Shown: piece by piece, positions 1 through 64,000 of the stretch
How the letters are laid out: each line of letters opens with the position of its first letter
How positions within the stretch are numbered: position 1 is the stretch's first letter
Source of the DNA: Xanthomonas bonasiae
GTDB lineage: Bacteria; Pseudomonadota; Gammaproteobacteria; Xanthomonadales; Xanthomonadaceae
Assembly: GCF_017163705.1 (NCBI RefSeq)
Contig: NZ_JAFIWB010000003.1
Span: 1-64,000, forward strand
Length of the DNA: 64,000 bases
Reading direction: 5' to 3'
Translations under genes and position numbers: made by a program
The notes under the pieces: generated by a model
Told to the model about the DNA's origin: nothing
What the model saw: only the letters and a program-made list of their open reading frames with translations
Databases searched by the model: none

Positions 1-76
1 GTCCCCATCGTCTAGAGGCCTAGGACATCACCCTTTCACGGTGGCGACCGGGGTTCGAATCCCCGTGGGGACGCCA
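1..76 (+). tRNA. tRNA-Glu (TTC)
   Basis: Cloverleaf is visible: acceptor stem GTCCCCA (1-7) pairs with TGGGGAC (66-72), the anticodon TTC lies at 35-37 in the loop between paired CACC/GGTG arms, the T arm contains GGTTCGAATCC, and G73 plus an encoded CCA end follow. The window begins exactly at its first base, so any upstream tRNA partner or promoter is out of view. Confidence 0.97.
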
Positions 77-87
77 TCTACACCAAG

Positions 88-114
88 ACACCCGGCACTG
101 CCGGGTGTTTTTTT
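88..114 (+). terminator. Rho-independent terminator after tRNA-Glu
   Basis: Inverted repeat ACACCCGGCA / TGCCGGGTGT with a one-base loop, followed by a run of seven T. It lies 12 bases after the CCA end of tRNA-Glu and would stop the tRNA transcript before the convergent lipase-like gene. Confidence 0.9.
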
Positions 115-173
115 GTCTGCGTTTCGCGCGCCGCCGGCACCCGGTCGGCGGCGTTGTCGCTCGCCGCTGCGGT

Positions 174-2054
174 TCAGCGCAGCAGCTTGCGGATCTGCAG
201 GATGGCCTGCGGGGTTTCCTGCACGCTGTGGCCGGAGGCGATCACGGTTTCCGACGCCGCACCGTCCAGGTGCGCGCTCCAGTAGGGCACGAAGCCGTCG
301 TCCGATTGTGCCAGCGGCACGCGCGGATCGCGGCGGGCGATGATCGAGTGATAGCTCACCTTCGGCGAGATCTTCAGCTGCGCCGCGGCTTCGACGAAGT
401 CATCGTGGTCGTCGAGGTTGTCCATGCTGGTCGGCAGCTTGCCGACCAGGCCGGCGCAGGTGATGTCCTTGAACTGGTCGAGAACGCGCGCGGGCAGGCC
501 GATCAGGCGTCCCACCAGGCTGCCGAGCATGCCGGTGGCATACGGGGTGCCGCGATGCGGCGAGGCCAGGAAGATGGCCTCGGAGACTGCCGGCATCGGC
601 TCGAAATGCAGCATCGGCGACAGTGTGTCGCGCAGCGTCCGCATCGCCTGCGGCGCGAGCGTCGCGTTGCCGAACAGGCGCTGCCAGAGCCGGTCGCCGT
701 CGCTGGAGGACACCATCAAGCGTGCCAGCACGCCGCCCATGCTGTGCCCGACCAGCACCATGTCGTGCGCCGAGGCGCTGCGCCGTTGCGGATCGAAATG
801 GTCCAGCGCCTGCTCCAGGCCGTTGCGGATTTCCATCTGGTTGTAGGCGATCGGCAGGTTGGTCGGGTAGTAGACCAGCCAGATCTGATAGCGGGCGCGC
901 AGCTGTTCGTCGCCGAGCAGTTCGTTGGCCAGGTTCACCCAGGCCTCGGGACTGCTGGCCAGGCCGTGCAGCAGCACCAGCACCCGGCGGTCGGGATCGT
1001 AGGGTTGGGTCAGGAAGATGTGCGGCCGGTCGATGCCATGGGCCATGCCGAACAGCGTGCGCAGCGATTGCTCGGCGAAACCCGAGCGCGCCATCCACAC
1101 CCCGTAGCCGGCACTGAAGTCGCCGGCCAGCGGTACCGCGTAGCCGCCCAGCGTGGCGCGGGCGCTCAGGTACGGATCGTAGGCTTCCACCCGCACCGCG
1201 CGGCTGGCCAGCACCTCGGCCAGCGTGTCGCCATCGAAGCGCAGCAGCACGGTCAGGCTCGGCGTCGGCATTTCGCTGTAGGCCGGGCTCGTCGCGTCCG
1301 ACTCGCTCGCCTCGTTCCGCAGCGACGTCGCGTCCGGCAACACCGCGACCATCTCCGCGCCGAATCCGTCGCGCCGGTAGACGCTGCGCAGCCCGGTGAA
1401 GCGCAGGCCGCTCGCCGGCAACATCGCATCGGGCATCGGCATGTCCTGCAAGGCGCCCAACCGGCTCACGTCCAGCGCGATCCTCCAGCCGGGCAGGGCC
1501 GACAGTTCGGCTGCGCTGTCGGCCCGCTGGCCCTGTTGCTGGAAGCGCACGAACAACGCCGACACCGCCTGTTGCACCGCATAGTTGTAGTAGTCGCGGA
1601 CCTGGGTCTGGCGGTCCTCGAAGGTGCGCTCGCCAGGCGCGCGCTCGCTGAAGAACAGGTAGGCATAGGCATAACGCGCGGTCTCCAGCCAGGCGCTCAG
1701 TGCCGCCTCGCTGCGCGGCTGGCGCTTGGCCAACCGCAGCGAGGCCTGCAGCCACAGCTCGGCGACGGCCGCCAGCTTGCGTTCCTGGACCACGCCGTCG
1801 TTGTCGAGCAACTGCTCGGCGCATTGCCGGGTTCGGGTGCTGCATGCGCTTTCGCTCAGGCCGATCACCGCGAGCGTCTCGATCGCCGGGATGCTGAGGT
1901 GGCCGTTGCCGAGCGGGTCGCCGCGCCTGGCCTGGATGTACTCCGCCGCGCTCACCGGTTTCAGTGTGACCATGGCGCAGCCGCTGGCGCCCGACGCCAG
2001 GCACAGCGCGGCGAACATGCGCCAGGCCAGGCGGCGGCTGCGCTGGCCGATCAT
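174..2054 (-). CDS. Lipoprotein alpha/beta hydrolase (lipase/esterase-like)
   Basis: 626 residues. The N terminus is a lipoprotein signal: RR pair, hydrophobic stretch, then Cys26 after SG. The first half is not recognised. The C-terminal part is an alpha/beta hydrolase: VLLHGLASS forms the oxyanion strand, GHSMGG the nucleophile elbow (serine), and GHSVQETP near the end (His609) supplies a likely catalytic His. A PGAP1/lipase-like activity on the outer membrane or in the periplasm is plausible, but the substrate is unknown. The start at 2054 is chosen because its ATG overlaps the stop of the RND pump gene (ATGA), so it is the last gene of the efflux operon and probably translationally coupled. 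A longer in-frame reading antisense to nothing real extends upstream but lacks any domain. Confidence 0.85.
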   Translation of the reverse strand: MIGQRSRRLAWRMFAALCLASGASGCAMVTLKPVSAAEYIQARRGDPLGNGHLSIPAIETLAVIGLSESACSTRTRQCAEQLLDNDGVVQERKLAAVAELWLQASLRLAKRQPRSEAALSAWLETARYAYAYLFFSERAPGERTFEDRQTQVRDYYNYAVQQAVSALFVRFQQQGQRADSAAELSALPGWRIALDVSRLGALQDMPMPDAMLPASGLRFTGLRSVYRRDGFGAEMVAVLPDATSLRNEASESDATSPAYSEMPTPSLTVLLRFDGDTLAEVLASRAVRVEAYDPYLSARATLGGYAVPLAGDFSAGYGVWMARSGFAEQSLRTLFGMAHGIDRPHIFLTQPYDPDRRVLVLLHGLASSPEAWVNLANELLGDEQLRARYQIWLVYYPTNLPIAYNQMEIRNGLEQALDHFDPQRRSASAHDMVLVGHSMGGVLARLMVSSSDGDRLWQRLFGNATLAPQAMRTLRDTLSPMLHFEPMPAVSEAIFLASPHRGTPYATGMLGSLVGRLIGLPARVLDQFKDITCAGLVGKLPTSMDNLDDHDDFVEAAAQLKISPKVSYHSIIARRDPRVPLAQSDDGFVPYWSAHLDGAASETVIASGHSVQETPQAILQIRKLLR

Positions 2055-5000
2055 GCCGCGGCCGTCCGCAGTGCGCTGCGGCCGGTGCGCAGCGAGAACA
2101 GCAGGTCGTACAGCACCGGGATCACGCCCAGCGTGACCAGCGTGCCCAGCGCCAGCCCGCCGATCATGGTGATCGCCATGCCGGTCCACAGCGGGCCGGC
2201 GAACAGCATCAGCGGGACCAGGCCGACGATGCAGGTCAGCTTGGTCATCACGATCGGGCGCAGGCGCTTGACCGCGGCCGCGACCACCGCGTCGTGCCGG
2301 TCCAGGCCGTCGGCCAGTTCGGCATCGATGCGCTCCAGCAGCAATACCGCGTTGTTGACGATGATGCCGGCCAGCGCGAGCAGGCCGAAGGTGGCCATGA
2401 AGCCGAACGGGTAGCCGGTGACGAGCAGCGCCAGCGCCGCGCCGATCAGCACGAACGGAACGCTGGCGACGACGATGAACAGCTTGCGGAACGAGTTGAA
2501 TTGCCAGATGAACAACAGCAGGATCGCGCCCAGCGCATGCGGCATGTACTGCAGCAAGGCCTGGTTGGCCTCGGCCGAATCCTCCAGTTCCCCGCCCATC
2601 TCGATGCGGTAGCCCGGCGGCAGGCGCAGCGCGGCGACCTTGCCGGCCAGCGCGGTCACCACTTCGTCGGTGGTCATGCTCGGGTTGTGCCCGGTGACGG
2701 TGATGGCGCGGCTCAGGTTGCGGCGCTGGATCGCCGACGGCTCGGAGGACAGGGCGATCTCGGCGATCGCCGACAGCGGCACGGCGGCGGCGCCGGACGC
2801 CGGATAGAGCAGGGTGCTGCCCGGATCGCTGGTCGCGACGCGTTCGTCGGCGCCGCCGCGCAGCACGATCGGGACGTTGACGCTGTCGTCGCGGATCACC
2901 GAGGCGTCGATGCCGCTGTAGCGCAGTTGCAGGGCCTGGGCGATGTCGTCGCTGCCGACCCCGGCGCGGCGCGCCTTGACCTGGTCGACGCGGACCTCGT
3001 AGCGGGGAATGCGGATCTCCCAGTCGTCGCTGACATCGATCGTGCCCGGCAGCTGGCGCAGCGCCTGGGCGATCCCGGCGGCGATGCGGCGCAACTGCGC
3101 TTCGTCCGAGCCGACCACCCGATAGATCGCCACGCCGGATTCGGTCGAGCCCATCGAGAAGCGCTTGGGCTCGGCGCGCACGGCGGGATAGCCCTGGCAG
3201 ATGTGCTGGCGGACGCGCGCGATGACCGCGTCGAGGTCGGTGCCGGGGCGCACGCTGACGGTGAAGTAGGCGATGTTGGCCGCGGCCTGCGGCGGATTCA
3301 GGCCGAGCACGATGCGCGGTCCGCCGTCGGCGACGTAGCCGATGCTGTCCACGATCTCGGGATTGCGCTTGCGATCGGCCAGCCAGCGGCTGATCGATTG
3401 CACGGTGCGCAGGGTTTCGCGCGAATCGCTGCCCGGCTGCAGGGTCACCGGCATCTGGAACTGCAGGCGATCGGACTTGGGCAGGAAGCTGTAGGGAATC
3501 GAGCCCAGGATGGTGGCCGCCACCGCCAGCAACAGCAGCATGCTGCCCAGGAACAGCGCCTTGTGCCGGAGCAGGGTTTCGATGATGCGCCGGTAGCCGC
3601 GGTACAGCCTGGAATCGTAGTGGTCGGCGCCATCGGCACCTTCGGCATGCGCGCTGCGGTGCGCGCGCGCGAAGTACATGCACAGCAGCGGGGTCACGGT
3701 GACGCTGAGCAGCCACGAGCCGAGCAGGGTCACCGCCAGCACGATCGCCAGCGAACGCATGTACTCGTTGGTGCTGGTCTGGCCGAAGAAGAACGGCGAG
3801 AACGCGAGCACGATGACCAGCGAGGAGGTCAGCAACGGCAGCGCCAGCGTGCGCCCGGCGGCTTCGCAGGCCTGCCGGCGTTCCTCGCCGGCGGCCAGGC
3901 GGCGCTCGATGTCCTCGGCGATGACGATGCCGTTGTCCACCAGCAGCCCGAGCGCCAGGATGATCGCGGCGATGGAGACGGTCTGCAGTTCCACGTCCAG
4001 CGCCCGCATCACGATCAGCGTGCCGAGGATGGTCAGCGGCACGATCGCGCCGACGATCAGGCCGGTGCGCCAGCCCAGGAACAGCATCACCACCGCCATC
4101 ACGATGAGCACGGTCTCGCCCATGACGTGATGCATCTTGCCCATTTCGCGTTCGACCACGTCGGCCTGGAAGGTGACCACGTGCTGGGAAAAGCCGACCG
4201 GCAGCATCCGCGCGGTCTCGCCGAGCTTCTGCCGCAGCGCCTGGCCGACTTGCGCGATGTTGTAGCCGGGCGCCATCGACACCGCCACCACGACGGCCGG
4301 TTGGCCCTGGTAGATCGCGGCGCTCTCCGGCGGATCGGCCGGCATCAGCGCGATGCGCGCCAGCTGCGACAGCGGGATCTGGCGCGCGCCATCGGCGCCG
4401 GAAACCGAGATCGGCGTATTGCGCAGCTCGTCCAGGGTGCGGATTTCGCCGGAGGTGGTGACGGTCATCGCCAGCCCGGACGCGGCGATCTGGCCGCCGC
4501 TGGCGACCACGTTCTGGGTGCGCAGCTGTTGCGCCACGGCACTCGGGGTCAGGCCGGCCTCGCTGAGCCGGGTCCGCTCGAAGGCGACGTAGATGCGGTC
4601 CTCGCGCAGTCCGTGGAAGCTGACGCGTTCCACCCCGGGCACGGTGTACAGCTGTTCGCGCATCTGCCGCAGCGGCGCGCGCATCTCGCTGGTGGCGAAG
4701 CCGGGCGCGGTCACCGCGATCGAGGCGATCGCGACACGGCCGAAATCGTCGTCGACGAACGGCCCCTGCGTGCCCGGCGGCAACTCGGCGCTGGCATCGG
4801 CCGCCTTGGTGCGCACCCGTTGCCACAGTGCGGGCAGATCGGCGACGTCGTCGCGCGCGGTCAGCTGTACGATCGCGCTGCCGGGCCGCACGGTGGTGAC
4901 GATCTTCTTGATGCCGGTCAGTTCGCGCAGGTGTTCCTCGAGCGGGCGCGCGATCAGGTTCTCGAAGCGCTCGCTGGGCATGCCGGGAAACGCGACCTGC

Positions 5001-5140
5001 ACCACCGCATCGCGGACAGTGACGCTGGGTTCCTCCTGCGACGGAAAACCCAGGAAGGTGACGATGCCGCCGATCAGGATCAGCGCGGCGGTGAACAGCG
5101 CGAAGCGGCTGGAAGCGAGGGTGGCGCGGGTCAGGTTCAT
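2051..5140 (-). CDS. RND efflux permease with altered proton-relay residues
   Basis: 1029 residues, the usual length for an AcrB-type (HAE1) inner-membrane pump. The N-terminal helix is at about 12-31, a large periplasmic loop follows, then a helix bundle (about 340-480), a second loop and a second bundle to the C terminus. The central helix reads LGLLVDNGIVIAED (Asp402-Asn403) where AcrB has two Asp (D407, D408), and the later helix reads IIVNNAVLLLER where AcrB has the essential Lys940. The gene overlaps the adaptor gene upstream and the lipase-like gene downstream by 4 bases each. It is expected to work with that adaptor and the outer-membrane factor encoded at 7100-8557. Export substrate is unknown. 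Family call is firm; the proton pathway may differ from AcrB. Confidence 0.95.
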   Translation of the reverse strand: MNLTRATLASSRFALFTAALILIGGIVTFLGFPSQEEPSVTVRDAVVQVAFPGMPSERFENLIARPLEEHLRELTGIKKIVTTVRPGSAIVQLTARDDVADLPALWQRVRTKAADASAELPPGTQGPFVDDDFGRVAIASIAVTAPGFATSEMRAPLRQMREQLYTVPGVERVSFHGLREDRIYVAFERTRLSEAGLTPSAVAQQLRTQNVVASGGQIAASGLAMTVTTSGEIRTLDELRNTPISVSGADGARQIPLSQLARIALMPADPPESAAIYQGQPAVVVAVSMAPGYNIAQVGQALRQKLGETARMLPVGFSQHVVTFQADVVEREMGKMHHVMGETVLIVMAVVMLFLGWRTGLIVGAIVPLTILGTLIVMRALDVELQTVSIAAIILALGLLVDNGIVIAEDIERRLAAGEERRQACEAAGRTLALPLLTSSLVIVLAFSPFFFGQTSTNEYMRSLAIVLAVTLLGSWLLSVTVTPLLCMYFARAHRSAHAEGADGADHYDSRLYRGYRRIIETLLRHKALFLGSMLLLLAVAATILGSIPYSFLPKSDRLQFQMPVTLQPGSDSRETLRTVQSISRWLADRKRNPEIVDSIGYVADGGPRIVLGLNPPQAAANIAYFTVSVRPGTDLDAVIARVRQHICQGYPAVRAEPKRFSMGSTESGVAIYRVVGSDEAQLRRIAAGIAQALRQLPGTIDVSDDWEIRIPRYEVRVDQVKARRAGVGSDDIAQALQLRYSGIDASVIRDDSVNVPIVLRGGADERVATSDPGSTLLYPASGAAAVPLSAIAEIALSSEPSAIQRRNLSRAITVTGHNPSMTTDEVVTALAGKVAALRLPPGYRIEMGGELEDSAEANQALLQYMPHALGAILLLFIWQFNSFRKLFIVVASVPFVLIGAALALLVTGYPFGFMATFGLLALAGIIVNNAVLLLERIDAELADGLDRHDAVVAAAVKRLRPIVMTKLTCIVGLVPLMLFAGPLWTGMAITMIGGLALGTLVTLGVIPVLYDLLFSLRTGRSALRTAAA

Positions 5141-6258
5141 GGCGAGGCGGTGCCGGTCAGGCGCGTAGCGGGATGGAAGGGGACGACGGTCTGTCCGTCG
5201 CTGAGGAAGGCCGCGCCGGCGGCGACGATGCGTTCGCCGGCGCGCAGTCCCTGGCGGACCTGCACGCGGTCGCCTTCGGCATTCCCGGTCACGATCTGGC
5301 GCCGGCGCACGCTGGCGTTGCTGTCCTGGTAGACGAACACCATCGGCTTGCCATTGCCCATGCTCGGCACCAGCGCGCTGAGCGGGACGCTCAATGGCTG
5401 CGTTTCGGCGTGGGGCAGGGCCAGGAGCAGGTTCTCGCCGCTGCGCAAGCCAGCGGCGGGGTCCGCGGTACTTTCGAACAGCGCCTGCACGGTGGCGCCG
5501 CCGTCGAGGCGATCGGACACGCTGCGCAGCCGCAGCGGCAGCGCCTGCTCGGGCGCGCCGGCCCGATACGCCGTCGCCGCCTGGCCGGGATGCAGCGTCG
5601 CTGCCAATGCCGAGGGCAGCGCGACCGTCACCTGCGCACGCCCGCGGCCTTCCAGTTGCAGCACCGGCTGGCCCGCTGCCACGTTGGCGTCGGGCTGCTG
5701 CAGCCGCGCCACCACGCTGCCGTCGAACGGCGCACGCAGCTCGACCTGGCGCAGGCCGCGGCGCGCCAGCGCCAGGTCCGACTGCGCGCTGCGCACGCGC
5801 GCCTGCGCGCTGGCGAAGGCGGTCTTGGCGGCGGTCAAGGTGGCCGCGGATGCGGCGCCGTCCTCGAACATGGCCTGCTGCTGGGCGAGCTGGGTCTGCT
5901 GCTGTTGCAGATCCGCCGCCGCGATACGCACGTTGGCCTCGGCCTGCTCGGCACGCAGGCGGTTCGGTTCCGGATCCAGCCGCGCCAGGACCTGGCCCTG
6001 GCGCACGCTGTCGCCGACATCCACCGCGACCGAGGCGATGCGGCCGCCGCCTTCGAAGCCCAGTTCGGCGCGCTGCTCCTGGCGCACCTGGGCCACGAGG
6101 CGATCGTCGGCGCCGCCGCTGCTGCCGACGGCCTCCAGCTTCACCGCGCGCGGGGCTTCCGCAGGCGGCGTCGGGTCGCGGCTGCAGGCGGTCAACGCCA
6201 CTGCCGCCAGCGGCACGCAGACGCAGAGAAACATCGCAAGACTCGGTTTCATGGGCAT
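5137..6258 (-). CDS. RND efflux periplasmic adaptor (membrane fusion lipoprotein)
   Basis: 373 residues. Hydrophobic signal ending in a lipobox (ALTAC, Cys25), so probably lipid-anchored. The order is that of the AcrA/HlyD family: a first lipoyl half (VDVGDSVRQGQVLARLD), an Ala/Gln-rich coiled coil hairpin (about 90-170), a second lipoyl half (LRAPFDGSVVARL), then beta-barrel and membrane-proximal domains ending near VRQGLRAGERIVAAGA. It bridges the pump and outer-membrane channel. The stop overlaps the pump start by 4 bases. The start at 6258 gives a proper signal peptide; the second Met (residue 3) is possible. Confidence 0.94.
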   Translation of the reverse strand: MPMKPSLAMFLCVCVPLAAVALTACSRDPTPPAEAPRAVKLEAVGSSGGADDRLVAQVRQEQRAELGFEGGGRIASVAVDVGDSVRQGQVLARLDPEPNRLRAEQAEANVRIAAADLQQQQTQLAQQQAMFEDGAASAATLTAAKTAFASAQARVRSAQSDLALARRGLRQVELRAPFDGSVVARLQQPDANVAAGQPVLQLEGRGRAQVTVALPSALAATLHPGQAATAYRAGAPEQALPLRLRSVSDRLDGGATVQALFESTADPAAGLRSGENLLLALPHAETQPLSVPLSALVPSMGNGKPMVFVYQDSNASVRRRQIVTGNAEGDRVQVRQGLRAGERIVAAGAAFLSDGQTVVPFHPATRLTGTASP

Positions 6259-6270
6259 TCTATGGGCGGG

Positions 6271-7074
6271 TCAGAAGGTGTAGGTCACGGCGCCGATGGC
6301 GCTGGCGAAGGCGCGGCGCTGCACGATCGGGCTGCCGTCGGCGTTGTCGACATAGCGCGTGCCGGCGACCGTCAGCGAGGTGCTCCAGTGCTTGGACAGC
6401 GCGTGGTCCCAGTTGGCGCCGACCGAATAGGCGTACAGGCCGGAGCCGGCGCTGTAGGCGGCAAACCCGCTACGCGCGCTCTGCGCATCGGTGACCCCGA
6501 AATAGGCCTGGTTGTAGCGGCGGTCGCCCCAGTGCGCGTCCAGGTTCATGGTCAGCGTGTCGCGGTCGTTCTGCAGCAGGGTGAACTTGGCCCCGGCGCG
6601 ATAGTTGTTGCGGCGCGCACCGTCCTTCAGGGCGAATTCGGCTTCGGCATCCAGCATCAGATACGAGGTGAACTGCTGCGCGATCATGGTGCGGCTGGTG
6701 ATCGAACCGGGCACGTCGCCCATGCCGGCCAGGGTTCTGGAGCCCGGGCGCCAGCTGCTGTTGCGGTCCAGCCGGCCCAGGTCGTAGCCGAACGACTGGC
6801 TGACGTAGAAGCCGCCCTCGCTCTGGAATTGCGCGCCGAGGCCGCGCACGCTGTCGAAGAACAGCAGGCCGCTCTGTGCCGCCAGCACCGGGGCGAATTG
6901 CACGCGGTCGTCCCTGGAGCCGAAGTAGCGCGGCGCCGCCACTGCGGCGGCGCCGAGGCTGAGTTCGGTCTGGTGGCCGAACAGGCGGAAGCCGGATGCG
7001 TCCGCATCGGCGGCGTTGGCCACCAGCGGCGATACGGCGCAGGCCAGGAGCGGGAACAAGGCGATCATTTTCAT
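6271..7074 (-). CDS. MipA/OmpV family outer-membrane protein
   Basis: 267 residues. A signal peptide (MKMIALFPLLACAVSPLVANA) is followed by amphipathic, aromatic-rich strands and a C-terminal Phe (VTYTF), as expected for an outer-membrane beta-barrel of the MipA/OmpV family. The start at 7074 is preferred over an upstream in-frame ATG because it begins the signal peptide and is preceded by a purine-rich AAGAGA. It lies between the outer-membrane factor and adaptor genes, 12 and 25 bases away, so it is part of the efflux operon. MipA-like proteins accompany efflux systems in several proteobacteria; the role is not certain (inference). Confidence 0.88.
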   Translation of the reverse strand: MKMIALFPLLACAVSPLVANAADADASGFRLFGHQTELSLGAAAVAAPRYFGSRDDRVQFAPVLAAQSGLLFFDSVRGLGAQFQSEGGFYVSQSFGYDLGRLDRNSSWRPGSRTLAGMGDVPGSITSRTMIAQQFTSYLMLDAEAEFALKDGARRNNYRAGAKFTLLQNDRDTLTMNLDAHWGDRRYNQAYFGVTDAQSARSGFAAYSAGSGLYAYSVGANWDHALSKHWSTSLTVAGTRYVDNADGSPIVQRRAFASAIGAVTYTF

Positions 7075-7099
7075 GGACGTTCTCTTCGACGTGGAGGGA

Positions 7100-8557
7100 T
7101 CAGGAGGCGTGCGGCAGTTGCACGCCATAGAACGCGCGGAACAGCGCGATACGGTTGAGGATCAGGTCCTGGCGGGCCTGCAGGTGATCCAGGGCGGCCT
7201 GCTCGGCGGCGATGCGTTCGCCGAGCAGCGCGGGGCGATCCTGCAGGCCCTGCGCGACGCGGCGCTGCATGCGTTGGATGCGTTGCCGTTCGCGATCGCG
7301 GTTGGCCCGCTCGCGCTGTTCGCGTTGCTGCAGGGCAGGGCCGGCATCGAGCGCATCGGCCACTTCGCGGAACGCCGATTCGATCGCCTTCTCGTAGTCG
7401 GCGACGCCGGCCTGCTTGCGCAGCTGCGCGATGTCCAGGTTGGCGCGGTTGCGGCCGAAGTCGAAGATCGGCATGGTCAGTTGCGGAACGAAACTCCAGG
7501 TGCGGCTGCCGGCGGCGAACAGGCCGCTGAGCACATCGCTGGCGGTTCCCAGCGAGGTGCTGAGCTTGATCGACGGGAAGAATGCGGCGCGCGCGGCGCC
7601 GATGTCGGCATTGCGCGCGCGCAACTCGGCTTCGGCCTGCTGGATGTCCGGACGCTGCAGCAAGACCGCCGAGTCCAGGTCGCGCAGCGCCATGCTGCCC
7701 GCGTCGGTCGGCAGCACGTCCTCGAGATCGCCGGCGCTGGCCGGTGCGTCGTAGCCGGCGACCAGTTGCAGCGCGCGGCGCGCGGCGGCGTGGTCGCTGG
7801 CCGCCTGCATCGCGCGGACTTGGGCCTGGTCGGTCTGATGGCGCTGGCGGTCGAGCGCGTCGGTGGAGATCAGCCCGACATCGTGCTGGTCGTCGGCGAC
7901 TGCCAACAGCGCGTTGCTGTCGTCGGCGATGGCCTGGAAACGCGCCTGCGCCTGGGCGGCGGCGCGTTCCAGCGTGTAGGTGCGCAACACCTCGGCGACC
8001 AGCGCGCCGCGCGCGGCCTGCTGGCCGGCGCTGGACGCCAGATAGCGCTGCTGCGCGGCAGCGGACAACGCGGCCAGCTTGCCGAACAGATCCAGTTCGA
8101 AATCGTCGACGCCGACCGCGGCGGTGACCAGCTTCTGCCCGTAACGCTCCTGCTGCCGCGGATCGTCGTAGCTCTGCCGGGCCTGCTGCGCATCGATGCC
8201 GAGCTGCGGCAGCTGCTGCGACCGCTCGATCCGGTATTGCGCGCGGGCCTGCTGCACTTGCAGGACGGTGTTGCGGAAGTCCGGATTGTGCGCCAGCGCC
8301 TGCTGCACCAGCGGCGCGAGGTCGTGGGCCGGCGAGAATGCGCGCAGGAACCGCCGTTCCTGCTCCGACAGCGCGACCGCGGGCGCCGCGCTCGCCTGCG
8401 GCAGCGGTGCCGCCGCTGCGCCGCCCAGCGTGCTCGGCACGGCGGCCTGCGGGCGCTGGTAGACCGGCGCCAGCGAGCAGCCGCCGAGCAGCACCGCCAG
8501 CGCGGCGACGAGGAGGCGAGGGCGGTACGGACGCTTGCCTGCGGGCGATACAATCAT
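7100..8557 (-). CDS. RND efflux outer-membrane factor (NodT/OprM-type lipoprotein)
   Basis: 485 residues from the chosen start. Positively charged N terminus, hydrophobic core and lipobox LLGGC, then SLAPVYQRP, the hallmark of NodT-family channels. Two long Ala/Gln-rich alpha-hairpin repeats follow, each with the family motif (YRIERSQQLPQLGIDAQQ in the first, IGAARAAFFPSIKLSTSLG in the second). The protein should form the trimeric TolC-like exit duct of this pump. The start at 8557 is chosen over an upstream in-frame ATG because it gives a clean lipoprotein signal. It is the first gene of the minus-strand operon and faces the response-regulator gene across about 110 bases. Confidence 0.94.
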   Translation of the reverse strand: MIVSPAGKRPYRPRLLVAALAVLLGGCSLAPVYQRPQAAVPSTLGGAAAAPLPQASAAPAVALSEQERRFLRAFSPAHDLAPLVQQALAHNPDFRNTVLQVQQARAQYRIERSQQLPQLGIDAQQARQSYDDPRQQERYGQKLVTAAVGVDDFELDLFGKLAALSAAAQQRYLASSAGQQAARGALVAEVLRTYTLERAAAQAQARFQAIADDSNALLAVADDQHDVGLISTDALDRQRHQTDQAQVRAMQAASDHAAARRALQLVAGYDAPASAGDLEDVLPTDAGSMALRDLDSAVLLQRPDIQQAEAELRARNADIGAARAAFFPSIKLSTSLGTASDVLSGLFAAGSRTWSFVPQLTMPIFDFGRNRANLDIAQLRKQAGVADYEKAIESAFREVADALDAGPALQQREQRERANRDRERQRIQRMQRRVAQGLQDRPALLGERIAAEQAALDHLQARQDLILNRIALFRAFYGVQLPHAS

Positions 8558-8606
8558 GGGGGTCAGTCGGGGTGGCCAATCTCGAGTGATAGAGTCGGCC
8601 GGCAAG

Positions 8607-8645
8607 TTCAAGCTGGCTTCTAGGAATCTTCAAGATTCCGTCAAG
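8607..8645. promoter_or_regulatory. Four hexamers at 11-bp period, likely response-regulator site
   Basis: TTCAAG (8607), TTCTAG (8618), TTCAAG (8629) and GTCAAG (8640) recur at exactly 11 bp in the divergent promoter between the efflux operon and the two-component operon. The third copy also sits in the inverted repeat GGAATC-TTCAA-GATTCC (8623-8639). Tandem direct repeats at one helical turn are typical of OmpR/PhoB-family binding, so the regulator encoded at 8671 is the natural candidate to bind here and control both operons. Confidence 0.6.
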
Positions 8646-8670
8646 ACGCGCGACCAGGGCGGCACAGGGC

Positions 8671-9360
8671 ATGAGTTCCAAGAAGATTCTTGTCGTCGAG
8701 GACGACGCCGACAGCGCCAGCATCCTCGAGGCGTATCTGCGCCGCGACGGATTCGACGTCGCCATCGCCGGCGACGGCGCGCGCGCGATCCAGCTGCATG
8801 CGCAGTGGAAACCGGACCTGGTCCTGCTGGACGTGATGCTGCCCAGGCTGAGCGGCACCGAAGTGCTGTCGACGATCCGCCGCAGCGGCGACACGCCGGT
8901 GATCATGGTGACCGCGATGGGCGACGAGCCGGAGAAGCTCGGCGCGCTGCGCTACGGCGCCGACGACTACGTGGTCAAGCCCTACAGCCCGAAGGAGGTG
9001 GTCGCGCGCGTGTACGCGGTGCTGCGCCGCGCCGGGCCGGCCAGGACGAGCGAGGAACCGCTGAAGTACGAGCGGCTCACCGTCGACACCAACGCGGTGC
9101 TGGCCACGGTGCAGGATGCCGACGGCCACGACGTACCGCTGGACCTGACCCCGACCGAATTCAACATCCTGGCCACCTTGCTGAAGACGCCGTTCAAGGC
9201 CTATACGCGCAGCGAACTGCTGGAAATCTGCCTGCCGGAAAGCGACGCGCTGGAGCGGGTGGTGGACGCTCACGTGCACAACCTGCGCAAGAAGCTGGAG
9301 AGCGAGCGCATCACCGATGTGCTGGTGACAGTGCGCGCGATCGGCTATCGCTTCCGATGA
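8671..9360 (+). CDS. OmpR-family response regulator
   Basis: 229 residues. Receiver domain (about 5-118) with acidic pocket Asp11/Asp12, phosphoacceptor Asp54 in LVLLDVMLP, and the conserved Lys in DDYVVKPYSP. The C-terminal winged helix (about 130-229) includes DLTPTEFNILATL and the VDAHVHNLRKKLE recognition region typical of OmpR/PhoB regulators. Its ATGA stop overlaps the kinase start, so the pair is co-translated. It is divergent from the efflux operon and probably controls it through the 11-bp repeats at 8607-8645. By context it resembles envelope-stress/efflux regulators such as BaeR, but the signal is unknown. Confidence 0.96.
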   Translation: MSSKKILVVEDDADSASILEAYLRRDGFDVAIAGDGARAIQLHAQWKPDLVLLDVMLPRLSGTEVLSTIRRSGDTPVIMVTAMGDEPEKLGALRYGADDYVVKPYSPKEVVARVYAVLRRAGPARTSEEPLKYERLTVDTNAVLATVQDADGHDVPLDLTPTEFNILATLLKTPFKAYTRSELLEICLPESDALERVVDAHVHNLRKKLESERITDVLVTVRAIGYRFR

Positions 9361-10544
9361 AATGGCCGTTCGCCCGGCGCAAGGCACACACGCCGCTGTG
9401 GCGATGGGCGGGCCTGCGCATGAGCGCGCTGGCGGTGGTCGCCATCCTGGCGATCGTGTTCGGCATGTGGCTGCGCTTCGCGATCTGGGACATCCTGACC
9501 CTGCGCCAGATGCCGCCGGCGGCGCGCCAGGAGATGATGGAACTGCGCGAGGATCCGCACAGCAACGAGCAGCGCCTGTGGCAGCTGTTCGCACGCTACT
9601 ACGACGTCGCCGATTTCCTGCCTGGCTTGGCCAGCCGCGACTGGCTGCTGCTGGCGGTGCTGGTCATCGCGTCGATTCCGGTCATCGTGGTGTGCGGGTT
9701 GCTCGCGTCGCGGCCGTTGTCGCGCCAGTTCTCCAATGTGGCCGAGGCCGCCCGGCGCATCAGCGAGGGCGACTTTTCCGCGCGCGCCAAGGTGATCCCC
9801 TCGGCGCCGGACGAACTGGCCAGCTTCGCGATGGACTTCAACGGCATGACCGCGCAGCTGCAGCAGTACGAGCGCGAGGTGCGCGATTCCAGCGCGATGC
9901 TGGCGCACGAACTGCGCACGCCGTTGAACGCGGCGATGGGCCGGGTGCAGGGCATGCTGGACCAGGTCTTCCCGTGCAGCGACGAACAGCTGCAGATGGT
10001 CCATCGCCAGCTGGAGCAGATCAATCGCCTGGTCGGCGACCTGCATCTGCTGTCGATGGCGCGGGCCAATCAGCTGATGCTGGAGCCGCACACCTTTCCG
10101 CTCGACGTGCTGATCCGCGAGCGCCTGGCCTGGCTGGCGCAGCCGCTGCAGGCGGCGCAGATGGAGGTGGAGGTGCGCGTGCCGGGCGGCGTGTCGATCA
10201 GCGCCGACCGCGACCGCATCGGCCAGGTGCTGTCGGTGCTGATCGACAACGCGCTGCGCTATGCCGCGGCCGGCAAGCATCTGCTGATCGAAGTGAGCGC
10301 CGGCGCCAACGACATGCTGATCTGCGTCTGCGACCGCGGCCCGGGCGTGACGCCGGAACTGTTGCCGCGGATGGTCGATCGCTTCTGGCGCGCCGAGGAT
10401 TCGCGTGCCCGGCACTCGGGCGGCAGCGGCCTGGGCCTGTCCATCGCCGCGGCGATCTGCCATGCCCACGGCGGCGCGCTGGAATTCGGCAACCGCGACG
10501 GCGGCGGCTTGTGCGCGCGGGTGCGATTGCCGCGAGTGGCGTAA
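9357..10544 (+). CDS. Sensor histidine kinase, partner of the upstream regulator
   Basis: 395 residues. Two membrane helices (about 22-42 and 96-117) enclose a short periplasmic sensor of roughly 53 residues. A HAMP domain (SRPLSRQFSNVAEAARRIS) follows, then the H box MLAHELRTPL with phosphorylated His184, an N box (VLIDNALRYA), G1 (DRGPGV) and G2 (GGSGLGLS) of the ATPase domain. The start at 9357 overlaps the regulator stop by ATGA and gives the first helix intact. Small sensor size suggests detection in or near the membrane rather than of a large ligand (inference). Confidence 0.95.
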   Translation: MKWPFARRKAHTPLWRWAGLRMSALAVVAILAIVFGMWLRFAIWDILTLRQMPPAARQEMMELREDPHSNEQRLWQLFARYYDVADFLPGLASRDWLLLAVLVIASIPVIVVCGLLASRPLSRQFSNVAEAARRISEGDFSARAKVIPSAPDELASFAMDFNGMTAQLQQYEREVRDSSAMLAHELRTPLNAAMGRVQGMLDQVFPCSDEQLQMVHRQLEQINRLVGDLHLLSMARANQLMLEPHTFPLDVLIRERLAWLAQPLQAAQMEVEVRVPGGVSISADRDRIGQVLSVLIDNALRYAAAGKHLLIEVSAGANDMLICVCDRGPGVTPELLPRMVDRFWRAEDSRARHSGGSGLGLSIAAAICHAHGGALEFGNRDGGGLCARVRLPRVA

Positions 10545-10608
10545 ATCCGACTCGGCAACCCCGGACACTGCGGTCGTGCCGTGCTGCAGCAGCCCTTGTT
10601 CGTGTCCC

Positions 10609-10644
10609 CTAACACTGTTAGATTTCGCCAACTAACAGCGTTAG
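10609..10644. promoter_or_regulatory. Twin palindromic operators, likely for the adjacent TetR repressor
   Basis: CTAACACTGTTAG (10609-10621) and CTAACAGCGTTAG (10632-10644) are near-identical 13-bp palindromes whose centres are 23 bp apart. The second ends 7 bases before the ATG of the TetR-family gene. The pair is placed to block the promoter of the repressor-adaptor-pump operon; autoregulation is inferred. Confidence 0.7.
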
Positions 10645-10651
10645 GCTAGGC

Positions 10652-11341
10652 ATGCGCAAGACCCTCGGGCGCGAACAGATCGTCGACGCGGCCTTCCAAC
10701 TCCTGGACGCAGCCGGCATCGAAGGCGTGAGCCTGCGCAAGGTGGCCTGCCAGTTGGGCATCCGCGCGCCGTCGCTGTATTGGCACTTCAAGAGCAAGCA
10801 GGCGCTGATCGATGCCATGGCCGATGCCTTGATCGAGGACGTGGCCCGCGACATCCCGGCCGGCCAACCCTGGCGGGCGACCCTGCGCCAGGTCGCGCAT
10901 GAATTCCGGCTCGGATTGAAGGCGCACCGCGACGGCGCGCGCGTCTATGCGGGCACCTACATCGCAAGCGATAACGTGCTGCGCCTGGGCGAAGCCATGA
11001 TCAAGGCACTGGCCGAGGCCGGTGCGCCGGTCGGCTTCGCCGCCACTGCGGCGATGGACCTGGCCTATTACGTCATGGGCTTCGTCATCGAGGAACAGGC
11101 AATGCCCGACTATCGCCACCTCGAGGACGTGGGCAAGGCGTTCCTGGCGTTGTCCCAGGCGCGCTTTCCCTACTGCTGGCAGGCCAGGCATCTGCTGACC
11201 GAGCCGGATTTCGATCGGCGCTTCGAACAGGGCCTGGGATTGATGCTGGACGGCATCGAACACTGGCTGGCCCAGGCCGACGCGCAACCCGGCCAGCACG
11301 GCGACCTCCCTGCCCAGGCACGGGCCGCCGTTGCGCCATGA
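10652..11341 (+). CDS. TetR-family repressor (TetR_C class)
   Basis: 229 residues. N-terminal helix-turn-helix is clear: EQIVDAAFQLLDAAGIEGVSLRKVACQLGI with recognition helix APSLYWHFKSKQALIDAMAD, and the C-terminal half resembles the tetracycline-repressor type ligand domain. The operator pair directly upstream supports autoregulation. The gene is followed at once by the adaptor and RND pump genes, so it is the probable ligand-sensing switch of that efflux system. The gene is not preceded by a strong ribosome site (only TAGG), consistent with low expression. Confidence 0.94.
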   Translation: MRKTLGREQIVDAAFQLLDAAGIEGVSLRKVACQLGIRAPSLYWHFKSKQALIDAMADALIEDVARDIPAGQPWRATLRQVAHEFRLGLKAHRDGARVYAGTYIASDNVLRLGEAMIKALAEAGAPVGFAATAAMDLAYYVMGFVIEEQAMPDYRHLEDVGKAFLALSQARFPYCWQARHLLTEPDFDRRFEQGLGLMLDGIEHWLAQADAQPGQHGDLPAQARAAVAP

Positions 11342-11430
11342 CCGCCATCGCGTCCCGCTTCCCCTCCCGCCAGCCATCGCCAGCGTCCACTCTTCCAGCG
11401 CCCTTCCACTGTGGGCTACAGGCGTCCTCC

Positions 11431-12525
11431 ATGCGTATCCAGATTCTGCGTTGTGCTTCCCTGATCCTGATCGGCGTGCTGCTGTCGGCCTGCGGCGGCA
11501 CGGACAAGAAGGCCGATGAGGCGGGCGCTGCGTCCGCGCTTGCGGTCACCGTGGCGGCCGCGCAGACGCAGACGCTGGCACGCACGGTGGTCGTGTCCGG
11601 CCCGGTCTCGGCCTACGAGGAAATGCAGCTCGGGGTCGAACTGTCGGGCCAGCGGGTGACGGCGTTGAAGGTGGACGTGGGCGAATGGGTCAAGCAGGAC
11701 CAGGTGCTGCTGGAACTGGACCACCGCACGCTGGACAGCGAGCTGGCGCAGGCGGACGCCGCGCTGCACCAGGCGCAGACCGCGCAGGAGCTGGCGCGGC
11801 TCAACTACGAACGCGGCGCGAAGCTGGCGGCCGAGCGGCTGGTCAGCGCCAGCAGCCTGGACGAACTGCGCGCCACGCGCGTGGACGCCGAGGCGCAGAC
11901 CGCCACCGCCCGCGCCAGGCGCCAGGCGGCGCAACTGCAGCGCGACTTCGCGCAATTGCGCGCGCCCGCCGACGGCGTGATCTCCAAACGGCTGGTGCAG
12001 GCGGGGCAGGTGGTCGCGGCGGGCAACGAACTGCTGCGCTTGATCCGCGATGGCCGGCTGGAATGGCGCGCGGAACTGTCCGAGGCGCAGCTTGCCGGCG
12101 TGGCCGTCGGCAACAGCGTCGAACTGCCGTATGCCGGGCAGACCATCGCCGGCCGCATTCGCGCGGTCAGCCCCGGCGTGGACGCGCAGACGCGCACCGG
12201 CACCATCTATGCGGATCTGCCCGCGCCCGGCCCGCTCAAGCAGGGCATCTACGTGGAAGGACGCATCGTCACCGGCGATGGCCGGGCGCTGACCATTCCC
12301 AGCGCCGCGATCGTGCAACGCGACGGGCACAGCTACGTGTTCACCGTGGATGCCAGGCAGCACGTGCAACGCCTGCGCGTGCACAGCGGGCAGACCGTGC
12401 AGGGGCGTACCGAGATCGTGGAAGGCTTGAAGGAAGGCGACCGGGTGGTGGTGGACGGCGCCGGTTTCCTGGGCGAGGGCGACCGCGTGCGCGTGGTGGC
12501 CGAGGCGAAGGCGGCCGCGCGATGA
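11431..12525 (+). CDS. RND efflux periplasmic adaptor (lipoprotein)
   Basis: 364 residues from the chosen start. Signal MRIQILRCASLILIGVLL ends at lipobox LLSAC. The lipoyl halves are VDVGEWVKQDQVLLELD and LRAPADGVISKRLVQAG, with a coiled coil between; the barrel and terminal domains include TGTIYADLP and VVEGLKEGDRVVV-like elements. An ATG at 11338 overlaps the repressor stop (ATGA) and is in frame, so translation could be coupled and begin there, but it would bury the lipoprotein signal behind 31 residues; 11431 is therefore preferred. The stop overlaps the pump start by 4 bases. Confidence 0.92.
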   Translation: MRIQILRCASLILIGVLLSACGGTDKKADEAGAASALAVTVAAAQTQTLARTVVVSGPVSAYEEMQLGVELSGQRVTALKVDVGEWVKQDQVLLELDHRTLDSELAQADAALHQAQTAQELARLNYERGAKLAAERLVSASSLDELRATRVDAEAQTATARARRQAAQLQRDFAQLRAPADGVISKRLVQAGQVVAAGNELLRLIRDGRLEWRAELSEAQLAGVAVGNSVELPYAGQTIAGRIRAVSPGVDAQTRTGTIYADLPAPGPLKQGIYVEGRIVTGDGRALTIPSAAIVQRDGHSYVFTVDARQHVQRLRVHSGQTVQGRTEIVEGLKEGDRVVVDGAGFLGEGDRVRVVAEAKAAAR

Positions 12526-15500
12526 ATATCTCCGCCTGGGCGATCAACCGCCCGCTGCCTGCGATCCTGGTCTTCTTCGTGCTGTGCGTGGCCGGCCTGT
12601 GGGGCTTCCACCAATTGCCGGTGGCGCGCTTCCCGGACATCGCCTTTCCGATGACCACGGTCACGGTCACCCAGCCGGGCGCCTCGCCCAGCCAGCTGGA
12701 GGCCGAGGTCACGCGCAAGATCGAGGATTCCGTGGCCACGGTGACCAACGTCAAGCGGGTGATGTCCACCGTCAGCGAAGGCGTCAGCACCACCACCATC
12801 GAATTCCAGCTCGAGGCCGACCTGGCCACGGCGCTGGACGACACCCGCGATGCGGTGACGCGCATCCGCACCGACCTGCCGCAGGACATCCAGGAACCGG
12901 TGATCTCCAAGGTCGACATCGGCGGCTCGCTGATGACCTATGCGCTGGTGGCGCCGCGGATGACGCCCGACGAGGCCAGCTGGTTCGTCGATCGCGAGAT
13001 CGCGCGCGCCATGTACGGCGTCCCGGGCGTGGCCCGGGTCACCCGGGTGGGCGGCGTGCAGCGCCAGGTGCGGGTGGACCTGGACCCCAACGCCTTGCTC
13101 GCCTTCGGCATCACCGCCGGCGACGTGTCCAAGCAGCTGGCGCAGATCCAGGTGGAGCGGGCAGGGGGCAAGGCCGAACTCGGCGGCGCGCAGCAGACCA
13201 TCCGCACCCTGGGCACCGTGGGCGACGCGCAGGCCCTGCGCGATTTCTCGATCAGCCTGCCCGACGGGCGCGCGGCGCGCTTGTCCACGCTGGCGCGGAT
13301 CACCGATGCCGCCGCCGATCCCAGCGAAGCCGCCTTGCTGGACGGGCGCGACGTGGTCGCCTTCTCGATGTCGCGCACCCGCGGCTCCAGCGAGGTCGAG
13401 GTGGAGGCGGGCGTGCACAAGGCGCTGGACGCCATCAAGGCCGCGCACCCGGGGATCGACTTCCGCCTGGTCACCACCGCCATCGACGAGACCCACCGCT
13501 CCTACGAATCGTCGATGACCATGCTCTACGAAGGCGCCGCGCTGGCGCTGCTGGTGGTGTGGCTGTTCCTGCGCAACTGGCGCGCGACCTGGGTCTCCGC
13601 GCTGGCGCTGCCGCTGTCGATCATTCCGACCTTCGCGGTGATGCACCTGTTCGGCTTCACCCTGAACATGATCACCTTGCTGGCGCTGTCGGTGGTGGTC
13701 GGCATCCTGGTCGACGACGCCATCGTGGAAATCGAGAACATCGTGCGCCATCTGCGCATGGGCAAACCGCCGTTGCAAGCGGCGCGCGACGCCGCCGGCG
13801 AGATCGGCAACGCGGTGATCGCCACCTCGCTGACCCTGGCCGCGGTGTTCGTGCCGGTGGCGTTCATGCCCGGCATCGCCGGCAAGTTCTTCCGCGAATT
13901 CGGCTGGACCGCGGCCACCGCGGTGCTGTTCTCGCTGCTGGTGGCGCGCCTGCTGACGCCGATGATGGCCGCCTACCTGCTCAAGCCACATGGCGAAGAG
14001 CAGGCCGATTCGCGGCTGATGCGCTGGTACCTGGGCTGGGTCGACGCGGCGTTGCGCCATCGTGCGCGCACCTTGTGGATCGCCACCGGCCTGTTCGCCG
14101 CCTCGCTGGCGCTGGTGCCGCTGATCCCGGCCACCTTCATCCCGCAATCGGACCTGGGACGCAGCAATTTGAACCTGGAACTGCCGCCCGGTACCCGGCT
14201 GCAGGAAACCGTCGCCGTCGCCGAGCGCGCGCGCGCGTTGCTCAAGGACATTCCCGAACTGAAGCAGGTCTACACCGCGGTCGGCAGCGTGCTCGACCTC
14301 GGCGATCCGAACGCCACCGGCGTGGGCGAGGCGCGCAAGGCCACGCTGGTGCTGGACTGGGGCGTTGCCGACCACCGCGAGCGCGACCAGCGCGTGCTCG
14401 AGCGCGAGGCGCGCGCGCGCCTGGCGGACATGCCCGGCGTGCGCGTGAGCTACGTGAGCTCGGAACCGGGCAATCTGTTGCAGCTGGTCCTGGCCGGCGA
14501 CGACCCGCAGCACCTGCAGGACGCCTCCACCGCCCTGGAGCGCGACCTGCGCGGCATCTCCGGACTGGGCAGCGTCACCTCCACCGCGTCGCTGCTGCGG
14601 CCGGAGATCCAGATCGTCCCCGATCCCGCGCGGGCCGCGGACATGGGCGTGGCCACGGCCACCATCGCCGAGGCCGCGCGCATCGCCACCGCCGGCGATT
14701 ACGAGCAGCGCCTGGCCAAGCTCAACCTGCCCGACCGCCAGGTCCCGATCCGGGTCGGCTTCGCCGAATCCACCCTCGCCAACCCGGCCCTGATCGGCCA
14801 GTTGCGCGTGCCGGGCCGCTATGGGCCGGTGCCGCTGGCCGCGGTGGCGGAGATCCGCATGGGCAGCGGCCCGTCGCAGATCTCGCGCTACCAGCGCCAG
14901 CGCAACGTCACGCTCACCGCCGAACTCAACGGCCGGCCGCTGGGCGAGGTGATGGAACAGGTGCAGCAGCTGCCCAGCGTGAAGCAACTGCCGCCGGGGG
15001 TGAGCTTCCTCAACACCGGCGATGCCGAAGTGTTCGTGGAACTGTTCGTCGGCTTCATGCTGGCGATGGCCGCCGGCCTGGTCTGCATCTACATGGTGCT
15101 GTTGCTGCTGTTCAACCATGCGCTGATGCCGATCACCATCCTGGTCGCGGTACCGCTGTGCGCCGGCGGCGCGTTCGGGGCCTTGCTGCTGACCCAGAAC
15201 ATGCTCTCGCTGCCGGCGCTGATCGGCTTGCTGATGCTGATCGGCATCGCCACCAAGAATTCCATCCTGCTGGTGGACTACGCGGTGATGGCCGAGGACG
15301 AGCACGGCATGAGCCAGCACGACGCACTGATCGACGCCTGCCGCAAGCGCGCCCAGCCCATCGTCATGACCACCCTGGCGATGGGCGCCGGCATGATGCC
15401 GATTGCGCTGGGCTTCTCCGGCGATTCCAGCTTCCGCGCGCCGATGGCGATCGCGGTGATCGGCGGCCTGATCACGTCCACGCTGCTGAGCCTGATCGTG

Positions 15501-15590
15501 ATCCCGGCCGCGTTCACCCTGGTCGACGATCTCGGCGAGTGGATGTCGCGGCGCTTCCGCCACCGGTCGTCGCATTCGGCTGCCGGTTGA
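12522..15590 (+). CDS. RND efflux permease (HAE1-like)
   Basis: 1022 residues, normal length for the family. First helix about 11-31, then porter domain, helix bundle (about 335-470), second porter domain and final bundle. It keeps the canonical relay residues: VVVGILVDDAIVEIEN in helix 4 (two Asp) and IGIATKNSILLVDYA in helix 10 (Lys), unlike the pump at 2051. It overlaps the adaptor gene by ATGA. No outer-membrane factor is encoded in this operon, so it may borrow the channel encoded at 7100-8557 or another one elsewhere (inference). Substrate unknown. Confidence 0.95.
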   Translation: MNISAWAINRPLPAILVFFVLCVAGLWGFHQLPVARFPDIAFPMTTVTVTQPGASPSQLEAEVTRKIEDSVATVTNVKRVMSTVSEGVSTTTIEFQLEADLATALDDTRDAVTRIRTDLPQDIQEPVISKVDIGGSLMTYALVAPRMTPDEASWFVDREIARAMYGVPGVARVTRVGGVQRQVRVDLDPNALLAFGITAGDVSKQLAQIQVERAGGKAELGGAQQTIRTLGTVGDAQALRDFSISLPDGRAARLSTLARITDAAADPSEAALLDGRDVVAFSMSRTRGSSEVEVEAGVHKALDAIKAAHPGIDFRLVTTAIDETHRSYESSMTMLYEGAALALLVVWLFLRNWRATWVSALALPLSIIPTFAVMHLFGFTLNMITLLALSVVVGILVDDAIVEIENIVRHLRMGKPPLQAARDAAGEIGNAVIATSLTLAAVFVPVAFMPGIAGKFFREFGWTAATAVLFSLLVARLLTPMMAAYLLKPHGEEQADSRLMRWYLGWVDAALRHRARTLWIATGLFAASLALVPLIPATFIPQSDLGRSNLNLELPPGTRLQETVAVAERARALLKDIPELKQVYTAVGSVLDLGDPNATGVGEARKATLVLDWGVADHRERDQRVLEREARARLADMPGVRVSYVSSEPGNLLQLVLAGDDPQHLQDASTALERDLRGISGLGSVTSTASLLRPEIQIVPDPARAADMGVATATIAEAARIATAGDYEQRLAKLNLPDRQVPIRVGFAESTLANPALIGQLRVPGRYGPVPLAAVAEIRMGSGPSQISRYQRQRNVTLTAELNGRPLGEVMEQVQQLPSVKQLPPGVSFLNTGDAEVFVELFVGFMLAMAAGLVCIYMVLLLLFNHALMPITILVAVPLCAGGAFGALLLTQNMLSLPALIGLLMLIGIATKNSILLVDYAVMAEDEHGMSQHDALIDACRKRAQPIVMTTLAMGAGMMPIALGFSGDSSFRAPMAIAVIGGLITSTLLSLIVIPAAFTLVDDLGEWMSRRFRHRSSHSAAG

Positions 15591-15713
15591 GCAAGGCTGC
15601 CCAGGTGCGCGCGACGTGCGCGCGTGCTCGTGTGGCCGCAACGGCGGTGCGCGACGCGGGCGTCGACGGCGGCCCGATCGTGGCGGATTTGGCGGTAAAG
15701 TTGTGCCTGGCCG

Positions 15714-15956
15714 TTGCAACCGGCCAACCTGGATCTCCATGACCGGACAAACGCATTGACTGCAAAGCGCCCAGCCGGCCCGACCGGCACGACCCGTTCA
15801 CAGTGGCAGGCGATCGAGCAAGCTGCGGAAGAGGAACTGCAGCGCCGCACGCGCGAGGCGCATGCGGCGATCCTCGCATTGCTTCAGCGCCATGCCCAGG
15901 ACTTCAGTCCGCGGCAGATCGCGGGGCTTCGGCGACGCTTGCGCAAAGGGCGTTGA
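15714..15956 (+). CDS. Small charged hypothetical protein
   Basis: 80 residues from a TTG codon, or 66 from another in-frame TTG at 15756; no ATG is available, so the start is uncertain. The C-terminal 50 residues are Glu/Arg/Ala-rich and strongly helical (QWQAIEQAAEEELQRR, then ILALLQRHAQ), ending in a basic RRRLRKGR tail. No family recognised. Codon use looks coding in the second half. It lies alone between the RND pump and the convergent membrane-protein operon. Confidence 0.4.
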   Translation: MQPANLDLHDRTNALTAKRPAGPTGTTRSQWQAIEQAAEEELQRRTREAHAAILALLQRHAQDFSPRQIAGLRRRLRKGR

Positions 15957-16087
15957 GCGCAGGAACGGGCGTGCGAACCGATCGGCGCGGAAGCATCGCG
16001 CCATGGATGGATCGTCGCGTCGAAGCGGTGCATCTCGGGCCTGCCCGCTGCCCGACCCCTTGGTCGGGCATGGAGCTGGACAGCGCC

Positions 16088-16339
16088 TCAGCCAGTCTCC
16101 CGCTGCACGCGCGCCCGGTAGGCGCGCACGTTGTCGCCGCGGATGCGCCGGTCCTGCGTACCCGTCACCGTGCCGACCTTGCTGTCCGAGCCGGTCACCG
16201 GCTTGGCCTCCACGCTCGTCTCCCGCTCGAAGGCGTGCGATTTGTCGGTGTTGCGGTAGTACCGGTACAGGGCCCAGTACAACGCGCTCGCGCCGGCCGG
16301 GCCGGCCAGCAGCAACCAGAGTCCACTGTCGTCGCTCAT
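16088..16339 (-). CDS. Small membrane protein of the zinc-ribbon/SPFH operon
   Basis: 83 residues. One or two weak membrane segments near the N terminus (LWLLLAGPAGASALYWALY), then a polar basic tail. Family not recognised. Its ATG overlaps the stop of the zinc-ribbon gene (ATGA), so it is the last gene of that operon and is likely translated only with it. It probably serves as a membrane partner of the two larger products (inference). Confidence 0.75.
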   Translation of the reverse strand: MSDDSGLWLLLAGPAGASALYWALYRYYRNTDKSHAFERETSVEAKPVTGSDSKVGTVTGTQDRRIRGDNVRAYRARVQRETG

Positions 16340-17673
16340 GAGGTGGTCACCACGATCCAGAGGGCGATGGCTTCGATGACGCTGCCGGCGGTGAGCGCGG
16401 CCAGCAGCAGCTTCCACTGCTGCACCGGCACGCTGCCCATGGTCTCGCCGGTGCGCCCGTTCACCGCGATGTAGTGCAGCATGCCGCCGTTGCGGCCGGG
16501 CTGGTGGTACGAATACAGCCACACCGGCAGGTACATCGACACCCAGCGCGTGCCGTGGACCTCGAGCCGCTCCTGCTCCCAGCGCACGCCGCGGTCGTAG
16601 CGGTCGACGGAGTCCTCGACCTGGGCGCGGGCGATCGACAGCAACTGGTCTTCCAGCCGCGGCCGCAGGTGTTCGACGTCGCGGTTGCGCTTTTCCGAGG
16701 TGAAGCCCGCCAGGTACGACGCGTTCCACTGCACCGCGTTCTTGGTATCGAACGGCAGGATGGTGTTGATGATGTTGTTGGTATTGGCCTGCGCATCCAG
16801 GTTGCCGCGTTCGGAAGACGATTCCAGCGGCAGGTCGTCCACGGTGAAATCCACGTGCCGTTGCACCTGGTACACGTCGGCGTCGTAGTACGTGGTCTTG
16901 TTCTTCTCGGTGCCGCGCGTGTATTCGCGGGTCTTGATCTCGCCCTTGCCGGCCACGCTGGCGCTCACGTTGCCGTCGACGATCATGTACGGCAGGTACA
17001 CGCCGACCACGTTCTCGGGCGTGAACTGCTCCTTGAAGGCCTTCAGCGCGAACAGGCGCCGCTTGTCCACGAACTGGCGGATGCGCGCGACCGCATCCTC
17101 CTTCTTGATGTGGAAGGGCAGCACCGCGTCGGGCACCGCGCCGTTGGCGACCTGCTCGTTGACGCCGAACACGTGCCGGCACCAGTGGCAGCGTGCGGTC
17201 ATCGTGCTCTCGGTATTGACCGTGACCTCGGCACCGCAGCCGCTGCACTTGAAGCTCATCAGGCTGGCCGCGTCGGCGGCGATATCGCGCGCGCCGGAGG
17301 CGATGACGGTGCCGCGCAGCTCGCCGATGCCGGCGCCGAACCCGAAGACCTCCTCGACCCGCGCGCCATGCCATTCGTTGCGGCAGTACTGGCAGACCAG
17401 CAGGTCGGTGCCGAGCTTGGGACGGATGTCGGTGGCGCCGCATTTCGGGCAGCGGTTGAGGCCGTCCTTCAGCTCGTTGGCGGCGGTGTCGATGGCGAGC
17501 GGATCGGGCGCCTGCAGTTCGTCGCGGATCGGCGCGGGCAGGGTGGCCGGATCGAGCGGAAAGCTGCCGGGCAGGGGCGGCACGTCCTGCGGCGAGCCGG
17601 GACCGGTCACGGCCGCCGCAGGCAAGGGCGGCGGCACCGGCGGCAACGGCGGCGGGGTTCTGGAGTCGGACAT
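16336..17673 (-). CDS. Double zinc-ribbon membrane-associated protein
   Basis: 445 residues. The first 60 residues are Pro-rich. Two rubredoxin-like zinc ribbons follow: CPKCGATDIRP...CQYC (about 75-98) and CSGCGAEV...CHWC (about 140-165). The central part (about 180-400) is a beta-rich region not assigned to a family, and the end has a hydrophobic helix (WKLLLAALTAGSVIEAIALWIVV). Zinc-ribbon proteins of this type occur next to SPFH/virion-core-like proteins, as here. A scaffold or membrane-remodelling role is possible; no enzyme motif seen. Confidence 0.82.
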   Translation of the reverse strand: MSDSRTPPPLPPVPPPLPAAAVTGPGSPQDVPPLPGSFPLDPATLPAPIRDELQAPDPLAIDTAANELKDGLNRCPKCGATDIRPKLGTDLLVCQYCRNEWHGARVEEVFGFGAGIGELRGTVIASGARDIAADAASLMSFKCSGCGAEVTVNTESTMTARCHWCRHVFGVNEQVANGAVPDAVLPFHIKKEDAVARIRQFVDKRRLFALKAFKEQFTPENVVGVYLPYMIVDGNVSASVAGKGEIKTREYTRGTEKNKTTYYDADVYQVQRHVDFTVDDLPLESSSERGNLDAQANTNNIINTILPFDTKNAVQWNASYLAGFTSEKRNRDVEHLRPRLEDQLLSIARAQVEDSVDRYDRGVRWEQERLEVHGTRWVSMYLPVWLYSYHQPGRNGGMLHYIAVNGRTGETMGSVPVQQWKLLLAALTAGSVIEAIALWIVVTTS

Positions 17674-17692
17674 GATCGCGGCGTCCGGCGGC

Positions 17693-18844
17693 TTACAGGC
17701 CCAGCGCCTTGGCCTTGGCCGCGTCGTAGTCGCTTTGGGTGATCAGGCCCAGGTCCAGCATCTCCTTGGCCTTCTTCAGCTTGGCCACCGCATCGTCGGC
17801 GGCGGGCGCGGCGGGCGCGACCGGCTGCTGCAGACTGCCCACGCCGCCGACCATGCCCGTGGCCATGCCGACCCCGACCAGCCCCGCGGCGCCGCCATGC
17901 TCGCCCGCCGACTGGATGCCCTGGGCGACGCTCGCCTGCAGGTTGGAGTTGCCGCGCGCGCCGGCCAGCGCGTCGGCGCGCTGCACGGTCTTGAGCAGTT
18001 CCCGCGTGTTCGCGTCGTACTCGATCGACACGATCGCGGTCTTGACGATGGCCAGGCCGCGCTCGGAGCGCCACTGGTACGCCTGCTCGACCGCATCGGA
18101 CAGGCTCTTGGCGAAGCCGAGCGAATCCTGCTGCAGCTTGGTGATGCGGTTGCCCTTGCCCGGGTCGTTCGTGTACAGGCTGAAGGCCGGCGCCAGCGAC
18201 CCCACCACCTCGTTGAACAACTGGTTGGCGGCGGCGTTGTCGAGGTCGGTGAAGTCGAACACCTGGCCCGGCTGCAGATAGCGCGCCGGCACGAAGTTCT
18301 TCACGAACAGGATCGGATCGACGATCTTCAGCGTATACGCGCCACGCGTCACCGCGCCGACCTGGGTGCCGAGGAAACCGTCGTCCCAGTAGATCTCGGA
18401 CTGCGTGCCGAAGCGATTGTCGGGTAGCTCCTTCAGCGAGACGAAGAACGCGGCCTGTTGCGACCCCGGCTGGCCACCGAACTTGAAGCGCTCCCAGCTC
18501 TGCCGGATGAGCGGCGCGACCAGGCCGTCGCCGGCGAAGATCGACTGCGAATTCGGATCGTCGGAGCGCCACTCGTAGCCGCCCGGCTCGGCGACGAAAC
18601 CGGTGATCGCACCGTCCTGGATCAGCAGCAGCCCGTAGCCCTCGGGCACCACGATCTTCGACCCGTTGCTGATGATGTTCGACGACGCGCCGGTGTTGGA
18701 ACCGCGCCCGGCATTGGTGCCGTGCGGCACCGCGGCGAACAGCGCCGCCGTCGCCGGCAGGCCGGCCGGCACGGTGTAGAAGTCCTTCCACTGATCGGCG
18801 AGAACGCCGCCGACCGCACCTGACACTGCCTGGACGAGACCCAT
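17693..18844 (-). CDS. SPFH-domain protein with C-terminal SHOCT motif
   Basis: 383 residues. Begins with a short hydrophobic helix, then an SPFH/band-7-like domain (about 50-310, with VPEGYGLLLIQDG and RGLAIVKTAIVSIEYD), an Ala/Gly-rich linker, and a SHOCT motif (LKKAKEMLDLGLITQSDYD) at the C terminus. Proteins of this type oligomerise at membranes. The start at 18844 is chosen over an ATG 13 codons upstream because homologous proteins begin at the helix. It is the first gene of the three-gene minus-strand operon, 19 bases before the zinc-ribbon gene. Confidence 0.85.
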   Translation of the reverse strand: MGLVQAVSGAVGGVLADQWKDFYTVPAGLPATAALFAAVPHGTNAGRGSNTGASSNIISNGSKIVVPEGYGLLLIQDGAITGFVAEPGGYEWRSDDPNSQSIFAGDGLVAPLIRQSWERFKFGGQPGSQQAAFFVSLKELPDNRFGTQSEIYWDDGFLGTQVGAVTRGAYTLKIVDPILFVKNFVPARYLQPGQVFDFTDLDNAAANQLFNEVVGSLAPAFSLYTNDPGKGNRITKLQQDSLGFAKSLSDAVEQAYQWRSERGLAIVKTAIVSIEYDANTRELLKTVQRADALAGARGNSNLQASVAQGIQSAGEHGGAAGLVGVGMATGMVGGVGSLQQPVAPAAPAADDAVAKLKKAKEMLDLGLITQSDYDAAKAKALGL

Positions 18845-18999
18845 GACAACTCCGTTTGATTCGTGGACGGGCACCATGCCCATCGTTCTCGCCGGACTAT
18901 ATCAGCAGCGGGTGCCGGGCGAGGGAGGGCGCGGGTCTGGCGCCGGGGTGTCGCTGGCTTTGTGCCGAAGAGGCCATCGCGGTACGCGGCACGCCAAAA

Positions 19000-19028
19000 A
19001 CAAGGCCCCGCGCGAGCGGGGCCTTGTT
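19000..19028 (-). terminator. Rho-independent terminator after small secreted protein
   Basis: Perfect inverted repeat ACAAGGCCCCGC / GCGGGGCCTTGT with a GCGA-type loop. Read on the minus strand it is followed by a T-rich tract (TTGTTTTTGG), so it ends transcription from the gene at 19078-19353. Confidence 0.85.
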
Positions 19029-19077
19029 CGAGGAACGGGGCTTCAAGGCGCGGATCGGTGCAGCGCCGGTATCGGCC

Positions 19078-19353
19078 TTACGGCAGATTGCACTTGAGCT
19101 TGCCGTCCACGTAGTAGGGCTTGGGAACATCCGGGTTCTGACTGGTCTTCTCGAACACCACCTCGAACGAGTCGAGATCCGCGGTCCCTTTGCGCGACGT
19201 GCAGGCGTCCTGCAGCTTCTTCTTCACCGCGGCGATGCCGGCGTCGCGATTGGCCCCATCCGCGCTGTTGGTCAGATTGACGACCTCCGCGGATGCCAGC
19301 GGGCTCAAGCCGAGCAGGCATCCGGCGAACATGAGTACGTGCAGCTTCTTCAT
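19078..19353 (-). CDS. Small secreted hypothetical protein
   Basis: 91 residues. A classical signal peptide (MKKLHVLMFAGCLLGLSPLASA) is followed by a mature part of about 69 residues with two Cys (ACTSRK and KCNLP) that could form one disulfide. The ATG at 19353 is preceded by AAGGAG with good spacing. No family recognised. It is monocistronic with its own terminator. Confidence 0.8.
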   Translation of the reverse strand: MKKLHVLMFAGCLLGLSPLASAEVVNLTNSADGANRDAGIAAVKKKLQDACTSRKGTADLDSFEVVFEKTSQNPDVPKPYYVDGKLKCNLP

Positions 19354-19847
19354 AGAGTCTCCTTTGCGATGTCGATGTCCGTTGGTGGCCGGCGACGTGG
19401 TGTGTGCTCCACGATCCACGCGAGGGCGTGGCGGGCGTCGTCCGGCGCGTCGGTAGGATAGGGGGAGGGGGTTAAGGCTTCGTGGGGATGGGAAGGCGCC
19501 GTGGGATTTACGCTTGCGTCACACGCCAGGTATGCGTATCGGATCAATGAGCGGGATCTGGTGATCGTGTGTGTGGTCGGTCGGATAGATGCGACTGGGG
19601 AGGTCTATCGGGGGTAGATGGATCCGGGCAAACAGACTGGAACTAGGGATCATTGTCGGAGTAGCGGTGTGTCTGCTTTGCTCGGAAGCGAACAGATCGC
19701 GCGAATGACATTTTTTCCTGGCAACTCTGCCGCGAAAACGTTGCAACTCGCTGAGGGGGGCATCTTCACCAGCACCCTCAACAACCATGATTTCTGCAGC
19801 TGTCCAACCTCGGCTATCATCCTCCGCAATCTGATGTGAGTACGGAT
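19354..19847. other. 494-base intergenic stretch before the SWIM-MoxR-VWA operon
   Basis: No convincing gene on either strand. It is poorer in GC than its surroundings and holds a copy of the dispersed boundary repeat at 19597-19617 and a related CAGACTGG element near 19632. The promoter of the operon starting at 19848 must lie here; I could not single out a confident -35/-10 pair. Confidence 0.6.
19597..19617 (+). repeat. Dispersed boundary repeat, copy A
   Basis: GGGGAGGTCTATCGGGGGTAG matches the core of the seven-copy family except for a degraded 5-prime end (GATTAGG replaced by CTGGGG). It lies 230 bases before the SWIM-MoxR-VWA operon. Confidence 0.65.
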
Positions 19848-21179
19848 ATGGAAGTGCGACTCACGCGCGAGCAGGTGCTCGCGCTTGCGCCTGATGCATC
19901 GTCAAGCAAGGCGGCCGGTGGTCTGGCCACAGACGGAAAGTGGGGCCTGCTCGGCGCCGACGCCGAAGCCCTGTGGGGTGAATGCCAAGGCAGCGGCGCC
20001 AAGCCATACCAGACCCAGGTGGAGCTGACCACGCTGGTGAGCCGTTGCTCGTGTCCCAGCCGCAAGTTCCCTTGCAAGCATGGCCTGGCCTTGATGCTGC
20101 TGTATGCCGCCGGCAACCCGCGCTGCGTGCCGAGCGAGCGCCCGGCCTGGGTGGACGAGTGGATGCAGGGCCGCCGTGCCCGTGCGGTCCGGAAGGAGGA
20201 AGCCGCCGCCAGCGTGTCCCCGCCGGATCCGCAGGCGCAGGCGGCCGCTGCCGCCAAGCGCGAACAGGCACGCTGGTCGCGCATGGAAGCCGGCGCGGCA
20301 GAACTGCAGCGCTGGGTGGCCGACCAGTTCCGCCAGGGGCTGGCCAACCTGGGCGCGGGCTTCGAGCAGGAAGCGCAGCGCATGATGGCGCGCATGGTGG
20401 ATGCCCAGGCCCCGGGACTGGCCAGCCAACTGGAACGAGCGCTGGGCGAGGGCGGGCGCGACCTCGCCCAGCTGGCCGAACTGGGCGAATGCCTGGGGCT
20501 GTTGCAGCTGCTCACCCAGGCGGTGCCCCGCATGGAAACCTTCAGCGCTGCGCGTCAGGCGGACCTGCGCACTGCACTGGGCTGGCCGATGGAGCGCGAA
20601 GCGGTGCAGCGGCAGGGCGAGACCGTGCGCGATCGTTGGCACGTGCAGGGTCAACACATGATCGAACATCCGGGCAACTTGATGGAACGCCGCGTGTGGC
20701 TGCACGGGCTGGAAAGCGGGCGGGCCGCGCTGCTGCAGGACTACAGCCACGGTGGGCGCGGTTGGGAACAGCACTGGCGCAACGGCCACGTTCATGCGGG
20801 CACTCTGCATTTCCACGCCGGCACGGTACCGCTGCGCGCGGTGCCGGGCGAAGTGGAAGCGGGGATGGACGCCGCTACGGCGCCGCCGCGCGAAGACACG
20901 CTGGACGCCGCCGCGCAGGCGTACGCCACCAACCCATGGCTGCCGCAGGTGCCCATGCGCCTGGGAGTGGCGCATGTGGCACACGATGGCCGCAACGCCT
21001 GGGTACAGCACGCCGAAGGCACGCTGCCGCTTCGGCTGTCGCCGATGCAGGGCTGGGCGCTGATGGCATTTGCCGGTGGCCACCCGCTGTGCCTGATGGG
21101 CGAGTGGGATGGCCAGGCGTTGCTGCCACTTGCCGCATGGAACGCGCCGGGCGAGCGCTGGGAAAGGAGCGGGGCATGA
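19848..21179 (+). CDS. SWIM zinc-finger protein (operon gene 1)
   Basis: 443 residues. The SWIM motif is intact: Cys67-x-Cys69 and Cys76-x-His78 within SRCSCPSRKFPCKHGLALML, expected to bind zinc and DNA or protein. The rest is helical, with long Gln/Arg/Ala-rich segments (about 120-200) and a beta-rich C-terminal half. ATG 19848 is chosen; a GTG four codons upstream is possible. It starts a five-gene operon whose other genes encode a DUF5691-like protein, a MoxR ATPase, a DUF5682-like protein and a VWA protein; the stop overlaps the next start by ATGA. It probably acts as a nucleic-acid or partner-recognition subunit (inference). Confidence 0.88.
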   Translation: MEVRLTREQVLALAPDASSSKAAGGLATDGKWGLLGADAEALWGECQGSGAKPYQTQVELTTLVSRCSCPSRKFPCKHGLALMLLYAAGNPRCVPSERPAWVDEWMQGRRARAVRKEEAAASVSPPDPQAQAAAAAKREQARWSRMEAGAAELQRWVADQFRQGLANLGAGFEQEAQRMMARMVDAQAPGLASQLERALGEGGRDLAQLAELGECLGLLQLLTQAVPRMETFSAARQADLRTALGWPMEREAVQRQGETVRDRWHVQGQHMIEHPGNLMERRVWLHGLESGRAALLQDYSHGGRGWEQHWRNGHVHAGTLHFHAGTVPLRAVPGEVEAGMDAATAPPREDTLDAAAQAYATNPWLPQVPMRLGVAHVAHDGRNAWVQHAEGTLPLRLSPMQGWALMAFAGGHPLCLMGEWDGQALLPLAAWNAPGERWERSGA

Positions 21180-22702
21180 ACGAGGCATGGTTGAAGCCGG
21201 CCCTGCTGGGCATAGACCGCGCGCAGGCCATCCCCGCCGAAGGCGCGCTGGGCGAAGTGCTCGCCGCCGTGGCCACGCAGGAAGACGCCGCACTGGGCTA
21301 CAGCCGGCAGGTGGGCGTCCTGGCGGCCTGCCGGCGCGCCGCCTTGCGCATGGCCGCGCCGGTGGCCCTGCCGCCGCCTGCGGAGGTCGATCCTCTGGTG
21401 CTGCCCGCCGGTCACGCCTGGGCACCGCTGTTGAAGGGACTATTCAGCGCTGCACAGCCGTCGCCGTGGATGAAGCGCACCCGTTACGAGGCCTGCGCGC
21501 AGCTGGCCGCACACAATCTGCACCTGCCGGTGGCGGTGTTGCCGCAGGCGCTGGAAGCCGGTGTGCGCCTGAGCGCGCTGCGTCCCGGCCTGCGCCCGGT
21601 GCTGGGTGTGCGCGGCCGCTGGCTGGCGGCCTGCAATACAGACTGGGCCTACGCGGCAGAGACGGCGGTCGAAGCGGATGCACCGGCGGACCTGGAGCAG
21701 ATGTGGAACGAAGGCGCGTTTGATGCGCGCCTGTTGGCCTTCCGGCGACTGCGTGCGCACAACCCCGAGGACGCCCGCGCGCGCCTGCAGGGCACGTTGA
21801 AAGACCTCTCCGCGCGCGAGCGGGTGGACTTCGTCGCTGCGCTGCAGCCGCAGCTGAGCGAGGCCGACGCGCCGCTGCTGCAGCCCCTGTTGAAGGACCG
21901 CAGCCGCGAGGTGCGCCTGCTGGCGGGCCCGATGCTGGCCCGGCTGCCGTCCACGCCGCACGCGCAGTACGTGCAGGCGCAGATGCGCGCTTTGCTGCGG
22001 CACCAGCCCGCCGGGCTGATGCGCCGTACGACCTGGACGCTGGAAGCCCCCGCGGCGGCCGATGCCGGCTGGGCCGACGCCGCCATCGACAGCAAGCGCC
22101 CCAACAACGACATGCTGGGTGAGCGTGCCTGGTGGCTCTATCAGCTGGCGCGCCAGCTGCCGCTGGCCTGGTGGTGCCATACCCTGGAAAAAGCGCCAGC
22201 GCAGGTACTGGCCTGGGCGCGCAGCACGGACTGGTACGACGCGCTGTTGCGCGCCTGCCTGGAGCGTGTGGACGCCAGCGAACCAGAATGGGTGGAAGCC
22301 CTCATCGGTGTGGAGCAACGGCATATGAGCCTGGGCGACCTGCTGGCCATGCTCCCGCCGACGCAACGCGAACGGCATTGGCCCACCAGTGCGACCGAGC
22401 TTCAACAAAAGCGCCTGTTCGGCGAAGTGCTGGACAGCACGGGCCTTGGCCAGACTCTCAGCGCGGCCTACTCGCGGCAATTGGCTGCCGGGCTGGGCGC
22501 GCTGTTTGGCGAAGAGTCCCTGCGTCATGACTACACCCTGCGCGACGCGCTGCTGGAACTGTTGGCGGTGCTTCACCCCTCCGCACTGTCGCAGGTGCAG
22601 GTGGCCGACGCACCGGCCGACGCCACCGAGGCCATGCGCGACTGCGTGCACCAGGCACGCCAACTTCTGGCCTTGCGCCAGGCCCTGCATTCCGCTTTCT
22701 AA
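21176..22702 (+). CDS. DUF5691-like helical-repeat protein (operon gene 2)
   Basis: 508 residues, no signal peptide or membrane helix. The sequence is almost wholly helical and looks like an alpha-solenoid, with HEAT-like pieces such as LQPLLKDRSREVRLLAGPML. In similar operons this position is held by DUF5691 proteins; I assign it by length, helical character and gene order, not by a diagnostic motif. Its start overlaps the stop of the SWIM gene by 4 bases. Likely a scaffold linking the ATPase to the other subunits (inference). Confidence 0.8.
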   Translation: MNEAWLKPALLGIDRAQAIPAEGALGEVLAAVATQEDAALGYSRQVGVLAACRRAALRMAAPVALPPPAEVDPLVLPAGHAWAPLLKGLFSAAQPSPWMKRTRYEACAQLAAHNLHLPVAVLPQALEAGVRLSALRPGLRPVLGVRGRWLAACNTDWAYAAETAVEADAPADLEQMWNEGAFDARLLAFRRLRAHNPEDARARLQGTLKDLSARERVDFVAALQPQLSEADAPLLQPLLKDRSREVRLLAGPMLARLPSTPHAQYVQAQMRALLRHQPAGLMRRTTWTLEAPAAADAGWADAAIDSKRPNNDMLGERAWWLYQLARQLPLAWWCHTLEKAPAQVLAWARSTDWYDALLRACLERVDASEPEWVEALIGVEQRHMSLGDLLAMLPPTQRERHWPTSATELQQKRLFGEVLDSTGLGQTLSAAYSRQLAAGLGALFGEESLRHDYTLRDALLELLAVLHPSALSQVQVADAPADATEAMRDCVHQARQLLALRQALHSAF

Positions 22703-22729
22703 TCATCACGACCTTTCATTGGAGCCAAC

Positions 22730-23812
22730 ATGAGCACTGCCGTCCTGCGCCAGCACGCCGAACAGCAATACGCGGAAGAATTGGAAGAACTGCGTCGCCA
22801 GGACACCCGCCAGCGCCCGGCCAACTGGATCCTCTCGCCGTGGGCGGTGGTGACCTATCTGTTGGGCGGCACGCTGGAAAACGGCTTTGTGGTCAGCCCC
22901 AAGTACATCGGCGACCGGCGCCTGATGGAAGTGGCCGTGGCCACCATCGCCACCGACCGCGCCCTGTTGCTGTTCGGGGTGCCGGGCACGGCCAAGTCGT
23001 GGGTGTCCGAGCACATGACCGCGGCCATCAGCGGCGATTCCACCCTGCTGGTGCAAGGCACAGCCGGTACCAGCGAAGAGCAGATCCGCTACGGCTGGAA
23101 CTACGCGCAACTGTTGGCCAATGGCCCCAGCGAGAAAGCGCTGGTGCCCAGCCCGCTGATGAACGCCATGCGCCTGGGCAAGATCGCGCGCATCGAAGAA
23201 CTCACCCGGATTCCGGCGGATGTGCAGGACGCGCTGATCACCGTGCTTTCCGAAAAGACCCTGCCGGTGCCGGAGCTGGGCAGCGAAGTGCAGGCCGTGC
23301 GCGGCTTCAGCGTGATTGCCACGGCCAACAACCGCGACAAGGGCGTGAACGAGCTTTCCAGCGCGCTCAAGCGCCGCTTCAACACGGTGATCCTGCCGGT
23401 GCCGTCCAGCGAGGAGGACGAAGTGGCCATCGTGGTCAAGCGCGTGGCCGAAATGGGCGTGGCGCTGGAGCTGCCGGCCGAACCGCCGGCGCTGCAGGAA
23501 GTCGCCCGGGTGGTACGCATTTTCCGCGAGCTGCGCAACGGCGTTACCGAAGACGGCAAGGCCAAGCTGAAGAGTCCCACCGCCACGCTTTCGACCGCCG
23601 AGGTCATTTCGGTGATCAACAACGGCATGGCCCTGGCCGGCCACTTCGGCGACGGCGTGCTGCGCCCGGGCGACATGGCCGCCGGCATGATCGGTGCCAT
23701 CGTCAAGGATCCGGTGCAGGACGCGCTGGTGTGGAAGGAATATCTGGAAACCGTGGTGAAGGAACGCGACGACTGGAAAGACCTGTACCGCGCGTTCCGC
23801 GAGCACGTCTGA
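22730..23812 (+). CDS. MoxR-type AAA+ ATPase (operon gene 3)
   Basis: 360 residues. Walker A is LLFGVPGTAKSW (Gly83 to Ser90). The Walker B/sensor region contains ARIEELTRIPADVQDALITVLSEK, then sensor 1 in FSVIATANNRDKG, and the arginine finger region SALKRRFNTV. These fit the MoxR/RavA group of helix-2-insert AAA+ proteins, which typically act with a VWA protein as a chaperone or remodeller. Both partners are present in this operon. An upstream sequence GGAGCC precedes the ATG, 27 bases after the previous gene. Confidence 0.93.
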   Translation: MSTAVLRQHAEQQYAEELEELRRQDTRQRPANWILSPWAVVTYLLGGTLENGFVVSPKYIGDRRLMEVAVATIATDRALLLFGVPGTAKSWVSEHMTAAISGDSTLLVQGTAGTSEEQIRYGWNYAQLLANGPSEKALVPSPLMNAMRLGKIARIEELTRIPADVQDALITVLSEKTLPVPELGSEVQAVRGFSVIATANNRDKGVNELSSALKRRFNTVILPVPSSEEDEVAIVVKRVAEMGVALELPAEPPALQEVARVVRIFRELRNGVTEDGKAKLKSPTATLSTAEVISVINNGMALAGHFGDGVLRPGDMAAGMIGAIVKDPVQDALVWKEYLETVVKERDDWKDLYRAFREHV

Positions 23813-23825
23813 GCGGCCCGCGCCA

Positions 23826-26144
23826 ATGAGCGAAGGCATCTCCCTTTTCGGCATCCGCCACCACGGCCCGGGCTGCGCACGCAGCCTGCTGGCGGCGCTG
23901 GCGGCGCTGCAGCCGGACTGCGTGTTGATTGAAGGCCCGGCGGGGACCGAGGCGCTGCTGCCGCACGTGTTGGAGGCGGGCATGCAGCCGCCGGTGGCGT
24001 TGCTTTCCTATAGCGTGGACGACCCGCAGCTGGCTGTGTTCCATCCCTATGCGCTGTACTCGCCGGAATGGCAGGCCATGCGCTGGGCGCTGCGCAACGG
24101 CGTGCCGGTGCGCTTCATCGACGTGCCCCCGGCGCTGACACTGGAATGGCAGGCGCAGGCCCGCGCGGACCGCACGGTGCCGGAGGCGGCCGAGGCGCTG
24201 GACGCAGCGGATGGAGCAGCGGTGCAGCCCCACGGCGACGCCGGATCTGCCGCTGAAGAAGACGCCGAAGCGCGCCCGACCGATCCACTGGACTGGCTGG
24301 CGCGCGCCGCCGGCCACGCCGACGGCGAGGCCTGGTGGAACCACATGGTGGAAGAGCGGGGCAACGGGCAGGGGCTGTTCGACGCCATTGCCGAGGCCAT
24401 GGCCGCCGTGCGCGAGCACGCGCCGGAACACCCCGGCCTGCGCGGCGAGCACGAGGCCGTGCGCGAGGCGCACATGCGCACCGCACTACGCAGCGCCAGC
24501 AAGGAATTCGCGCGCGTTGCCGTCGTGTGCGGGGCCTGGCACGTGCCGGCCCTGCAGCCGGCCGCCCTGCGCGCCAACAGCGCCACCGCAGACAACCGCC
24601 TGCTCAAGGGCATGCCCAAGCGCAAGACGCAGAGCACCTGGGTGCCGTGGACCTACCGCCATCTGAGTGCCGAAAGCGGCTACGGTGCCGGCGTGGACGC
24701 GCCAGGTTGGTACGACTACCTGTGGCGCAACGCCGGCGCGCACGACCAGCGCAGCGTGGGCTGGTACGCCCGCGTGGGCCGGTTGCTGCGCGAGCACGGG
24801 CTGGATTGCTCCCCGGCCCATCTCATTGAAGCCACGCGCCTGGCCGACACCCTGGCCGCGCTTCGCGGCCATCCTTCGCCGGGGCTGGAAGACATTGCCG
24901 AAGCCAGCCGCGCCGTCATCTGCAATGGCGACGACGCGCCCATGCGGCTCATCCGCGAACGCCTCATGGTGGGCGACGCGCTGGGCCAGGTGCCCGAAAG
25001 CGTGCCGGTGGTACCGCTGCAGCGCGACCTGGAAGCCCAGCAGAAACGCTTGCGCCTGAAACCCGAGGCGCTGGAAAAGACCCTGGATCTGGACCTGCGC
25101 AAGGAGAACGACCTGGCGCGAAGCCACCTGCTGCACCGCTTGCGGCTGATCGGCGTCGAATGGGGCAGGCTTGCGCGCACGGGGCATTCCGTACGCGGCA
25201 CCTTCCACGAGGTCTGGCAGTTGGCATGGCAGCCGCACTTCCTGGTCGATCTGGTGGAGGCGAGCCGCCACGGGCAGACCCTGCGGGACGCCGCTTCCAG
25301 CAAGGCCATCGCGCAGGCGCGCAAGGCCGAAGCGTTGCCGGAACTTTCCGGACTGGTGGACCAGGTGCTGCTGGCCGATCTGCCGCAGGCGGTGCGCGCC
25401 ATTGCCGCCGAGCTGGAGGCGCGCGCAGCCACGGATGCCGATCCGCTGGCCCTGCTCGGCGCACTGCCGCCGCTGGCCAACATCCACCGCTACGGCAATG
25501 TGCGTCAGACCGAGGGCGTGCAGGTGGCGCACCTGTTCGACAGCATGCTGGAACGTGCGGTCATCGGCCTGACGCTGGCCCTTTCCAGCCTGGACGAAGT
25601 GCGCGCCGAACAGGCGCGCACCGTGGTGCTGGACGCCGACCGCGCCATTGGACTGCGTGACGACGCAGACGGCAGCGCCGGTTGGCAGCATGCGTTGCAG
25701 CGGGTGGCGCTGTCGTCTTCGTGCAGCGCGCTGCTGCGCGGCGTTGCGCTGCGCTTGCTGTTCGACACCCAGGCGGTGGAGGCCGAACTGGTGCACGTGC
25801 AGCTGCAGCAGCAGCTGTCGCCGGGTGCCGAGCCGCTGCAAGCCGCGCAGTGGCTGGATGGCTTCCTCAACCGAAACGCCACCGTGCTGCTGCACGATGA
25901 TGCGGTGTGGCGGATGATCGACGCATGGGTGGTGGCGCTGGACGAGGCGCAGCTGGTGCGCGTGCTGCCGCTGGTACGGCGTACCTTCGCGGCCTTCGAG
26001 GCCGCCGATCGCCGTGACCTGGGCACCCGCGTGAAGCGGGCCCCTGTGCAGAAACCCGTGGCCGTGCTGGCCCCGGATTGGGATGCGGCACGCGCCGAAC
26101 GCGCGTTGCCGATGCTGCGTGAACTGCTCGGGCTGCCCGCATGA
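23826..26144 (+). CDS. DUF5682-like protein with TraB/TIKI-like motifs (operon gene 4)
   Basis: 772 residues, cytoplasmic. The N-terminal domain begins FGIRHHGPGCARSL (His12, His13), continues with DCVLIEGPAG (Glu36), and near residue 240 has VAVVCGAWHVPAL, preceded by EAHMRTALR. This His...Glu...Arg...GxxH spacing resembles the TraB/PrgY/TIKI and erythromycin-esterase-like hydrolase superfamily (my inference from motifs). The remaining 500 residues are helical and unassigned. It is 13 bases from the MoxR gene and overlaps the VWA gene by ATGA. In a MoxR-VWA set this is the best candidate for the catalytic or effector subunit. Confidence 0.82.
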   Translation: MSEGISLFGIRHHGPGCARSLLAALAALQPDCVLIEGPAGTEALLPHVLEAGMQPPVALLSYSVDDPQLAVFHPYALYSPEWQAMRWALRNGVPVRFIDVPPALTLEWQAQARADRTVPEAAEALDAADGAAVQPHGDAGSAAEEDAEARPTDPLDWLARAAGHADGEAWWNHMVEERGNGQGLFDAIAEAMAAVREHAPEHPGLRGEHEAVREAHMRTALRSASKEFARVAVVCGAWHVPALQPAALRANSATADNRLLKGMPKRKTQSTWVPWTYRHLSAESGYGAGVDAPGWYDYLWRNAGAHDQRSVGWYARVGRLLREHGLDCSPAHLIEATRLADTLAALRGHPSPGLEDIAEASRAVICNGDDAPMRLIRERLMVGDALGQVPESVPVVPLQRDLEAQQKRLRLKPEALEKTLDLDLRKENDLARSHLLHRLRLIGVEWGRLARTGHSVRGTFHEVWQLAWQPHFLVDLVEASRHGQTLRDAASSKAIAQARKAEALPELSGLVDQVLLADLPQAVRAIAAELEARAATDADPLALLGALPPLANIHRYGNVRQTEGVQVAHLFDSMLERAVIGLTLALSSLDEVRAEQARTVVLDADRAIGLRDDADGSAGWQHALQRVALSSSCSALLRGVALRLLFDTQAVEAELVHVQLQQQLSPGAEPLQAAQWLDGFLNRNATVLLHDDAVWRMIDAWVVALDEAQLVRVLPLVRRTFAAFEAADRRDLGTRVKRAPVQKPVAVLAPDWDAARAERALPMLRELLGLPA

Positions 26145-27322
26145 CCGATACCACCGACGCATTGGACACCCCCACCTCGCGCGAGCAGCGCTGGCGATTG
26201 ATTCTGGGCCAGGAGGCCGATCGCAGCTGCGGCGCGTTGCCCCAGAGCCTGCAGGGCATCGACCAGGCCCTGGCCGCGCTGTACGAGCCCGATGGCCCCG
26301 GCGGCCTGGGTCGCCGCGGTGGGCGTGGGGCGTCCTCCCCGAATGTGGCCCGCTGGCTGGGCGACATCCGCCGCTATTTCCCGTCATCCGTGGTCCAGGT
26401 GATGCAGCGCGACGCCCTGCAGCGGCTGGACCTCACCCAGATGCTGCTGGAAAAGGAAATGCTGGAGCAGGTGCAGCCGGACGTGCACATGGTGGCCAAC
26501 CTGATCGGCCTGAGCCGGGTGATTCCGACAGAGACCAGGGAAACCGCACGCATGGTGGTGCGCAAGGTGGTGGACGACCTGCTGCGCCAACTCGAGGAAC
26601 CCATGCGCTCTGCAGTGACCGGTGCACTGGACCGCGCCCGCCGCAACCGCCGCCCGCGCCTGGCCGAGATCGACTGGCACCGCACCATCCGCAGCAACCT
26701 GCGCCACTGGCAGCCGGAACTGCGCACCGTGGTACCGCAGGAGTTGGTGGGCTATGGCCGCAAGGCCAGAAAGCCGCAGCGGGAAGTGCTGCTGTGCATC
26801 GACCAGAGCGGTTCCATGGCGGCATCGGTGGTGTATTCGAGCATCTTCGGCGCGGTGATGGCCTCGTTGCCGGCGGTGGCCACCCGCCTGGTGGTGTTCG
26901 ACACCGAAGTGGTGGACATGAGCGAGCAGCTGGACGATCCGGTGGATCTGCTGTTCGGCGTGCAACTGGGCGGCGGCACCGATATCCACCGCGCGGTGAG
27001 CTACTGCCAGGGCATCATCCGTGAACCGCACAACGCCATCCTGGTGCTCATCTCCGACCTGTACGAGGGCGGGGTGGAAGACAACCTGCTGGCCCGCGCA
27101 CGCGAGCTGCTGGAGGCAGGCGTGCAGTTCATCGTGCTGCTGGCACTCAGCGACGAAGGTGCGCCGTCCTACGATCGAACCTTGGCCGGCAAGCTGGCGG
27201 CACTGGGCGTACCGTCGTTCGCCTGCACGCCGGATGCATTTCCGGGGCTGATGGCCGCTGCGATCCGCCGCGATGACATCAACCAATGGGCAGGCGGGCA
27301 GGGGCTGTTGACGACGCGTTGA
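26141..27322 (+). CDS. VWA-domain protein (operon gene 5)
   Basis: 393 residues. The N-terminal 200 residues are helical. The von Willebrand factor A domain (about 210-390) carries a complete metal site: LLCIDQSGSMAAS (Asp221, Ser223, Ser225), the Thr in GGGTDIHRAV and the Asp in VLISDLYEGG. It is the standard partner of MoxR ATPases and probably couples ATP hydrolysis to a target. It is the last gene of the operon and is followed within 70 bases by another boundary repeat. Confidence 0.92.
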   Translation: MTDTTDALDTPTSREQRWRLILGQEADRSCGALPQSLQGIDQALAALYEPDGPGGLGRRGGRGASSPNVARWLGDIRRYFPSSVVQVMQRDALQRLDLTQMLLEKEMLEQVQPDVHMVANLIGLSRVIPTETRETARMVVRKVVDDLLRQLEEPMRSAVTGALDRARRNRRPRLAEIDWHRTIRSNLRHWQPELRTVVPQELVGYGRKARKPQREVLLCIDQSGSMAASVVYSSIFGAVMASLPAVATRLVVFDTEVVDMSEQLDDPVDLLFGVQLGGGTDIHRAVSYCQGIIREPHNAILVLISDLYEGGVEDNLLARARELLEAGVQFIVLLALSDEGAPSYDRTLAGKLAALGVPSFACTPDAFPGLMAAAIRRDDINQWAGGQGLLTTR

Positions 27323-27354
27323 GATCTGCACTGGATCGCGCAGCGAGGCATGGC

Positions 27355-27411
27355 GCACAGACGGAGCAGGGCAGCGCGAACGCAGTACGATTAGGAAGGT
27401 CTATCGGGGTA
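27355..27411 (+). repeat. Dispersed boundary repeat, copy B, with upstream element
   Basis: GATTAGGAAGG at 27389 followed by TCTATCGGGGTAA. Immediately upstream, 27355-27385 matches 28870-28900 at 28 of 31 positions, so copies B and C share a longer unit. Together they bracket the broken AraC gene and the CHAD gene. Confidence 0.75.
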
Positions 27412-27437
27412 ATGAGGAGCCAGATGCCGGATGCCAG

Positions 27438-27812
27438 TCATGAGCGATTGCGCCGCTTGGCTATGTAGCGGCCCGGCGAGACGCCCAGCGCCTTGCCGAA
27501 CGTCGTGACGCAGCTGCCTGCGCTTGCGTAGCCGAAGTCATCGACGATCTGCTGTGCCCAGCCCCCGTGCTCAACGATTTGACGGCGAGCATCAGGTCAA
27601 GTTGCTGGCGCCAACGCCGAAGCTCATGCCGGTCTGGTGCATGAGCAGGTATGCCAGAGTATGCTCGCTCATGCCCGCGCGTCGCGCCCAAGTCTCATCG
27701 TTCCGCGTCCCCTGCACGATCTTGCGAAGCCGGGTATCGGCCGGCATCGGCAAGCGCAGGAGGAATGGGGTTGGAACTACTGTTTCTGAAAGGTCTCCGG
27801 AGAGATAGAGAT
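27438..27812 (-). pseudogene. AraC-family regulator, truncated and frameshifted
   Basis: The AraC DNA-binding region is recognisable in three frames on the minus strand: DETWARRAGMSEHTLA, then RRWRQQLDLMLAVK, then VDDFGYASAG and ALGVSPGRYIAKRRN followed by a stop at 27438. At least two frameshifts separate them. The N-terminal part is gone and the fragment ends where the CHAD gene begins on the other strand. It encodes no functional protein. Confidence 0.8.
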
Positions 27813-28602
27813 GCCAGTCAGAGGCGTTGGCGCCAAAGCGCTGGAGTTGGCGCACCAGGAATGCTCGGACATCGTTGCAGCGCTGATCCCGGGGACCGAC
27901 GTCCACGAAGGAGTGCATACCGCGCGCAAAGGCATCCGGCGCCTGCGGGCTCTGTTGCGGCTTTTCGATGGTACCGCTCTGGATTTGGCGACAGAGGACC
28001 AACGCCTCCGTAGGATTGGAAAGGGCCTTTCGGCGTTGCGGGACAGCCACGTGGTGGTCGATTCGGCGCGATGGATGGAGAAGAAGCGTCAAGGCTTGCC
28101 GTGGGGAGCGCTGTTGCGGCGGCTGGAGGTTCGACGTGAGCACGTGCTTGCCGCTGAACTTCTCAAGGATCCGGGCTTCTTACGTCGTCGGACTGCGGTT
28201 CAGAAGGTGGCTGAGCTGCTGAGGATGCAACCTTGGGCCGAGGTTAAAGCCGATGCGATCTGGGCTGGTTACAAGCGCAGTGCACGACGGCTGGTGAAGG
28301 CGCAAAAGAAAGCAGCTGGCTCGGAGGACGCGGAAGTCCTCCATCGATGGCGAAGGACGGTTCGCCGGCTGCGCATGCAGATAGAAGCGATGCAACGCCT
28401 CGGCATGGATGTGTCCTCGGCTGGCAAGGCCAAGAAGGCCGTCGGCAATGCCAAAGTGCTTCGTCAGCTGAGCGACAGCCTGGGACGACGCCAGGATCTG
28501 CGGATGCTACGCAACCTGGTCAGAGGGATGACCGGCATTGAGCAGCGAAAGCTGCTCCTCGCTGCCATTGACGAAGAACTGGACCGCGCTCTGCCCAAGT
28601 GA
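27811..28602 (+). CDS. CHAD-domain protein
   Basis: 263 residues. Two halves each carry the conserved His-rich helical signature: VHEGVHTARKGIRRLRALLRL near residue 30-55 and EVLHRWRRTVRRLRMQIEAM near 175-195, both with basic residues facing the His. CHAD proteins bind polyphosphate and often sit near phosphate or polyphosphate genes; none are seen here. The start ATG at 27811 meets the end of the AraC fragment. The base composition is lower in GC than the adjacent operon, which suggests transfer. Confidence 0.88.
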   Translation: MPVRGVGAKALELAHQECSDIVAALIPGTDVHEGVHTARKGIRRLRALLRLFDGTALDLATEDQRLRRIGKGLSALRDSHVVVDSARWMEKKRQGLPWGALLRRLEVRREHVLAAELLKDPGFLRRRTAVQKVAELLRMQPWAEVKADAIWAGYKRSARRLVKAQKKAAGSEDAEVLHRWRRTVRRLRMQIEAMQRLGMDVSSAGKAKKAVGNAKVLRQLSDSLGRRQDLRMLRNLVRGMTGIEQRKLLLAAIDEELDRALPK

Positions 28603-29200
28603 GTTCCAGCCCAGCTCTTCGATGTTTCCACTCAATCCATGCCAGCAGTACCTGGAGCGCTCCGCCGAGCGCTAGGCGTTCGGGTTTTTGGGGACTTGAA
28701 GCGGCGTTATGGCGTGAAGCAAGCGCCTTGGACTGCCGAGCAACAGGGCGTCCGGCTCGCCTACATCCAGTATCTCCTCGCTGGCAAGACGTCCGGCCAC
28801 TGGCTACTGAATCCACTGGACTGCACGTCAGCGCGCATGGTGTCGCGTGCCTGGATTACTACAGGGCCTGCACAGACGGGGCAGGGTAGAGCGAACGCAG
28901 ATGTTTACCGAGGGCAGGCCGGTCCGCGCGAATAGGCGCGGATTCCGGATGTCTATTGCAGGTAAGAGATTCTGAAGAGCGTTTCGGATGACGCACACCC
29001 CTTCGGACCACACTGGATGCGCGGCAGGTCGCAGCGCTGCCGACACTGCGCGCCGCAGCGCGCTCGCCTTGATCGACACGTTGACTGCGTGGAAGCAGGC
29101 GCTCGACCCGCCCATGACGTGATGGAACGCGGACCTTCCGAAAAACTCTTCTCGAGCCCTGAAGGCACGCGCCTTCCGGGCGATTCCAGGGCGCAAGGGA
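28603..29200. other. 598-base stretch with repeat copy C, no recognised gene
   Basis: An open frame at 28639-28935 on the plus strand (LGVRVFGDLKRRYGVKQAPW, then HWLLNPLDC) may be a gene remnant, but I recognise no family. The repeat copy C lies at 28870-28918. The rest, to the end of the phospholipase D gene, holds nothing I can support. Confidence 0.45.
28870..28918 (+). repeat. Dispersed boundary repeat, copy C
   Basis: 28870-28900 matches copy B's upstream element at 28 of 31 bases; it is followed by the diverged core ATGTTTACCGAGGGCAGG. Confidence 0.6.
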
Positions 29201-30520
29201 CTACTCGGTGCGCGGCGCCTTGTAGTCCTGGCCCGGCTGCAGCGTGGTGACGTAGGGGCCGTTCCAGTCGCGGTCGAAGATGTGCGTCAGCGTCTCGGCC
29301 GGGCCCTTGCCCTTGACGAACACCGAGGCGTCCACGGCGGTGTTGAAGTAGCTCCATTCCCAGTTGCCGGTGCCGATGAAGCTGCTGCGGTCGTCGGCCA
29401 CCGCGTACTTGGCGTGCTCGACGCGCGCATACGCAATGAAGCCTTCCGGCGCCGGCGGCAGGCTGCTGAACTTCACCGTGATGTTCGGGAGTACCGCCAG
29501 GCTTTTCAGATATGCCTGCATCGGTTCGCGCAGCGCCCAGTCGGCGACGATGATGTGCACCTGCACGCCGCGCGCGGCGGCATCGCGCATGGCGCTGTCG
29601 ACCGGCGCCCACCAGCCCTCGGGCCCGAAGCTGCGGATCGCCGAGAGCGTCATCACCTGGATGCGCAGCGCATGCCGGCTGGAGCGGATCATGTCGACCA
29701 GGGCCGGCTCTTCGGCAGTGACCCATGCGGGCTGCAGCGTCGGCGGGCTGAAGGCAGGGAAAGCGATCAGCGGCGCGTCGCTGCCGGCATCCAGCAGCAC
29801 CGGATCGCTGGCGGTGGCCGGGGCGAAGTCCGGCGGCTGCACGCCGCGCGCCTGCGCCTTGGCCAGCTTGCCTTCGTCGGCCAGGCGCCAGCTGAAATCG
29901 AAGCTGGCGGCGAAGGTTTTGGCGAAGCGTGCATCGTCGATGCGCGCACCGATCTCGTGGATCTGCTCCAGCGCACGCCAGTCCCAGTTCTGGCTGCCGA
30001 CGAACACGCTGGCGTCGTCGACGACCATGTACTTGGCGTGCAGCACGCCGCCGGTCAGCGTATCGACCGGCAGCACACGCACCGTGATGCCCGGCACCTT
30101 GCCCAGCCAGGCGACGCTGTCCGGGTTCTTGGCCAGGAAGCTGTGGTCGACCAGCAGGTGCACCGTCACCCCGGCGCGGGCGCGGGCGGCCAGTGCGTCG
30201 AGCACCGGGGTCAGGCCGGTACCGGGTTTTTCGGAGAGATAGAACGCGGCGATGTCGATGCGGCGCTTGGCACCGTTGATCATCGCCAGCCAGGTCTGCT
30301 GGGTGCGCGGCACCCCGGGCTCGCCGTAGAGGCTGGCTTCGGGCACGCTTTCGACGATCTGGAACTGCGAGGGCTGCGGCCGGGCCTCGATGCCGGTCGT
30401 TGCCGACAGCAGCAGGCAGGCCAGGGCGGCGTGCAGGGAGCGGCGCGCGGGACGCGCGCGAACAGGGGACGGAAGAGGCACGTTGGGAGTCCTTGCGATG
30501 ACTGGGGAAGTGGACGCCAT
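29201..30520 (-). CDS. Secreted phospholipase D-like protein with two HKD motifs
   Basis: 439 residues. N-terminal signal-like segment (SLHAALACLLLSATTGIEA) predicts export. Two PLD catalytic motifs are complete: HAKYMVVDDASVFVGSQN and HAKYAVADDRSSFIGTGN, each HxK with Asp further on and followed by a NWDW/NWEW element. A phosphodiesterase or transphosphatidylase acting in the periplasm or outside is expected; lipid or nucleic acid substrate is unclear. The ATG at 30520 is preferred over a GTG six codons upstream. It is close to, but in a separate transcription unit from, the zinc importer genes. Confidence 0.88.
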   Translation of the reverse strand: MASTSPVIARTPNVPLPSPVRARPARRSLHAALACLLLSATTGIEARPQPSQFQIVESVPEASLYGEPGVPRTQQTWLAMINGAKRRIDIAAFYLSEKPGTGLTPVLDALAARARAGVTVHLLVDHSFLAKNPDSVAWLGKVPGITVRVLPVDTLTGGVLHAKYMVVDDASVFVGSQNWDWRALEQIHEIGARIDDARFAKTFAASFDFSWRLADEGKLAKAQARGVQPPDFAPATASDPVLLDAGSDAPLIAFPAFSPPTLQPAWVTAEEPALVDMIRSSRHALRIQVMTLSAIRSFGPEGWWAPVDSAMRDAAARGVQVHIIVADWALREPMQAYLKSLAVLPNITVKFSSLPPAPEGFIAYARVEHAKYAVADDRSSFIGTGNWEWSYFNTAVDASVFVKGKGPAETLTHIFDRDWNGPYVTTLQPGQDYKAPRTE

Positions 30521-30562
30521 GCGGCTGTGCGCTCGCACGCTGCCGGCGTCGTGGGGACTGGC

Positions 30563-31552
30563 CTAGCGCACCGGTGGCTGCAGCGCGTCGGCCAGTGCGG
30601 TGGCGTTGTAACGCATGAGTTCCAGATAGGTCGGTGCGGGCCCGTCCCCGGCCGACAGCGCATCCGAGTACAGCGTGCCGCCGATGCGCGCACCGGTCTC
30701 GGCGGCAATGCGGTCGAGCAGGCGCGGATCGCTGATGTTCTCCAGGAACAGGGCGTCCACGTGCTGCTCGCGCGCCAGGGTGATCAGCGCGGCCACGTCG
30801 CGTGCCGAGGGCTCGGATTGCGTGGACAGCCCGCGCGGGGACAGGAAGCTCAGTCCATAGGCCTGGCCGAGATAGGCGAAGGCATCGTGTGCGCAGATCA
30901 CGGTGCGGCGATCGCGCGGCACTGCGTCCATGCGCGCGGCAAGCTGCCGCTGCAGCGCGTCCAAGCGTTGCTGGTAGGCGCGGGCGTTGGCGGCGTACAC
31001 GGCGCCGCCGGCCGGGTCGGCGGCGGCGAAGGCGCGGGCGATGTTGCCGACATAGATGCGGGCGTTGTCCAGGCGCTGCCAGGCGTGCGGGTCGGGCGTG
31101 TCTGCGGCGTGGTCATGCGTGGCATGGCCGTCGTCGTCGTGTGCGTGCGCATGCGCGCTTACGTTGGCCGCCAGCGGCGTGATGCCGGCCGTGGCGACGA
31201 CCACCGGGCCGCGGTAGCCGGAGGCCTCGATCAGGCGGTCGATCCACCCCTCGAAGCCGAGGCCGTTGACCAGCACCACGTCGGCGGCGGCGACTGCGCG
31301 CGCATCGGCCGGCGTGGGCTCGTAGGCATGGCTGTCGCCGCCGGGGCCGACCAGCGTGGTCAGCGCGATGCGTTCGCCGCCGACATTGGCGGCGATGTCG
31401 GCGAGGATCGAGAAGCTGGCGACCACCTTCAGCCGCGCGGGTACGGCGTTGGCCGGCGGCGGGGCGTCTTCGTGGCAGGCCGAGACGGAAAACAGCAGCA
31501 ACAGCGCCAGCACGGCTGCGGCGCCCTTGGAGAGGAGACGGAAAGCCGACAT
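30563..31552 (-). CDS. znuA: Zinc ABC transporter substrate-binding lipoprotein
   Basis: 329 residues. Signal ending at a lipobox-like FSVSAC (Cys26). Cluster A-1 substrate-binding fold: LKVVASFSILADI, His in GDSHAYEPTPAD, a His-rich loop (HAHAHDDDGHATHDH, about 145-165), PHAW, CAHDAFAYLG, and the C-terminal LFLENISDPRL. The His-rich loop is typical of zinc rather than manganese binders. It lies 8 bases after the permease gene and ends the operon. The start is fixed by the signal peptide; a longer in-frame reading is meaningless. Confidence 0.93.
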   Translation of the reverse strand: MSAFRLLSKGAAAVLALLLLFSVSACHEDAPPPANAVPARLKVVASFSILADIAANVGGERIALTTLVGPGGDSHAYEPTPADARAVAAADVVLVNGLGFEGWIDRLIEASGYRGPVVVATAGITPLAANVSAHAHAHDDDGHATHDHAADTPDPHAWQRLDNARIYVGNIARAFAAADPAGGAVYAANARAYQQRLDALQRQLAARMDAVPRDRRTVICAHDAFAYLGQAYGLSFLSPRGLSTQSEPSARDVAALITLAREQHVDALFLENISDPRLLDRIAAETGARIGGTLYSDALSAGDGPAPTYLELMRYNATALADALQPPVR

Positions 31553-31560
31553 GGGAGCGA

Positions 31561-32418
31561 TCAGCAGGAAGCGTAGTGGAAACGCCGCAGGGCCAGCCCA
31601 CCGACCGGGCCGATTACCAACGAGGCCAGGTAGCACAGGCCTGCGGCCAGGATGATGGCTGGGCCGGATGGCAGACCTAGCCGATAGGAAACGAGCAGCC
31701 CGGCGACCGAGGCGAGCACCGCGATGACCATCGCCAGCACCAGCTGCGCGGCCAACCGGCGCACCCAGAAGCGCGCCGCCGCCGCCGGCAGGATCATGAT
31801 GCCGACCGCCATCAGCGTCCCAAGCGCCTGGAAGCCGCCGACCAGGTTCAACACCACCAGGGCGAGGAACACCAGGTGCACCGGCATGCTCCAGCGGCTC
31901 ACCGTGCGCAGGAACATCGGGTCCACGCATTCGAGCACCAGTGGGCGGTACAGCAGCGCCAAGGTCAGCAGGGTGATCGCGCTGATCGCGCACAGCAGCG
32001 CCAGCGCGGCATCGTCCAGCGCCAGGACCGAGCCGAACAGCACGTGCATCAGGTCGATGTTGGAGCCTTTCGACGAGACCAGCAGCACGCCCAGCGCCAG
32101 CGAGATCAGGTAGAACGCGGCTAACGCCGAATCCTCGCGCTGGCGTGTCGCGCGCGACACCGCACCGGTGAGCAGCGCCACGGTCATGCCGGCCACCATG
32201 CCGCCGAGGGTCATCGCGCCCAGCGAAAGGCCGCAGACCAGGAAGCCGACCGCCGCGCCGGGCAGGATCGCGTGCGCCATCGCATCGCCGGTCAGGCTCA
32301 TCCGCCGCAGCTGCAGGAACACGCCGACCGGCGTGGCGCCCAGGCTGATCGCCAGGCAGCCGAGCAGGGCACGCTGCATGAAGGCGAATTCGGCGAACGG
32401 GTGCCACAGCGCGCTCAT
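31561..32418 (-). CDS. znuB: Zinc ABC transporter permease
   Basis: 285 residues with about eight or nine hydrophobic helices. Family features include MQRALLGCLAISLGATPVGVFL at the start, the MSLTGDAMAHAILPG loop that contacts the ATPase, and a Gly-rich core. It overlaps the ATPase gene by ATGA and is followed 8 bases later by the binding-protein gene. Belongs to the ZnuB/MntB (ABC-3) family; zinc is inferred from the His-rich partner and the Zur-like box. Confidence 0.93.
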   Translation of the reverse strand: MSALWHPFAEFAFMQRALLGCLAISLGATPVGVFLQLRRMSLTGDAMAHAILPGAAVGFLVCGLSLGAMTLGGMVAGMTVALLTGAVSRATRQREDSALAAFYLISLALGVLLVSSKGSNIDLMHVLFGSVLALDDAALALLCAISAITLLTLALLYRPLVLECVDPMFLRTVSRWSMPVHLVFLALVVLNLVGGFQALGTLMAVGIMILPAAAARFWVRRLAAQLVLAMVIAVLASVAGLLVSYRLGLPSGPAIILAAGLCYLASLVIGPVGGLALRRFHYASC

Positions 32419-33137
32419 GCCGGCGCTCCATCCGCGGCGAGTGCGTTGTCCGGATCGCGGGCCATGCCGGCGCGCTGCAGCTGCGGTGCCGCCAGCACCT
32501 CGGCGGTGGGGCCGTAGAGGACGAGGTCGCCGGACAGCAGCAGCGTGCGCGGGAAGTGGCGACGCACCAGCCGCAGGTCGTGCAGCACCACCAGTTGGGT
32601 GCGGCCGTCGGCATGCCAACCGTCGATCAGCGCAAGCAGGTCGGCCGCGGTGCTGGCATCGATCGCCGTGAACGGCTCGTCCATCAGGATCAGCGCGGCG
32701 TCCTGCAGCCACAGCCGCGCGAACAGCACGCGCTGCATCTGCCCGCCGGACAGCGCACCGATCGGCTGGCGCCCGAGCGCACGCAGTCCGACCACATCCA
32801 GTGCGCGGTCCACGCGCGCCCTGTCGTCACGATCGAGGCGGCGGAAGGCGCCGATGCGCGACCACAGCCCCATCGCCACGAACGTCTGCACATCGATCGG
32901 AAAACTGCGGTCGACCGCAGCCAGCTGCGGCAACCAGGCCAGCCCGGCGGCACGCACCACTTGCCCCGCCTGCGGCCGCAGTTCGCCGGCGATGGTGCGC
33001 AGCAGCGTGGTCTTGCCCGCACCGTTGGGGCCGACCACCGCGACCAGGCTGCCGCGCGCGATGTCCAGGTCCAGCGCGGACAGCACCGCGCGCCGGTCGT
33101 AGCAGACGCTGACACCTTGCAGACTGAGCGCGGTCAT
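32415..33137 (-). CDS. znuC: Zinc ABC transporter ATP-binding protein
   Basis: 240 residues. Walker A VGPNGAGKTTLL, signature LSGGQMQRVL, Walker B LILMDEPF followed by TAIDASTA, and the switch His in VVLHDL. The start at 33137 overlaps the stop of the small membrane-protein gene (ATGA) and begins a standard N terminus (MTALSLQGVSV). With the permease and binding protein it forms a ZnuABC-type zinc importer controlled from 33656-33674. Confidence 0.94.
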   Translation of the reverse strand: MTALSLQGVSVCYDRRAVLSALDLDIARGSLVAVVGPNGAGKTTLLRTIAGELRPQAGQVVRAAGLAWLPQLAAVDRSFPIDVQTFVAMGLWSRIGAFRRLDRDDRARVDRALDVVGLRALGRQPIGALSGGQMQRVLFARLWLQDAALILMDEPFTAIDASTAADLLALIDGWHADGRTQLVVLHDLRLVRRHFPRTLLLSGDLVLYGPTAEVLAAPQLQRAGMARDPDNALAADGAPA

Positions 33138-33292
33138 CGGATCAGGGCGTAGCCCATCCACAGCAGCAGCGACACCGCCGCGGCCAGCGCGACCCGCGGC
33201 ACGGAGCCCAGCAGCAGCGGGTCGCCGGCGTTCGACGGCTCAGGCGGCGTGGCGACGGGCACGGCGGCCGCGGGCGGCGAGGGATGGCTCAC
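33134..33292 (-). CDS. Small single-helix membrane protein in the zinc operon
   Basis: 52 residues from a GTG start. A Pro-rich, polar N-terminal half is followed by one membrane helix (VALAAAVSLLLWMGYAL). Its GTG overlaps the stop of the upstream gene (GTGA) and its stop overlaps the ATPase start (ATGA), so it is tied into the operon on both sides. No family recognised. Possible role: regulator or chaperone of the importer (inference). Confidence 0.65.
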   Translation of the reverse strand: MSHPSPPAAAVPVATPPEPSNAGDPLLLGSVPRVALAAAVSLLLWMGYALIR

Positions 33293-33519
33293 GCGCGACC
33301 GTCGGCGCGTTCGGCGTGCGCCTGCGCGAACCACTGCAGCACCTGCTGGCGAAGCGGTTCCCCCCAGCAGCGCACGAACTGCTGGGTGTGGTGGTCATTG
33401 TGGTCGTTCAGCGCGGCGATGCGTTGCTCGATATAGGCCTGGTGCAGGCTCAGGCCGCATTCGACCTCGATGCAGTGGCGCCAGGCGGCGTAGCTGTCCG
33501 GGATGATGAGAAGAGACAT
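33289..33519 (-). CDS. Small soluble hypothetical protein, first gene of the zinc operon
   Basis: 76 residues, beginning MSLLIIPDSYAAWRHCIEVEC, with Cys, His and Trp residues (HNDHHTQQF) that could bind metal. No family recognised. AGGA precedes the ATG by 6 bases. It is the first gene downstream of the Zur-like box on the minus strand and overlaps the next gene by GTGA. Confidence 0.7.
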   Translation of the reverse strand: MSLLIIPDSYAAWRHCIEVECGLSLHQAYIEQRIAALNDHNDHHTQQFVRCWGEPLRQQVLQWFAQAHAERADGRA

Positions 33520-33655
33520 GGGATGTCCTGTGCTTGCGGCGCGCCAAACGAGGCGCATGCGCCCGCCGTGCGGTGGGGTCTGGTGGTGGCCGGAGGCGAA
33601 CCGCGGCTGACTGAGGGCAGCGTCAGGCTTGCATCGTCGGCCTGTTTTTCAATAG

Positions 33656-33674
33656 TGTAATATTATAACTTAAC
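33656..33674. promoter_or_regulatory. Zur-like box between divergent zinc operons
   Basis: On the minus strand this reads GTTATAATATTACA, very close to the proteobacterial Zur consensus core GTTATAATATAAC, in an AT-rich stretch. It lies between the start of the znu operon (33519) and the zrgA-like gene (33688). Zinc repression of both operons is inferred. Confidence 0.7.
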
Positions 33675-33687
33675 TCGCGTGGTCCGT

Positions 33688-34227
33688 ATGCGACATCCCA
33701 TTCCGTTGTTCCTGCTGGTCGCCTCGGCCAGCCTGCCCGTCGCTGCCAACGCGGTCCGTCATCACGGCCCGCACGTGCACGGCCAGGCCAACCTGGATGT
33801 CGCCGTGGACGGCACGGCCTTGGAGGTTCAGCTCAGCGCGCCGGGCATCGGCATCCTCGATTTCGAGCATCCGGCGCGCGATGCCGACGAGCGCCAGCGC
33901 CTGGATGCCGCAGTCGCCACGCTGCGCGGTGCCCGCTGGCTGCAGTTCCCGGTCGCTGCGGCCTGTTCCTTGCGCAGTGCGCAGGTGAACACCGAGGGCT
34001 ATGACGCGGCGATGGCGGATCCGGACGAACCCGGCCATAGCCATGCCGAGTTCCACGCCCACTACGCGTTCCAGTGCGCGCATCCGGCCCGGCTCGATCA
34101 CCTGCAGGTGCTGCTGCCGCAGCGCTTCGCGGGGCTGCACAAGGTGGTGGTAAACGTCGCCACCGCGGCGGGCCAGGACCGCACCGAGGCGGTGGCCGGG
34201 CAGACCCGGGTGAACCTGCCGGGATGA
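33688..34227 (+). CDS. zrgA: ZrgA-like periplasmic zinc-binding protein (DUF2796)
   Basis: 179 residues. Signal peptide MRHPIPLFLLVASASLPVAANA, then the DUF2796 signature HHGPHVHGQANLDVAVDG and several further His clusters (GHSHAEFHAHY). In Vibrio cholerae a protein of this family with a similar operon takes part in zinc uptake; the assignment here is by homology of motif and gene order. It starts the plus-strand operon 14 bases after the Zur-like box and overlaps the ABC gene by ATGA. ATG 33688 is chosen; a GTG three codons upstream is possible. Confidence 0.9.
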   Translation: MRHPIPLFLLVASASLPVAANAVRHHGPHVHGQANLDVAVDGTALEVQLSAPGIGILDFEHPARDADERQRLDAAVATLRGARWLQFPVAAACSLRSAQVNTEGYDAAMADPDEPGHSHAEFHAHYAFQCAHPARLDHLQVLLPQRFAGLHKVVVNVATAAGQDRTEAVAGQTRVNLPG

Positions 34228-34937
34228 GCCAGCACCACGTCGTCGAACTGAGTGATGTGCGCTTCGGCTATCCCGGCGCCGCCGCCCCGGTGCTGGAGAT
34301 TGCCGCGTTCGCGCTGCCGCGCGGGCAGCAGTTGTTGCTGCGCGGCGCCAGCGGATCGGGCAAGAGCACCTTGCTGGCGCTGATCGCCGGTGTGCTGCAG
34401 CCCGATGCCGGTTGGGTGCGTGTCGCCGGGCAGGACCTGGCGGCGTTGCGCAAGGCGGCGCGCGACCGTTTCCGTGCCGACCACTGCGGCGTGGTGTTCC
34501 AGCAATTCAACCTGCTGCCGTTCCTGAGCACGCGCGACAACATCGCACTGGGCCTGCAGTTCTCCGCGCGCCGCGGCCGGCTGGCGACCGGCACGCAGGC
34601 GCTGGACGCGGAGATCGAACGGCTGATGGTCGCGCTGGGGCTGGACGTGGCGGCGCTGTGGTCGCGGCCGGCCAGCCGCCTCAGCGTCGGCCAGCAGCAG
34701 CGGGTGGCCGCCGCGCGCGCGTTGATCGCGCGGCCGCCGTTGCTGCTCGCCGACGAGCCGACCTCGGCGCTCGATCCGGTCGCGGCGCAGGCGTTCCTGC
34801 AGCTGCTGTTCGCCGAATGCCGGCATGGCGGCACCAGTTCGATCGTGGTCAGCCACGATCCGTCGATCGCGCCGCTGTTCGACGTCCAGGCCGACCTGGC
34901 CACGCTCAACCGCGCCAGCGCCGGAGGTGCGCGATGA
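34224..34937 (+). CDS. ABC transporter ATPase, LolD/MacB-like (zrg operon)
   Basis: 237 residues. Walker A LRGASGSGKSTLLA, Q-loop VVFQQFNLLPF, signature-like LSVGQQQRV, Walker B LLLADEPTSALD and switch His in VVSHD. This is the LolD/MacB type, which pairs with FtsX-like permeases; the next gene encodes such a permease and overlaps by ATGA. In zrg-type operons the pair is thought to assist zinc uptake rather than export. Its role is inferred from neighbours. Confidence 0.93.
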   Translation: MSQHHVVELSDVRFGYPGAAAPVLEIAAFALPRGQQLLLRGASGSGKSTLLALIAGVLQPDAGWVRVAGQDLAALRKAARDRFRADHCGVVFQQFNLLPFLSTRDNIALGLQFSARRGRLATGTQALDAEIERLMVALGLDVAALWSRPASRLSVGQQQRVAAARALIARPPLLLADEPTSALDPVAAQAFLQLLFAECRHGGTSSIVVSHDPSIAPLFDVQADLATLNRASAGGAR

Positions 34938-36193
34938 CCCTGTTGAAGCTGGCCCTGGCCAGCCTGCGCAGCCGGCGCCTGGGCGTGGCGTTGACCGTGC
35001 TGGTGATCACCCTGAGCATGACGCTGCTGCTGGGCGTGGAGCGCATCCGCGCCCAGGCGCACGAGGGGTTCGCCAGCACGGTGTCGGGCACCGACCTGAT
35101 CGTCGGCGCGCGCTCGGGGCCGGTGAACCTGTTGCTGTATTCGGTGTTCCACATCGGCGACGCCACCAACAACGTGTCGTGGAAGAGCTACCAGGACCTG
35201 GCCGCGATGCCCGAAGTGAAGTGGGCGGTGCCGCTGTCGCTGGGCGATTCCTACCGGGGCTACCGGGTGGTCGGCACCAGCACCGGCTTCTTCGCGCACT
35301 ACCACTACGGCGCGCGGCATGCGCTGGCGTTCGCGCAGGGCAGGGGGTTCGACGATCTCTACGATGCGGTGATCGGCGCCGACGTGGCGGCCGCGCTCGG
35401 CCGCCACGTCGGCGACAAGATCGTGCTGACACATGGCACCGGACGGATCAGCCTGGCCACCCACGCCGACAAGCCGTTCCGGATAGTCGGCCTCCTGCGC
35501 CGCACGGGCACGCCCGTTGACTCCAGCGTGCTGGTGTCGCTGCAGGCGATCGAGGCGATCCATATCGACTGGCATTCCGGCGTGCGCCTGCCAGGCCGGC
35601 ACGTCAGCGCCGAGCAGGCGCGGACGATGAACCTGACCCCGGACAACATCACCGCCTTCATGCTCGGCCTGAACACCCGTATCGCTACCTTCTCGGTGCA
35701 GCGGCAGATCAACGAATACCCGGAGGAGGCGATGCTGGCGATCATGCCGGGCGTGACCCTGCAGCAGCTGTGGAGCACGCTGGGCACCGCCGAAGGCGCG
35801 CTGCGCATGATCGCCTCGCTGGTCGTGCTGCTCGGCCTGGTGTCGATGGTCGCGCTGCTGGTGGCCACGCTGCAGGAGCGCCGGCGCGAGATGGCGATCC
35901 TGCGCGCGGTCGGCGCGCGGCCGCGCGACATCGCCGGGCTGCTGCTGTTCGAGGCCGGCCTGGTCACCGTGGTGTCGTGCGCACTGGCGTTGCTGGTGGT
36001 GAGCGCGGCCAGCTGGCTGGCGCGCGGCTGGGTGCTCGACCATTTCGGCCTGGCGATCAACCGCATCGCGCCCAGCGCGGTGGAATGGGGCTGGCTTGGC
36101 TGCGTGTTGCTGGCCGGCGTGCTCGCCGGCATCGTGCCGGCCCTGCTGGCCTATCGCCGCACCTTGGCCGATGGCCTGTCGCCGGAGCTGTGA
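34934..36193 (+). CDS. FtsX/MacB-type ABC permease (zrg operon)
   Basis: 419 residues. One N-terminal helix, a periplasmic domain of about 230 residues (50-280), then three C-terminal helices, with the cytoplasmic motif ERRREMAILRAVGARPRDIAG typical of FtsX/MacB permeases. Overlaps the ATPase gene by ATGA. It probably acts with the ATPase and with the DUF3299 lipoproteins downstream. Substrate unproven. Confidence 0.92.
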   Translation: MTLLKLALASLRSRRLGVALTVLVITLSMTLLLGVERIRAQAHEGFASTVSGTDLIVGARSGPVNLLLYSVFHIGDATNNVSWKSYQDLAAMPEVKWAVPLSLGDSYRGYRVVGTSTGFFAHYHYGARHALAFAQGRGFDDLYDAVIGADVAAALGRHVGDKIVLTHGTGRISLATHADKPFRIVGLLRRTGTPVDSSVLVSLQAIEAIHIDWHSGVRLPGRHVSAEQARTMNLTPDNITAFMLGLNTRIATFSVQRQINEYPEEAMLAIMPGVTLQQLWSTLGTAEGALRMIASLVVLLGLVSMVALLVATLQERRREMAILRAVGARPRDIAGLLLFEAGLVTVVSCALALLVVSAASWLARGWVLDHFGLAINRIAPSAVEWGWLGCVLLAGVLAGIVPALLAYRRTLADGLSPEL

Positions 36194-36195
36194 CC

Positions 36196-36783
36196 ATGCG
36201 CCGCTGGATGCTTCCGTTGCTGGCGCTCGCGCTGCTATGCGGCTGCGGCCGTCAACCCGCCACCGCAAAGGTGCAGCAGGCACCGGCGGCGCAGCCGGCG
36301 CCGGTTGCCGACGCGCCGATCGACCCGCCGCTGGGCGAGTCCGACGCCGACGGCTACCGCGAGCTGGACTGGACCGCGATGCTGCCGCCCGTCGACCTGC
36401 AGGCACTGGAAAACACCGGTGAACCGCAGGTCGACCACAGCGGCAATCATGCGATGCCGCAGACCGGCACCTACCACACGGTGGCGGCGGTGCTGGCGCG
36501 CAAGGTGCGGCTGCCGGGCTACGTGGTGCCGCTGGACAGCGACGATGCCGGCCGCGTGCGCGAGTTCCTGTTCGTGCCGTACTACGGCGCCTGCATCCAC
36601 GTGCCGCCGCCGCCGCCGAACCAGATCGTGCATGTGCGCCTGGACACCCCGATCGACCCGCCCGACATGTACAGCCCGTTCTATCTGTCCGGCCAGTTGC
36701 GCGCCGAGACCCTGCACGGCGAACTCGCCGGCACCGCCTACACGATGGAGCAGGCCCGTCTGCATCCCTATGAAAAAGATTGA
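36196..36783 (+). CDS. DUF3299 lipoprotein, first copy (zrg operon)
   Basis: 195 residues. Signal with lipobox LLCGC (Cys17), a Pro/Ala linker, then the DUF3299 core: GYVVPLD, VREFLFVPYYGACIHVPPPPPNQIVHV. The His-Pro-rich FVPYYGACIHVPPP element is the family hallmark and may bind metal. Two bases separate it from the permease stop, and its 3-prime end overlaps the start of a paralogue. It belongs to the zinc-regulated operon. Confidence 0.87.
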   Translation: MRRWMLPLLALALLCGCGRQPATAKVQQAPAAQPAPVADAPIDPPLGESDADGYRELDWTAMLPPVDLQALENTGEPQVDHSGNHAMPQTGTYHTVAAVLARKVRLPGYVVPLDSDDAGRVREFLFVPYYGACIHVPPPPPNQIVHVRLDTPIDPPDMYSPFYLSGQLRAETLHGELAGTAYTMEQARLHPYEKD

Positions 36784-37423
36784 TCGCCATCTGCCGCTGG
36801 CCGCGGTGCTGTGCCTGCTGGCGGCCTGCCACGGTCACGACGGGCAGACCGGCACGAGATCCAAAGCGTCGACGGCAGCGGCGAACGCGACCGCGGCGAC
36901 CGCGGCGGACACCGGTGTCGCCGACACGGTGGAGCGCTGGGAACAACTGGCGCCGGCCAACGACATCTACCAGCGCCCACCGCCGCGCATCAGTGCCGGC
37001 TGGGGAGGGGACAGCACCGCGATGGACCAGGCGGCCGGCGACGATGGCCCCTCGATGGTCAACGGCATGCCGATCGACCACTCCGGCACCCAGCGCGCCG
37101 CGCAGTTCGGTTCGTCGGAAGTGGTGAAGGCGTTGGAAGGCAAACGCTTCGCCCTGGACGGCTACGTGGTGCCGCTGGAAAGCGACGACCAGGGCAAGGT
37201 CAGCGAACTGCTGTTCGTGCCGTTCTATGGCGCCTGCATCCACGTGCCGCCGCCGCCACCGAACCAGATCCTGCACGTCGTGCTGCGCACGCCGATCGAC
37301 GTGCCGGAGTTGTGGGACCCGTTCCATCTGCAGGGGCGGCTGCATCTGGCCAGCTTCAAGGCGCATATCGCCAACGCGACCTATGACGCCGAGGACGCGT
37401 CGATCACCCCAGTGAAGGGCTGA
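36770..37423 (+). CDS. DUF3299 lipoprotein, second copy (zrg operon)
   Basis: 217 residues. Lipobox LLAAC, then a Thr/Ala-rich linker (about 25-50), then a DUF3299 core with LDGYVVPLESDDQGKVSELLF, and the same VPFYGACIHVPPPPPNQ element as the upstream gene. It overlaps the preceding gene by 14 bases in another frame. Duplication of this gene within one operon is unusual; the two linkers differ, the cores are conserved. Confidence 0.87.
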   Translation: MKKIDRHLPLAAVLCLLAACHGHDGQTGTRSKASTAAANATAATAADTGVADTVERWEQLAPANDIYQRPPPRISAGWGGDSTAMDQAAGDDGPSMVNGMPIDHSGTQRAAQFGSSEVVKALEGKRFALDGYVVPLESDDQGKVSELLFVPFYGACIHVPPPPPNQILHVVLRTPIDVPELWDPFHLQGRLHLASFKAHIANATYDAEDASITPVKG

Positions 37424-37435
37424 GGGCGCGGATCG

Positions 37436-38239
37436 ATGCAGCCTACATCGCCAAGCATGCGCTGGATCGCGCTCGCCGCATGCGCGCTCGCCGTCGCTGG
37501 CGGTGTGTTGCTGGCGCTGCGCGCACACCGGCAAACGGAACCGACGTCGGGCGCGGCGACCGCGGCGGTCCGCACGCCGGTCGCCCCCGCATTCCATGTC
37601 GCGCCATTGCCCGACGATGCGGCCGGCAAGCGCATCGCCACGTTGTTGCACAGCGATGCCGCATTCGCCCGCGACGTGGCGTTCCTGCTGGCGGCCAGCG
37701 TGCGCGAACGCTGCGCGCCGGCACATGCCGGGGAACTGGCGAAAATGGCCAACCGCGCGCGCCTGCCAGTGCTGGCCGCGACGTCCGAGGTGACTGCGCG
37801 CGAGCAGGACCTGGACCAGCCGATCTACCAGGCGATCCAGCGCATCGCCGCAGCCGCACCGTGCGGGCGCGCGCTCGACCTGGCAGCGACCGGCCTGCCG
37901 CTGCAACTGGACCCGGAGCGCTATTCGGCGGCGTTCCCCGACAGCTATTACCAGCCGACGCTGGACACGGTACCGCACGAGTATGCCGGCCAGCCGCTGG
38001 GCGCACGCGCCGCACAGGAATGCCAGTCGATCGCCTATACGGTGCTGCCGCTGGGCCGCAGTGGCTGGCAGTGCAGCGCGCTCTGGGCCGGCACGCGCGC
38101 GCGGATCGTCAGGGCCTGCGAACAGGCCCGCAGCGAAAGCGGGCTGCGCGCTGGCGACGCGATTCCGCCCGAGGTCGCCAACCGGCTGACGCCGGTGGTG
38201 GCCGGCATGCTGGACAAGTTGCCCGACTCCTGCCGCTGA
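37436..38239 (+). CDS. Membrane-anchored hypothetical protein
   Basis: 267 residues. An N-terminal helix (WIALAACALAVAGGVLLAL) anchors a periplasmic part that contains eight or so Cys (RCAPAHAG, PCGRALD, QECQSIAY, WQCSALW, RACEQAR, DSCR), which suggests several disulfides. No family recognised. It is 12 bases after the DUF3299 operon and may be its last gene, though the role is unknown. A second in-frame ATG six codons in is also plausible as a start. Confidence 0.65.
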   Translation: MQPTSPSMRWIALAACALAVAGGVLLALRAHRQTEPTSGAATAAVRTPVAPAFHVAPLPDDAAGKRIATLLHSDAAFARDVAFLLAASVRERCAPAHAGELAKMANRARLPVLAATSEVTAREQDLDQPIYQAIQRIAAAAPCGRALDLAATGLPLQLDPERYSAAFPDSYYQPTLDTVPHEYAGQPLGARAAQECQSIAYTVLPLGRSGWQCSALWAGTRARIVRACEQARSESGLRAGDAIPPEVANRLTPVVAGMLDKLPDSCR

Positions 38240-38391
38240 GTGCTGTTGCTTCTTCTGTTGCTGTGGTTGCTGGATCTGGGCAGATCGCGGTGGCCCCGAA
38301 GAGTTGGCGTTCGCGGCGCCGTACCTGAGCCCGACAAGCGAGCCGGCTTTGCAGCGGAAGTGCCCGCTGCCGTAGCATTTGCCGTGGCCGT

Positions 38392-38450
38392 GGCTAACAA
38401 TGCATCCAAGCCGGCACCGCTTCGCGGCGCGGCTAAACTCAGGTACGACT
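38392..38450 (+). mobile_element. attC-like site, decayed at its right end
   Basis: Starts with GGCTAAC (38392-38398), then CCAAGCCGG ... GCGGCTAAACT as imperfect inner arms around CACCGCTTCGCGG. This is the layout of a short integron attC. The right-hand GTTRRRY box is replaced by GGTACGAC, so the site is probably not functional. It ends 5 bases before the start of the next gene, as expected for a cassette. Confidence 0.65.
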
Positions 38451-38455
38451 CGCCG

Positions 38456-38911
38456 ATGCAACTTTCAGCGTTTCTAGTGGCATTGCTTTCCGGCGTTTCG
38501 GCGCTCGCCGGCGTTGCATTGGGTCATATATTTGCGGCCAAGCGCGCACGCCAAGATGAGCTCGCGGCAATGAGGATGGCTGCCTATGTAGACTTCCTGA
38601 GATCGACCTCACTTTTGTTCACCGCACGCCGTGCGGGACGCACTAAAGATGAAGTCGAAGAACTGGCCCATCTCAATGACGCCAAGACGCGTATCTTGCT
38701 GACGGCGGATCTTCCTGTGGTCAAAAGCTTGCAGCAATTCTGGCTACAAGGCGGCACTTTGGAAAAAGAGCAAGAGATACTCGCTTTCCGCAACCTCTGT
38801 AATGACATGCGCGAAAGCCTTGGCAAGGAACAGTTGGCGCTGCAAATGGATCTTGCCGGGGTTCTGTTTAAACTTGAACCATCAACGTATTCGTTCAAGG
38901 TCAGTGATTGA
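38456..38911 (+). CDS. Membrane-anchored cassette-like hypothetical protein
   Basis: 151 residues. An N-terminal hydrophobic helix (FLVALLSGVSALAGVALGHIF) is followed by a charged, helical cytoplasmic domain with several Lys/Glu runs. Family not recognised; small one-helix proteins of this kind are common in integron cassettes. It is bounded by attC-like sequence on both sides and has a lower GC content than the zinc operon, consistent with a cassette origin. Function unknown. Confidence 0.75.
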   Translation: MQLSAFLVALLSGVSALAGVALGHIFAAKRARQDELAAMRMAAYVDFLRSTSLLFTARRAGRTKDEVEELAHLNDAKTRILLTADLPVVKSLQQFWLQGGTLEKEQEILAFRNLCNDMRESLGKEQLALQMDLAGVLFKLEPSTYSFKVSD

Positions 38912-38912
38912 C

Positions 38913-38965
38913 GGCTAACCGTTCTTCAAAGCAAGCGCCGCTCGCCATGCGGGTTAATGCATTTC
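38913..38965 (+). mobile_element. attC remnant after the cassette-like gene
   Basis: GGCTAAC at 38913-38919 followed by TTCTTCAAAGC matches the left arm of an attC site; the right arm GCGGGTTAATGC is recognisable but the final GTTRRRY box is lost. It begins one base after the stop codon of the preceding gene. Confidence 0.5.
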
Positions 38966-39466
38966 TAAAGCAGGCATGTCCCGCTCCCGTCCGGGAGCGC
39001 ACCAAATCGGGCAGAGAGATTAGGGAGCGTTATCGGGGGTAGGGCACATGGCAGCTACCGACCCGAAGCGGACATGACGGCCTCCACCAAAGGTTGCTGG
39101 CCGGCACCTACTGCGCCTGGAGGTCGACCGGAAGCAGTTGTGGGCTGTAATCAACGTGACGGTAGCGGGCCATAACATTCCCTTGCCGTGATGGATCGGG
39201 TGTAGCAGCATGGGCAAGGTCTTCTTCAGCTTCGTTCGGCGCAATCCTCCCAATTTAGTCGGCCCTGGGAGTTCTGCCAGCGCTCAGCCAAAGAAGGCCG
39301 CGTAGCCGGCGCGGCTGTGAGGTAGATTGACGGCATCCCAGTATCCGGGTCTTGTCGACGCCGGCGGCCGCAGCGACGCGCTCATGGCGCTGAATCCGCC
39401 CGCACACCACCACGCCGACAGGCGCAAAAAACACGGCGCTAATGCCGCGACGCGGCATCACCCACG
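38966..39466. other. 501-base intergenic stretch with repeat copy D
   Basis: Contains an inverted repeat GCTCCCG/CGGGAGC near 38983, the boundary repeat (39018-39043), and a linked element CTACCGACCCGAAGCGG (39054) that recurs near copy G. No gene supported on either strand. Confidence 0.55.
39018..39043 (+). repeat. Dispersed boundary repeat, copy D
   Basis: GATTAGGGAGCG followed by TTATCGGGGGTAGG; a near-perfect family member. It lies at the left edge of the DUF418-TetR module. Confidence 0.8.
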
Positions 39467-40711
39467 CTACCGGCTTCGGGCCTGTTCAGCCTCCGCCCCG
39501 GCCGCTGCGAGCGCCGGTGGGCGCTGGCGAATGCCGCCGTAGCTCAATCGCCGCCACAGCCACTCCACCGGGCCGATGCTGAAGCGCGCCAACCACCAGC
39601 GGCTGCTGATCACCTGCAGAGCGAACAGCAGCACGCCCAGCGCCAGCGCCAGGTCGAGCGGCATCCGCCCGTACTGGCCCAGACCGAAGCCGTAGAAGAT
39701 CCATGTGCAGACCAGCGACTGCAGCAGGTATTGGGTCAGCGCCATGCGACCGAGCGGCGCGAACACACCCAGCCACACGCGCCAGCGCGATCGCTGCAGC
39801 AGCAACAGGATGCCGGCCGCGTAGCCCAGGGTCAGCGCGAACTTTGCGAAGAAGAAGGTCGCCTTAATCAAGACCCGCAGCGGCTGCAGCGCAAGCTGAT
39901 TCACCCAGGCATGCAGCGCCTCCTGCGGCACCGCGTTGGCCACCAGCCCGAAGCTGAAGCAGAGCACGAAGACCTGCCGCAGCCGGCGCCGATGCGCGTC
40001 CGGTGCCGAAAGCCATCCGCCCTTCCAGGCCGCAACGCCGACGATGAAGAACGGCGCCAGGATGACGAAGCGATTGGCGATACGCATCGGGCCGATCACA
40101 TGCAGCGTTTCCCACCATCGGTATTGCAGGGCGTCGAGCCACCCACCTTGCCCGTAGTGCTGGAGACCAAGGGCGTAGGTTTGCGCCGGCGGCAGATCCG
40201 TTGCAAGCGCCTCCATCGGACCGGCAATCACCGCCGAGACGATCAGCACCACCGGGATCGCCCACAACACCCGGCCGGCCGACAGCCGCAGGAAGGGCAG
40301 AACCATCAAGCTGATCAGTGCGTAGTCGAGCAGGATGTCGACGTTCCACAACAAGAACGTGTGCACGCTGCCCAGCAGGGCGAGCACCGCGCTGCGACGC
40401 AGCGCAAATGGCCAGCGCGACTGACCCTTGTCGGACGCACGATCGGCCTGGATGGCGAGGCCAGCACCGAACAGGATCGACAGCAGCGCCGCCGCTTTGT
40501 TCTCCAACAGCACCCTAACGAGGTCGCCGGCCAAGCCACCGAAGTCTCCCAGCGGATAGGCGACCCCGGCTTCCCGCGCCAAATCGGCACCGCAGAAGTA
40601 ACCGATATTGACCAGCAGCACGCCGAACAAGGCCAGACCGCGCAGCACATCCAATTGCAACAACCGTTCGCCGCGAGCGACCGGGCCTTGCGACACAACT
40701 TCCGCAGACAT
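39467..40711 (-). CDS. DUF418 family membrane protein
   Basis: 414 residues with about nine or ten hydrophobic helices. Begins with RLLQLDVLRGLALFGVLLVN, the typical start of this family, and has the C-terminal LGRMALTQYLLQS and GPVEWLWRRLSYG. Function unproven; acyltransferase-like membrane proteins of related fold are known. It follows its TetR regulator by 26 bases and is probably the regulated gene. GAGAG precedes the ATG. Confidence 0.88.
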   Translation of the reverse strand: MSAEVVSQGPVARGERLLQLDVLRGLALFGVLLVNIGYFCGADLAREAGVAYPLGDFGGLAGDLVRVLLENKAAALLSILFGAGLAIQADRASDKGQSRWPFALRRSAVLALLGSVHTFLLWNVDILLDYALISLMVLPFLRLSAGRVLWAIPVVLIVSAVIAGPMEALATDLPPAQTYALGLQHYGQGGWLDALQYRWWETLHVIGPMRIANRFVILAPFFIVGVAAWKGGWLSAPDAHRRRLRQVFVLCFSFGLVANAVPQEALHAWVNQLALQPLRVLIKATFFFAKFALTLGYAAGILLLLQRSRWRVWLGVFAPLGRMALTQYLLQSLVCTWIFYGFGLGQYGRMPLDLALALGVLLFALQVISSRWWLARFSIGPVEWLWRRLSYGGIRQRPPALAAAGAEAEQARSR

Positions 40712-40737
40712 AACTACTCTCTCAGTAAGACACTGAC

Positions 40738-41295
40738 TCAGTTCGCCTGCGCGATGCCGAGCACCCGCGCCGCCATGTTTTTTGCCCGCGTGGCGGGGGT
40801 CGGGTTTCCTTCGCGAACCGCGGTGACCACGGCCCCGTCGAACAGCAGCATGAGATCGCCGGCCGCGCTTTCGTCCAGCCCGGCCGCTCGCAACAAACGG
40901 GCGAAGTAGGCCTCGAAGCGGTGCTTGTGCGCAGCCGCAGCCCGATGCAGTGCGTGGCTGGGCAGCGGCGTCTCGGCGATGGTGTTGAGGAAGGCGCAAC
41001 CGCGGTAGTCGGGGCTGGCCAGGCGCATCGCCAAGGCGTCGAACACTGCCAGCGGCCGCAGATTTGCATCGGGCGCCAAGCGCTCGACCTCCTGCTCGAA
41101 CCAGGCGCAGAGTCGTTCGTCGCGCCGCTCCAGCACCGCCAACGCCAGACCTTCCTTCGACCGAAAGTGCCGATAGAAGCTCATGCGGGCGACTTCCGCG
41201 GTGCTGATGATGGCGTCCACGCCGACCGCCTGAATCCCCTGCCGATAGAACAGATTGGTGGCGACATCCAGGATGCGCTCGCGAACCTTGCTCAT
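40738..41295 (-). CDS. TetR-family regulator
   Basis: 185 residues. Helix-turn-helix: RERILDVATNLFYRQGIQAVGVDAI with recognition helix EVARMSFYRHFRSKEGLA. The C-terminal domain contains GCAFLNTIAE, a motif shared with a subgroup of TetR regulators that control transport or degradation genes. It is followed by the DUF418 gene and faces a palindrome (ACCGATCGGT, 41333-41342). The start ATG at 41295 is preferred over a GTG two codons upstream. Confidence 0.92.
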   Translation of the reverse strand: MSKVRERILDVATNLFYRQGIQAVGVDAIISTAEVARMSFYRHFRSKEGLALAVLERRDERLCAWFEQEVERLAPDANLRPLAVFDALAMRLASPDYRGCAFLNTIAETPLPSHALHRAAAAHKHRFEAYFARLLRAAGLDESAAGDLMLLFDGAVVTAVREGNPTPATRAKNMAARVLGIAQAN

Positions 41296-41323
41296 GATCA
41301 CTCCGGCGGTGGATTCCCGGCGG

Positions 41324-41347
41324 ATGATATAGACCGATCGGTATCAT
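41324..41347. promoter_or_regulatory. Palindromic operator upstream of the TetR gene
   Basis: Core palindrome ACCGATCGGT (41333-41342) flanked by ATGATA and ATCAT. It lies 29-52 bases from the TetR start and is the likely autoregulatory site. Confidence 0.65.
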
Positions 41348-41926
41348 TTCAAGTCAAGCGCAGGCGGACCCTACCCACGACATCGCCGGGAGCAGGCGTG
41401 GCATCGCGTTTGGCTTGGCTGGCCCGGCGCTTGAACTCAGGCGTGTTCGGTGCTGGCGGCAAAGGTCCAGGCCTTGCCGTGGATCGTGCTGATCCTAGCC
41501 ATCACGGAGTAGGCGGGGCGGGGCCAAACGTTCGATCGATGTGCTACTCCCCATGGTGGCCGGAAGGGATGCTCAGGGTTGCGAAGCGATCAGTAGGAAC
41601 CTCCTGAAGTTCCCTCTTTCGGGCGAGGTCTCGCAGCACTTTCTGAACTTCTTCTTCTGGCCGGAAGCTTACATCGGCGGGGCGGCGGATTAGGGAGATT
41701 TATCGGGGTAGGCAGAGCCATGCAAACAGACGGGGATTAGGAGGTGTTACCGAGGCTAGGGGAGAGGTCCCCTCTCACCTCAAAAGTAGATTTGGCGCTA
41801 TCGCGGGTGCCCGCTGTGTGGCCGCCAAGCCTGGTCGTTCGAGTACGGGTTCTGAACTCACTTCGACGACGCGGCATCGCGGTCGTATTGCGTTTGCGCT
41901 TGCCCCATGCGACATTCTTACCATGC
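41348..41926. other. 579-base stretch with paired repeats, remnant reading frame
   Basis: A short plus-strand frame ending at 41692 (NLLKFPLSGEVSQHF ... PEAYIGGAAD) looks like the C terminus of a lost gene and ends inside repeat copy E. Two repeat copies follow, then the sequence leads into tRNA-Asn. No intact gene is visible. Confidence 0.45.
41688..41760 (+). repeat. Dispersed boundary repeat, tandem copies E1 and E2
   Basis: E1: GATTAGGGAGAT followed by TTATCGGGGTAGG (41688-41712). E2: GATTAGGAGGTG followed by TTACCGAGGCTAGG (41735-41760), preceded by CAGACGGG as in copies B/C. The pair lies between the TetR operator and tRNA-Asn. Confidence 0.8.
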
Positions 41927-42001
41927 TCCGGGGTAGTTCAGCGGCAGAACACTCGGCTGTTAACCGGGAGGGCGCTGGTTCGAATCCAGCCCCCGGACCC
42001 A
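41927..42001 (+). tRNA. tRNA-Asn (GTT), atypical 3-prime end
   Basis: Acceptor stem TCCGGGG (41927-41933) pairs with CCCCGGA (41991-41997). D stem GTTC/GAAC, anticodon GTT at 41959-41961 in CTGTTAA, T arm GCTGG-TTCGAAT-CCAGC. The base after the acceptor stem is C instead of the G usual for tRNA-Asn, then CCA. The D loop is short. It may be a functional second copy or a partial copy produced at an integration site. Confidence 0.75.
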
Positions 42002-42026
42002 CCGCTTCGCAATATCGACAGCACGC

Positions 42027-44339
42027 ATGACTTCAGATCGAAGCAGCGGTTCGAGCACATCGCCCGGATTCAACTACGCGCGCTTCCAGTTGGCGAAGGC
42101 GCTGGACACCACGGAACATCACCCGGATTCGCAGGCGCGGTTACGCGCTGGCGTCCGTGCGGAACGCTGGATGCATGTACTTGAGCATGTGCTGATGGAA
42201 ACAGCGCACTATGGTTCCCGCACGCCGTTCGCGGATGTCCCCGCATGGGCGACACTGGAGGTTAACACCGGTGGTTTCGCCACTGGTCGTCTGCTCGCCG
42301 GCGGTGAATTAACCGCGTACGAACGCGAGCTGTCCAAGAGGGTGGTGCACGTCAGCGCCGATCAGGTACGGTTTGACTTGAATCTCTGGCATCTGACCGA
42401 GGCCGGCCTCGATCACCTGCAGCGCATGCTCACGGAAGGTAGCTACAGTATCGATCTGCCCGAAGAGGCGGCGCTGCCGATGGTCGCGTGGCTCGTCGGC
42501 CAGGGCCGCATCGAGCAGGCGCAAACGATCATTGAAGCGATCGCGCCGTTTTTCGACAGATTGCGGTTCTTTCCGGCGCGTATCGATGGCACATCCCCTT
42601 TGTCCGCCGAAGTCAGCATCTTCACCGCTAGCGATGTTCGGCAATGTCTGTCGGAACTGGGTGCACAACGCAGGCTAGCGGCGCAGAAGTGGTCGATCGA
42701 GATCCGTTTGCCTCTTTACGACGCGACGATCTCGCTGTTTCTCGATACCTACGTCGATGGCTGGCCGTGCCGCCGTTTTCCGGAAGACTGGCAAGCGTCG
42801 GCCAAGGCATTGTTGACGCGGATCAGTGACGCTCGGGCCGATGGTCATGGTGACCTCACGAGGCGGAGAGACCGGGTGACTGAGGCGTTCGCGCTCTTGG
42901 CCGCGTGTGCTGACGATCCGGCCACGCTTACCGGGCGCCAAGTCGGCCGGATTCGCAGGATCGTCGACGATTTCGTTGAGGCACACGGCAGGCCCGATTC
43001 GTCAGGGCACCTTGCCTTCCGGCAGCAGCAACAGCGCGACGTGGCCTCGGCGGCACACCACCGTATCGGTCATGCCGTCGCTGCGAGACTGGCGGCATAT
43101 CCCCCATCAGAAGGCATCGCCGACTTCTCTGCGTTGTCAGCCCCGATCAACGAAGACGAGGCTGCGACGTTCGGTATCGAACCGGACCAGCAGTTGCCGG
43201 ATCCGGTTCGATACCGTCTGGAACGGTGCCGTCGCGGCACGATCGCCGAATTGGTCGATGCCGGCATCGTCACGTCGGGCGACACGATCGCTCGCGTGCT
43301 TCCGGTGTTGATTGCCGAGATCCGTAGCAGCGAATTGGCCAACCCGACACTGCGTTGTCTGTACGCTGCGACCTATCGCGCTTTCCGGAGGCGGCGGTCG
43401 CTGCTGCTGCTCAACCTCGAAGGCCAGGTGCGCCTGAACGAGTTGCCTTGGATCTCAGTGGTCGATGGCGATCGTAATGCCGACACCGTTACCGCGGGTG
43501 CCGCACGCGCGGCCCTGATCGAATCGGCTTCGATGGTGATCTCGGCCTTTCCGCACGCTATTACTCCCAACAAGCTGGTCAGAGAGTTCCGCGTCCTCGC
43601 TGATGGCGCGAAGTTGAAGCTGCCTTTCGTCGATGAGATCGCGACCGATATCTTCACGGGCGAGTTCACCAACACATATATCGAAGCCGCGCGATTCGCA
43701 GCCCAGGTCATTGCGGGAACGCTGTATGCCGACTATTACAATATCGACACCGATGCACTGGCCGTTCTCCCTGACAGGCTCAAGGCCGAGACCAAGCGAA
43801 ATGGGTGGAGCAGGGCAAACGATTCCACAGATGCGCTATCGACCTTGGCTGCGCGGCGCGCCAACGCTTCATCGGGTGGATGGAGTCCAGCGATCAACGG
43901 CACCATCCTTGAGCAGGTCCAGATCCTGACGACGCACAACCTTGCGGTCCTGTTCGACGGCGCCGGACTTCGCGCCATGTTGCGTCCAACGCTGGATGCG
44001 ATCGCGCTCCAGAGCTTCCAGTGGATATGCAGACGCCAGCAGATGCAGATCCCACATTGGCATGCCCAACTGATCATGGTCAAGAACACGGCGTATGCGT
44101 GGAGACAGATGCTTTTCTTTCTATCGATGCTCGACGATGCCCGTAGGCGGGTGGCGATCGCGCGCATTGAAGCGCATTTCTACGAACAACCTAACACGTT
44201 CAGGTCGCGCTTCGAGCCCGTTATGTGTGGCCTTCGGCTGGCCGCAGAAGGACGGCGGCTGCCTCAACACGAGACTGGACCCAATGGCGCAAGGGTCTTC
44301 AAAGGCTGGACGACCGAACGACACTGGCTGGCTTCCTGA
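42027..44339 (+). CDS. Large hypothetical protein beside tRNA-Asn
   Basis: 770 residues, no signal peptide or membrane helix, mostly helical with mixed strands. I do not recognise the family. Noticeable segments are ALEVNTGGFATGRLLA near residue 75-90, a basic RRRRSLLLLNLEGQVRLNELPW near 445-470, and an acidic central part. A Gly-Gly-Phe motif of this kind also occurs in large uncharacterised actinobacterial proteins (memory only). It begins 25 bases after tRNA-Asn and is the first gene of an accessory stretch that includes a GIY-YIG protein and CBASS, which makes a defence or mobile-element role possible but unproven. Confidence 0.8.
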   Translation: MTSDRSSGSSTSPGFNYARFQLAKALDTTEHHPDSQARLRAGVRAERWMHVLEHVLMETAHYGSRTPFADVPAWATLEVNTGGFATGRLLAGGELTAYERELSKRVVHVSADQVRFDLNLWHLTEAGLDHLQRMLTEGSYSIDLPEEAALPMVAWLVGQGRIEQAQTIIEAIAPFFDRLRFFPARIDGTSPLSAEVSIFTASDVRQCLSELGAQRRLAAQKWSIEIRLPLYDATISLFLDTYVDGWPCRRFPEDWQASAKALLTRISDARADGHGDLTRRRDRVTEAFALLAACADDPATLTGRQVGRIRRIVDDFVEAHGRPDSSGHLAFRQQQQRDVASAAHHRIGHAVAARLAAYPPSEGIADFSALSAPINEDEAATFGIEPDQQLPDPVRYRLERCRRGTIAELVDAGIVTSGDTIARVLPVLIAEIRSSELANPTLRCLYAATYRAFRRRRSLLLLNLEGQVRLNELPWISVVDGDRNADTVTAGAARAALIESASMVISAFPHAITPNKLVREFRVLADGAKLKLPFVDEIATDIFTGEFTNTYIEAARFAAQVIAGTLYADYYNIDTDALAVLPDRLKAETKRNGWSRANDSTDALSTLAARRANASSGGWSPAINGTILEQVQILTTHNLAVLFDGAGLRAMLRPTLDAIALQSFQWICRRQQMQIPHWHAQLIMVKNTAYAWRQMLFFLSMLDDARRRVAIARIEAHFYEQPNTFRSRFEPVMCGLRLAAEGRRLPQHETGPNGARVFKGWTTERHWLAS

Positions 44340-44526
44340 GCGCTGTAGCCAGGAACTTGGACAAACCAAGTGCTCACTGGATGAACAACAAGATGTACCG
44401 GCGTTTTGGTCACCGGCCTTACCTGGGCAGGGAGTACCGCTGCGGCTCAGCTTGGCTGAGGAGAATTCAGCAGGCCCACATGGTGGGCATACCGTGTGAT
44501 CTGACTGCATTGAAGCGGACGTCAAT

Positions 44527-44928
44527 ATGACAGACCTTCTGAGTTCAACAATTCGATCTTCGCCCATTACCATCTACGTGCTGGCGCTTGAGAACGGTTG
44601 CTACTACGTTGGACAATCATGCAAGTTCGTCGAACGAATTGCTGCTCACTTCCAGGGAAAGGGATCTGCCTGGACGCAGCGACATTCACCCGTTGCTGTG
44701 TTGTGCGCCAAGACGGTTAGAACGCGCGATTGGAAGGTTGCTGAGCAATTTGAGAACAGGCTTACTCTGTTCTTGATGTCTAAGCACGGTTGGCAGAAGG
44801 TGCGTGGTGGCTTCTGGTCGAATGTGTGCGAGCGATCCACCAGTGGCGGCCTAGTGCACCACCGGAAGGCGTACATCCTCAACCAAAACCCCCAGTGCAA
44901 AAAAAGGCATGTAGAGCTTCTGGATTAG
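44527..44928 (+). CDS. GIY-YIG nuclease-like protein
   Basis: 133 residues. ITIYVLALENGCYYVGQS is a GIY-YIG motif (Ile16-Tyr17-Val18 and Tyr27-Val28-Gly29), followed by the conserved Arg in ERIAAHF and a possible catalytic Glu in AEQFENRLT. The domain is of usual length. It could be a stand-alone nuclease of a mobile element or defence set. The last codon and stop (GATTAG) are supplied by a copy of the dispersed repeat, so the C terminus may have been reshaped. Confidence 0.8.
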   Translation: MTDLLSSTIRSSPITIYVLALENGCYYVGQSCKFVERIAAHFQGKGSAWTQRHSPVAVLCAKTVRTRDWKVAEQFENRLTLFLMSKHGWQKVRGGFWSNVCERSTSGGLVHHRKAYILNQNPQCKKRHVELLD

Positions 44929-44948
44929 GGGTGTTTATCGGGGGTAGG
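44923..44948 (+). repeat. Dispersed boundary repeat, copy F
   Basis: GATTAGGGGTGT followed by TTATCGGGGGTAGG. Its first six bases are the last sense codon and stop codon of the GIY-YIG gene. Confidence 0.8.
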
Positions 44949-45020
44949 GTAGATCGCCTCACAACCGGCCTTAACGCCATGTGTCTGGCAAACTTGAAAG
45001 TTGCGTCTGGAGGACGCGTG

Positions 45021-45959
45021 TCATTTGATCGCGCGACTGAGCTCTCTTTTGATCGGGCGCAAGTGTTCTGACGAGTTGTACCACCCACTCTTCTGTTGGT
45101 TTATCTCGTCAAAAGCTTGCCTTAGTTTACAAATAACTTGAGGATTATTCAGTTGGAGCGTCAGGGTCGCGTGCTGGCTAAGGATTGCCGGCGACTCGAA
45201 GTCGCTTCTTGGACCCATCGGCAGGGCCTCAAAAGCTCGCTGAACTAGGTCGCCAGAGCCGGCCCCTTGCGTTCCGTCAGCACAAAATCCAGCACCGGCC
45301 GCGAAAACAATGAGACGTAGACAGCGAGGGAGGTACAGACTTTGGTCGTGATCCGAATCACTCAAGACCGATACTAACTGCAAGAAGCCATAGGCACACA
45401 TGGAAGGCTTCTCGTCAGCTCTGATCTGGCACAACGCTGCGATCTCTTCATCATCGAGCCAAGTCCAGAGAAGTGTTCCGCCAACGTAATCCGCATGCGT
45501 TTCTTGGCCAAGCGAGGATGGCATCTTCAAGTGTCCAGCAAAGACGTGAATAATCTCATGGCCATACGCAGCCAGCACGGCGACGATAGTCGACGAAAGG
45601 AGATAGTCGGAAGCTTCTTTCGGCGGCATACCTCCTCGAGTCGGCGTGATCTCAAGCAGCCTGCCAACAAAGGATATTGGAATTGAGATGCGATATGCCT
45701 CGCCATCGCCTACCTGGGTAGCCATCGGTAGCGCTGATCTGTCGGCGGTCAGTCTGGGGATGAAGTTATATTTCAAGGACTCCGCAACTTGAGAAAGAGC
45801 CTTGCGTGCAGCCAAACGCATGGCCCTGTCGGCCGCCTTGCAGATTGTCTGAATGACCTCAAACTCGAGATCGCTCAAGTGCGAGCCTGCCTCTACCCGA
45901 TACTGTTTAAGATTCGACTCAAGTTCGTCTTTCGATGGCTTTAAGTTCGAAGTACTCAT
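45021..45959 (-). CDS. Putative HExxH zinc metallopeptidase
   Basis: 312 residues. HEIIH at 134-138 (AAYGHEIIHVFAGH) with a downstream ETHADYVGG (Glu153, Asp157) matches the gluzincin layout of HExxH plus a downstream Glu/Asp ligand. No signal peptide or membrane helix is obvious. Family not recognised beyond the motif. It stands alone between two copies of the boundary repeat, in a region of defence-like genes. The chosen ATG is the first of the frame and gives a polar N terminus. Confidence 0.75.
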   Translation of the reverse strand: MSTSNLKPSKDELESNLKQYRVEAGSHLSDLEFEVIQTICKAADRAMRLAARKALSQVAESLKYNFIPRLTADRSALPMATQVGDGEAYRISIPISFVGRLLEITPTRGGMPPKEASDYLLSSTIVAVLAAYGHEIIHVFAGHLKMPSSLGQETHADYVGGTLLWTWLDDEEIAALCQIRADEKPSMCAYGFLQLVSVLSDSDHDQSLYLPRCLRLIVFAAGAGFCADGTQGAGSGDLVQRAFEALPMGPRSDFESPAILSQHATLTLQLNNPQVICKLRQAFDEINQQKSGWYNSSEHLRPIKRELSRAIK

Positions 45960-46155
45960 CCGGATATCAACCGTTTGTGGGTGCAGTCGTTGCTATGGAG
46001 CTGATCCAGCTAGTCACTAGCGTATCAAAAAATGCCAATAAAAGGCGCATGAGTAGTTGGAGGAAGATCGAATCACCGCCGATGATTACCACTCAAGACC
46101 AGTCATTGGTATGCGGTAGCTGGCAGCCGAGCACGGCCTCAAACGTGAAGAAGCA
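45960..46155. other. Short intergenic stretch without recognised gene
   Basis: Lies upstream of the metallopeptidase gene. No coding frame on either strand is convincing. It should contain that gene's promoter on the minus strand. Confidence 0.5.
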
Positions 46156-46180
46156 GATTAAGAGGATTTATCGGGGGTGG
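46156..46180 (+). repeat. Dispersed boundary repeat, copy G
   Basis: GATTAAGAGGAT followed by TTATCGGGGGTGG. It is followed by CTTCCGACCCATAGCGG, which pairs with the same element after copy D. It stands at the left edge of the integron-like cassette region. Confidence 0.78.
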
Positions 46181-46234
46181 GTTAGGGCGGCTTCCGACCC
46201 ATAGCGGCCATTGATGCGGCCGCCGAGCCTGCCG

Positions 46235-46376
46235 CTGGGTCCGGTTATACGGCTGGGTTGTTAGCCGGACCCAGGCGCCATAAGATTGATGTGTCCCAAC
46301 GGGAAGTCCGGTACAAGGGGCTTTATGGGTAATTCGTATAACTGGACCCACGGGTTCGTCTATTAAGTAGTTAGGC
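46235..46376 (+). mobile_element. Paired inverted repeats ending in a GTTAGGC cassette boundary
   Basis: CTGGGTCCGG (46235-46244) is a perfect inverted match to CCGGACCCAG (46265-46274), and TGGGTCCGGTTATACG (46236-46251) is an inverted match with one mismatch to 46335-46350. The unit ends in GTTAGGC (46370-46376), an attC core-type box, 11 bases before a small gene. It may be a large or rearranged attC; no clear left-hand RYYYAAC box was found. Confidence 0.45.
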
Positions 46377-46387
46377 GCAAGATTGTC

Positions 46388-46546
46388 ATGACAGACTCTC
46401 AAGAGCAGAAGTACAAAGAGACGGTGACTTGCGAGCCGCGCCAAGATGAGGGGCTCATTTTCATCAAGGTAGTGGCAATGCCTCATGAGGATGCAGTGGA
46501 GTTCGACGTGGCTCAGGCCCGTTCATTTGCACAGCAAATTCTATAG
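46388..46546 (+). CDS. Small cassette-borne hypothetical protein
   Basis: 52 residues, mixed charge, one possible short strand-helix core (GLIFIKVVAMPHEDAVEF), no signal or membrane helix. Family not recognised. It lies between a GTTAGGC box 11 bases upstream and a complete attC 64 bases downstream, the arrangement of an integron gene cassette. It is too short for most gene callers. Product unknown. Confidence 0.6.
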   Translation: MTDSQEQKYKETVTCEPRQDEGLIFIKVVAMPHEDAVEFDVAQARSFAQQIL

Positions 46547-46609
46547 GCAGTCGAGGTTGTTGAGGCTGGTTGGGTAGGCAAATCAATGGGCCCACAGGAT
46601 GCTTGCGGC

Positions 46610-46670
46610 GCCTAACATTTCATTCAAGCCGAACTCGCTACGTGGGTCGGCTTAATTCCAGAGTTAGATG
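46610..46670 (+). mobile_element. attC recombination site of an integron cassette
   Basis: Canonical short attC: left box GCCTAAC (46610-46616), inner arms TTCAAGCCGA and TCGGCTTAA (palindromic), spacer CTCGCTACGTGGG, and right box GTTAGAT (46663-46669). The left and right boxes pair with one another. The arms and spacing match classical class 1-type attC sites. Confidence 0.88.
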
Positions 46671-46685
46671 CGCCTGGGAGCAAAC

Positions 46686-46929
46686 ATGCATCGGAAAATT
46701 GCAGTCGCCATTTTGCTCCTCGCTGCTGGCTCCGCAGCGGCCACAACGCCGCTGGCGGTGCGGCCCAACTGTCATGCAGGGACCAAGGTTCACTGTCACG
46801 GTAATTGATAAAACAACTAAGCTTCCGAACGGCACCTTCAATGGTTACACCCGTAGCGTAATCTCCGCTCCAGGCAAGGCTCCCCTCACACTCCAAGATC
46901 GAAGTAGTGAATCGCCCAGGCTTTTGTAG
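46686..46929 (+). pseudogene. Cassette gene with signal peptide, frameshifted
   Basis: A reading frame from 46686 gives a signal peptide (MHRKIAVAILLLAAGSAAA) and then runs into a stop about 40 residues on. A second frame continues with FTVTVIDKTTKLPNGTF and a Ser/Pro tail to a stop at 46929. A single-base change near 46770-46790 would join them into one secreted protein of about 80 residues. It sits just after the attC right box, as a second cassette. Confidence 0.55.
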
Positions 46930-47123
46930 ACACTCTTCAGCCGTTTAGTGCGTACTGCCGTTCAAACTCTGTCGGGGACAGCCGCCACCCCTACAAACAT
47001 CGCCCCGGCTACAAGGGCGCAGGGAACGAGCCGAAATAGCCGGCAGTTTCATGATTAACACCCTTCCCGTGCGCTATCACGACTGGCCCCAGAGGCTATC
47101 GCGCATGTGCCGACACCTTGATC
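46930..47123. other. Intergenic stretch between cassette remnant and CBASS regulator
   Basis: No gene or repeat copy supported. It separates the end of the cassette-like region from the stop of the minus-strand capW gene. Confidence 0.5.
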
Positions 47124-48017
47124 TCAGTCGTCTGAAGTAGCGCAGGAAAGACGAAGCGTCTCAAGCTCAGCCCGATTTCGAATAACAATCTGCCGGCGAG
47201 CCGCAGGAAGGCACTCCACAGGAATGTCCAAGCCATAGTGACGCTCGAAGTACCAGGTCATGCACAGGCGCATTCGTATTCCGATCACTCCGTCCTCCAT
47301 TCCGTAGTCCATCTCGATGGCCTGACGTTGCCATTCGGACAGGTCTGGATGAGGCGATAGCTCAATGGTGAAGAATTCTTCCCACTCACGGTCCAGGCTG
47401 GGGTCCATCGGCGACACGCGGCTATCACCGATCTGAAGAATTCGGGCTAGGACGAAATCGGTGAAGCGGGACTTGTTGAAGCACCAGCCCCGGATATGCC
47501 AGCGGGCGCCGTCGTAGACCAGGGCATGAGGAGCAATCCATCGAAGCACGGGATCCGGTGTCGACATCGACTGGTAGCGAATCTCAATAGCTCGCCGGTG
47601 CCTGATGGCAGACACAACTGGCCTCAGCGTTTCTATGTCCAGCCGCCTGCGCACTCGAGGCATGACGGCATGGATGGGTACATCGCCAAGCCAAGAGTCA
47701 CCTGAGGCAATCGCGTCATCGGCCAGCAGGAGCAACTGGGTCAGGTACTGACGTGCATCAGGAGCGGTAACCCGTGGCTGGAAGTGGCGAGTAGGGATGT
47801 ACGCCTTCCGGACCCGATCGTACTCAATGCTCTGGGGAGACAACTCGAGATATCGCGCGACATCGTCGGAGGCTTGGGGGCCTGATATGCCAAAGCGTTC
47901 CATCAGGGCCGAACGGGTTAGCTCTCCCTCCCAGTACAGCCGATTCTCGATAAACGCGTAGCGCTGCCGCTGACTCCATGTCTTTGAGCTGAATGGGGGT
48001 GGTGCTTGTTCAGACAT
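47124..48017 (-). CDS. capW: WYL-domain transcription regulator of CBASS (CapW/BrxR-like)
   Basis: 297 residues from the chosen start. A winged-helix domain (about 15-95, RYAFIENRLYWEGELTRS) with LMERFGISGPQASDDVARYL, then a WYL domain (about 120-220) with IEIRYQSMS and ARWHIRGWCF, and a C-terminal extension. CapW-type regulators repress CBASS and other phage defence operons by binding the promoter. The ATG at 48017 is preferred over one at 48086 because GGAAAG precedes it with good spacing. It is divergent from the CBASS operon and faces a palindrome at 48165-48187. Confidence 0.9.
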   Translation of the reverse strand: MSEQAPPPFSSKTWSQRQRYAFIENRLYWEGELTRSALMERFGISGPQASDDVARYLELSPQSIEYDRVRKAYIPTRHFQPRVTAPDARQYLTQLLLLADDAIASGDSWLGDVPIHAVMPRVRRRLDIETLRPVVSAIRHRRAIEIRYQSMSTPDPVLRWIAPHALVYDGARWHIRGWCFNKSRFTDFVLARILQIGDSRVSPMDPSLDREWEEFFTIELSPHPDLSEWQRQAIEMDYGMEDGVIGIRMRLCMTWYFERHYGLDIPVECLPAARRQIVIRNRAELETLRLSCATSDD

Positions 48018-48164
48018 GCTCGTCTTTCCAGTCAAAGGACTAGTATCCCCCAAATTGCAGAGAAAAGTTTCTTGCTTCTGATTCATCTCAGTGTTAGCTT
48101 GCCCATCACGTCGGCAATTTCCCTGAAGCCACTACCCATAGGGGTGGGGGGCGCCGAAAACTTC

Positions 48165-48187
48165 CACATATTGTGTCCTAGGGGACA
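48165..48187. promoter_or_regulatory. Palindromes in the CBASS promoter, likely CapW operator
   Basis: TGTCC-TAGG-GGACA (48174-48187) is a 5-4-5 palindrome, overlapped on the left by CACA-TAT-TGTG (48165-48175). They lie 12 bases before the capV start and GGAGG ribosome site. CapW binding is inferred from position. Confidence 0.6.
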
Positions 48188-48199
48188 TCGGAGGACGCA

Positions 48200-49285
48200 A
48201 TGAAGCCATTTCGAGTTTTGTGCCTGGACGGTGGTGGGATGCGGGGGGTCTACCAGGCGGCCTACCTGCGCACCTTTGCCGCGCGCGTTTGCGGCCAGGT
48301 CGGTGAGGACTTGGACGTAGGGCGTTGCTTCGACCTAATCGTTGGCACCAGCACCGGCGGGATCGTGGCGTCCGCTTTGGCAGCAGGTGAGTCGCTGTCC
48401 AAGGTTGACCAGCTCTACCAGGAGCACGGCGGGAAAATCTTTCCGCTTCAGTGGCTGAGGCGCATTCCCGTCCTGGGGCAGGCTGTCCCGCTGTTTGGTC
48501 TTGGCATCCGCCGGGGTGAAGCCGCACTCCGGGTGGCGCTGGAGCACACCTTTGGCCAGAAGACCTTCCGGGACGTGCATGACGAGCGCGGCATCCGGCT
48601 GGCGCTGACGTCCATCGATATGGCGCGACACGCCGCCGTGGTGTTCAAAACACGACACTTGGCCCGGCTCAATGGACGCGATGACAAACGGACGCTTGTC
48701 GATGCCTGCATGGCGACCACGGCAGCCCCTATCCTGCGAGCCCTCGCACAGCTGGATGAGCCAGATGGGCAGGCGCGGGTCGTGTACACGGACGGGGGGC
48801 TGTGGGCCAACAACCCTGGAGCGCTTGGCGCATTAGAGGCTGTGGAAATTCTGGATGACCTTGGCGAGAACCGTCCCGTCCACCTGTTCATGCTCGGGGC
48901 GCTGCCCGCGCAAGGCGGTGAAGAAATTACCGACCGCCAGCGCTATCGAGGTGCCTTGGGCTGGCGCGGGGGCGTCCGCGCGATATCGGCAAGCCTGAAC
49001 TCGCAGGCGGTGGGCTACGACTACATCAGCAAGAAGATCCTGCAGTTGCGCAAGGACGGAAGCATGGCATTCCGCATGCCGGCGCAATGCCCCTCAGAGA
49101 AGCTGCTGAAGTATATCCAGAACATGGATGACGCTCGCCCCAAGGTGCTGAATGCCCTCAGGCGCCAAGCGGTTTCCGATGTGGACTACGCGTGGGCTCA
49201 CGCGTTCACGCAAGACAGCGAAATGGCGCGTTTTCGCGCCGCCCTGACCGATGGCCTCTGTGAGCAGCAAGGAGAAGGAAAATGA
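48200..49285 (+). CDS. capV: CapV-type patatin-like phospholipase, CBASS effector
   Basis: 361 residues. Glycine-rich oxyanion loop DGGGMRG (Gly11-Gly16), nucleophile elbow GTSTGG with Ser51, and the second catalytic residue in YTDGGLWANNP (Asp198). The dyad and spacing match the patatin family. CapV effectors degrade membrane phospholipids when a cyclic dinucleotide binds. GGAGG precedes the ATG by 7 bases. It is the first gene of the CBASS operon and overlaps the cyclase gene by ATGA. Together with the neighbours below this is a type II CBASS arrangement. Confidence 0.95.
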   Translation: MKPFRVLCLDGGGMRGVYQAAYLRTFAARVCGQVGEDLDVGRCFDLIVGTSTGGIVASALAAGESLSKVDQLYQEHGGKIFPLQWLRRIPVLGQAVPLFGLGIRRGEAALRVALEHTFGQKTFRDVHDERGIRLALTSIDMARHAAVVFKTRHLARLNGRDDKRTLVDACMATTAAPILRALAQLDEPDGQARVVYTDGGLWANNPGALGALEAVEILDDLGENRPVHLFMLGALPAQGGEEITDRQRYRGALGWRGGVRAISASLNSQAVGYDYISKKILQLRKDGSMAFRMPAQCPSEKLLKYIQNMDDARPKVLNALRRQAVSDVDYAWAHAFTQDSEMARFRAALTDGLCEQQGEGK

Positions 49286-50325
49286 GCGTGTTTGACTGCG
49301 GTAGCGATATGAGCAAGTTTCATGCAGACGAAGTAACGCTCAGCAATGACGAGCGTACGGAGATGCGGGAGCGCCGGGATACTGGGCGTCATCGCCTTGA
49401 GATCGGCTTGGATGAAGAGGAGCATGCCCAGCCGAAGATGGTGTGCACGCAAGGCTCCTACGCGATGCACACGATGGTCCAAGACCCCGACTTTGATTAC
49501 GACATCGACGACGGGGTGTACTTCGACGAGGCGGCACTTGTCGATCAGCACGGCTTCGCTCTGACACCGCTGGAGGCCAAGGAGCGCGTCTGCACGGCAC
49601 TCTCACGCGACAAGCGGTTTGCCAATCCGGCAGAGGTGTTTCCCAAGTGCGTCCGGCAGGCTTATCACCAGGGCTACCACATCGACATGCCGGTCTATCG
49701 CATCCGCAAGGAAGACAATGGCTGTGGCGGCACGCGCGAGGTGTTCGAACTGGCAGGCGATGGCAGCTGGGATCCTTCGGATGCGCGCGCCACCACGCGC
49801 TGGTTCAAGCAGCAGGTTGCCGATCGAAATGGTGAGAGTGCAGGGGCCGGCGATCAGATGCGTCGGGTCATCCGACTCACCAAGTTGTATGCGCGCAGCC
49901 GGTCTGATTGGAAGGATGAGACCACCAGCGGCATTGTCATCACCAAACTCGTTTCCGATCACTTTGTGGGTTTCGATGGCCGTGACGACGAGGCGCTACT
50001 TGAAACCTGGAAGGCGATCAAGGCCCAGCTGGACTGGTCCACCGAGGTGGCGCATCCCGTAAACGCGTCCAAGCTTGCCGAGGCTGGCAATGCCAAGGTG
50101 CGGTTCTTCCGGGACAAGTTGGGCTCGGCAATTGAGCAACTGGCGGTGCTTGAGGATGACTGCACGCGAAGCGAGGCCCGCGAAGCGTGGGATGAGGTCT
50201 ATGCCAGCAGCTACTTCCAGGCGCTTCCTGAGCCCGTGCAGAAAGCGGAGGCCAGCCGCGGCTTCTTCATTGCGGCTGAGGCGCGCTCTGACGTAAGGAA
50301 CGACGGCAATGGTCGGTTCGGCTAA
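49282..50325 (+). CDS. CD-NTase cyclase of CBASS (DncV-like)
   Basis: 347 residues. The nucleotidyltransferase core is complete: QGSYAMHT (Gly58-Ser59), FDYDIDDGVYF with Asp74 and Asp76, and HIDMPVY with a third Asp (134). The DIDDG pattern suggests the DncV (clade A) group, which makes cyclic dinucleotides such as 3',3'-cGAMP; this is inference. The protein ends in RFG. In type II CBASS the C-terminal glycine is the one that Cap2 attaches to targets, so the end fits that mechanism. It overlaps capV by 4 bases and cap2 by 17 bases, with a strong GGAGAAGG ribosome site. Confidence 0.95.
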   Translation: MSVFDCGSDMSKFHADEVTLSNDERTEMRERRDTGRHRLEIGLDEEEHAQPKMVCTQGSYAMHTMVQDPDFDYDIDDGVYFDEAALVDQHGFALTPLEAKERVCTALSRDKRFANPAEVFPKCVRQAYHQGYHIDMPVYRIRKEDNGCGGTREVFELAGDGSWDPSDARATTRWFKQQVADRNGESAGAGDQMRRVIRLTKLYARSRSDWKDETTSGIVITKLVSDHFVGFDGRDDEALLETWKAIKAQLDWSTEVAHPVNASKLAEAGNAKVRFFRDKLGSAIEQLAVLEDDCTRSEAREAWDEVYASSYFQALPEPVQKAEASRGFFIAAEARSDVRNDGNGRFG

Positions 50326-52036
50326 GGTCAGCGGCTTGGACTTTTCTGCCAACTTCGTCGAGCAAATCGAATCCGCCCTTGCAGCGGCAAGGGCGGACGA
50401 ATGGCGCCGGGTCAAGCCGAGCGAAGAGGCTGCCTTGGCGCATTTTGGCCTGGTTGCCGCGTGGCGAGTGAATGTGCCGAAGGCCTGGCACTCTCATCCG
50501 ACGATCGATCATTTGATTGTCGGAATCACCGCACAGTTCCCTTTTGCTGATCCTGTCGCAGTTGCACTGCAGGGAACTCTTCCTGCGGCGCCGTATTGGC
50601 CCCACATCGACCCCAGGGGCGCTCTGTGCTTGGGCCGACTTCGCTACTCGTCCAGTGCTGCGGCGCGGATCCTGACCACCCTTCAGGATGCGCTGCAGGT
50701 CTTGGGCATGGGTGAGGAGGAGCGCGACGCCGAGCACCGGCGAGAGTTCATCGCCTACTGGTCCCAGCTCGGTAAGGAGTCATCAATGCCTTACCGATCC
50801 CTCCTGGAAGACGCGCCGACGTCGCGGGACATTGTCTACTATGGCGATACGAAGCGCGGCTTGGTATTCGCTGACTCGCCAGAGCAGCTGCGCACGTGGC
50901 TGTCACGCACAGGCACGTCAGCGCCGGATATGGTGGCCACCACCCGTCTGATCTGGCTGAACGAGCCGATGGTACCTACAGCGTTTCCGGCGGCGGGCAG
51001 GGATGTCATTGCGCTGGATGCGGCCGGCGCGCTAGCCCCTCATATGCGAGCTGGCAGCGTGCTTCCTGTGGTACTGGGTTGCGAGATTGGAGGCGAGCCG
51101 GTCTACGTATGTGCGGAGATCGAAGGGATCAGCGCGGCGGCCGCCAAGAACGGCTTCCGTCCGTCCCGGCCCCGACCTCCCGCGTGGCTGGCGAGGAGCT
51201 TCAATGCCAAGCCTGCAGTTCGCAGGAGCATCCAGCGTGCGGACTACCGCGCAGTACACGGTCGCGGAAAGCGGGCGGATGCTGAAGCCCTGCGTGGCAA
51301 GACCGTAGCCGTCGTAGGCTGTGGCGCACTGGGCGGCTATCTGGCGCGAGACCTGGTCCAGGCGGGCGTCGGTTCATTGCATCTGGTCGATATGGATCGC
51401 TTGAGTTCAAGCAATACTGGGCGTCACATCCTGGGCATGCAAGCGGTAGGTCAGTACAAGTCGGTTGCGCTGGCCAAGCAGTTGCTCAGGGACTTTCCTA
51501 GCGCGGCGGCTGTTGACCCGTGGGTGGGCGCAATCGAGCACGCCAATGCTGAGCATTTGGAGGCCCTGTCACGTTGCGATCTGGTCATCGCGGCCGGCAT
51601 CGGGATCGCGGGCGAACTCGCACTGAACCGTTGGCGGCTTGGACTGGAACGCCCACCCGCTTTTTTGTGGACCTGGCTTGAGGAGATGGCTGTGGCCGGC
51701 CACGCGGTGGGGATCGTCGATGCGACCGATATCACCCCCGCACTCGACGCCGATGCGCAGTTTGGGATGCGACTGACATCGAATTGGCCACCCGGGGAGG
51801 GCCAGGCGGTGGAGGTGGGCTGCGGCGTCGCATTCCAGCCCTACAGCGCTGCTGACATGATGGGCACCATTAACGTCGCGCACCGCCTGGCTTTGGACGT
51901 TCTTCTCGGAAAGGTGGAGCGCAATGTGGTTCGCTCGTGGCTCGGCAACCGCGAGGTCGCCCTCGATGCGCGCTGCACGATTGATCCGGCGTTTGACAGG
52001 TCTTACGGGGAGATCTCGCGTGCGTGGGCGTGGTAA
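50309..52036 (+). CDS. cap2: Cap2 E1-E2 fusion of type II CBASS
   Basis: 575 residues. An N-terminal E2-like domain carries the presumed catalytic Cys107 (RGALCLGRL) after HPTIDHLIVGITAQF. The C-terminal ThiF/E1 domain starts near residue 330 with AVVGCGALGGYLARDL and an acidic strand LVDMDRLSSSN; a further Cys in EVGCGVAF near residue 510 is a candidate E1 nucleophile. Cap2 conjugates the cyclase to target proteins and thereby primes signalling. Its start lies 17 bases inside the cyclase gene, and cap3 follows 3 bases after its stop. Confidence 0.95.
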   Translation: MVGSAKVSGLDFSANFVEQIESALAAARADEWRRVKPSEEAALAHFGLVAAWRVNVPKAWHSHPTIDHLIVGITAQFPFADPVAVALQGTLPAAPYWPHIDPRGALCLGRLRYSSSAAARILTTLQDALQVLGMGEEERDAEHRREFIAYWSQLGKESSMPYRSLLEDAPTSRDIVYYGDTKRGLVFADSPEQLRTWLSRTGTSAPDMVATTRLIWLNEPMVPTAFPAAGRDVIALDAAGALAPHMRAGSVLPVVLGCEIGGEPVYVCAEIEGISAAAAKNGFRPSRPRPPAWLARSFNAKPAVRRSIQRADYRAVHGRGKRADAEALRGKTVAVVGCGALGGYLARDLVQAGVGSLHLVDMDRLSSSNTGRHILGMQAVGQYKSVALAKQLLRDFPSAAAVDPWVGAIEHANAEHLEALSRCDLVIAAGIGIAGELALNRWRLGLERPPAFLWTWLEEMAVAGHAVGIVDATDITPALDADAQFGMRLTSNWPPGEGQAVEVGCGVAFQPYSAADMMGTINVAHRLALDVLLGKVERNVVRSWLGNREVALDARCTIDPAFDRSYGEISRAWAW

Positions 52037-52039
52037 CTG

Positions 52040-52540
52040 ATGTATCTCGCGACAACTGCGGGCTATGCGCAGCGCGTGCGCATAGCGCACAACGTGCTCG
52101 ATCATACAGTCCAATTCCGCCAGCTTAACTGGCGCGCGGCCGAGGCGGGTGGCCAGCTGTTTGGCACCGTTGCTGGCGGGGAAGTGCTGATCACGAGAGC
52201 AGCCGGGCCCCATGCCGGCGATACGCGTAGTCGCTATTCCTATCGCTCTAACCCGGAGGCAGCACAGCGGTGCATCGACGAGCACGGTCAAATGGGCTTG
52301 CTGTACCTGGGCGAGTGGCACACCCACCCCGAGACGGCTCCGAATGCATCGACGACCGATGTGGAGGCGATGAGGCGTCTGCGCACCGCCTCGCAGACGC
52401 GGGTGAGCACGCTGCTCATGCTGATTCAAGGGAGAGCCCAAGGCGTCGACGGGCTAGCCCTGTACTCATTCGATGACGATGGGGTCGCCCGGTGGCAGAT
52501 TGCACGGGGCGTGCATAGGGAGGTCGCCGCGCCGCCCTGA
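52040..52540 (+). CDS. cap3: Cap3 JAMM isopeptidase of type II CBASS
   Basis: 166 residues. The JAMM/MPN+ metal motif is exact: Glu35 (AEAGGQLFG), His94-x-His96, seven residues, Ser104, two residues, Asp107 (WHTHPETAPNASTTD). Cap3 cleaves the cyclase-target bonds made by Cap2 and so limits signalling. The gene is 3 bases after cap2. With capV, cyclase and cap2 it completes the four-gene type II set. Confidence 0.95.
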   Translation: MYLATTAGYAQRVRIAHNVLDHTVQFRQLNWRAAEAGGQLFGTVAGGEVLITRAAGPHAGDTRSRYSYRSNPEAAQRCIDEHGQMGLLYLGEWHTHPETAPNASTTDVEAMRRLRTASQTRVSTLLMLIQGRAQGVDGLALYSFDDDGVARWQIARGVHREVAAPP

Positions 52541-52822
52541 GCCACGCAGCATTTGGTCGCCTTCGCGCCGCCGCCCTGGATGGGGCTTTACTCACTCCAT
52601 CAGTCGTGACGACAGCTTGTCCTTCGCGTCCCGGACGCAGGCTGTGTCCCTCGAAATGACTCCCAGACCGGCCAGCGCCGCGCGGTGCAGAACGAACTGT
52701 GCGATGGCGCGGACTAATCTTGGTGGGGTGTATGCAGATTTTTGTGCAGACGGAATTTTGAACGCCTCGAATTGAATCCGGCCAGCATTCAAGCCCCTAG
52801 ACTTGCAAGGAAGAAGCGACCG
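52541..52822. other. 282-base intergenic stretch between CBASS and FRG gene
   Basis: A minus-strand frame (FVLHRAALAGLGVISRD) could be a remnant, but no family is recognised. The promoter for the FRG gene should lie here, since it is 282 bases from cap3 and unlikely to be read through in a single transcript. Confidence 0.45.
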
Positions 52823-54196
52823 ATGGATAAGTGGCACTGCGACACAATCGAAGATCTCGACGTGGCCATAGGTCGGTATGGGCCTGGCATTCTTTATAGA
52901 GGACAAACCCAGCATTACGCTGGTGCAGACGGGCAGCCGTCGTTGTCGACCTCGTTCCAGCGGCACGGCTGCGTGCCCGACTTGATGATCAAGTGGACCT
53001 ATTACGCGAAAAGGGCTCTTCAGCATCTAGTGCGCGGCTGGAAGGAAACCGACGATGCGGCCACGAACCAAGCGATCCTGCAGCACTATGGTTTTCGCTC
53101 ATTCTTCCTTGATGCTTCCGGCAATCCGCGTGTAGCCGCGTGGTTTGCAAGCAATCGATTCGAGTCAAAGAATGTCATAAACATGGTTGAAGACTGTTTC
53201 GAAGATCCTGTTTGGCTTCGCACACTCAATGCTCGGTTTGTACCAGCGGAGGATGTAGGTCACCTCTACCTGATAAGCCAAAAGGCGCTCAGGCAACGAG
53301 GAATCCAGGCAGTTCACCTCCTAGAAATAGCCACGAATGAGGGAACTCCGCGATACGTTCGCCAGGACGCTTACATGGTTGGCCCCTTAGTTCAGAGTGG
53401 CCTACATGGTGATTGCCTAGTTGCACATATAACCGCGCCGTCCGAGGTATTGCGTGACTTTGCAGGCGACTGCATCGCGGAGTGGTTGTTCCCTGAACCA
53501 TCGGATGATCCTGTGTATGCCGAGCTGCTCGCGATGCCATGGGAGAAGATGCGGCATCTTCCGGATGGTGGCATAGAAGCATTTCGGCGATCACTAGAGC
53601 TCCCGGAGTACTCGTACCATCTGCAGAAGCACATGCCGCCTCGGAGTGCGATGTATCGCCCGTTCTGGACAAGAGACCTTCCGCCTCCTTCAGATTGTTT
53701 GGCCGAACCCCAGATGCAGATGGCGCAAGTCCTCTGTGGCAGCACCCTGTATCACGGAGTCAGCGCACCCTGCTTCGTCCTTCCGGAGTTGAACAAGCTT
53801 CTTAACATCTACGACGAGATCTCTATCGAGCTCGATGCCCTTGTTTACCACGGAATGGGAACCCGATATGGGAAGGGCGTCGGGATGGTTAAGATGCCTG
53901 GAGAAATTGTCTGCGTTTTTGAGTATGGAGTTGACCATCCCGGATTGCGCATCATGGAAGTCAGGCGCTTTTACGGGATGCACTATCGGATCGACACCGA
54001 GGGGAGCTGGCAGCGGATTTTGCATGAGGAGGACTGTGCATGTGGCTCCGATCACGCGGATAATTTCAGACTTCTTGGTAGAGTGGATGTTGCATTGAAG
54101 GATGGCTGGATCGAATGCGTCGCGCCCGGCCTCTACCTACAAAAAGATGTTGATCCAACCTCTGATCCCAAAGCTACGTGGGGCGAACCCTACTAA
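52823..54196 (+). CDS. FRG-domain protein next to CBASS
   Basis: 457 residues. FRG signature: ILYRGQTQHYAG near residue 25-35, QHYGFRSFFLDASGNPRVAAWFA near 85-110. FRG domains are found in putative defence and toxin proteins; no enzymatic site is proven. The C-terminal half has aromatic-rich strands and two Cys-rich spots (CACGSDH). The start at 52823 is chosen because GGAAGAAG precedes it; a TTG 27 codons upstream is in frame. It is outside the tight CBASS operon, so it may be independent. Confidence 0.87.
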   Translation: MDKWHCDTIEDLDVAIGRYGPGILYRGQTQHYAGADGQPSLSTSFQRHGCVPDLMIKWTYYAKRALQHLVRGWKETDDAATNQAILQHYGFRSFFLDASGNPRVAAWFASNRFESKNVINMVEDCFEDPVWLRTLNARFVPAEDVGHLYLISQKALRQRGIQAVHLLEIATNEGTPRYVRQDAYMVGPLVQSGLHGDCLVAHITAPSEVLRDFAGDCIAEWLFPEPSDDPVYAELLAMPWEKMRHLPDGGIEAFRRSLELPEYSYHLQKHMPPRSAMYRPFWTRDLPPPSDCLAEPQMQMAQVLCGSTLYHGVSAPCFVLPELNKLLNIYDEISIELDALVYHGMGTRYGKGVGMVKMPGEIVCVFEYGVDHPGLRIMEVRRFYGMHYRIDTEGSWQRILHEEDCACGSDHADNFRLLGRVDVALKDGWIECVAPGLYLQKDVDPTSDPKATWGEPY

Positions 54197-54280
54197 CAAG
54201 TTCGCGAGTAGCGCTCAGGACCTTTCATCACTGAGGCAGAGTGCGCAAGACGCGGACCTGCTATGGGTGTCAAAAAAGAA

Positions 54281-54298
54281 GGGGGCCTTTCGGCCCCC
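54281..54298 (-). terminator. Rho-independent terminator of the 41-residue gene
   Basis: GGGGGCC-TTTC-GGCCCCC hairpin; read on the minus strand it is followed by TTCTTTTTT, which ends the transcript of the small gene at 54320-54445. Confidence 0.85.
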
Positions 54299-54319
54299 GT
54301 CCCCTGGTGTCGCCAACTG

Positions 54320-54445
54320 TCAGAAGATGTTGATGGCGGTGAACACCGTCAGCAGCAGTCCGACAGGCAGACAGAGCTTCACCGCGAACTTGCGGTTAAA
54401 ACCCTGGCGGCTTTGCCAGCTGGCTGACACGTTCAGTTGAACCAT
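54320..54445 (-). CDS. 41-residue single-helix membrane peptide
   Basis: 41 residues. The first 20 are polar and basic (SWQSRQGFNRKF), followed by one membrane helix with LCLPVGLLLTVFTAINIF. A full GGAGG lies 7 bases before the ATG and a strong terminator follows, so it looks like a real, well-expressed gene. Family not recognised. Small membrane peptides of this kind are often toxin, phage or stress-related. Too short for standard gene callers. Confidence 0.72.
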   Translation of the reverse strand: MVQLNVSASWQSRQGFNRKFAVKLCLPVGLLLTVFTAINIF

Positions 54446-54715
54446 ATAGGCCTCCTTGATCGTGCTCCCCGGGCCCTTGGACGCGCCATCGAGGATTAGC
54501 CAGTTGGTGAGATTTTGTCTTTAGACGGAGACAGGGCCCCACCAACCACGCGCCGTACCGCCAGTTTCCCACAGATGAATGAGAAATCGAAGTGGCCGGT
54601 TATCGCGCGAAAGCCCGCATATGCGTGCATAGGTGAGCAGCTATCGCGATGCGACGGGGAGGATGATCCACGGCAAAGGAGTGGCCCTTCTCAGGTGGGC
54701 GAAGCAACTCAGAGC
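54446..54715. other. 270-base stretch before truncated recombinase, no recognised gene
   Basis: I see no convincing gene or repeat copy. It should hold the promoter of the small minus-strand gene, which reads leftward from 54445. Confidence 0.45.
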
Positions 54716-55390
54716 TCAGTCTTCAAGGAGCCGAGCAGCTGGGTTGCCGATGGCCCCACCGGCCTGGAAATACCCCACGACACTGGACACCGACCGATGC
54801 TCGGTCAACTGCATGATGGCCGGCAGAGCCACGCCCTGGCGGCTGCCCTCGGTCACAAACCCCGACCGCAGGCTGTGCCCGCCAAAATCTCCCTCCAGTC
54901 CGGCCAGTCGCGCCCGCCGCTGTACGATCTCGCCGACCGCGGCCGGAGACAGGGCAGGGCCGACGCGCCGCTTCCACAGCCGTCGGAAAATCGCCCCTTC
55001 GGTGATCCCGGCAGCGTCCAGCCAGTCCTGCAGCGCAAGGGCGGCCCGATCGAGCACCGGCTTGTCCGGGGTCGAACTCGCGGTGACGCCTGCCTGTTGG
55101 GTCTTGCTGTGCTCCAGGCGGTAGATGTAGCCCGCCTCGCCGATCCGGCGCAGGTCGCGCAGGTCGGCGGCGGCGATCTCACTACGCCGGCGCCCACCGC
55201 TGGCAAACCCGAAGCAGAGTAGGGCGCGATCCCGTATTCCTTCCAGGCTGTCGTCGCAGGTGACCAGCAAGGCTTCCGGCTCGGGCAGGGTGATCGCGGT
55301 CTTCTTGCGCGGCCGGTCGCCGCGTTTGACTGCGGCTCGGGCGGCGCGGCTGAGCACGGTGCGGACGGTCCGGACGAGGGCGGCACTAGT
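54716..55390 (-). pseudogene. Tyrosine recombinase/integrase, 5-prime truncated
   Basis: The catalytic domain is present: first Arg in ASGGRRRSEIAAADL, HSLRSGFVTEG with His and Arg, HRSVSSVV, and nucleophile Tyr in VVGYFQAG. The N-terminal core-binding (SAM-like) domain is missing; the sequence upstream of about 55390 belongs to another gene fragment. Full-length integrases are roughly 300-400 residues, here only about 225 remain. Without the N-terminal domain it is unlikely to work. Suggests a former genomic-island or phage integrase. Confidence 0.75.
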
Positions 55391-55661
55391 GGAAGAGGAC
55401 TTGGGAGAGGCGCTTGTTTGTCTCAACGATCCGCAGCTTGCTGCGGCGACCGTCTCTCAGTCCCGGCGCATTGAGGTCACGCCACTGGTGGCCCAGGTAC
55501 TTGCCGCTGCTGAGGATGCGAAGGAGCTTGTAGGCGGCGTGCGGGATCTGGCTGCGGCAGGACTCCCAGTTCTGGACGGTGCGCACGCTGACGCGCAGCA
55601 GCTGAGCGCACTGGACGTGGGTCAGGCCGAGGATGCAAGGGTTGCCGGCTGGGCCGACCCT
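55386..55661 (-). pseudogene. Fragment of a VC1465-family Xer-activation gene (filamentous phage)
   Basis: Minus-strand frame NPCILGLTHVQCAQLLR, then VSVRTVQNWE and SQIPHAAYKLLRILSSGKYLG is an HTH protein of the VC1465 family, which is found in filamentous phages that integrate by XerCD at dif. No start codon is present; the frame begins 20 bases from dif, and its C-terminal part after GHQWRD is divergent. It is probably a remnant of a phage that used this dif site. Confidence 0.65.
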
Positions 55662-55663
55662 TG

Positions 55664-55691
55664 ATTTCGCATAATGTATATTATGTTAAAT
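55664..55691 (+). other. dif: Chromosomal dif site (XerC/XerD recombination)
   Basis: XerC half ATTTCGCATAA (55664-55674), six-base centre TGTATA, XerD half TTATGTTAAAT (55681-55691). It matches the gammaproteobacterial dif consensus; the XerD half is identical to the Escherichia coli one. It either marks the replication terminus or is one end of a former phage integration. The site is palindromic in its inner part. Confidence 0.92.
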
Positions 55692-55773
55692 CAACTGAGG
55701 TGCTGCACTGGTCTGCTGCCGCTCTGTCTGGCATCGCTCCTGCCTCTGGCAAGCCTCAAGCCAGCTCCACCTC

Positions 55774-56205
55774 TCATCGACCAATAGATATCGCCGGCAA
55801 CTCGACAGACGGCCGGCAGCGCAGATAGTTACGCTGCTGATCGAGTGCTTGCTCCCAGCCATTGCCCACCCTGCGGATCACACGGCCCTCGGAACATGAG
55901 ACGCCAGAAGCCTTGGCCTCAGCGGTACCAAGCGCAGGGATATCGAGAAGAACCGACGATGGCCGAGGACGTCCCCAGGCGCGGGACATGCCGTCCTGCA
56001 TCGCGAAGTCGACATGCTCGCAATAGGCATGCACCCATGGCCGAGGATCGCTAGCGAGAAGCTTGCGACAATCGAGCTTCGGAACCGCAGCGACGTTGCG
56101 ATTCGGGTTCACACGCTCGATGCCACGGCCGGCAGCCGAGCGCGTCTGCGCCGACACGGCGAATGCCGACAACAGCAAGAACAGCCCCACGACACGAACA
56201 TCCAT
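55774..56205 (-). CDS. Small secreted hypothetical protein
   Basis: 143 residues. Signal peptide MDVRVVGLFLLLSAFAVSAQ. The mature part holds four Cys (LDCRKLL, AYCEHVD, VSCSEGR, LRCRPSV), probably forming disulfides. No family recognised. The ATG at 56205 is preceded by GGGTGAG. It is a single gene between dif and the monooxygenase gene, transcribed leftward. Confidence 0.75.
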   Translation of the reverse strand: MDVRVVGLFLLLSAFAVSAQTRSAAGRGIERVNPNRNVAAVPKLDCRKLLASDPRPWVHAYCEHVDFAMQDGMSRAWGRPRPSSVLLDIPALGTAEAKASGVSCSEGRVIRRVGNGWEQALDQQRNYLRCRPSVELPAISIGR

Positions 56206-56357
56206 GCTCACCCCCGTGACAAAGATGATATGGGACGGGCGAAGCGCACGCTTAGACAGATGCGACAACCGTGCGCAGGCGGCCACATGGCAAATTTGAC
56301 CAGCTGCAGTCCATTCACGCCGACCTGCAATCTGGAGCTTCCAGCCCAGGAAATTAT

Positions 56358-56419
56358 GTGCATATTGCACTCTTCTCCCAAGAGGCATACGCTGCCGTCC
56401 AGTTAAGTGCATTTTGCAC
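56358..56419. promoter_or_regulatory. Twin palindromic operators of the monooxygenase gene
   Basis: GTGCATATTGCAC (56358-56370) and GTGCATTTTGCAC (56407-56419), 49 bp apart, precede the GGAGG and ATG of the monooxygenase. Their half-site GTGCA/TGCAC also appears before the MarR gene at 58424-58444, so that regulator is the probable binder. Confidence 0.72.
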
Positions 56420-56432
56420 ATATGGAGGCGGT

Positions 56433-57923
56433 ATGAACGACGAAGGCAATCCGTTGGATGTCCTGATCTGCGGCGCTGGCGCCGCGGGTCTGACCCTGGC
56501 CTTGGAGCTGGCGCGGCGCGGGGTCGGCTTTTGCCTGATCGACAAGATCGACGAGCCGTTCGGCGGGTCCCGCGGCAAGGGCATCCAGCCACGGACGCTG
56601 GAGATCTTCGAGGACCTGGGGATCGCCAATCGGCTCGCCGCGGTGGGCGGTCCCTACCCGCCTGAGCGGAAGTACGGCGAGAACGGCAGAGAGTACGTCG
56701 CTGCTGCCGAACAAGCCCCGCCAGCGCGGCCCTCCGAGCCGTACACGCTGCCGTTGATGGTGCCGCAGTTCCTGACCGAGCGCGTCCTGCGCGAGCGGCT
56801 GGCCGAATTCGGGCATGCCCCTCGCTACGGGTGCGAACTGGTGGATGTGCTGCAGGACGCCGACGGCGTCACCGCCCAAGTGGTCGACGCTGCTGGCACG
56901 CATCGCATTCGCGCGCGCTTCCTGGTCGCGACCGACGGCGGGCGCAGCTTCGTGCGGCACGCGCTGGCGGTCGATTTTCCCGGCAAGACGCTGGGGGTTC
57001 GCGCCATCGTGGCCGACGTCGCCTTGGGCGGTCTGGATCGGGCTTGCTGGCACCGCTTCAACGAAGCGTCCATGCAGCGCCACGTCTCGCTGTGTCCGCT
57101 TGCCGGCACCGATCTGTTCCAGGTGCAGGCGCCGATTCCGCTGGAGGGCGAAGTCGACCTGTCCGCTGCCGGCATCGATGCCATGATCGCGGAGCGTACC
57201 GGGCGCACCGATATCCGCATCGACCAGGTCTTCTGGGCATCCGCCTATGCGATGAACGCGCGCCTGGCCGATCGCTATCGCGTCGGCCGCATCTTCCTGG
57301 CCGGCGATGCTGCCCACATCCATCCGCCGACTGGCGGACAAGGCCTCAACACCAGCGTGCAAGACGCCTACAACCTGGGCTGGAAGCTGGCCGCGATGAT
57401 CGCCGGCGCCGCCGACGCGTTGCTGGACAGTTACGAGCAGGAGCGGCGCCCTATCGCCGCAGGCATGCTCGGCCTGTCGGTCGAGCTGCTGGGCGCGGCC
57501 AAGCAAGGCGACATGCGCCGGGGCCGCGAGACCCAACAGCTGGACCTGTACTACGACGCTTCGGTCCTGGTGCAACCGGCCATGTCTTCTTCCAGGATCG
57601 CCTCCGGAACGCGTGCGCCCGATGCGCCGCTGCTCGGTGCGGCAGGCCAGATGACGCGCCTGTTCGAGCTGTTCAAGGGGCCGCACTGGACGCTGCTGGG
57701 CTACGGAATCGAACACGCGGCACTGCCGGCCCGTCGCGGTGTGCATGCGTATACCGTTGGCGAGCGCGGCGACGTGCGCGACATTGGCGGACATTTCGCC
57801 GAGACCTACGGGCTGTCGCCGGGCGATGTGGTACTGGTGCGGCCCGACGGCTATGTCGGCATGACCGCGCAGGTCGGCGAACGGCATGCGCTTGCCGACT
57901 ACCTGGCGGCGCTTGGCCTCTAG
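56433..57923 (+). CDS. FAD-dependent monooxygenase (PHBH/PheA class)
   Basis: 496 residues. N-terminal FAD-binding GxGxxG (LICGAGAAGLTLALELARRG), followed by a second FAD motif (VGRIFLAGDAAHIHPPTGGQGLN) that is the DG/GD motif of class A flavoprotein hydroxylases, with the aromatic hydroxylase-type middle and a C-terminal thioredoxin-like extension. Substrate unknown; hydroxylation of an aromatic or polyketide is possible. It starts after GGAGGCGG and is controlled by the twin palindromes at 56358-56419. Convergent with the MarR gene, whose stop overlaps its own by 4 bases. Confidence 0.93.
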   Translation: MNDEGNPLDVLICGAGAAGLTLALELARRGVGFCLIDKIDEPFGGSRGKGIQPRTLEIFEDLGIANRLAAVGGPYPPERKYGENGREYVAAAEQAPPARPSEPYTLPLMVPQFLTERVLRERLAEFGHAPRYGCELVDVLQDADGVTAQVVDAAGTHRIRARFLVATDGGRSFVRHALAVDFPGKTLGVRAIVADVALGGLDRACWHRFNEASMQRHVSLCPLAGTDLFQVQAPIPLEGEVDLSAAGIDAMIAERTGRTDIRIDQVFWASAYAMNARLADRYRVGRIFLAGDAAHIHPPTGGQGLNTSVQDAYNLGWKLAAMIAGAADALLDSYEQERRPIAAGMLGLSVELLGAAKQGDMRRGRETQQLDLYYDASVLVQPAMSSSRIASGTRAPDAPLLGAAGQMTRLFELFKGPHWTLLGYGIEHAALPARRGVHAYTVGERGDVRDIGGHFAETYGLSPGDVVLVRPDGYVGMTAQVGERHALADYLAALGL

Positions 57924-58396
57924 TCTGCGGGCAGCTTGCCTTTGATGTCGTCGGCGAACTTGCACATGAGCCGGACCAGTTCCTCGACATCCCGATCCTC
58001 CCAGTCGGCGAAGACGGAGACGCCGATCCGCTTGCGTGCCTCGTCGACACGGTCCGTCATCGCCTTGCCCTTGTCGGTGACGACGGCCTCGCGAATGCGG
58101 CGATCGCTGGCGCTTTCCCGGCGATCGACCAAGCCGTGGCCTTCCAGCTTCGCGACCTGCCGGCTGACGGTGGTGTAGTCGCGCCCCACGCGATCGGCCA
58201 GCTCGACCACCCCGATCGGCCCGAGCCGCTCCACCAGCACCAGCAGCGGGAACAGGGCGCGTTCCAGGGAGATTCCCGCTTCCCGAATCATCGCCTCGTC
58301 GCGCTGCGGCCTGTTCATGACGCCGACGATCTCGAGCAACGCCCCGTGCAGATCGCGGAATCGATCGTTGCGCTGTGCCTGTTTCGCCTTCTTCAT
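57920..58396 (-). CDS. MarR-family regulator
   Basis: 158 residues. Winged helix: GPIGVVELADRVGRDYTTVSRQVAKL, followed by the wing ESASDRRIREAVVT. Typical length for MarR. It is convergent with the monooxygenase gene and shares its operator half-sites, so it probably represses that gene in the absence of a phenolic or related ligand (inference). The start at 58396 is chosen because a palindrome at 58424-58444 lies upstream; an ATG at 58429 is in frame and would add 11 residues and place the start codon inside the operator. Confidence 0.88.
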   Translation of the reverse strand: MKKAKQAQRNDRFRDLHGALLEIVGVMNRPQRDEAMIREAGISLERALFPLLVLVERLGPIGVVELADRVGRDYTTVSRQVAKLEGHGLVDRRESASDRRIREAVVTDKGKAMTDRVDEARKRIGVSVFADWEDRDVEELVRLMCKFADDIKGKLPAD

Positions 58397-58423
58397 CGAC
58401 CCTGAATCAGCTTTCTTCGATGC

Positions 58424-58444
58424 GTGCATGCTACACCCATGCAC
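58424..58444. promoter_or_regulatory. Palindromic operator before the MarR gene
   Basis: GTGCATG-7 nt-CATGCAC, an inverted repeat with the same half-sites as the two operators before the monooxygenase gene. Autoregulation by the MarR protein is inferred. Confidence 0.65.
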
Positions 58445-58458
58445 CTGGGAACGAGGTC

Positions 58459-59166
58459 TCAGGCGGCATGCACGGCCAGCGTTCGCGCCAGCACCGCCAG
58501 CACCGCCAGATGCCCAATGTAGTAGATGTAGAACGCCCAGCGCGTCCGTGGAATGGGGAAATCGCGGTTCGCCAGCAGCACCACCATCGGCAATGCCAGC
58601 AAGGCCCAGCCGTTGCCGTTCCACCAGCACAGCGGTCCGAACGCCACGACGAGTACGGCGATGCGCGCATAACGGTGTTCAATCACGTCGCGCAAGCCGT
58701 GCCGGGGCGCGCCCTGGCGTGGCGCGTGCGGCATCGCGCGCAAACGGAACACCCACCAGGCGGCCAGTACCAGGATCAGTCCGGCCCAGTTGTAGTCCAC
58801 CAACGGCGGCGCCGCCAGGACGCACATGCCGAGCAAGGTCCATTGCTGTCGCTGGATACTCCAGATCACCGCCGCCGCCAGGGCGAAGCTCAGCAGCACG
58901 TTGAACGGCATCCAGTAGCCGAACGCCAGTCCATACGCCGGCTGGGCCAGGATTCCCCACAGCAGCAGCCTGCGCACGGACTTGAGCAGGTCGGCGCCAG
59001 GCTGGGCCAGGTTGTAGGCCATGACCAGGGCGAACAGCGGGAACGCGACGCGACCGAGTTCGGACACGATCGGGATATAGCCGTGGACCAGCACCTTCGC
59101 CGCGTGATCGCCGGTCATCAGCAGCAAGGCGATCCATTTCAACAGTTCGCGGGCACTGCTGGTCAT
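58459..59166 (-). CDS. TraX-like membrane protein
   Basis: 235 residues with about eight hydrophobic helices. Begins LLKWIALLLMTGDHAAKVL, typical of the TraX family (named for F-pilin acetylation; chromosomal homologues are of unknown role), and ends with RTRWAFYIYYIGHLAVLAV. The ATG at 59166 is chosen; earlier in-frame starts lack homology. Downstream (left) neighbour is the MarR gene. Confidence 0.85.
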   Translation of the reverse strand: MTSSARELLKWIALLLMTGDHAAKVLVHGYIPIVSELGRVAFPLFALVMAYNLAQPGADLLKSVRRLLLWGILAQPAYGLAFGYWMPFNVLLSFALAAAVIWSIQRQQWTLLGMCVLAAPPLVDYNWAGLILVLAAWWVFRLRAMPHAPRQGAPRHGLRDVIEHRYARIAVLVVAFGPLCWWNGNGWALLALPMVVLLANRDFPIPRTRWAFYIYYIGHLAVLAVLARTLAVHAA

Positions 59167-59397
59167 CGTGTCGTTCAGAACGCCGCTCCTGGCGGCCAAG
59201 TGTCCGCCCTGCCCCTGCCTTGCCGCCATTGCCTGTGACGGCGGCGCGGCGCGCATCGCGGCGGTTCGGCGAGCAGCCGGCGCGCATCGCTGTCGAAGCC
59301 ATGGACGGTAGACTGTTCCGCGCAAGTCGGCAATACGGGCGACTGCGTTTCCCGGCGCGGCGCGCCATCGCGGATCGCGCCATGGATGCGGCCGCGG

Positions 59398-61113
59398 TCA
59401 GTGCGGCTGTGGCTGCGCCATCGGCAATGGTGCGGAAGCCGGGCGCGCCATGTGCAGGCAGCGGTCGGCCACGGCGGACAGGCTGGTCCGGTGCGATACC
59501 ACGACCAGCGCGGTGCGCGGCAGGCGTTGCCGCAGCGTCGCCAGCACGTGCTGCTCCGAGACCGCGTCGAGAGCGCTGGTGGCCTCGTCGAGCAAGGCGA
59601 TCCGCGGTTGCCTGAGGATCACCTGCGCCAGCAGCAAGCGCTGCAGTTCGCCGCCGGAGAGTTTGGCGGCGGCGCTGTTCAAGGTGGTGTCCAGGCCCTG
59701 CGCGCCAGTCTGCAGGCGCGCGGCCAGGCCGACGTCGCGCAGCGCCTGCCACATCGCCGCTTCGCTGGCGCCCGGCTCGGCCCAGGCCAGGCAGTCGCGC
59801 ACCGTGTGCTGCCACGGGCGCATGCTCTGGCCGACATAGGCGCCATGCCGCACCAAGGCGCGGTACGCCGCGAAATCCAGCGTTTGCCCATCACATTGCG
59901 CCGCGAACACGCGAGGTTCGACCATGCCGGCGAGCACGTCCATCAGGCTGCTCTTGCCGGCACCGGAGTGTCCGCAGATCAAGGTCATGCTGCCGGGCGC
60001 CAGGATCAGTTCGCCGATCACGACCGCGGCCAGCGGCGGCGCCAGGCCGATCCTGTGGATCCGCAACGGGCCATGCATGGGCGCGGCCGCGTGCGGCGTT
60101 GCCGGTGTCGCCCTCGCCGTCCCCAGGCCCACATAGTGCTGCCACAGCTCCAGCGCCGGTGCCGCCGAACGCAGTTGCTGGAAGCTCTGCCGGGTCGAGA
60201 CCAGATACGGCAGCAGCCGTCCCAGCAACAGGCCTACGGTGATCAACGCGCCGCGGTCGATGCCGTGCCAGAAGCAGGCCAGCAGCATGATCGCCGCGAT
60301 GGCGGCGACGGCGCTGAGTTCGAGCAGCAGCCGGCCCGAGGCGACCAGCGCCTGTTGCCGCCAGTAGCCATGGCTGAGCCGGCTGGAGATCGCGTCGTAG
60401 CCGCTTTTCTCCAGGTCTTCGCGTTCGAACGAACGCACGTGGCGCAGGCGCCGCGGGAAATCCTCGCTGAGCCAGAACAGCCGGGTCATGTCGGCGACGT
60501 ACTGTCGGCTCACCCGCGCCTGTTCGTGGCCGGAAATGCGGAACGCGAGCACGGCCAGGCCCAGCAGCGGCGGCAGCGCCAGCACCAGGGTCGGCGACAC
60601 CAGGAAGGCGATGCCCAGGCTGACGCCGGCGGTGATGGCGGCCACCAGCAACTGCAGCAATGCGCTGAAGCCCTGGACGATGATCTCGATGTTGTAGGTG
60701 AGGACGTTGGCGATTTCCGCCGAACTGGCATCGGCAAGCGCCGGTAGTGGCGCGTCGAGCAGGCGCGCGTGCACCATGCGGCGCAGGCGCGCCGCATGGC
60801 CGCTGGCCAGGTCGGCGGCCTGCCGCGCGCCCGTCCAGCGCAGCAGGGCAAAGCCAACGCTGGCGACGACGAAGATCGCCGCCTGGGCGAGGACGCCGTC
60901 GGGCAACGCGAGCACGCGGCCGCCGAGCGTCAGTGCATGCCCGGGTTGCACCAGCGGCACCAAAGCGACCGTGGCGACGCCGCCGGCCAGCGCGCAGACC
61001 AACGACAGCACGACGTAGACACAGATGCGCATCCGCTCGCCACGATCCAGGGTGGCGATGAAGGTACGCAGCAGCGGCGCCGGGTCGGGCGCGCTGTGGC
61101 GGTGCGCGGTCAT
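59398..61113 (-). CDS. ABC exporter, fused membrane and ATPase domains
   Basis: 571 residues. An N-terminal membrane domain with six hydrophobic segments (about 25-310), then an ATPase: Walker A CGHSGAGKSSLMD, Q-loop near GAYVGQSMRPWQ, signature LSGGELQRLL, Walker B IALLDEATSALD and switch His in VVVSHR. This is a half-transporter of the type that exports lipids or peptides; the protein is likely to act as a dimer. Two starts are possible: ATG 61113, chosen, or a GTG right after the kinase stop (61269), which would add a 52-residue Arg-rich segment. The chosen ATG overlaps the stop of a small open frame. Confidence 0.9.
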   Translation of the reverse strand: MTAHRHSAPDPAPLLRTFIATLDRGERMRICVYVVLSLVCALAGGVATVALVPLVQPGHALTLGGRVLALPDGVLAQAAIFVVASVGFALLRWTGARQAADLASGHAARLRRMVHARLLDAPLPALADASSAEIANVLTYNIEIIVQGFSALLQLLVAAITAGVSLGIAFLVSPTLVLALPPLLGLAVLAFRISGHEQARVSRQYVADMTRLFWLSEDFPRRLRHVRSFEREDLEKSGYDAISSRLSHGYWRQQALVASGRLLLELSAVAAIAAIMLLACFWHGIDRGALITVGLLLGRLLPYLVSTRQSFQQLRSAAPALELWQHYVGLGTARATPATPHAAAPMHGPLRIHRIGLAPPLAAVVIGELILAPGSMTLICGHSGAGKSSLMDVLAGMVEPRVFAAQCDGQTLDFAAYRALVRHGAYVGQSMRPWQHTVRDCLAWAEPGASEAAMWQALRDVGLAARLQTGAQGLDTTLNSAAAKLSGGELQRLLLAQVILRQPRIALLDEATSALDAVSEQHVLATLRQRLPRTALVVVSHRTSLSAVADRCLHMARPASAPLPMAQPQPH

Positions 61114-61250
61114 CGGTGCCGGCCCGGGGACGGCGCCCGTTCGCCGGTCAGCGTGGCAGGCTGCGGCGCGCCAGCATGCCGCGCCACTGCGAGCATGGTG
61201 CCGCGGCCGCCCTCGCCTGCGCGCGACGTCGCCGTTCTCATGGCCAGCAT
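61110..61250 (-). CDS. 46-residue open frame coupled to the exporter, candidate peptide
   Basis: 46 residues, Arg/Gly/Ala-rich, with an internal Gly-Gly (RAGEGG) about residues 10-16, no obvious signal or homology. Its stop overlaps the exporter start (ATGA) and it fills an otherwise empty gap of 157 bases between the kinase-like gene and the exporter gene. A leader-core precursor peptide for export is conceivable. The high GC content makes chance frames common, so confidence is low. Confidence 0.3.
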   Translation of the reverse strand: MLAMRTATSRAGEGGRGTMLAVARHAGAPQPATLTGERAPSPGRHR

Positions 61251-61269
61251 ACGTTCGTCGTCGCCGCAC

Positions 61270-62328
61270 TCATCGCAGCAACTGCAGCACGGCGTCGACC
61301 GAAGCATCAGGATGCGTGCCGCGTTGCAGTTCGTGCACGCCCAGTCGCTGCAGCTGGCGTGCGAACAGCGGCCATCCCGGTTGCGCGGCGGCGTAGGGCT
61401 GGTCGGCGGTCAGGCGCTCGAGTACCTCGGGCTCGGCGATGGGCCGCAACAGCTGCTGGGGATCCGCGGCAGCCGTACTGGAAACGAACACCGCACCGGC
61501 CAGCTGCAACGGCGCGGGCGCAAGACAGGCGCGACCGTTGCGGATATCGACTTCGTGCTTGACCGCGCCGCTGCGGCGCCGGATCGTCGGCGCGGCGGCG
61601 ATCCAGGCGCGGGTCCGCGCGTCGACCAGCCGCAGCAGATCCGGCCGCAGGTGCAGGAAATTGCCGATGCCGGTGGCGAGCATGCGCTGCGGTTCGACGA
61701 ACAACGCGTCCTCGGCGAGGAATTCCAGGCCGCGCAGCAGGCTGTGCAGGGCCAGCGTGGACTTGCCCGCGCCGCTGGCGCCGAGCAGCAGCACGCCGCG
61801 CCCGCCGGCGCCGACGCAGGCGCCGTGCAGCGGCACCAGGCGCATCGCGCGCGCCGCCAGCACGAACACCGCGAACTCGATCAGTTCGTAGCGCACATGG
61901 TAGGGATGGGCGAGCATGTCTTCCGACACCACCAGCAGCGCCCTGCCCTGGTCCGGCATCAGCACCATGTAGTTGTCGGCGTCGATGACCCCGCACAGCA
62001 CGCCGGCGCCGGAATGGGTCTGCACCGGCGGCGGCTGCAGCGCGAAGACATAGGGGGCGTCGTGGCGCGCGACCAGGTTCAATTCGATGCAAAAGTCGGC
62101 TGGTTCCGGCAACTGGTGCGGCGGTACGCCGCCGAACGCGGCTTCGACCAACTGCAGCAAGGCCTCGCTGTTGCTTTCGAAGCGGAAGCGACCGCCCAGC
62201 AGTTGCTTGCTGAGCACGTGGTCGCGCCGCAGCCGGTCGTGAAACGGATCGGCGGCGACGCCAGCCTGCGTTGCGGCAGTGCTGGCCGCAGGCTCCCAGC
62301 GTTGCGTGCGCATGGTCGAGAGCTGCAT
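61270..62328 (-). CDS. HPr-kinase-like ATPase
   Basis: 352 residues. A P-loop LLLGASGAGKSTLALH lies about residues 180-195, followed by FLAEDALFV (Asp, Walker B region) and HLRPDLLRLVD. This is the HprK-related kinase fold; it lacks the rest of the HPr kinase/phosphatase signature. Such proteins occur in peptide-modification loci and next to ABC exporters. The N-terminal 170 residues are of unknown fold. An alternative start is five codons downstream. It is upstream of the exporter in the same transcript. Confidence 0.82.
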   Translation of the reverse strand: MQLSTMRTQRWEPAASTAATQAGVAADPFHDRLRRDHVLSKQLLGGRFRFESNSEALLQLVEAAFGGVPPHQLPEPADFCIELNLVARHDAPYVFALQPPPVQTHSGAGVLCGVIDADNYMVLMPDQGRALLVVSEDMLAHPYHVRYELIEFAVFVLAARAMRLVPLHGACVGAGGRGVLLLGASGAGKSTLALHSLLRGLEFLAEDALFVEPQRMLATGIGNFLHLRPDLLRLVDARTRAWIAAAPTIRRRSGAVKHEVDIRNGRACLAPAPLQLAGAVFVSSTAAADPQQLLRPIAEPEVLERLTADQPYAAAQPGWPLFARQLQRLGVHELQRGTHPDASVDAVLQLLR

Positions 62329-62530
62329 CGGGGATGGGTCCGTGGGGTCGATGCGCGTGAGTGCGTGCAGCGGCAGGAAAGGTTGCGCGGGTCATGCGCG
62401 ACGATGCGCCTGCGCGGCGTGCACAACCAAAGACGGCGCCGGCGGCACTTACGGCACGGCCACCTGTGCGCGGCCACTGCTGCATGCGCCGCGGCATCCG
62501 TTGCCGGCGCCGAACGAGACCCTTCCGCCG
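62329..62530. other. Divergent promoter region of kinase and radical SAM genes
   Basis: 202 bases, GC-rich, with no repeat or operator I can identify. A plus-strand frame from 62351 is open and in register with the radical SAM gene, so a longer N terminus cannot be excluded, though it is Cys-rich and low in homology. Confidence 0.45.
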
Positions 62531-64000
62531 ATGCCAAAGATCCAGGTCAGCCACTCCTATTTCCTGCGCTACGACCCCAAGCAATGGGAGCGCGGAAAGC
62601 CGTATCCGCCGCTGGCCACGCTGCAGGTGGCCACGCTGCTGCGCCGGCACGGGCACGAGGTGACGCTGTTCGACGCGATGCTGGCCGACGGCGTGGAGGA
62701 CTACCAGGGCTCGCTGCGCGCGGCGCAGCCGGACCTGGTGGTGTTCTACGAGGACAACTTCAATTTCCTGACCAAGATGTGCCTGAGCCGGATGCGCGAG
62801 GCCGCCTGCCGGATGATCGCCGAGGCGCGTGCCGGCGGCAGCCGGGTGATCGTGGCCGGCTCCGACGCGTCGGACCATCCCGAAGCGTTCCTGGCCGCCG
62901 GCGCGCACGCGGTGCTGATCGGCGAAGGCATCGCGCCGCTGCTGGAACTGGTCGAGCGGCTGCAGCGAACGCCCGACATCGATGCCGCGGCCTGGGTGGC
63001 GGACGTGGCCGATGTCGCCACCGCTGCGCTGCCGCAGCTCAAGCGCGCGCAGATCGGCGCGCGGCCGCCGGATCCGCGCCTGTCCGGGCTGGCCGCCTGG
63101 GACCTGGTCGATATCGAGCGCTACCGGCGCCTGTGGCTGCAGCGGCACGGCTATTTCAGCCTGAACATGGCCGCCTCGCGCGGCTGCCCGTTCCGCTGCA
63201 ACTGGTGCGCCAAGCCGATCTGGGGCAACCACTACAAGCGTCGCAGCGCGCCGGAAGTGGCCGCGGAAATGATCCATCTCAAGCGTGCCTTCGCCCCCGA
63301 CCATATCTGGATGGCCGACGACATCTTCGGCTTCCACATCGAGTGGGTGGAAGAATTCGCCGCGGTGCTGGCCGCCGCCGATGGCTCGATCCCGTTCACC
63401 ATCCAGACCCGCGCCGATCTCGGCAGCGAGCGCATGGCCGCCGCGCTGGCCCGCGCCGGCTGCGCGGAAGCGTGGATCGGCGCGGAAAGCGGCAGCCAGC
63501 GCATCCTCGACAAGATGACCAAGGGCACCGCGGTGGAGGACGTGATCGCCGCCCGCCAGCGCCTGGGCGCGCACGGCATCCGTGTCGGTTTCTTCCTGCA
63601 GCTCGGCTACCTGGACGAGCAACTGGACGACATCCTCGCCACCCGTGCGCTGGTGGCGACGGCGCGTCCGGACGACATCGGCGTCAGCGTGTCCTACCCG
63701 CTGCCCGGAACCAAGTTCTACCAGCAGGTGAAGAACCAGCTCGGCCGCAAGACCCATTGGCAGGACAGCGACGACCTGGCGATGATGTTCCATGGCGCCT
63801 ACCACTCGGAGTTCTACCGGCGGGTGCGCGATCTGCTGCACCGGCAGGTGGACCTGCAGCGCAGCGAGGCCACGCGGCCGCCGCAGGACTACGCGCAGGA
63901 CTGGCTGGCACTGGATGCGCAGTGGGACGCATTGATCGCCAGCGAAGGCCGGCACCGGACCGACGCCGCCCTGCCGGCCGCAGCCACTGCCTCCGACCGC
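62531..64000 (+). CDS. Radical SAM enzyme with cobalamin-binding-like domain, partial
   Basis: 490 residues are visible and the gene continues past the window. The N-terminal Rossmann-like region (about 1-190; PYPPLATLQVATLLRR, LFDAMLADG) is the B12-binding domain type, but the DxHxxG cobalamin ligand motif is not obvious. The radical SAM domain starts SRGCPFRCNWCAKPIW, with CxxxCxxC for the iron-sulfur cluster, and continues with GSQRILDKMTKGT. The start at 62531 gives the usual MPKIQVSHSYFLRYD. Divergent from the kinase-exporter pair; may be part of a peptide or natural-product cluster beyond the edge. Confidence 0.9.
   Translation, partial: MPKIQVSHSYFLRYDPKQWERGKPYPPLATLQVATLLRRHGHEVTLFDAMLADGVEDYQGSLRAAQPDLVVFYEDNFNFLTKMCLSRMREAACRMIAEARAGGSRVIVAGSDASDHPEAFLAAGAHAVLIGEGIAPLLELVERLQRTPDIDAAAWVADVADVATAALPQLKRAQIGARPPDPRLSGLAAWDLVDIERYRRLWLQRHGYFSLNMAASRGCPFRCNWCAKPIWGNHYKRRSAPEVAAEMIHLKRAFAPDHIWMADDIFGFHIEWVEEFAAVLAAADGSIPFTIQTRADLGSERMAAALARAGCAEAWIGAESGSQRILDKMTKGTAVEDVIAARQRLGAHGIRVGFFLQLGYLDEQLDDILATRALVATARPDDIGVSVSYPLPGTKFYQQVKNQLGRKTHWQDSDDLAMMFHGAYHSEFYRRVRDLLHRQVDLQRSEATRPPQDYAQDWLALDAQWDALIASEGRHRTDAALPAAATASDR

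Follow-up and report, generated by a model that had tools for sequence, protein, structure and literature searches.

The described systems closest to the locus analysed here join a MoxR-type AAA+ ATPase to a VWA partner, as in NorQ–NorD, CbbQ–CbbO, CoxD–CoxE and RavA–ViaA. In the excerpts of the sources consulted, NorQ–NorD is modelled as a ring, an adaptor and a client (PMC9976466; PMC7159879). In the MoxR-vWA ternary conflict systems, a third component is encoded along with MoxR and VWA (Kaur et al. 2020, PMC7159879). Among MoxR ATPases, a YehL subfamily has already been named in the literature, and 5301 of 5426 E. coli genomes match the K-12 operon yehL-yehM-yehP-yehQ, which carries a MoxR-DUF5682-VWA core.

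The window, a stretch of 64,000 nucleotides from Xanthomonas bonasiae (GCF_017163705.1; NZ_JAFIWB010000003.1, positions 1-64,000, + strand), contains a five-gene operon at 19848-27322 with every open reading frame (ORF) on the + strand (Table 1). ORF calling and Pfam agree with the preliminary description, which had read five co-oriented genes of the SWIM, DUF5691, MoxR, DUF5682 and VWA families. The junctions are, in order, an ATGA overlap, a 27-base gap, a 13-base gap and a second ATGA overlap, and an alternative GTG start at 19836 would lengthen the SWIM protein to 447 aa. Compared with seven same-genus genomes, dN/dS ranges from 0.05 to 0.26 across the five genes and stops are absent; all five are under purifying selection, with DUF5691 the fastest evolving (dN/dS 0.20-0.26). 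An NCBIfam search of the operon proteins returned no specific model, and a promoter and terminator scan was uninformative.

Table 1 Genes of the five-gene operon in the window.
Product	Length (aa)	Position	Strand	Pfam match	Remark
SWIM zinc-finger protein	443	19848-21179	+	SWIM, 2.7e-6 (above cut-off)	ATG start
DUF5691 protein	508	21176-22702	+	DUF5691, 1.4e-86	
MoxR-type AAA+ ATPase	360	22730-23812	+	AAA_5, 1.1e-37	YehL-like
DUF5682 protein	772	23826-26144	+	DUF5682, 9e-248	
VWA protein	393	26141-27322	+	VWA_CoxE, 1.8e-49	CoxE-type

Judged by sequence similarity, this operon is a five-gene cousin of yehL-yehM-yehP-yehQ. The MoxR-DUF5682-VWA core has the same order in both, with a VWA partner gene in each MoxR operon, and the window proteins share 41% identity with YehL (over 350 aa), 26% with YehM and 34% with YehP. 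Both operons also include a SWIM protein, but the E. coli one is encoded at the 3′ end of its operon and is similar to its window counterpart around the zinc finger only; the E. coli cluster, unlike the window, has no DUF5691 gene and carries WGR and DUF4132 genes upstream. The genome-reduced E. coli strain DGF-298 is missing this region, so the genes can be dispensed with there. MoxR, DUF5682 and VWA are adjacent in E. coli and in 11 of the 12 YehM-type loci fetched, and the twelfth (L042) also has the three genes, interrupted by a DUF4132 gene. When compared with YehL, RavA and NorQ, the window MoxR fits the YehL subfamily; it has no significant similarity to RavA and is only distantly similar to NorQ (E 2.2e-6), and the window VWA protein is weakly similar to ViaA (E 4e-7). 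The best solved match of the window MoxR is midasin (E 1.3e-15 over ~90 residues). The operon had earlier been put forward as an undescribed system, which holds in part: yehLMPQ and the named YehL subfamily are described relatives, but a literature search on yehLMPQ and YehL-type operons returned no function. DUF5682 was not found named in the literature searched, and Makarova et al. 2002, on the SWIM domain, may describe this neighbourhood.

The SWIM, MoxR and VWA residues first noted as intact in the window are conserved across aligned relatives. Cys71, Cys73, Cys80 and His82 of the SWIM protein (447-aa numbering) are retained in 76/76 sequences, while the MoxR Walker A motif, the EE that replaces the Walker B DE, the sensor Asn and the arginines are found in 97/97, except for A88 (96/97) and S90 (93/97). 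The VWA metal site comprises D221, S223, S225 and D306, each in 96/96 relatives, and T280 in 94/96. An intact metal site is shared with the four MoxR-VWA pairs named above, from which the window operon differs in having no known client gene adjoining it. For DUF5691, a profile search of the PDB gave no match up to E 1 and found no solved relative, and its profile similarity to DUF4132 is weak (12.7%) and was given no weight.

The main addition of this analysis is evidence that residues ~3-279 of DUF5682 form a putative TraB/TIKI-type hydrolase domain of remote relation. The protein contains HHGPG, LIEGP and CGAWHVP motifs, from which a likeness to TraB/TIKI hydrolases had been proposed, and profile comparison strengthens that proposal. 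Against an alignment of 12 TraB proteins, chosen from 25 loci by their G..H/G.GH motif and so leaning slightly towards a match, hhalign returned a collinear alignment over residues 3-279 with a probability of 93.4, E 2.4e-7 and a score of 67.7, compared with 23.7 for the best of 60 shuffles and 28.0 for the reversed control. H12, E36, R213 and H239 are near-invariant (97-98 of 98 sequences). DUF5682 has the twin GX2H motifs of the TraB/PrgY and TIKI superfamily, its Glu follows the first His by 24 residues, a spacing shared by 10 of the 12 TraB proteins, and its Arg matches at 26 residues before the second His. Of the 2His/2Glu-type residues, two His and one Glu at the expected place are near-invariant, as is the Arg. 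One protease is described as having a further Glu two positions ahead of its first His; neither DUF5682 nor the TraB proteins show it. DUF5682 differs from TraB/TIKI proteins by ~490 extra C-terminal residues, by RHH where a single His stands and by its tie to MoxR-VWA.

Among 27 further family pairs compared, only SWIM-SWIM was also significant; a SWIM-DUF5691 similarity was discounted as artefactual, since the two fusion proteins are included in the SWIM alignment but missing from that of DUF5691. All 14 sub-threshold matches to the DUF5682 profile in the family search were TraB/PrgY-type twin-GX2H proteins, and the sole such match in the phylum search (L028) had no TraB motif. The hhalign probability is lower for subsets of the DUF5682 alignment (52% for window-type sequences alone, 78% for YehM-type alone), and a single-sequence Pfam search of DUF5682 did not recover TraB even at E 10. 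No similarity was seen between DUF5682 and the GumN branch, which belongs to the same Pfam family as TraB (1.2%, versus 98.8% for TraB against GumN). A PDB profile search with DUF5682 gave no TIKI-fold protein and returned helical chance matches (best E 0.018).

A genome scan confirmed at least 575 relatives of the DUF5682 gene. Of the best 80 loci among them, 66, spanning at least eight phyla, have all five genes in the order read from the window. The 66 comprise 63 with the exact order, one (L095) whose order matches when domain positions are read, and two natural fusions (L068 and L097) that join SWIM and DUF5691 in one protein. The five genes are one real, widespread conserved operon. In 4/4 cyanobacterial genomes where DUF5682 has no adjoining VWA gene, a VWA gene lies elsewhere in the genome. 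The distances of the five genes correlate, pair by pair, across 68 loci (r 0.74-0.93; permutation maximum 0.22, 499 permutations per pair), as plain vertical inheritance would also give.

We give about an even chance (roughly 0.5) to the reading that the five proteins work as a dedicated remodelling machine, driven by ATP and centred on a TraB/TIKI-type hydrolase. By analogy with NorQ–NorD and other MoxR-VWA pairs, the MoxR protein would form the ATPase ring, and the VWA protein would be the ring adaptor that holds the client through its metal site. DUF5682 would be the catalytic third component, its N-terminal TraB/TIKI-type domain predicted to hydrolyse a bond, likely peptide or ester. SWIM and DUF5691 may pair up as a sub-complex for recognition or scaffolding, delivering the substrate, a protein or nucleic-acid complex. 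ATP turnover could serve to open the hydrolase, to load it or to switch it, or else to supply it with remodelled substrate. Gene order is what links the hydrolase to MoxR-VWA, and from it we infer that DUF5682 contacts the pair. More tentatively, and with about half the chance of the machine reading, DUF5682-MoxR-VWA may be a new kind of hydrolase gated by ATP: a protease or esterase of the TIKI/TraB fold that is opened or fed by the motor and aimed by SWIM, DUF5691, WGR or DUF4132 parts, present in at least eight phyla, near-universal in E. coli and tied there to the DNA-damage response. If the machine reading is right, MoxR-VWA motors, mainly known as cofactor-insertion or assembly chaperones, would also drive a TIKI-type hydrolase. 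That reading gives the yehLMPQ operon of almost every E. coli, for which the literature searched gave no function, a testable biochemical hypothesis, and it proposes roles for DUF5682 and DUF5691, Pfam families of 'unknown function'.

In a different account, the MoxR-VWA pair would mature a client whose gene lies elsewhere, in the manner of NorQ–NorD and CoxD–CoxE, and DUF5682 would carry a cofactor or metal without catalysis. ChaN is such a carrier within the fold class proposed for DUF5682, most characterised MoxR-VWA pairs are described as chaperones of this kind, and VWA_CoxE is the best Pfam model for the VWA protein. We nonetheless regard this account as unlikely: the hydrolase-motif His, Glu and Arg are nearly invariant, as in an enzyme, several known MoxR-VWA pairs adjoin their client genes, and of 88 window-type loci just 10 have the commonest neighbour cluster outside the five genes. 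An equally improbable account has the operon process proteins or protein-DNA complexes upon DNA damage or stress, acting on the E. coli branch alongside WGR/DUF4132 proteins as part of the SOS response, with the damaged site found by SWIM or WGR domains. A DUF4132 gene accompanies 11 of the 12 fetched YehM-type modules, 4/11 with a WGR-like part, and that of E. coli, and DUF4132 occurs in just 1 of 80 phylum genomes. Excerpts of two sources list molR (yehF) as LexA-regulated or SOS (PMC11039860, PMC3978071), and an excerpt of a third gives yehF transcript values between 0.80 and 1.14 for the final four time points, without units in that excerpt (PMC11002266). These SOS data concern yehF, however, and not yehL-yehQ, several genes downstream past a gap, and the window genome has no DUF4132. 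In the consulted part of PMC8533742, a D. radiodurans DUF4132 operon and a WGR gene are up upon DdrO depletion but not in irradiated cells without IrrE, and that part names no MoxR, VWA or SWIM gene. The DNA-damage link is one by association, for the E. coli branch only, and could be combined with the ATP-driven hydrolase machine.

Least probable, and in our view quite unlikely, is an anti-phage or conflict role as a relative of the MoxR-vWA ternary systems. Occurrence is patchy: 8 of 20 genus genomes carry window-type MoxR, and DUF5682 of one type or the other is present in 7 of 149 genomes of the family and 14 of 398 of the phylum. An AbiLi/RloB-like (abortive-infection-like) pair lies 0.4 kb downstream of the module in one species, and both flanks persist with other genes between them in three of eight module-free genomes. 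The nearest neighbours, 107 ORFs from 54 loci, match at least seven PADLOC family names, the best at E 1.2e-20 (25 of 35 families among the matches listed), yet with names rather than ORFs counted the excess of defence-type neighbours is not significant against one name (WYL) among 88 ORFs elsewhere (Fisher p 0.075, taking one ORF per name). PADLOC matched 0/5 operon proteins, yehLMPQ is near-universal in E. coli, no variable effector was seen, and all five genes are under purifying selection. The third component here, DUF5682, also differs from that of the ternary systems: SWIM, YehL, TraB, TIKI and EreA are absent from the text of PMC7159879. The five proteins had no Pfam match to the iSTAND, FtsH or beta-propeller third components of those systems; VMAP, another such component, lay outside the profiles searched.

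Repeat-like copies lie near 19605 and 27402 in the window, and the operon had been suggested to be a portable module between them. We rejected this suggestion: the 12-base repeat core has three exact copies in the genome, all inside the window, and within 600 bases of the module at seven same-genus loci the left repeat was found in 0/7, and 2/7 had a similar sequence on the right. The 7.5-kb block itself occupies a variable chromosomal locus, which in one module-free species is filled by metabolic or regulatory genes and in a second by ORFs of which the four scanned have no Pfam match.

Five genes in one orientation occupy the operon, with junctions of -4, +27, +13 and -4 bases. Pfam places their products in SWIM, DUF5691, AAA_5, DUF5682 and VWA_CoxE, each over cut-off, which bears out the five-gene operon of the preliminary description; against the same five proteins NCBIfam gave just weak AAA matches under cut-off, and PADLOC profiles gave 0 matches. 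The genome holds one DUF5682 gene. The MoxR ATP-binding and hydrolysis residues, VWA metal site and SWIM Cys/His are near-invariant in relatives. Compared with seven same-genus genomes, all five genes lack stops and are under purifying selection, strongest on MoxR (dN/dS 0.05-0.07) and weakest on DUF5691 (0.20-0.26).

Coordinates of the operon and associated features
Feature	Record	Position
Five-gene operon (+ strand)	window	19848-27322
Upstream segment with homologues in other genomes	window	8001-10533
12-mer TATCGGGGGTAG, copy 1	window	19606-19617
12-mer, copy 2	window	39031-39042
12-mer, copy 3	window	44936-44947
Copies of a short dispersed repeat	window	39018, 41735, 44923
tRNA-Asn gene	window	41927-42001
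Region of lowered G+C	window	41927-56000
SWIM-DUF5691 fusion	L068	4500-7778
SWIM-DUF5691 fusion	L097	4794-7727
Three consecutive DUF4132-like ORFs	L043	12295-19869
AbiLi/AriA-like and RloB-like genes	L175 (genome G578)	14468-16466
DUF5682 relative	MT835988.1	10650-12755

Using nine DUF5682 proteins of the window type (the five-gene form with DUF5691) as genome-scan queries, we confirmed at least 575 relatives among 589 candidate stretches; Lysobacter sp. yr284 is the highest-ranked named relative among the matches listed. Gene order was analyzed in the best 80 of the confirmed relatives, which are biased to the window type because they were retained by ranking against window-type queries. By record title they span Pseudomonadota, Cyanobacteriota, Chloroflexota, Planctomycetota, Verrucomicrobiota, Bacteroidota, Actinomycetota, Acidobacteriota and others. 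The exact order on one strand is found in 63, and the order is kept in 66, since L095 shows it once domain positions are read and two loci encode SWIM fused with DUF5691 in a single protein. These fusions suggest that SWIM and DUF5691 act together. Contig ends cut seven of the 80 loci (L069, L070, L098, L106, L108, L124 and L127), some operon genes are missing nearby in five cyanobacterial loci (L076, L078, L086, L093 and L100), L107 is rearranged, and no SWIM gene was found at L114. A VWA gene (60-64% identity) lies elsewhere in all four of those cyanobacterial genomes checked. Evolutionary distances of the five genes correlate across 68 loci, which fits both joint inheritance and simple vertical descent. 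The operon is widely distributed, and selection acts on it.

A second branch, the YehM type, carries MoxR, DUF5682 and VWA, then a different SWIM protein downstream, and includes E. coli yehL-yehM-yehP-yehQ; the operon core is the YehL/YehM/YehP set. Twelve of the 14 YehM-type hits from family and phylum searches were fetched with flanks, and all 12 loci contain MoxR, DUF5682 and VWA. The SWIM-like protein follows in 11, the twelfth (L038) stopping at a contig end. A DUF4132 gene sits beside or within the module in 11 of the 12 (L038 excepted) and in E. coli; at L042 it separates MoxR from DUF5682, and 4 of the 11 YehM-type-associated genes have a WGR-like part. DUF4132 also occurs at four window-type loci from Bacteroidota, is otherwise rare (1/80 phylum genomes) and is absent from the window genome. 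Three DUF4132-like ORFs lie upstream of the YehM-type module at L043. The yeh operon is matched in 5301 of 5426 E. coli genomes, 5162 at >= 80% of operon length; an excerpt of PMC10652928 describes a genome-reduced strain, DGF-298, without molR' to yehQ and beyond.

The fourth protein, DUF5682, had been described as having motifs spaced like those of TraB/TIKI hydrolases. Its profile gave 14 sub-threshold hits in 149 family genomes; all 14 were retrieved, and each proved to be TraB/PrgY-type with two GX2H motifs; the sole sub-threshold hit of the phylum search (L028) is not of this type. A converse search, run with the Pfam model for TraB/PrgY/GumN instead of DUF5682, recovered 25 loci, of which 12 with a G..H/G.GH motif form the TraB set and 13 are GumN-type. 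Profile comparison of the 12 TraB proteins with 98 DUF5682 sequences gave probability 93.4, E 2.4e-7 and score 67.7, against 23.7 for the best of 60 column-shuffled controls and 28.0 for the reversed alignment. DUF5682 shows no similarity to the 13 GumN-type sequences (1.2%), and TraB and GumN profiles match at 98.8%. The match to TraB is weaker for window-type (52%) or YehM-type (78%) sequences alone, and the single window sequence searched against Pfam did not find the TraB model. Across 28 family pairs, DUF5682-TraB and SWIM-SWIM alone stand out, setting aside SWIM-DUF5691, a similarity rejected as an artefact of fusion proteins inside the SWIM alignment.

The DUF5682-TraB alignment is collinear, pairing GIRH(12)H with GTAH, LIE(36)G with VEL, FID(99) with LID, R(213)EAHM with RDRYM, and CGAWH(239) with GAGH. 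Ten of the 12 TraB proteins have the same 24-residue spacing between His and Glu. H12, H13 and E36 are conserved in 97/98 DUF5682 sequences (one gap), and D99, R213, E214 and H239 in 98/98. Of the 2His/2Glu site and conserved basic residue described for TIKI proteases (PMC6254334), both His, a single Glu and an Arg are visible in DUF5682. A TraB/TIKI-like fourth protein is a probable reading, and the relation is remote. A 14-kb record labelled Bacteriophage sp. also contains a relative of DUF5682, at 26% identity across 94% of the query; the record could be bacterial DNA under a wrong label. In PHROGs, DUF5682 and VWA are matched by families 30700 and 31592.

On the best reading, the operon encodes a MoxR-VWA motor that would serve a putative hydrolase of the TraB/TIKI-like type, while SWIM and DUF5691 would act as partner modules. 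YehL is listed among MoxR subfamilies (PMC3893208; PMC11834572), and MoxR-VWA mechanism is treated in PMC9976466 and PMC7159879 (section 8). We found no mention of DUF5682 or DUF5691 in the literature searched, and no functional study of yehL/M/P/Q among the literature matches listed; two papers name two or more of these four genes, one of them in a genome-reduction list. For the physiological role, we lean slightly towards processing in stress or DNA damage and away from phage defence; the SOS link is by association, resting on molR/yehF, not yehL-yehQ. Toward defence, the neighbours of the module give a hint, and no more, of an excess of defence-type genes. We compared 107 of 108 nearest-neighbour ORFs at 54 loci (one dropped for size) with 88 of 91 ORFs elsewhere in carrier genomes (three longest dropped). 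The neighbours match 35 PADLOC families, the 25 listed carrying seven names with each family in one ORF, and the ORFs elsewhere match three, of which two are WYL. In the fully listed range, down to E 1.2e-20, seven names occur at neighbours versus one elsewhere (Fisher p 0.075, one ORF per name). In G578, an AbiLi/AriA-like AAA ATPase and an RloB-like gene directly follow the module and resemble abortive-infection pairs.

The window-type MoxR gene is present in 8/20 genomes of the genus. The block common to the window and seven other carriers is roughly the operon alone (about 19.7-19.8 to 27.3-27.4 kb), with left-flank DNA also common to the window and two of the seven, L171 and L172. In G578, G580 and G006 the module lies 0.5-0.8 kb from a homologue of the upstream segment. 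Eight module-free genomes with this homologue were fetched for flank comparison: three (G576, G085 and G058) also retain the right flank, separated from the left by 6-9 kb of other DNA, and five match on the left side alone. Because carriers differ in neighbours and module-free genomes keep flanks, the module occupies a variable chromosomal site, its history compatible with either loss or gain. The site is not marked by repeats, and the portable module between two dispersed repeat copies proposed earlier is not supported. The exact 12-mer has three copies in the genome, all within the window in one orientation. Copies of a short dispersed repeat cluster at the three window positions tabulated, and G+C falls to 0.54-0.63 after the tRNA-Asn gene, in what is possibly a tRNA-borne island.
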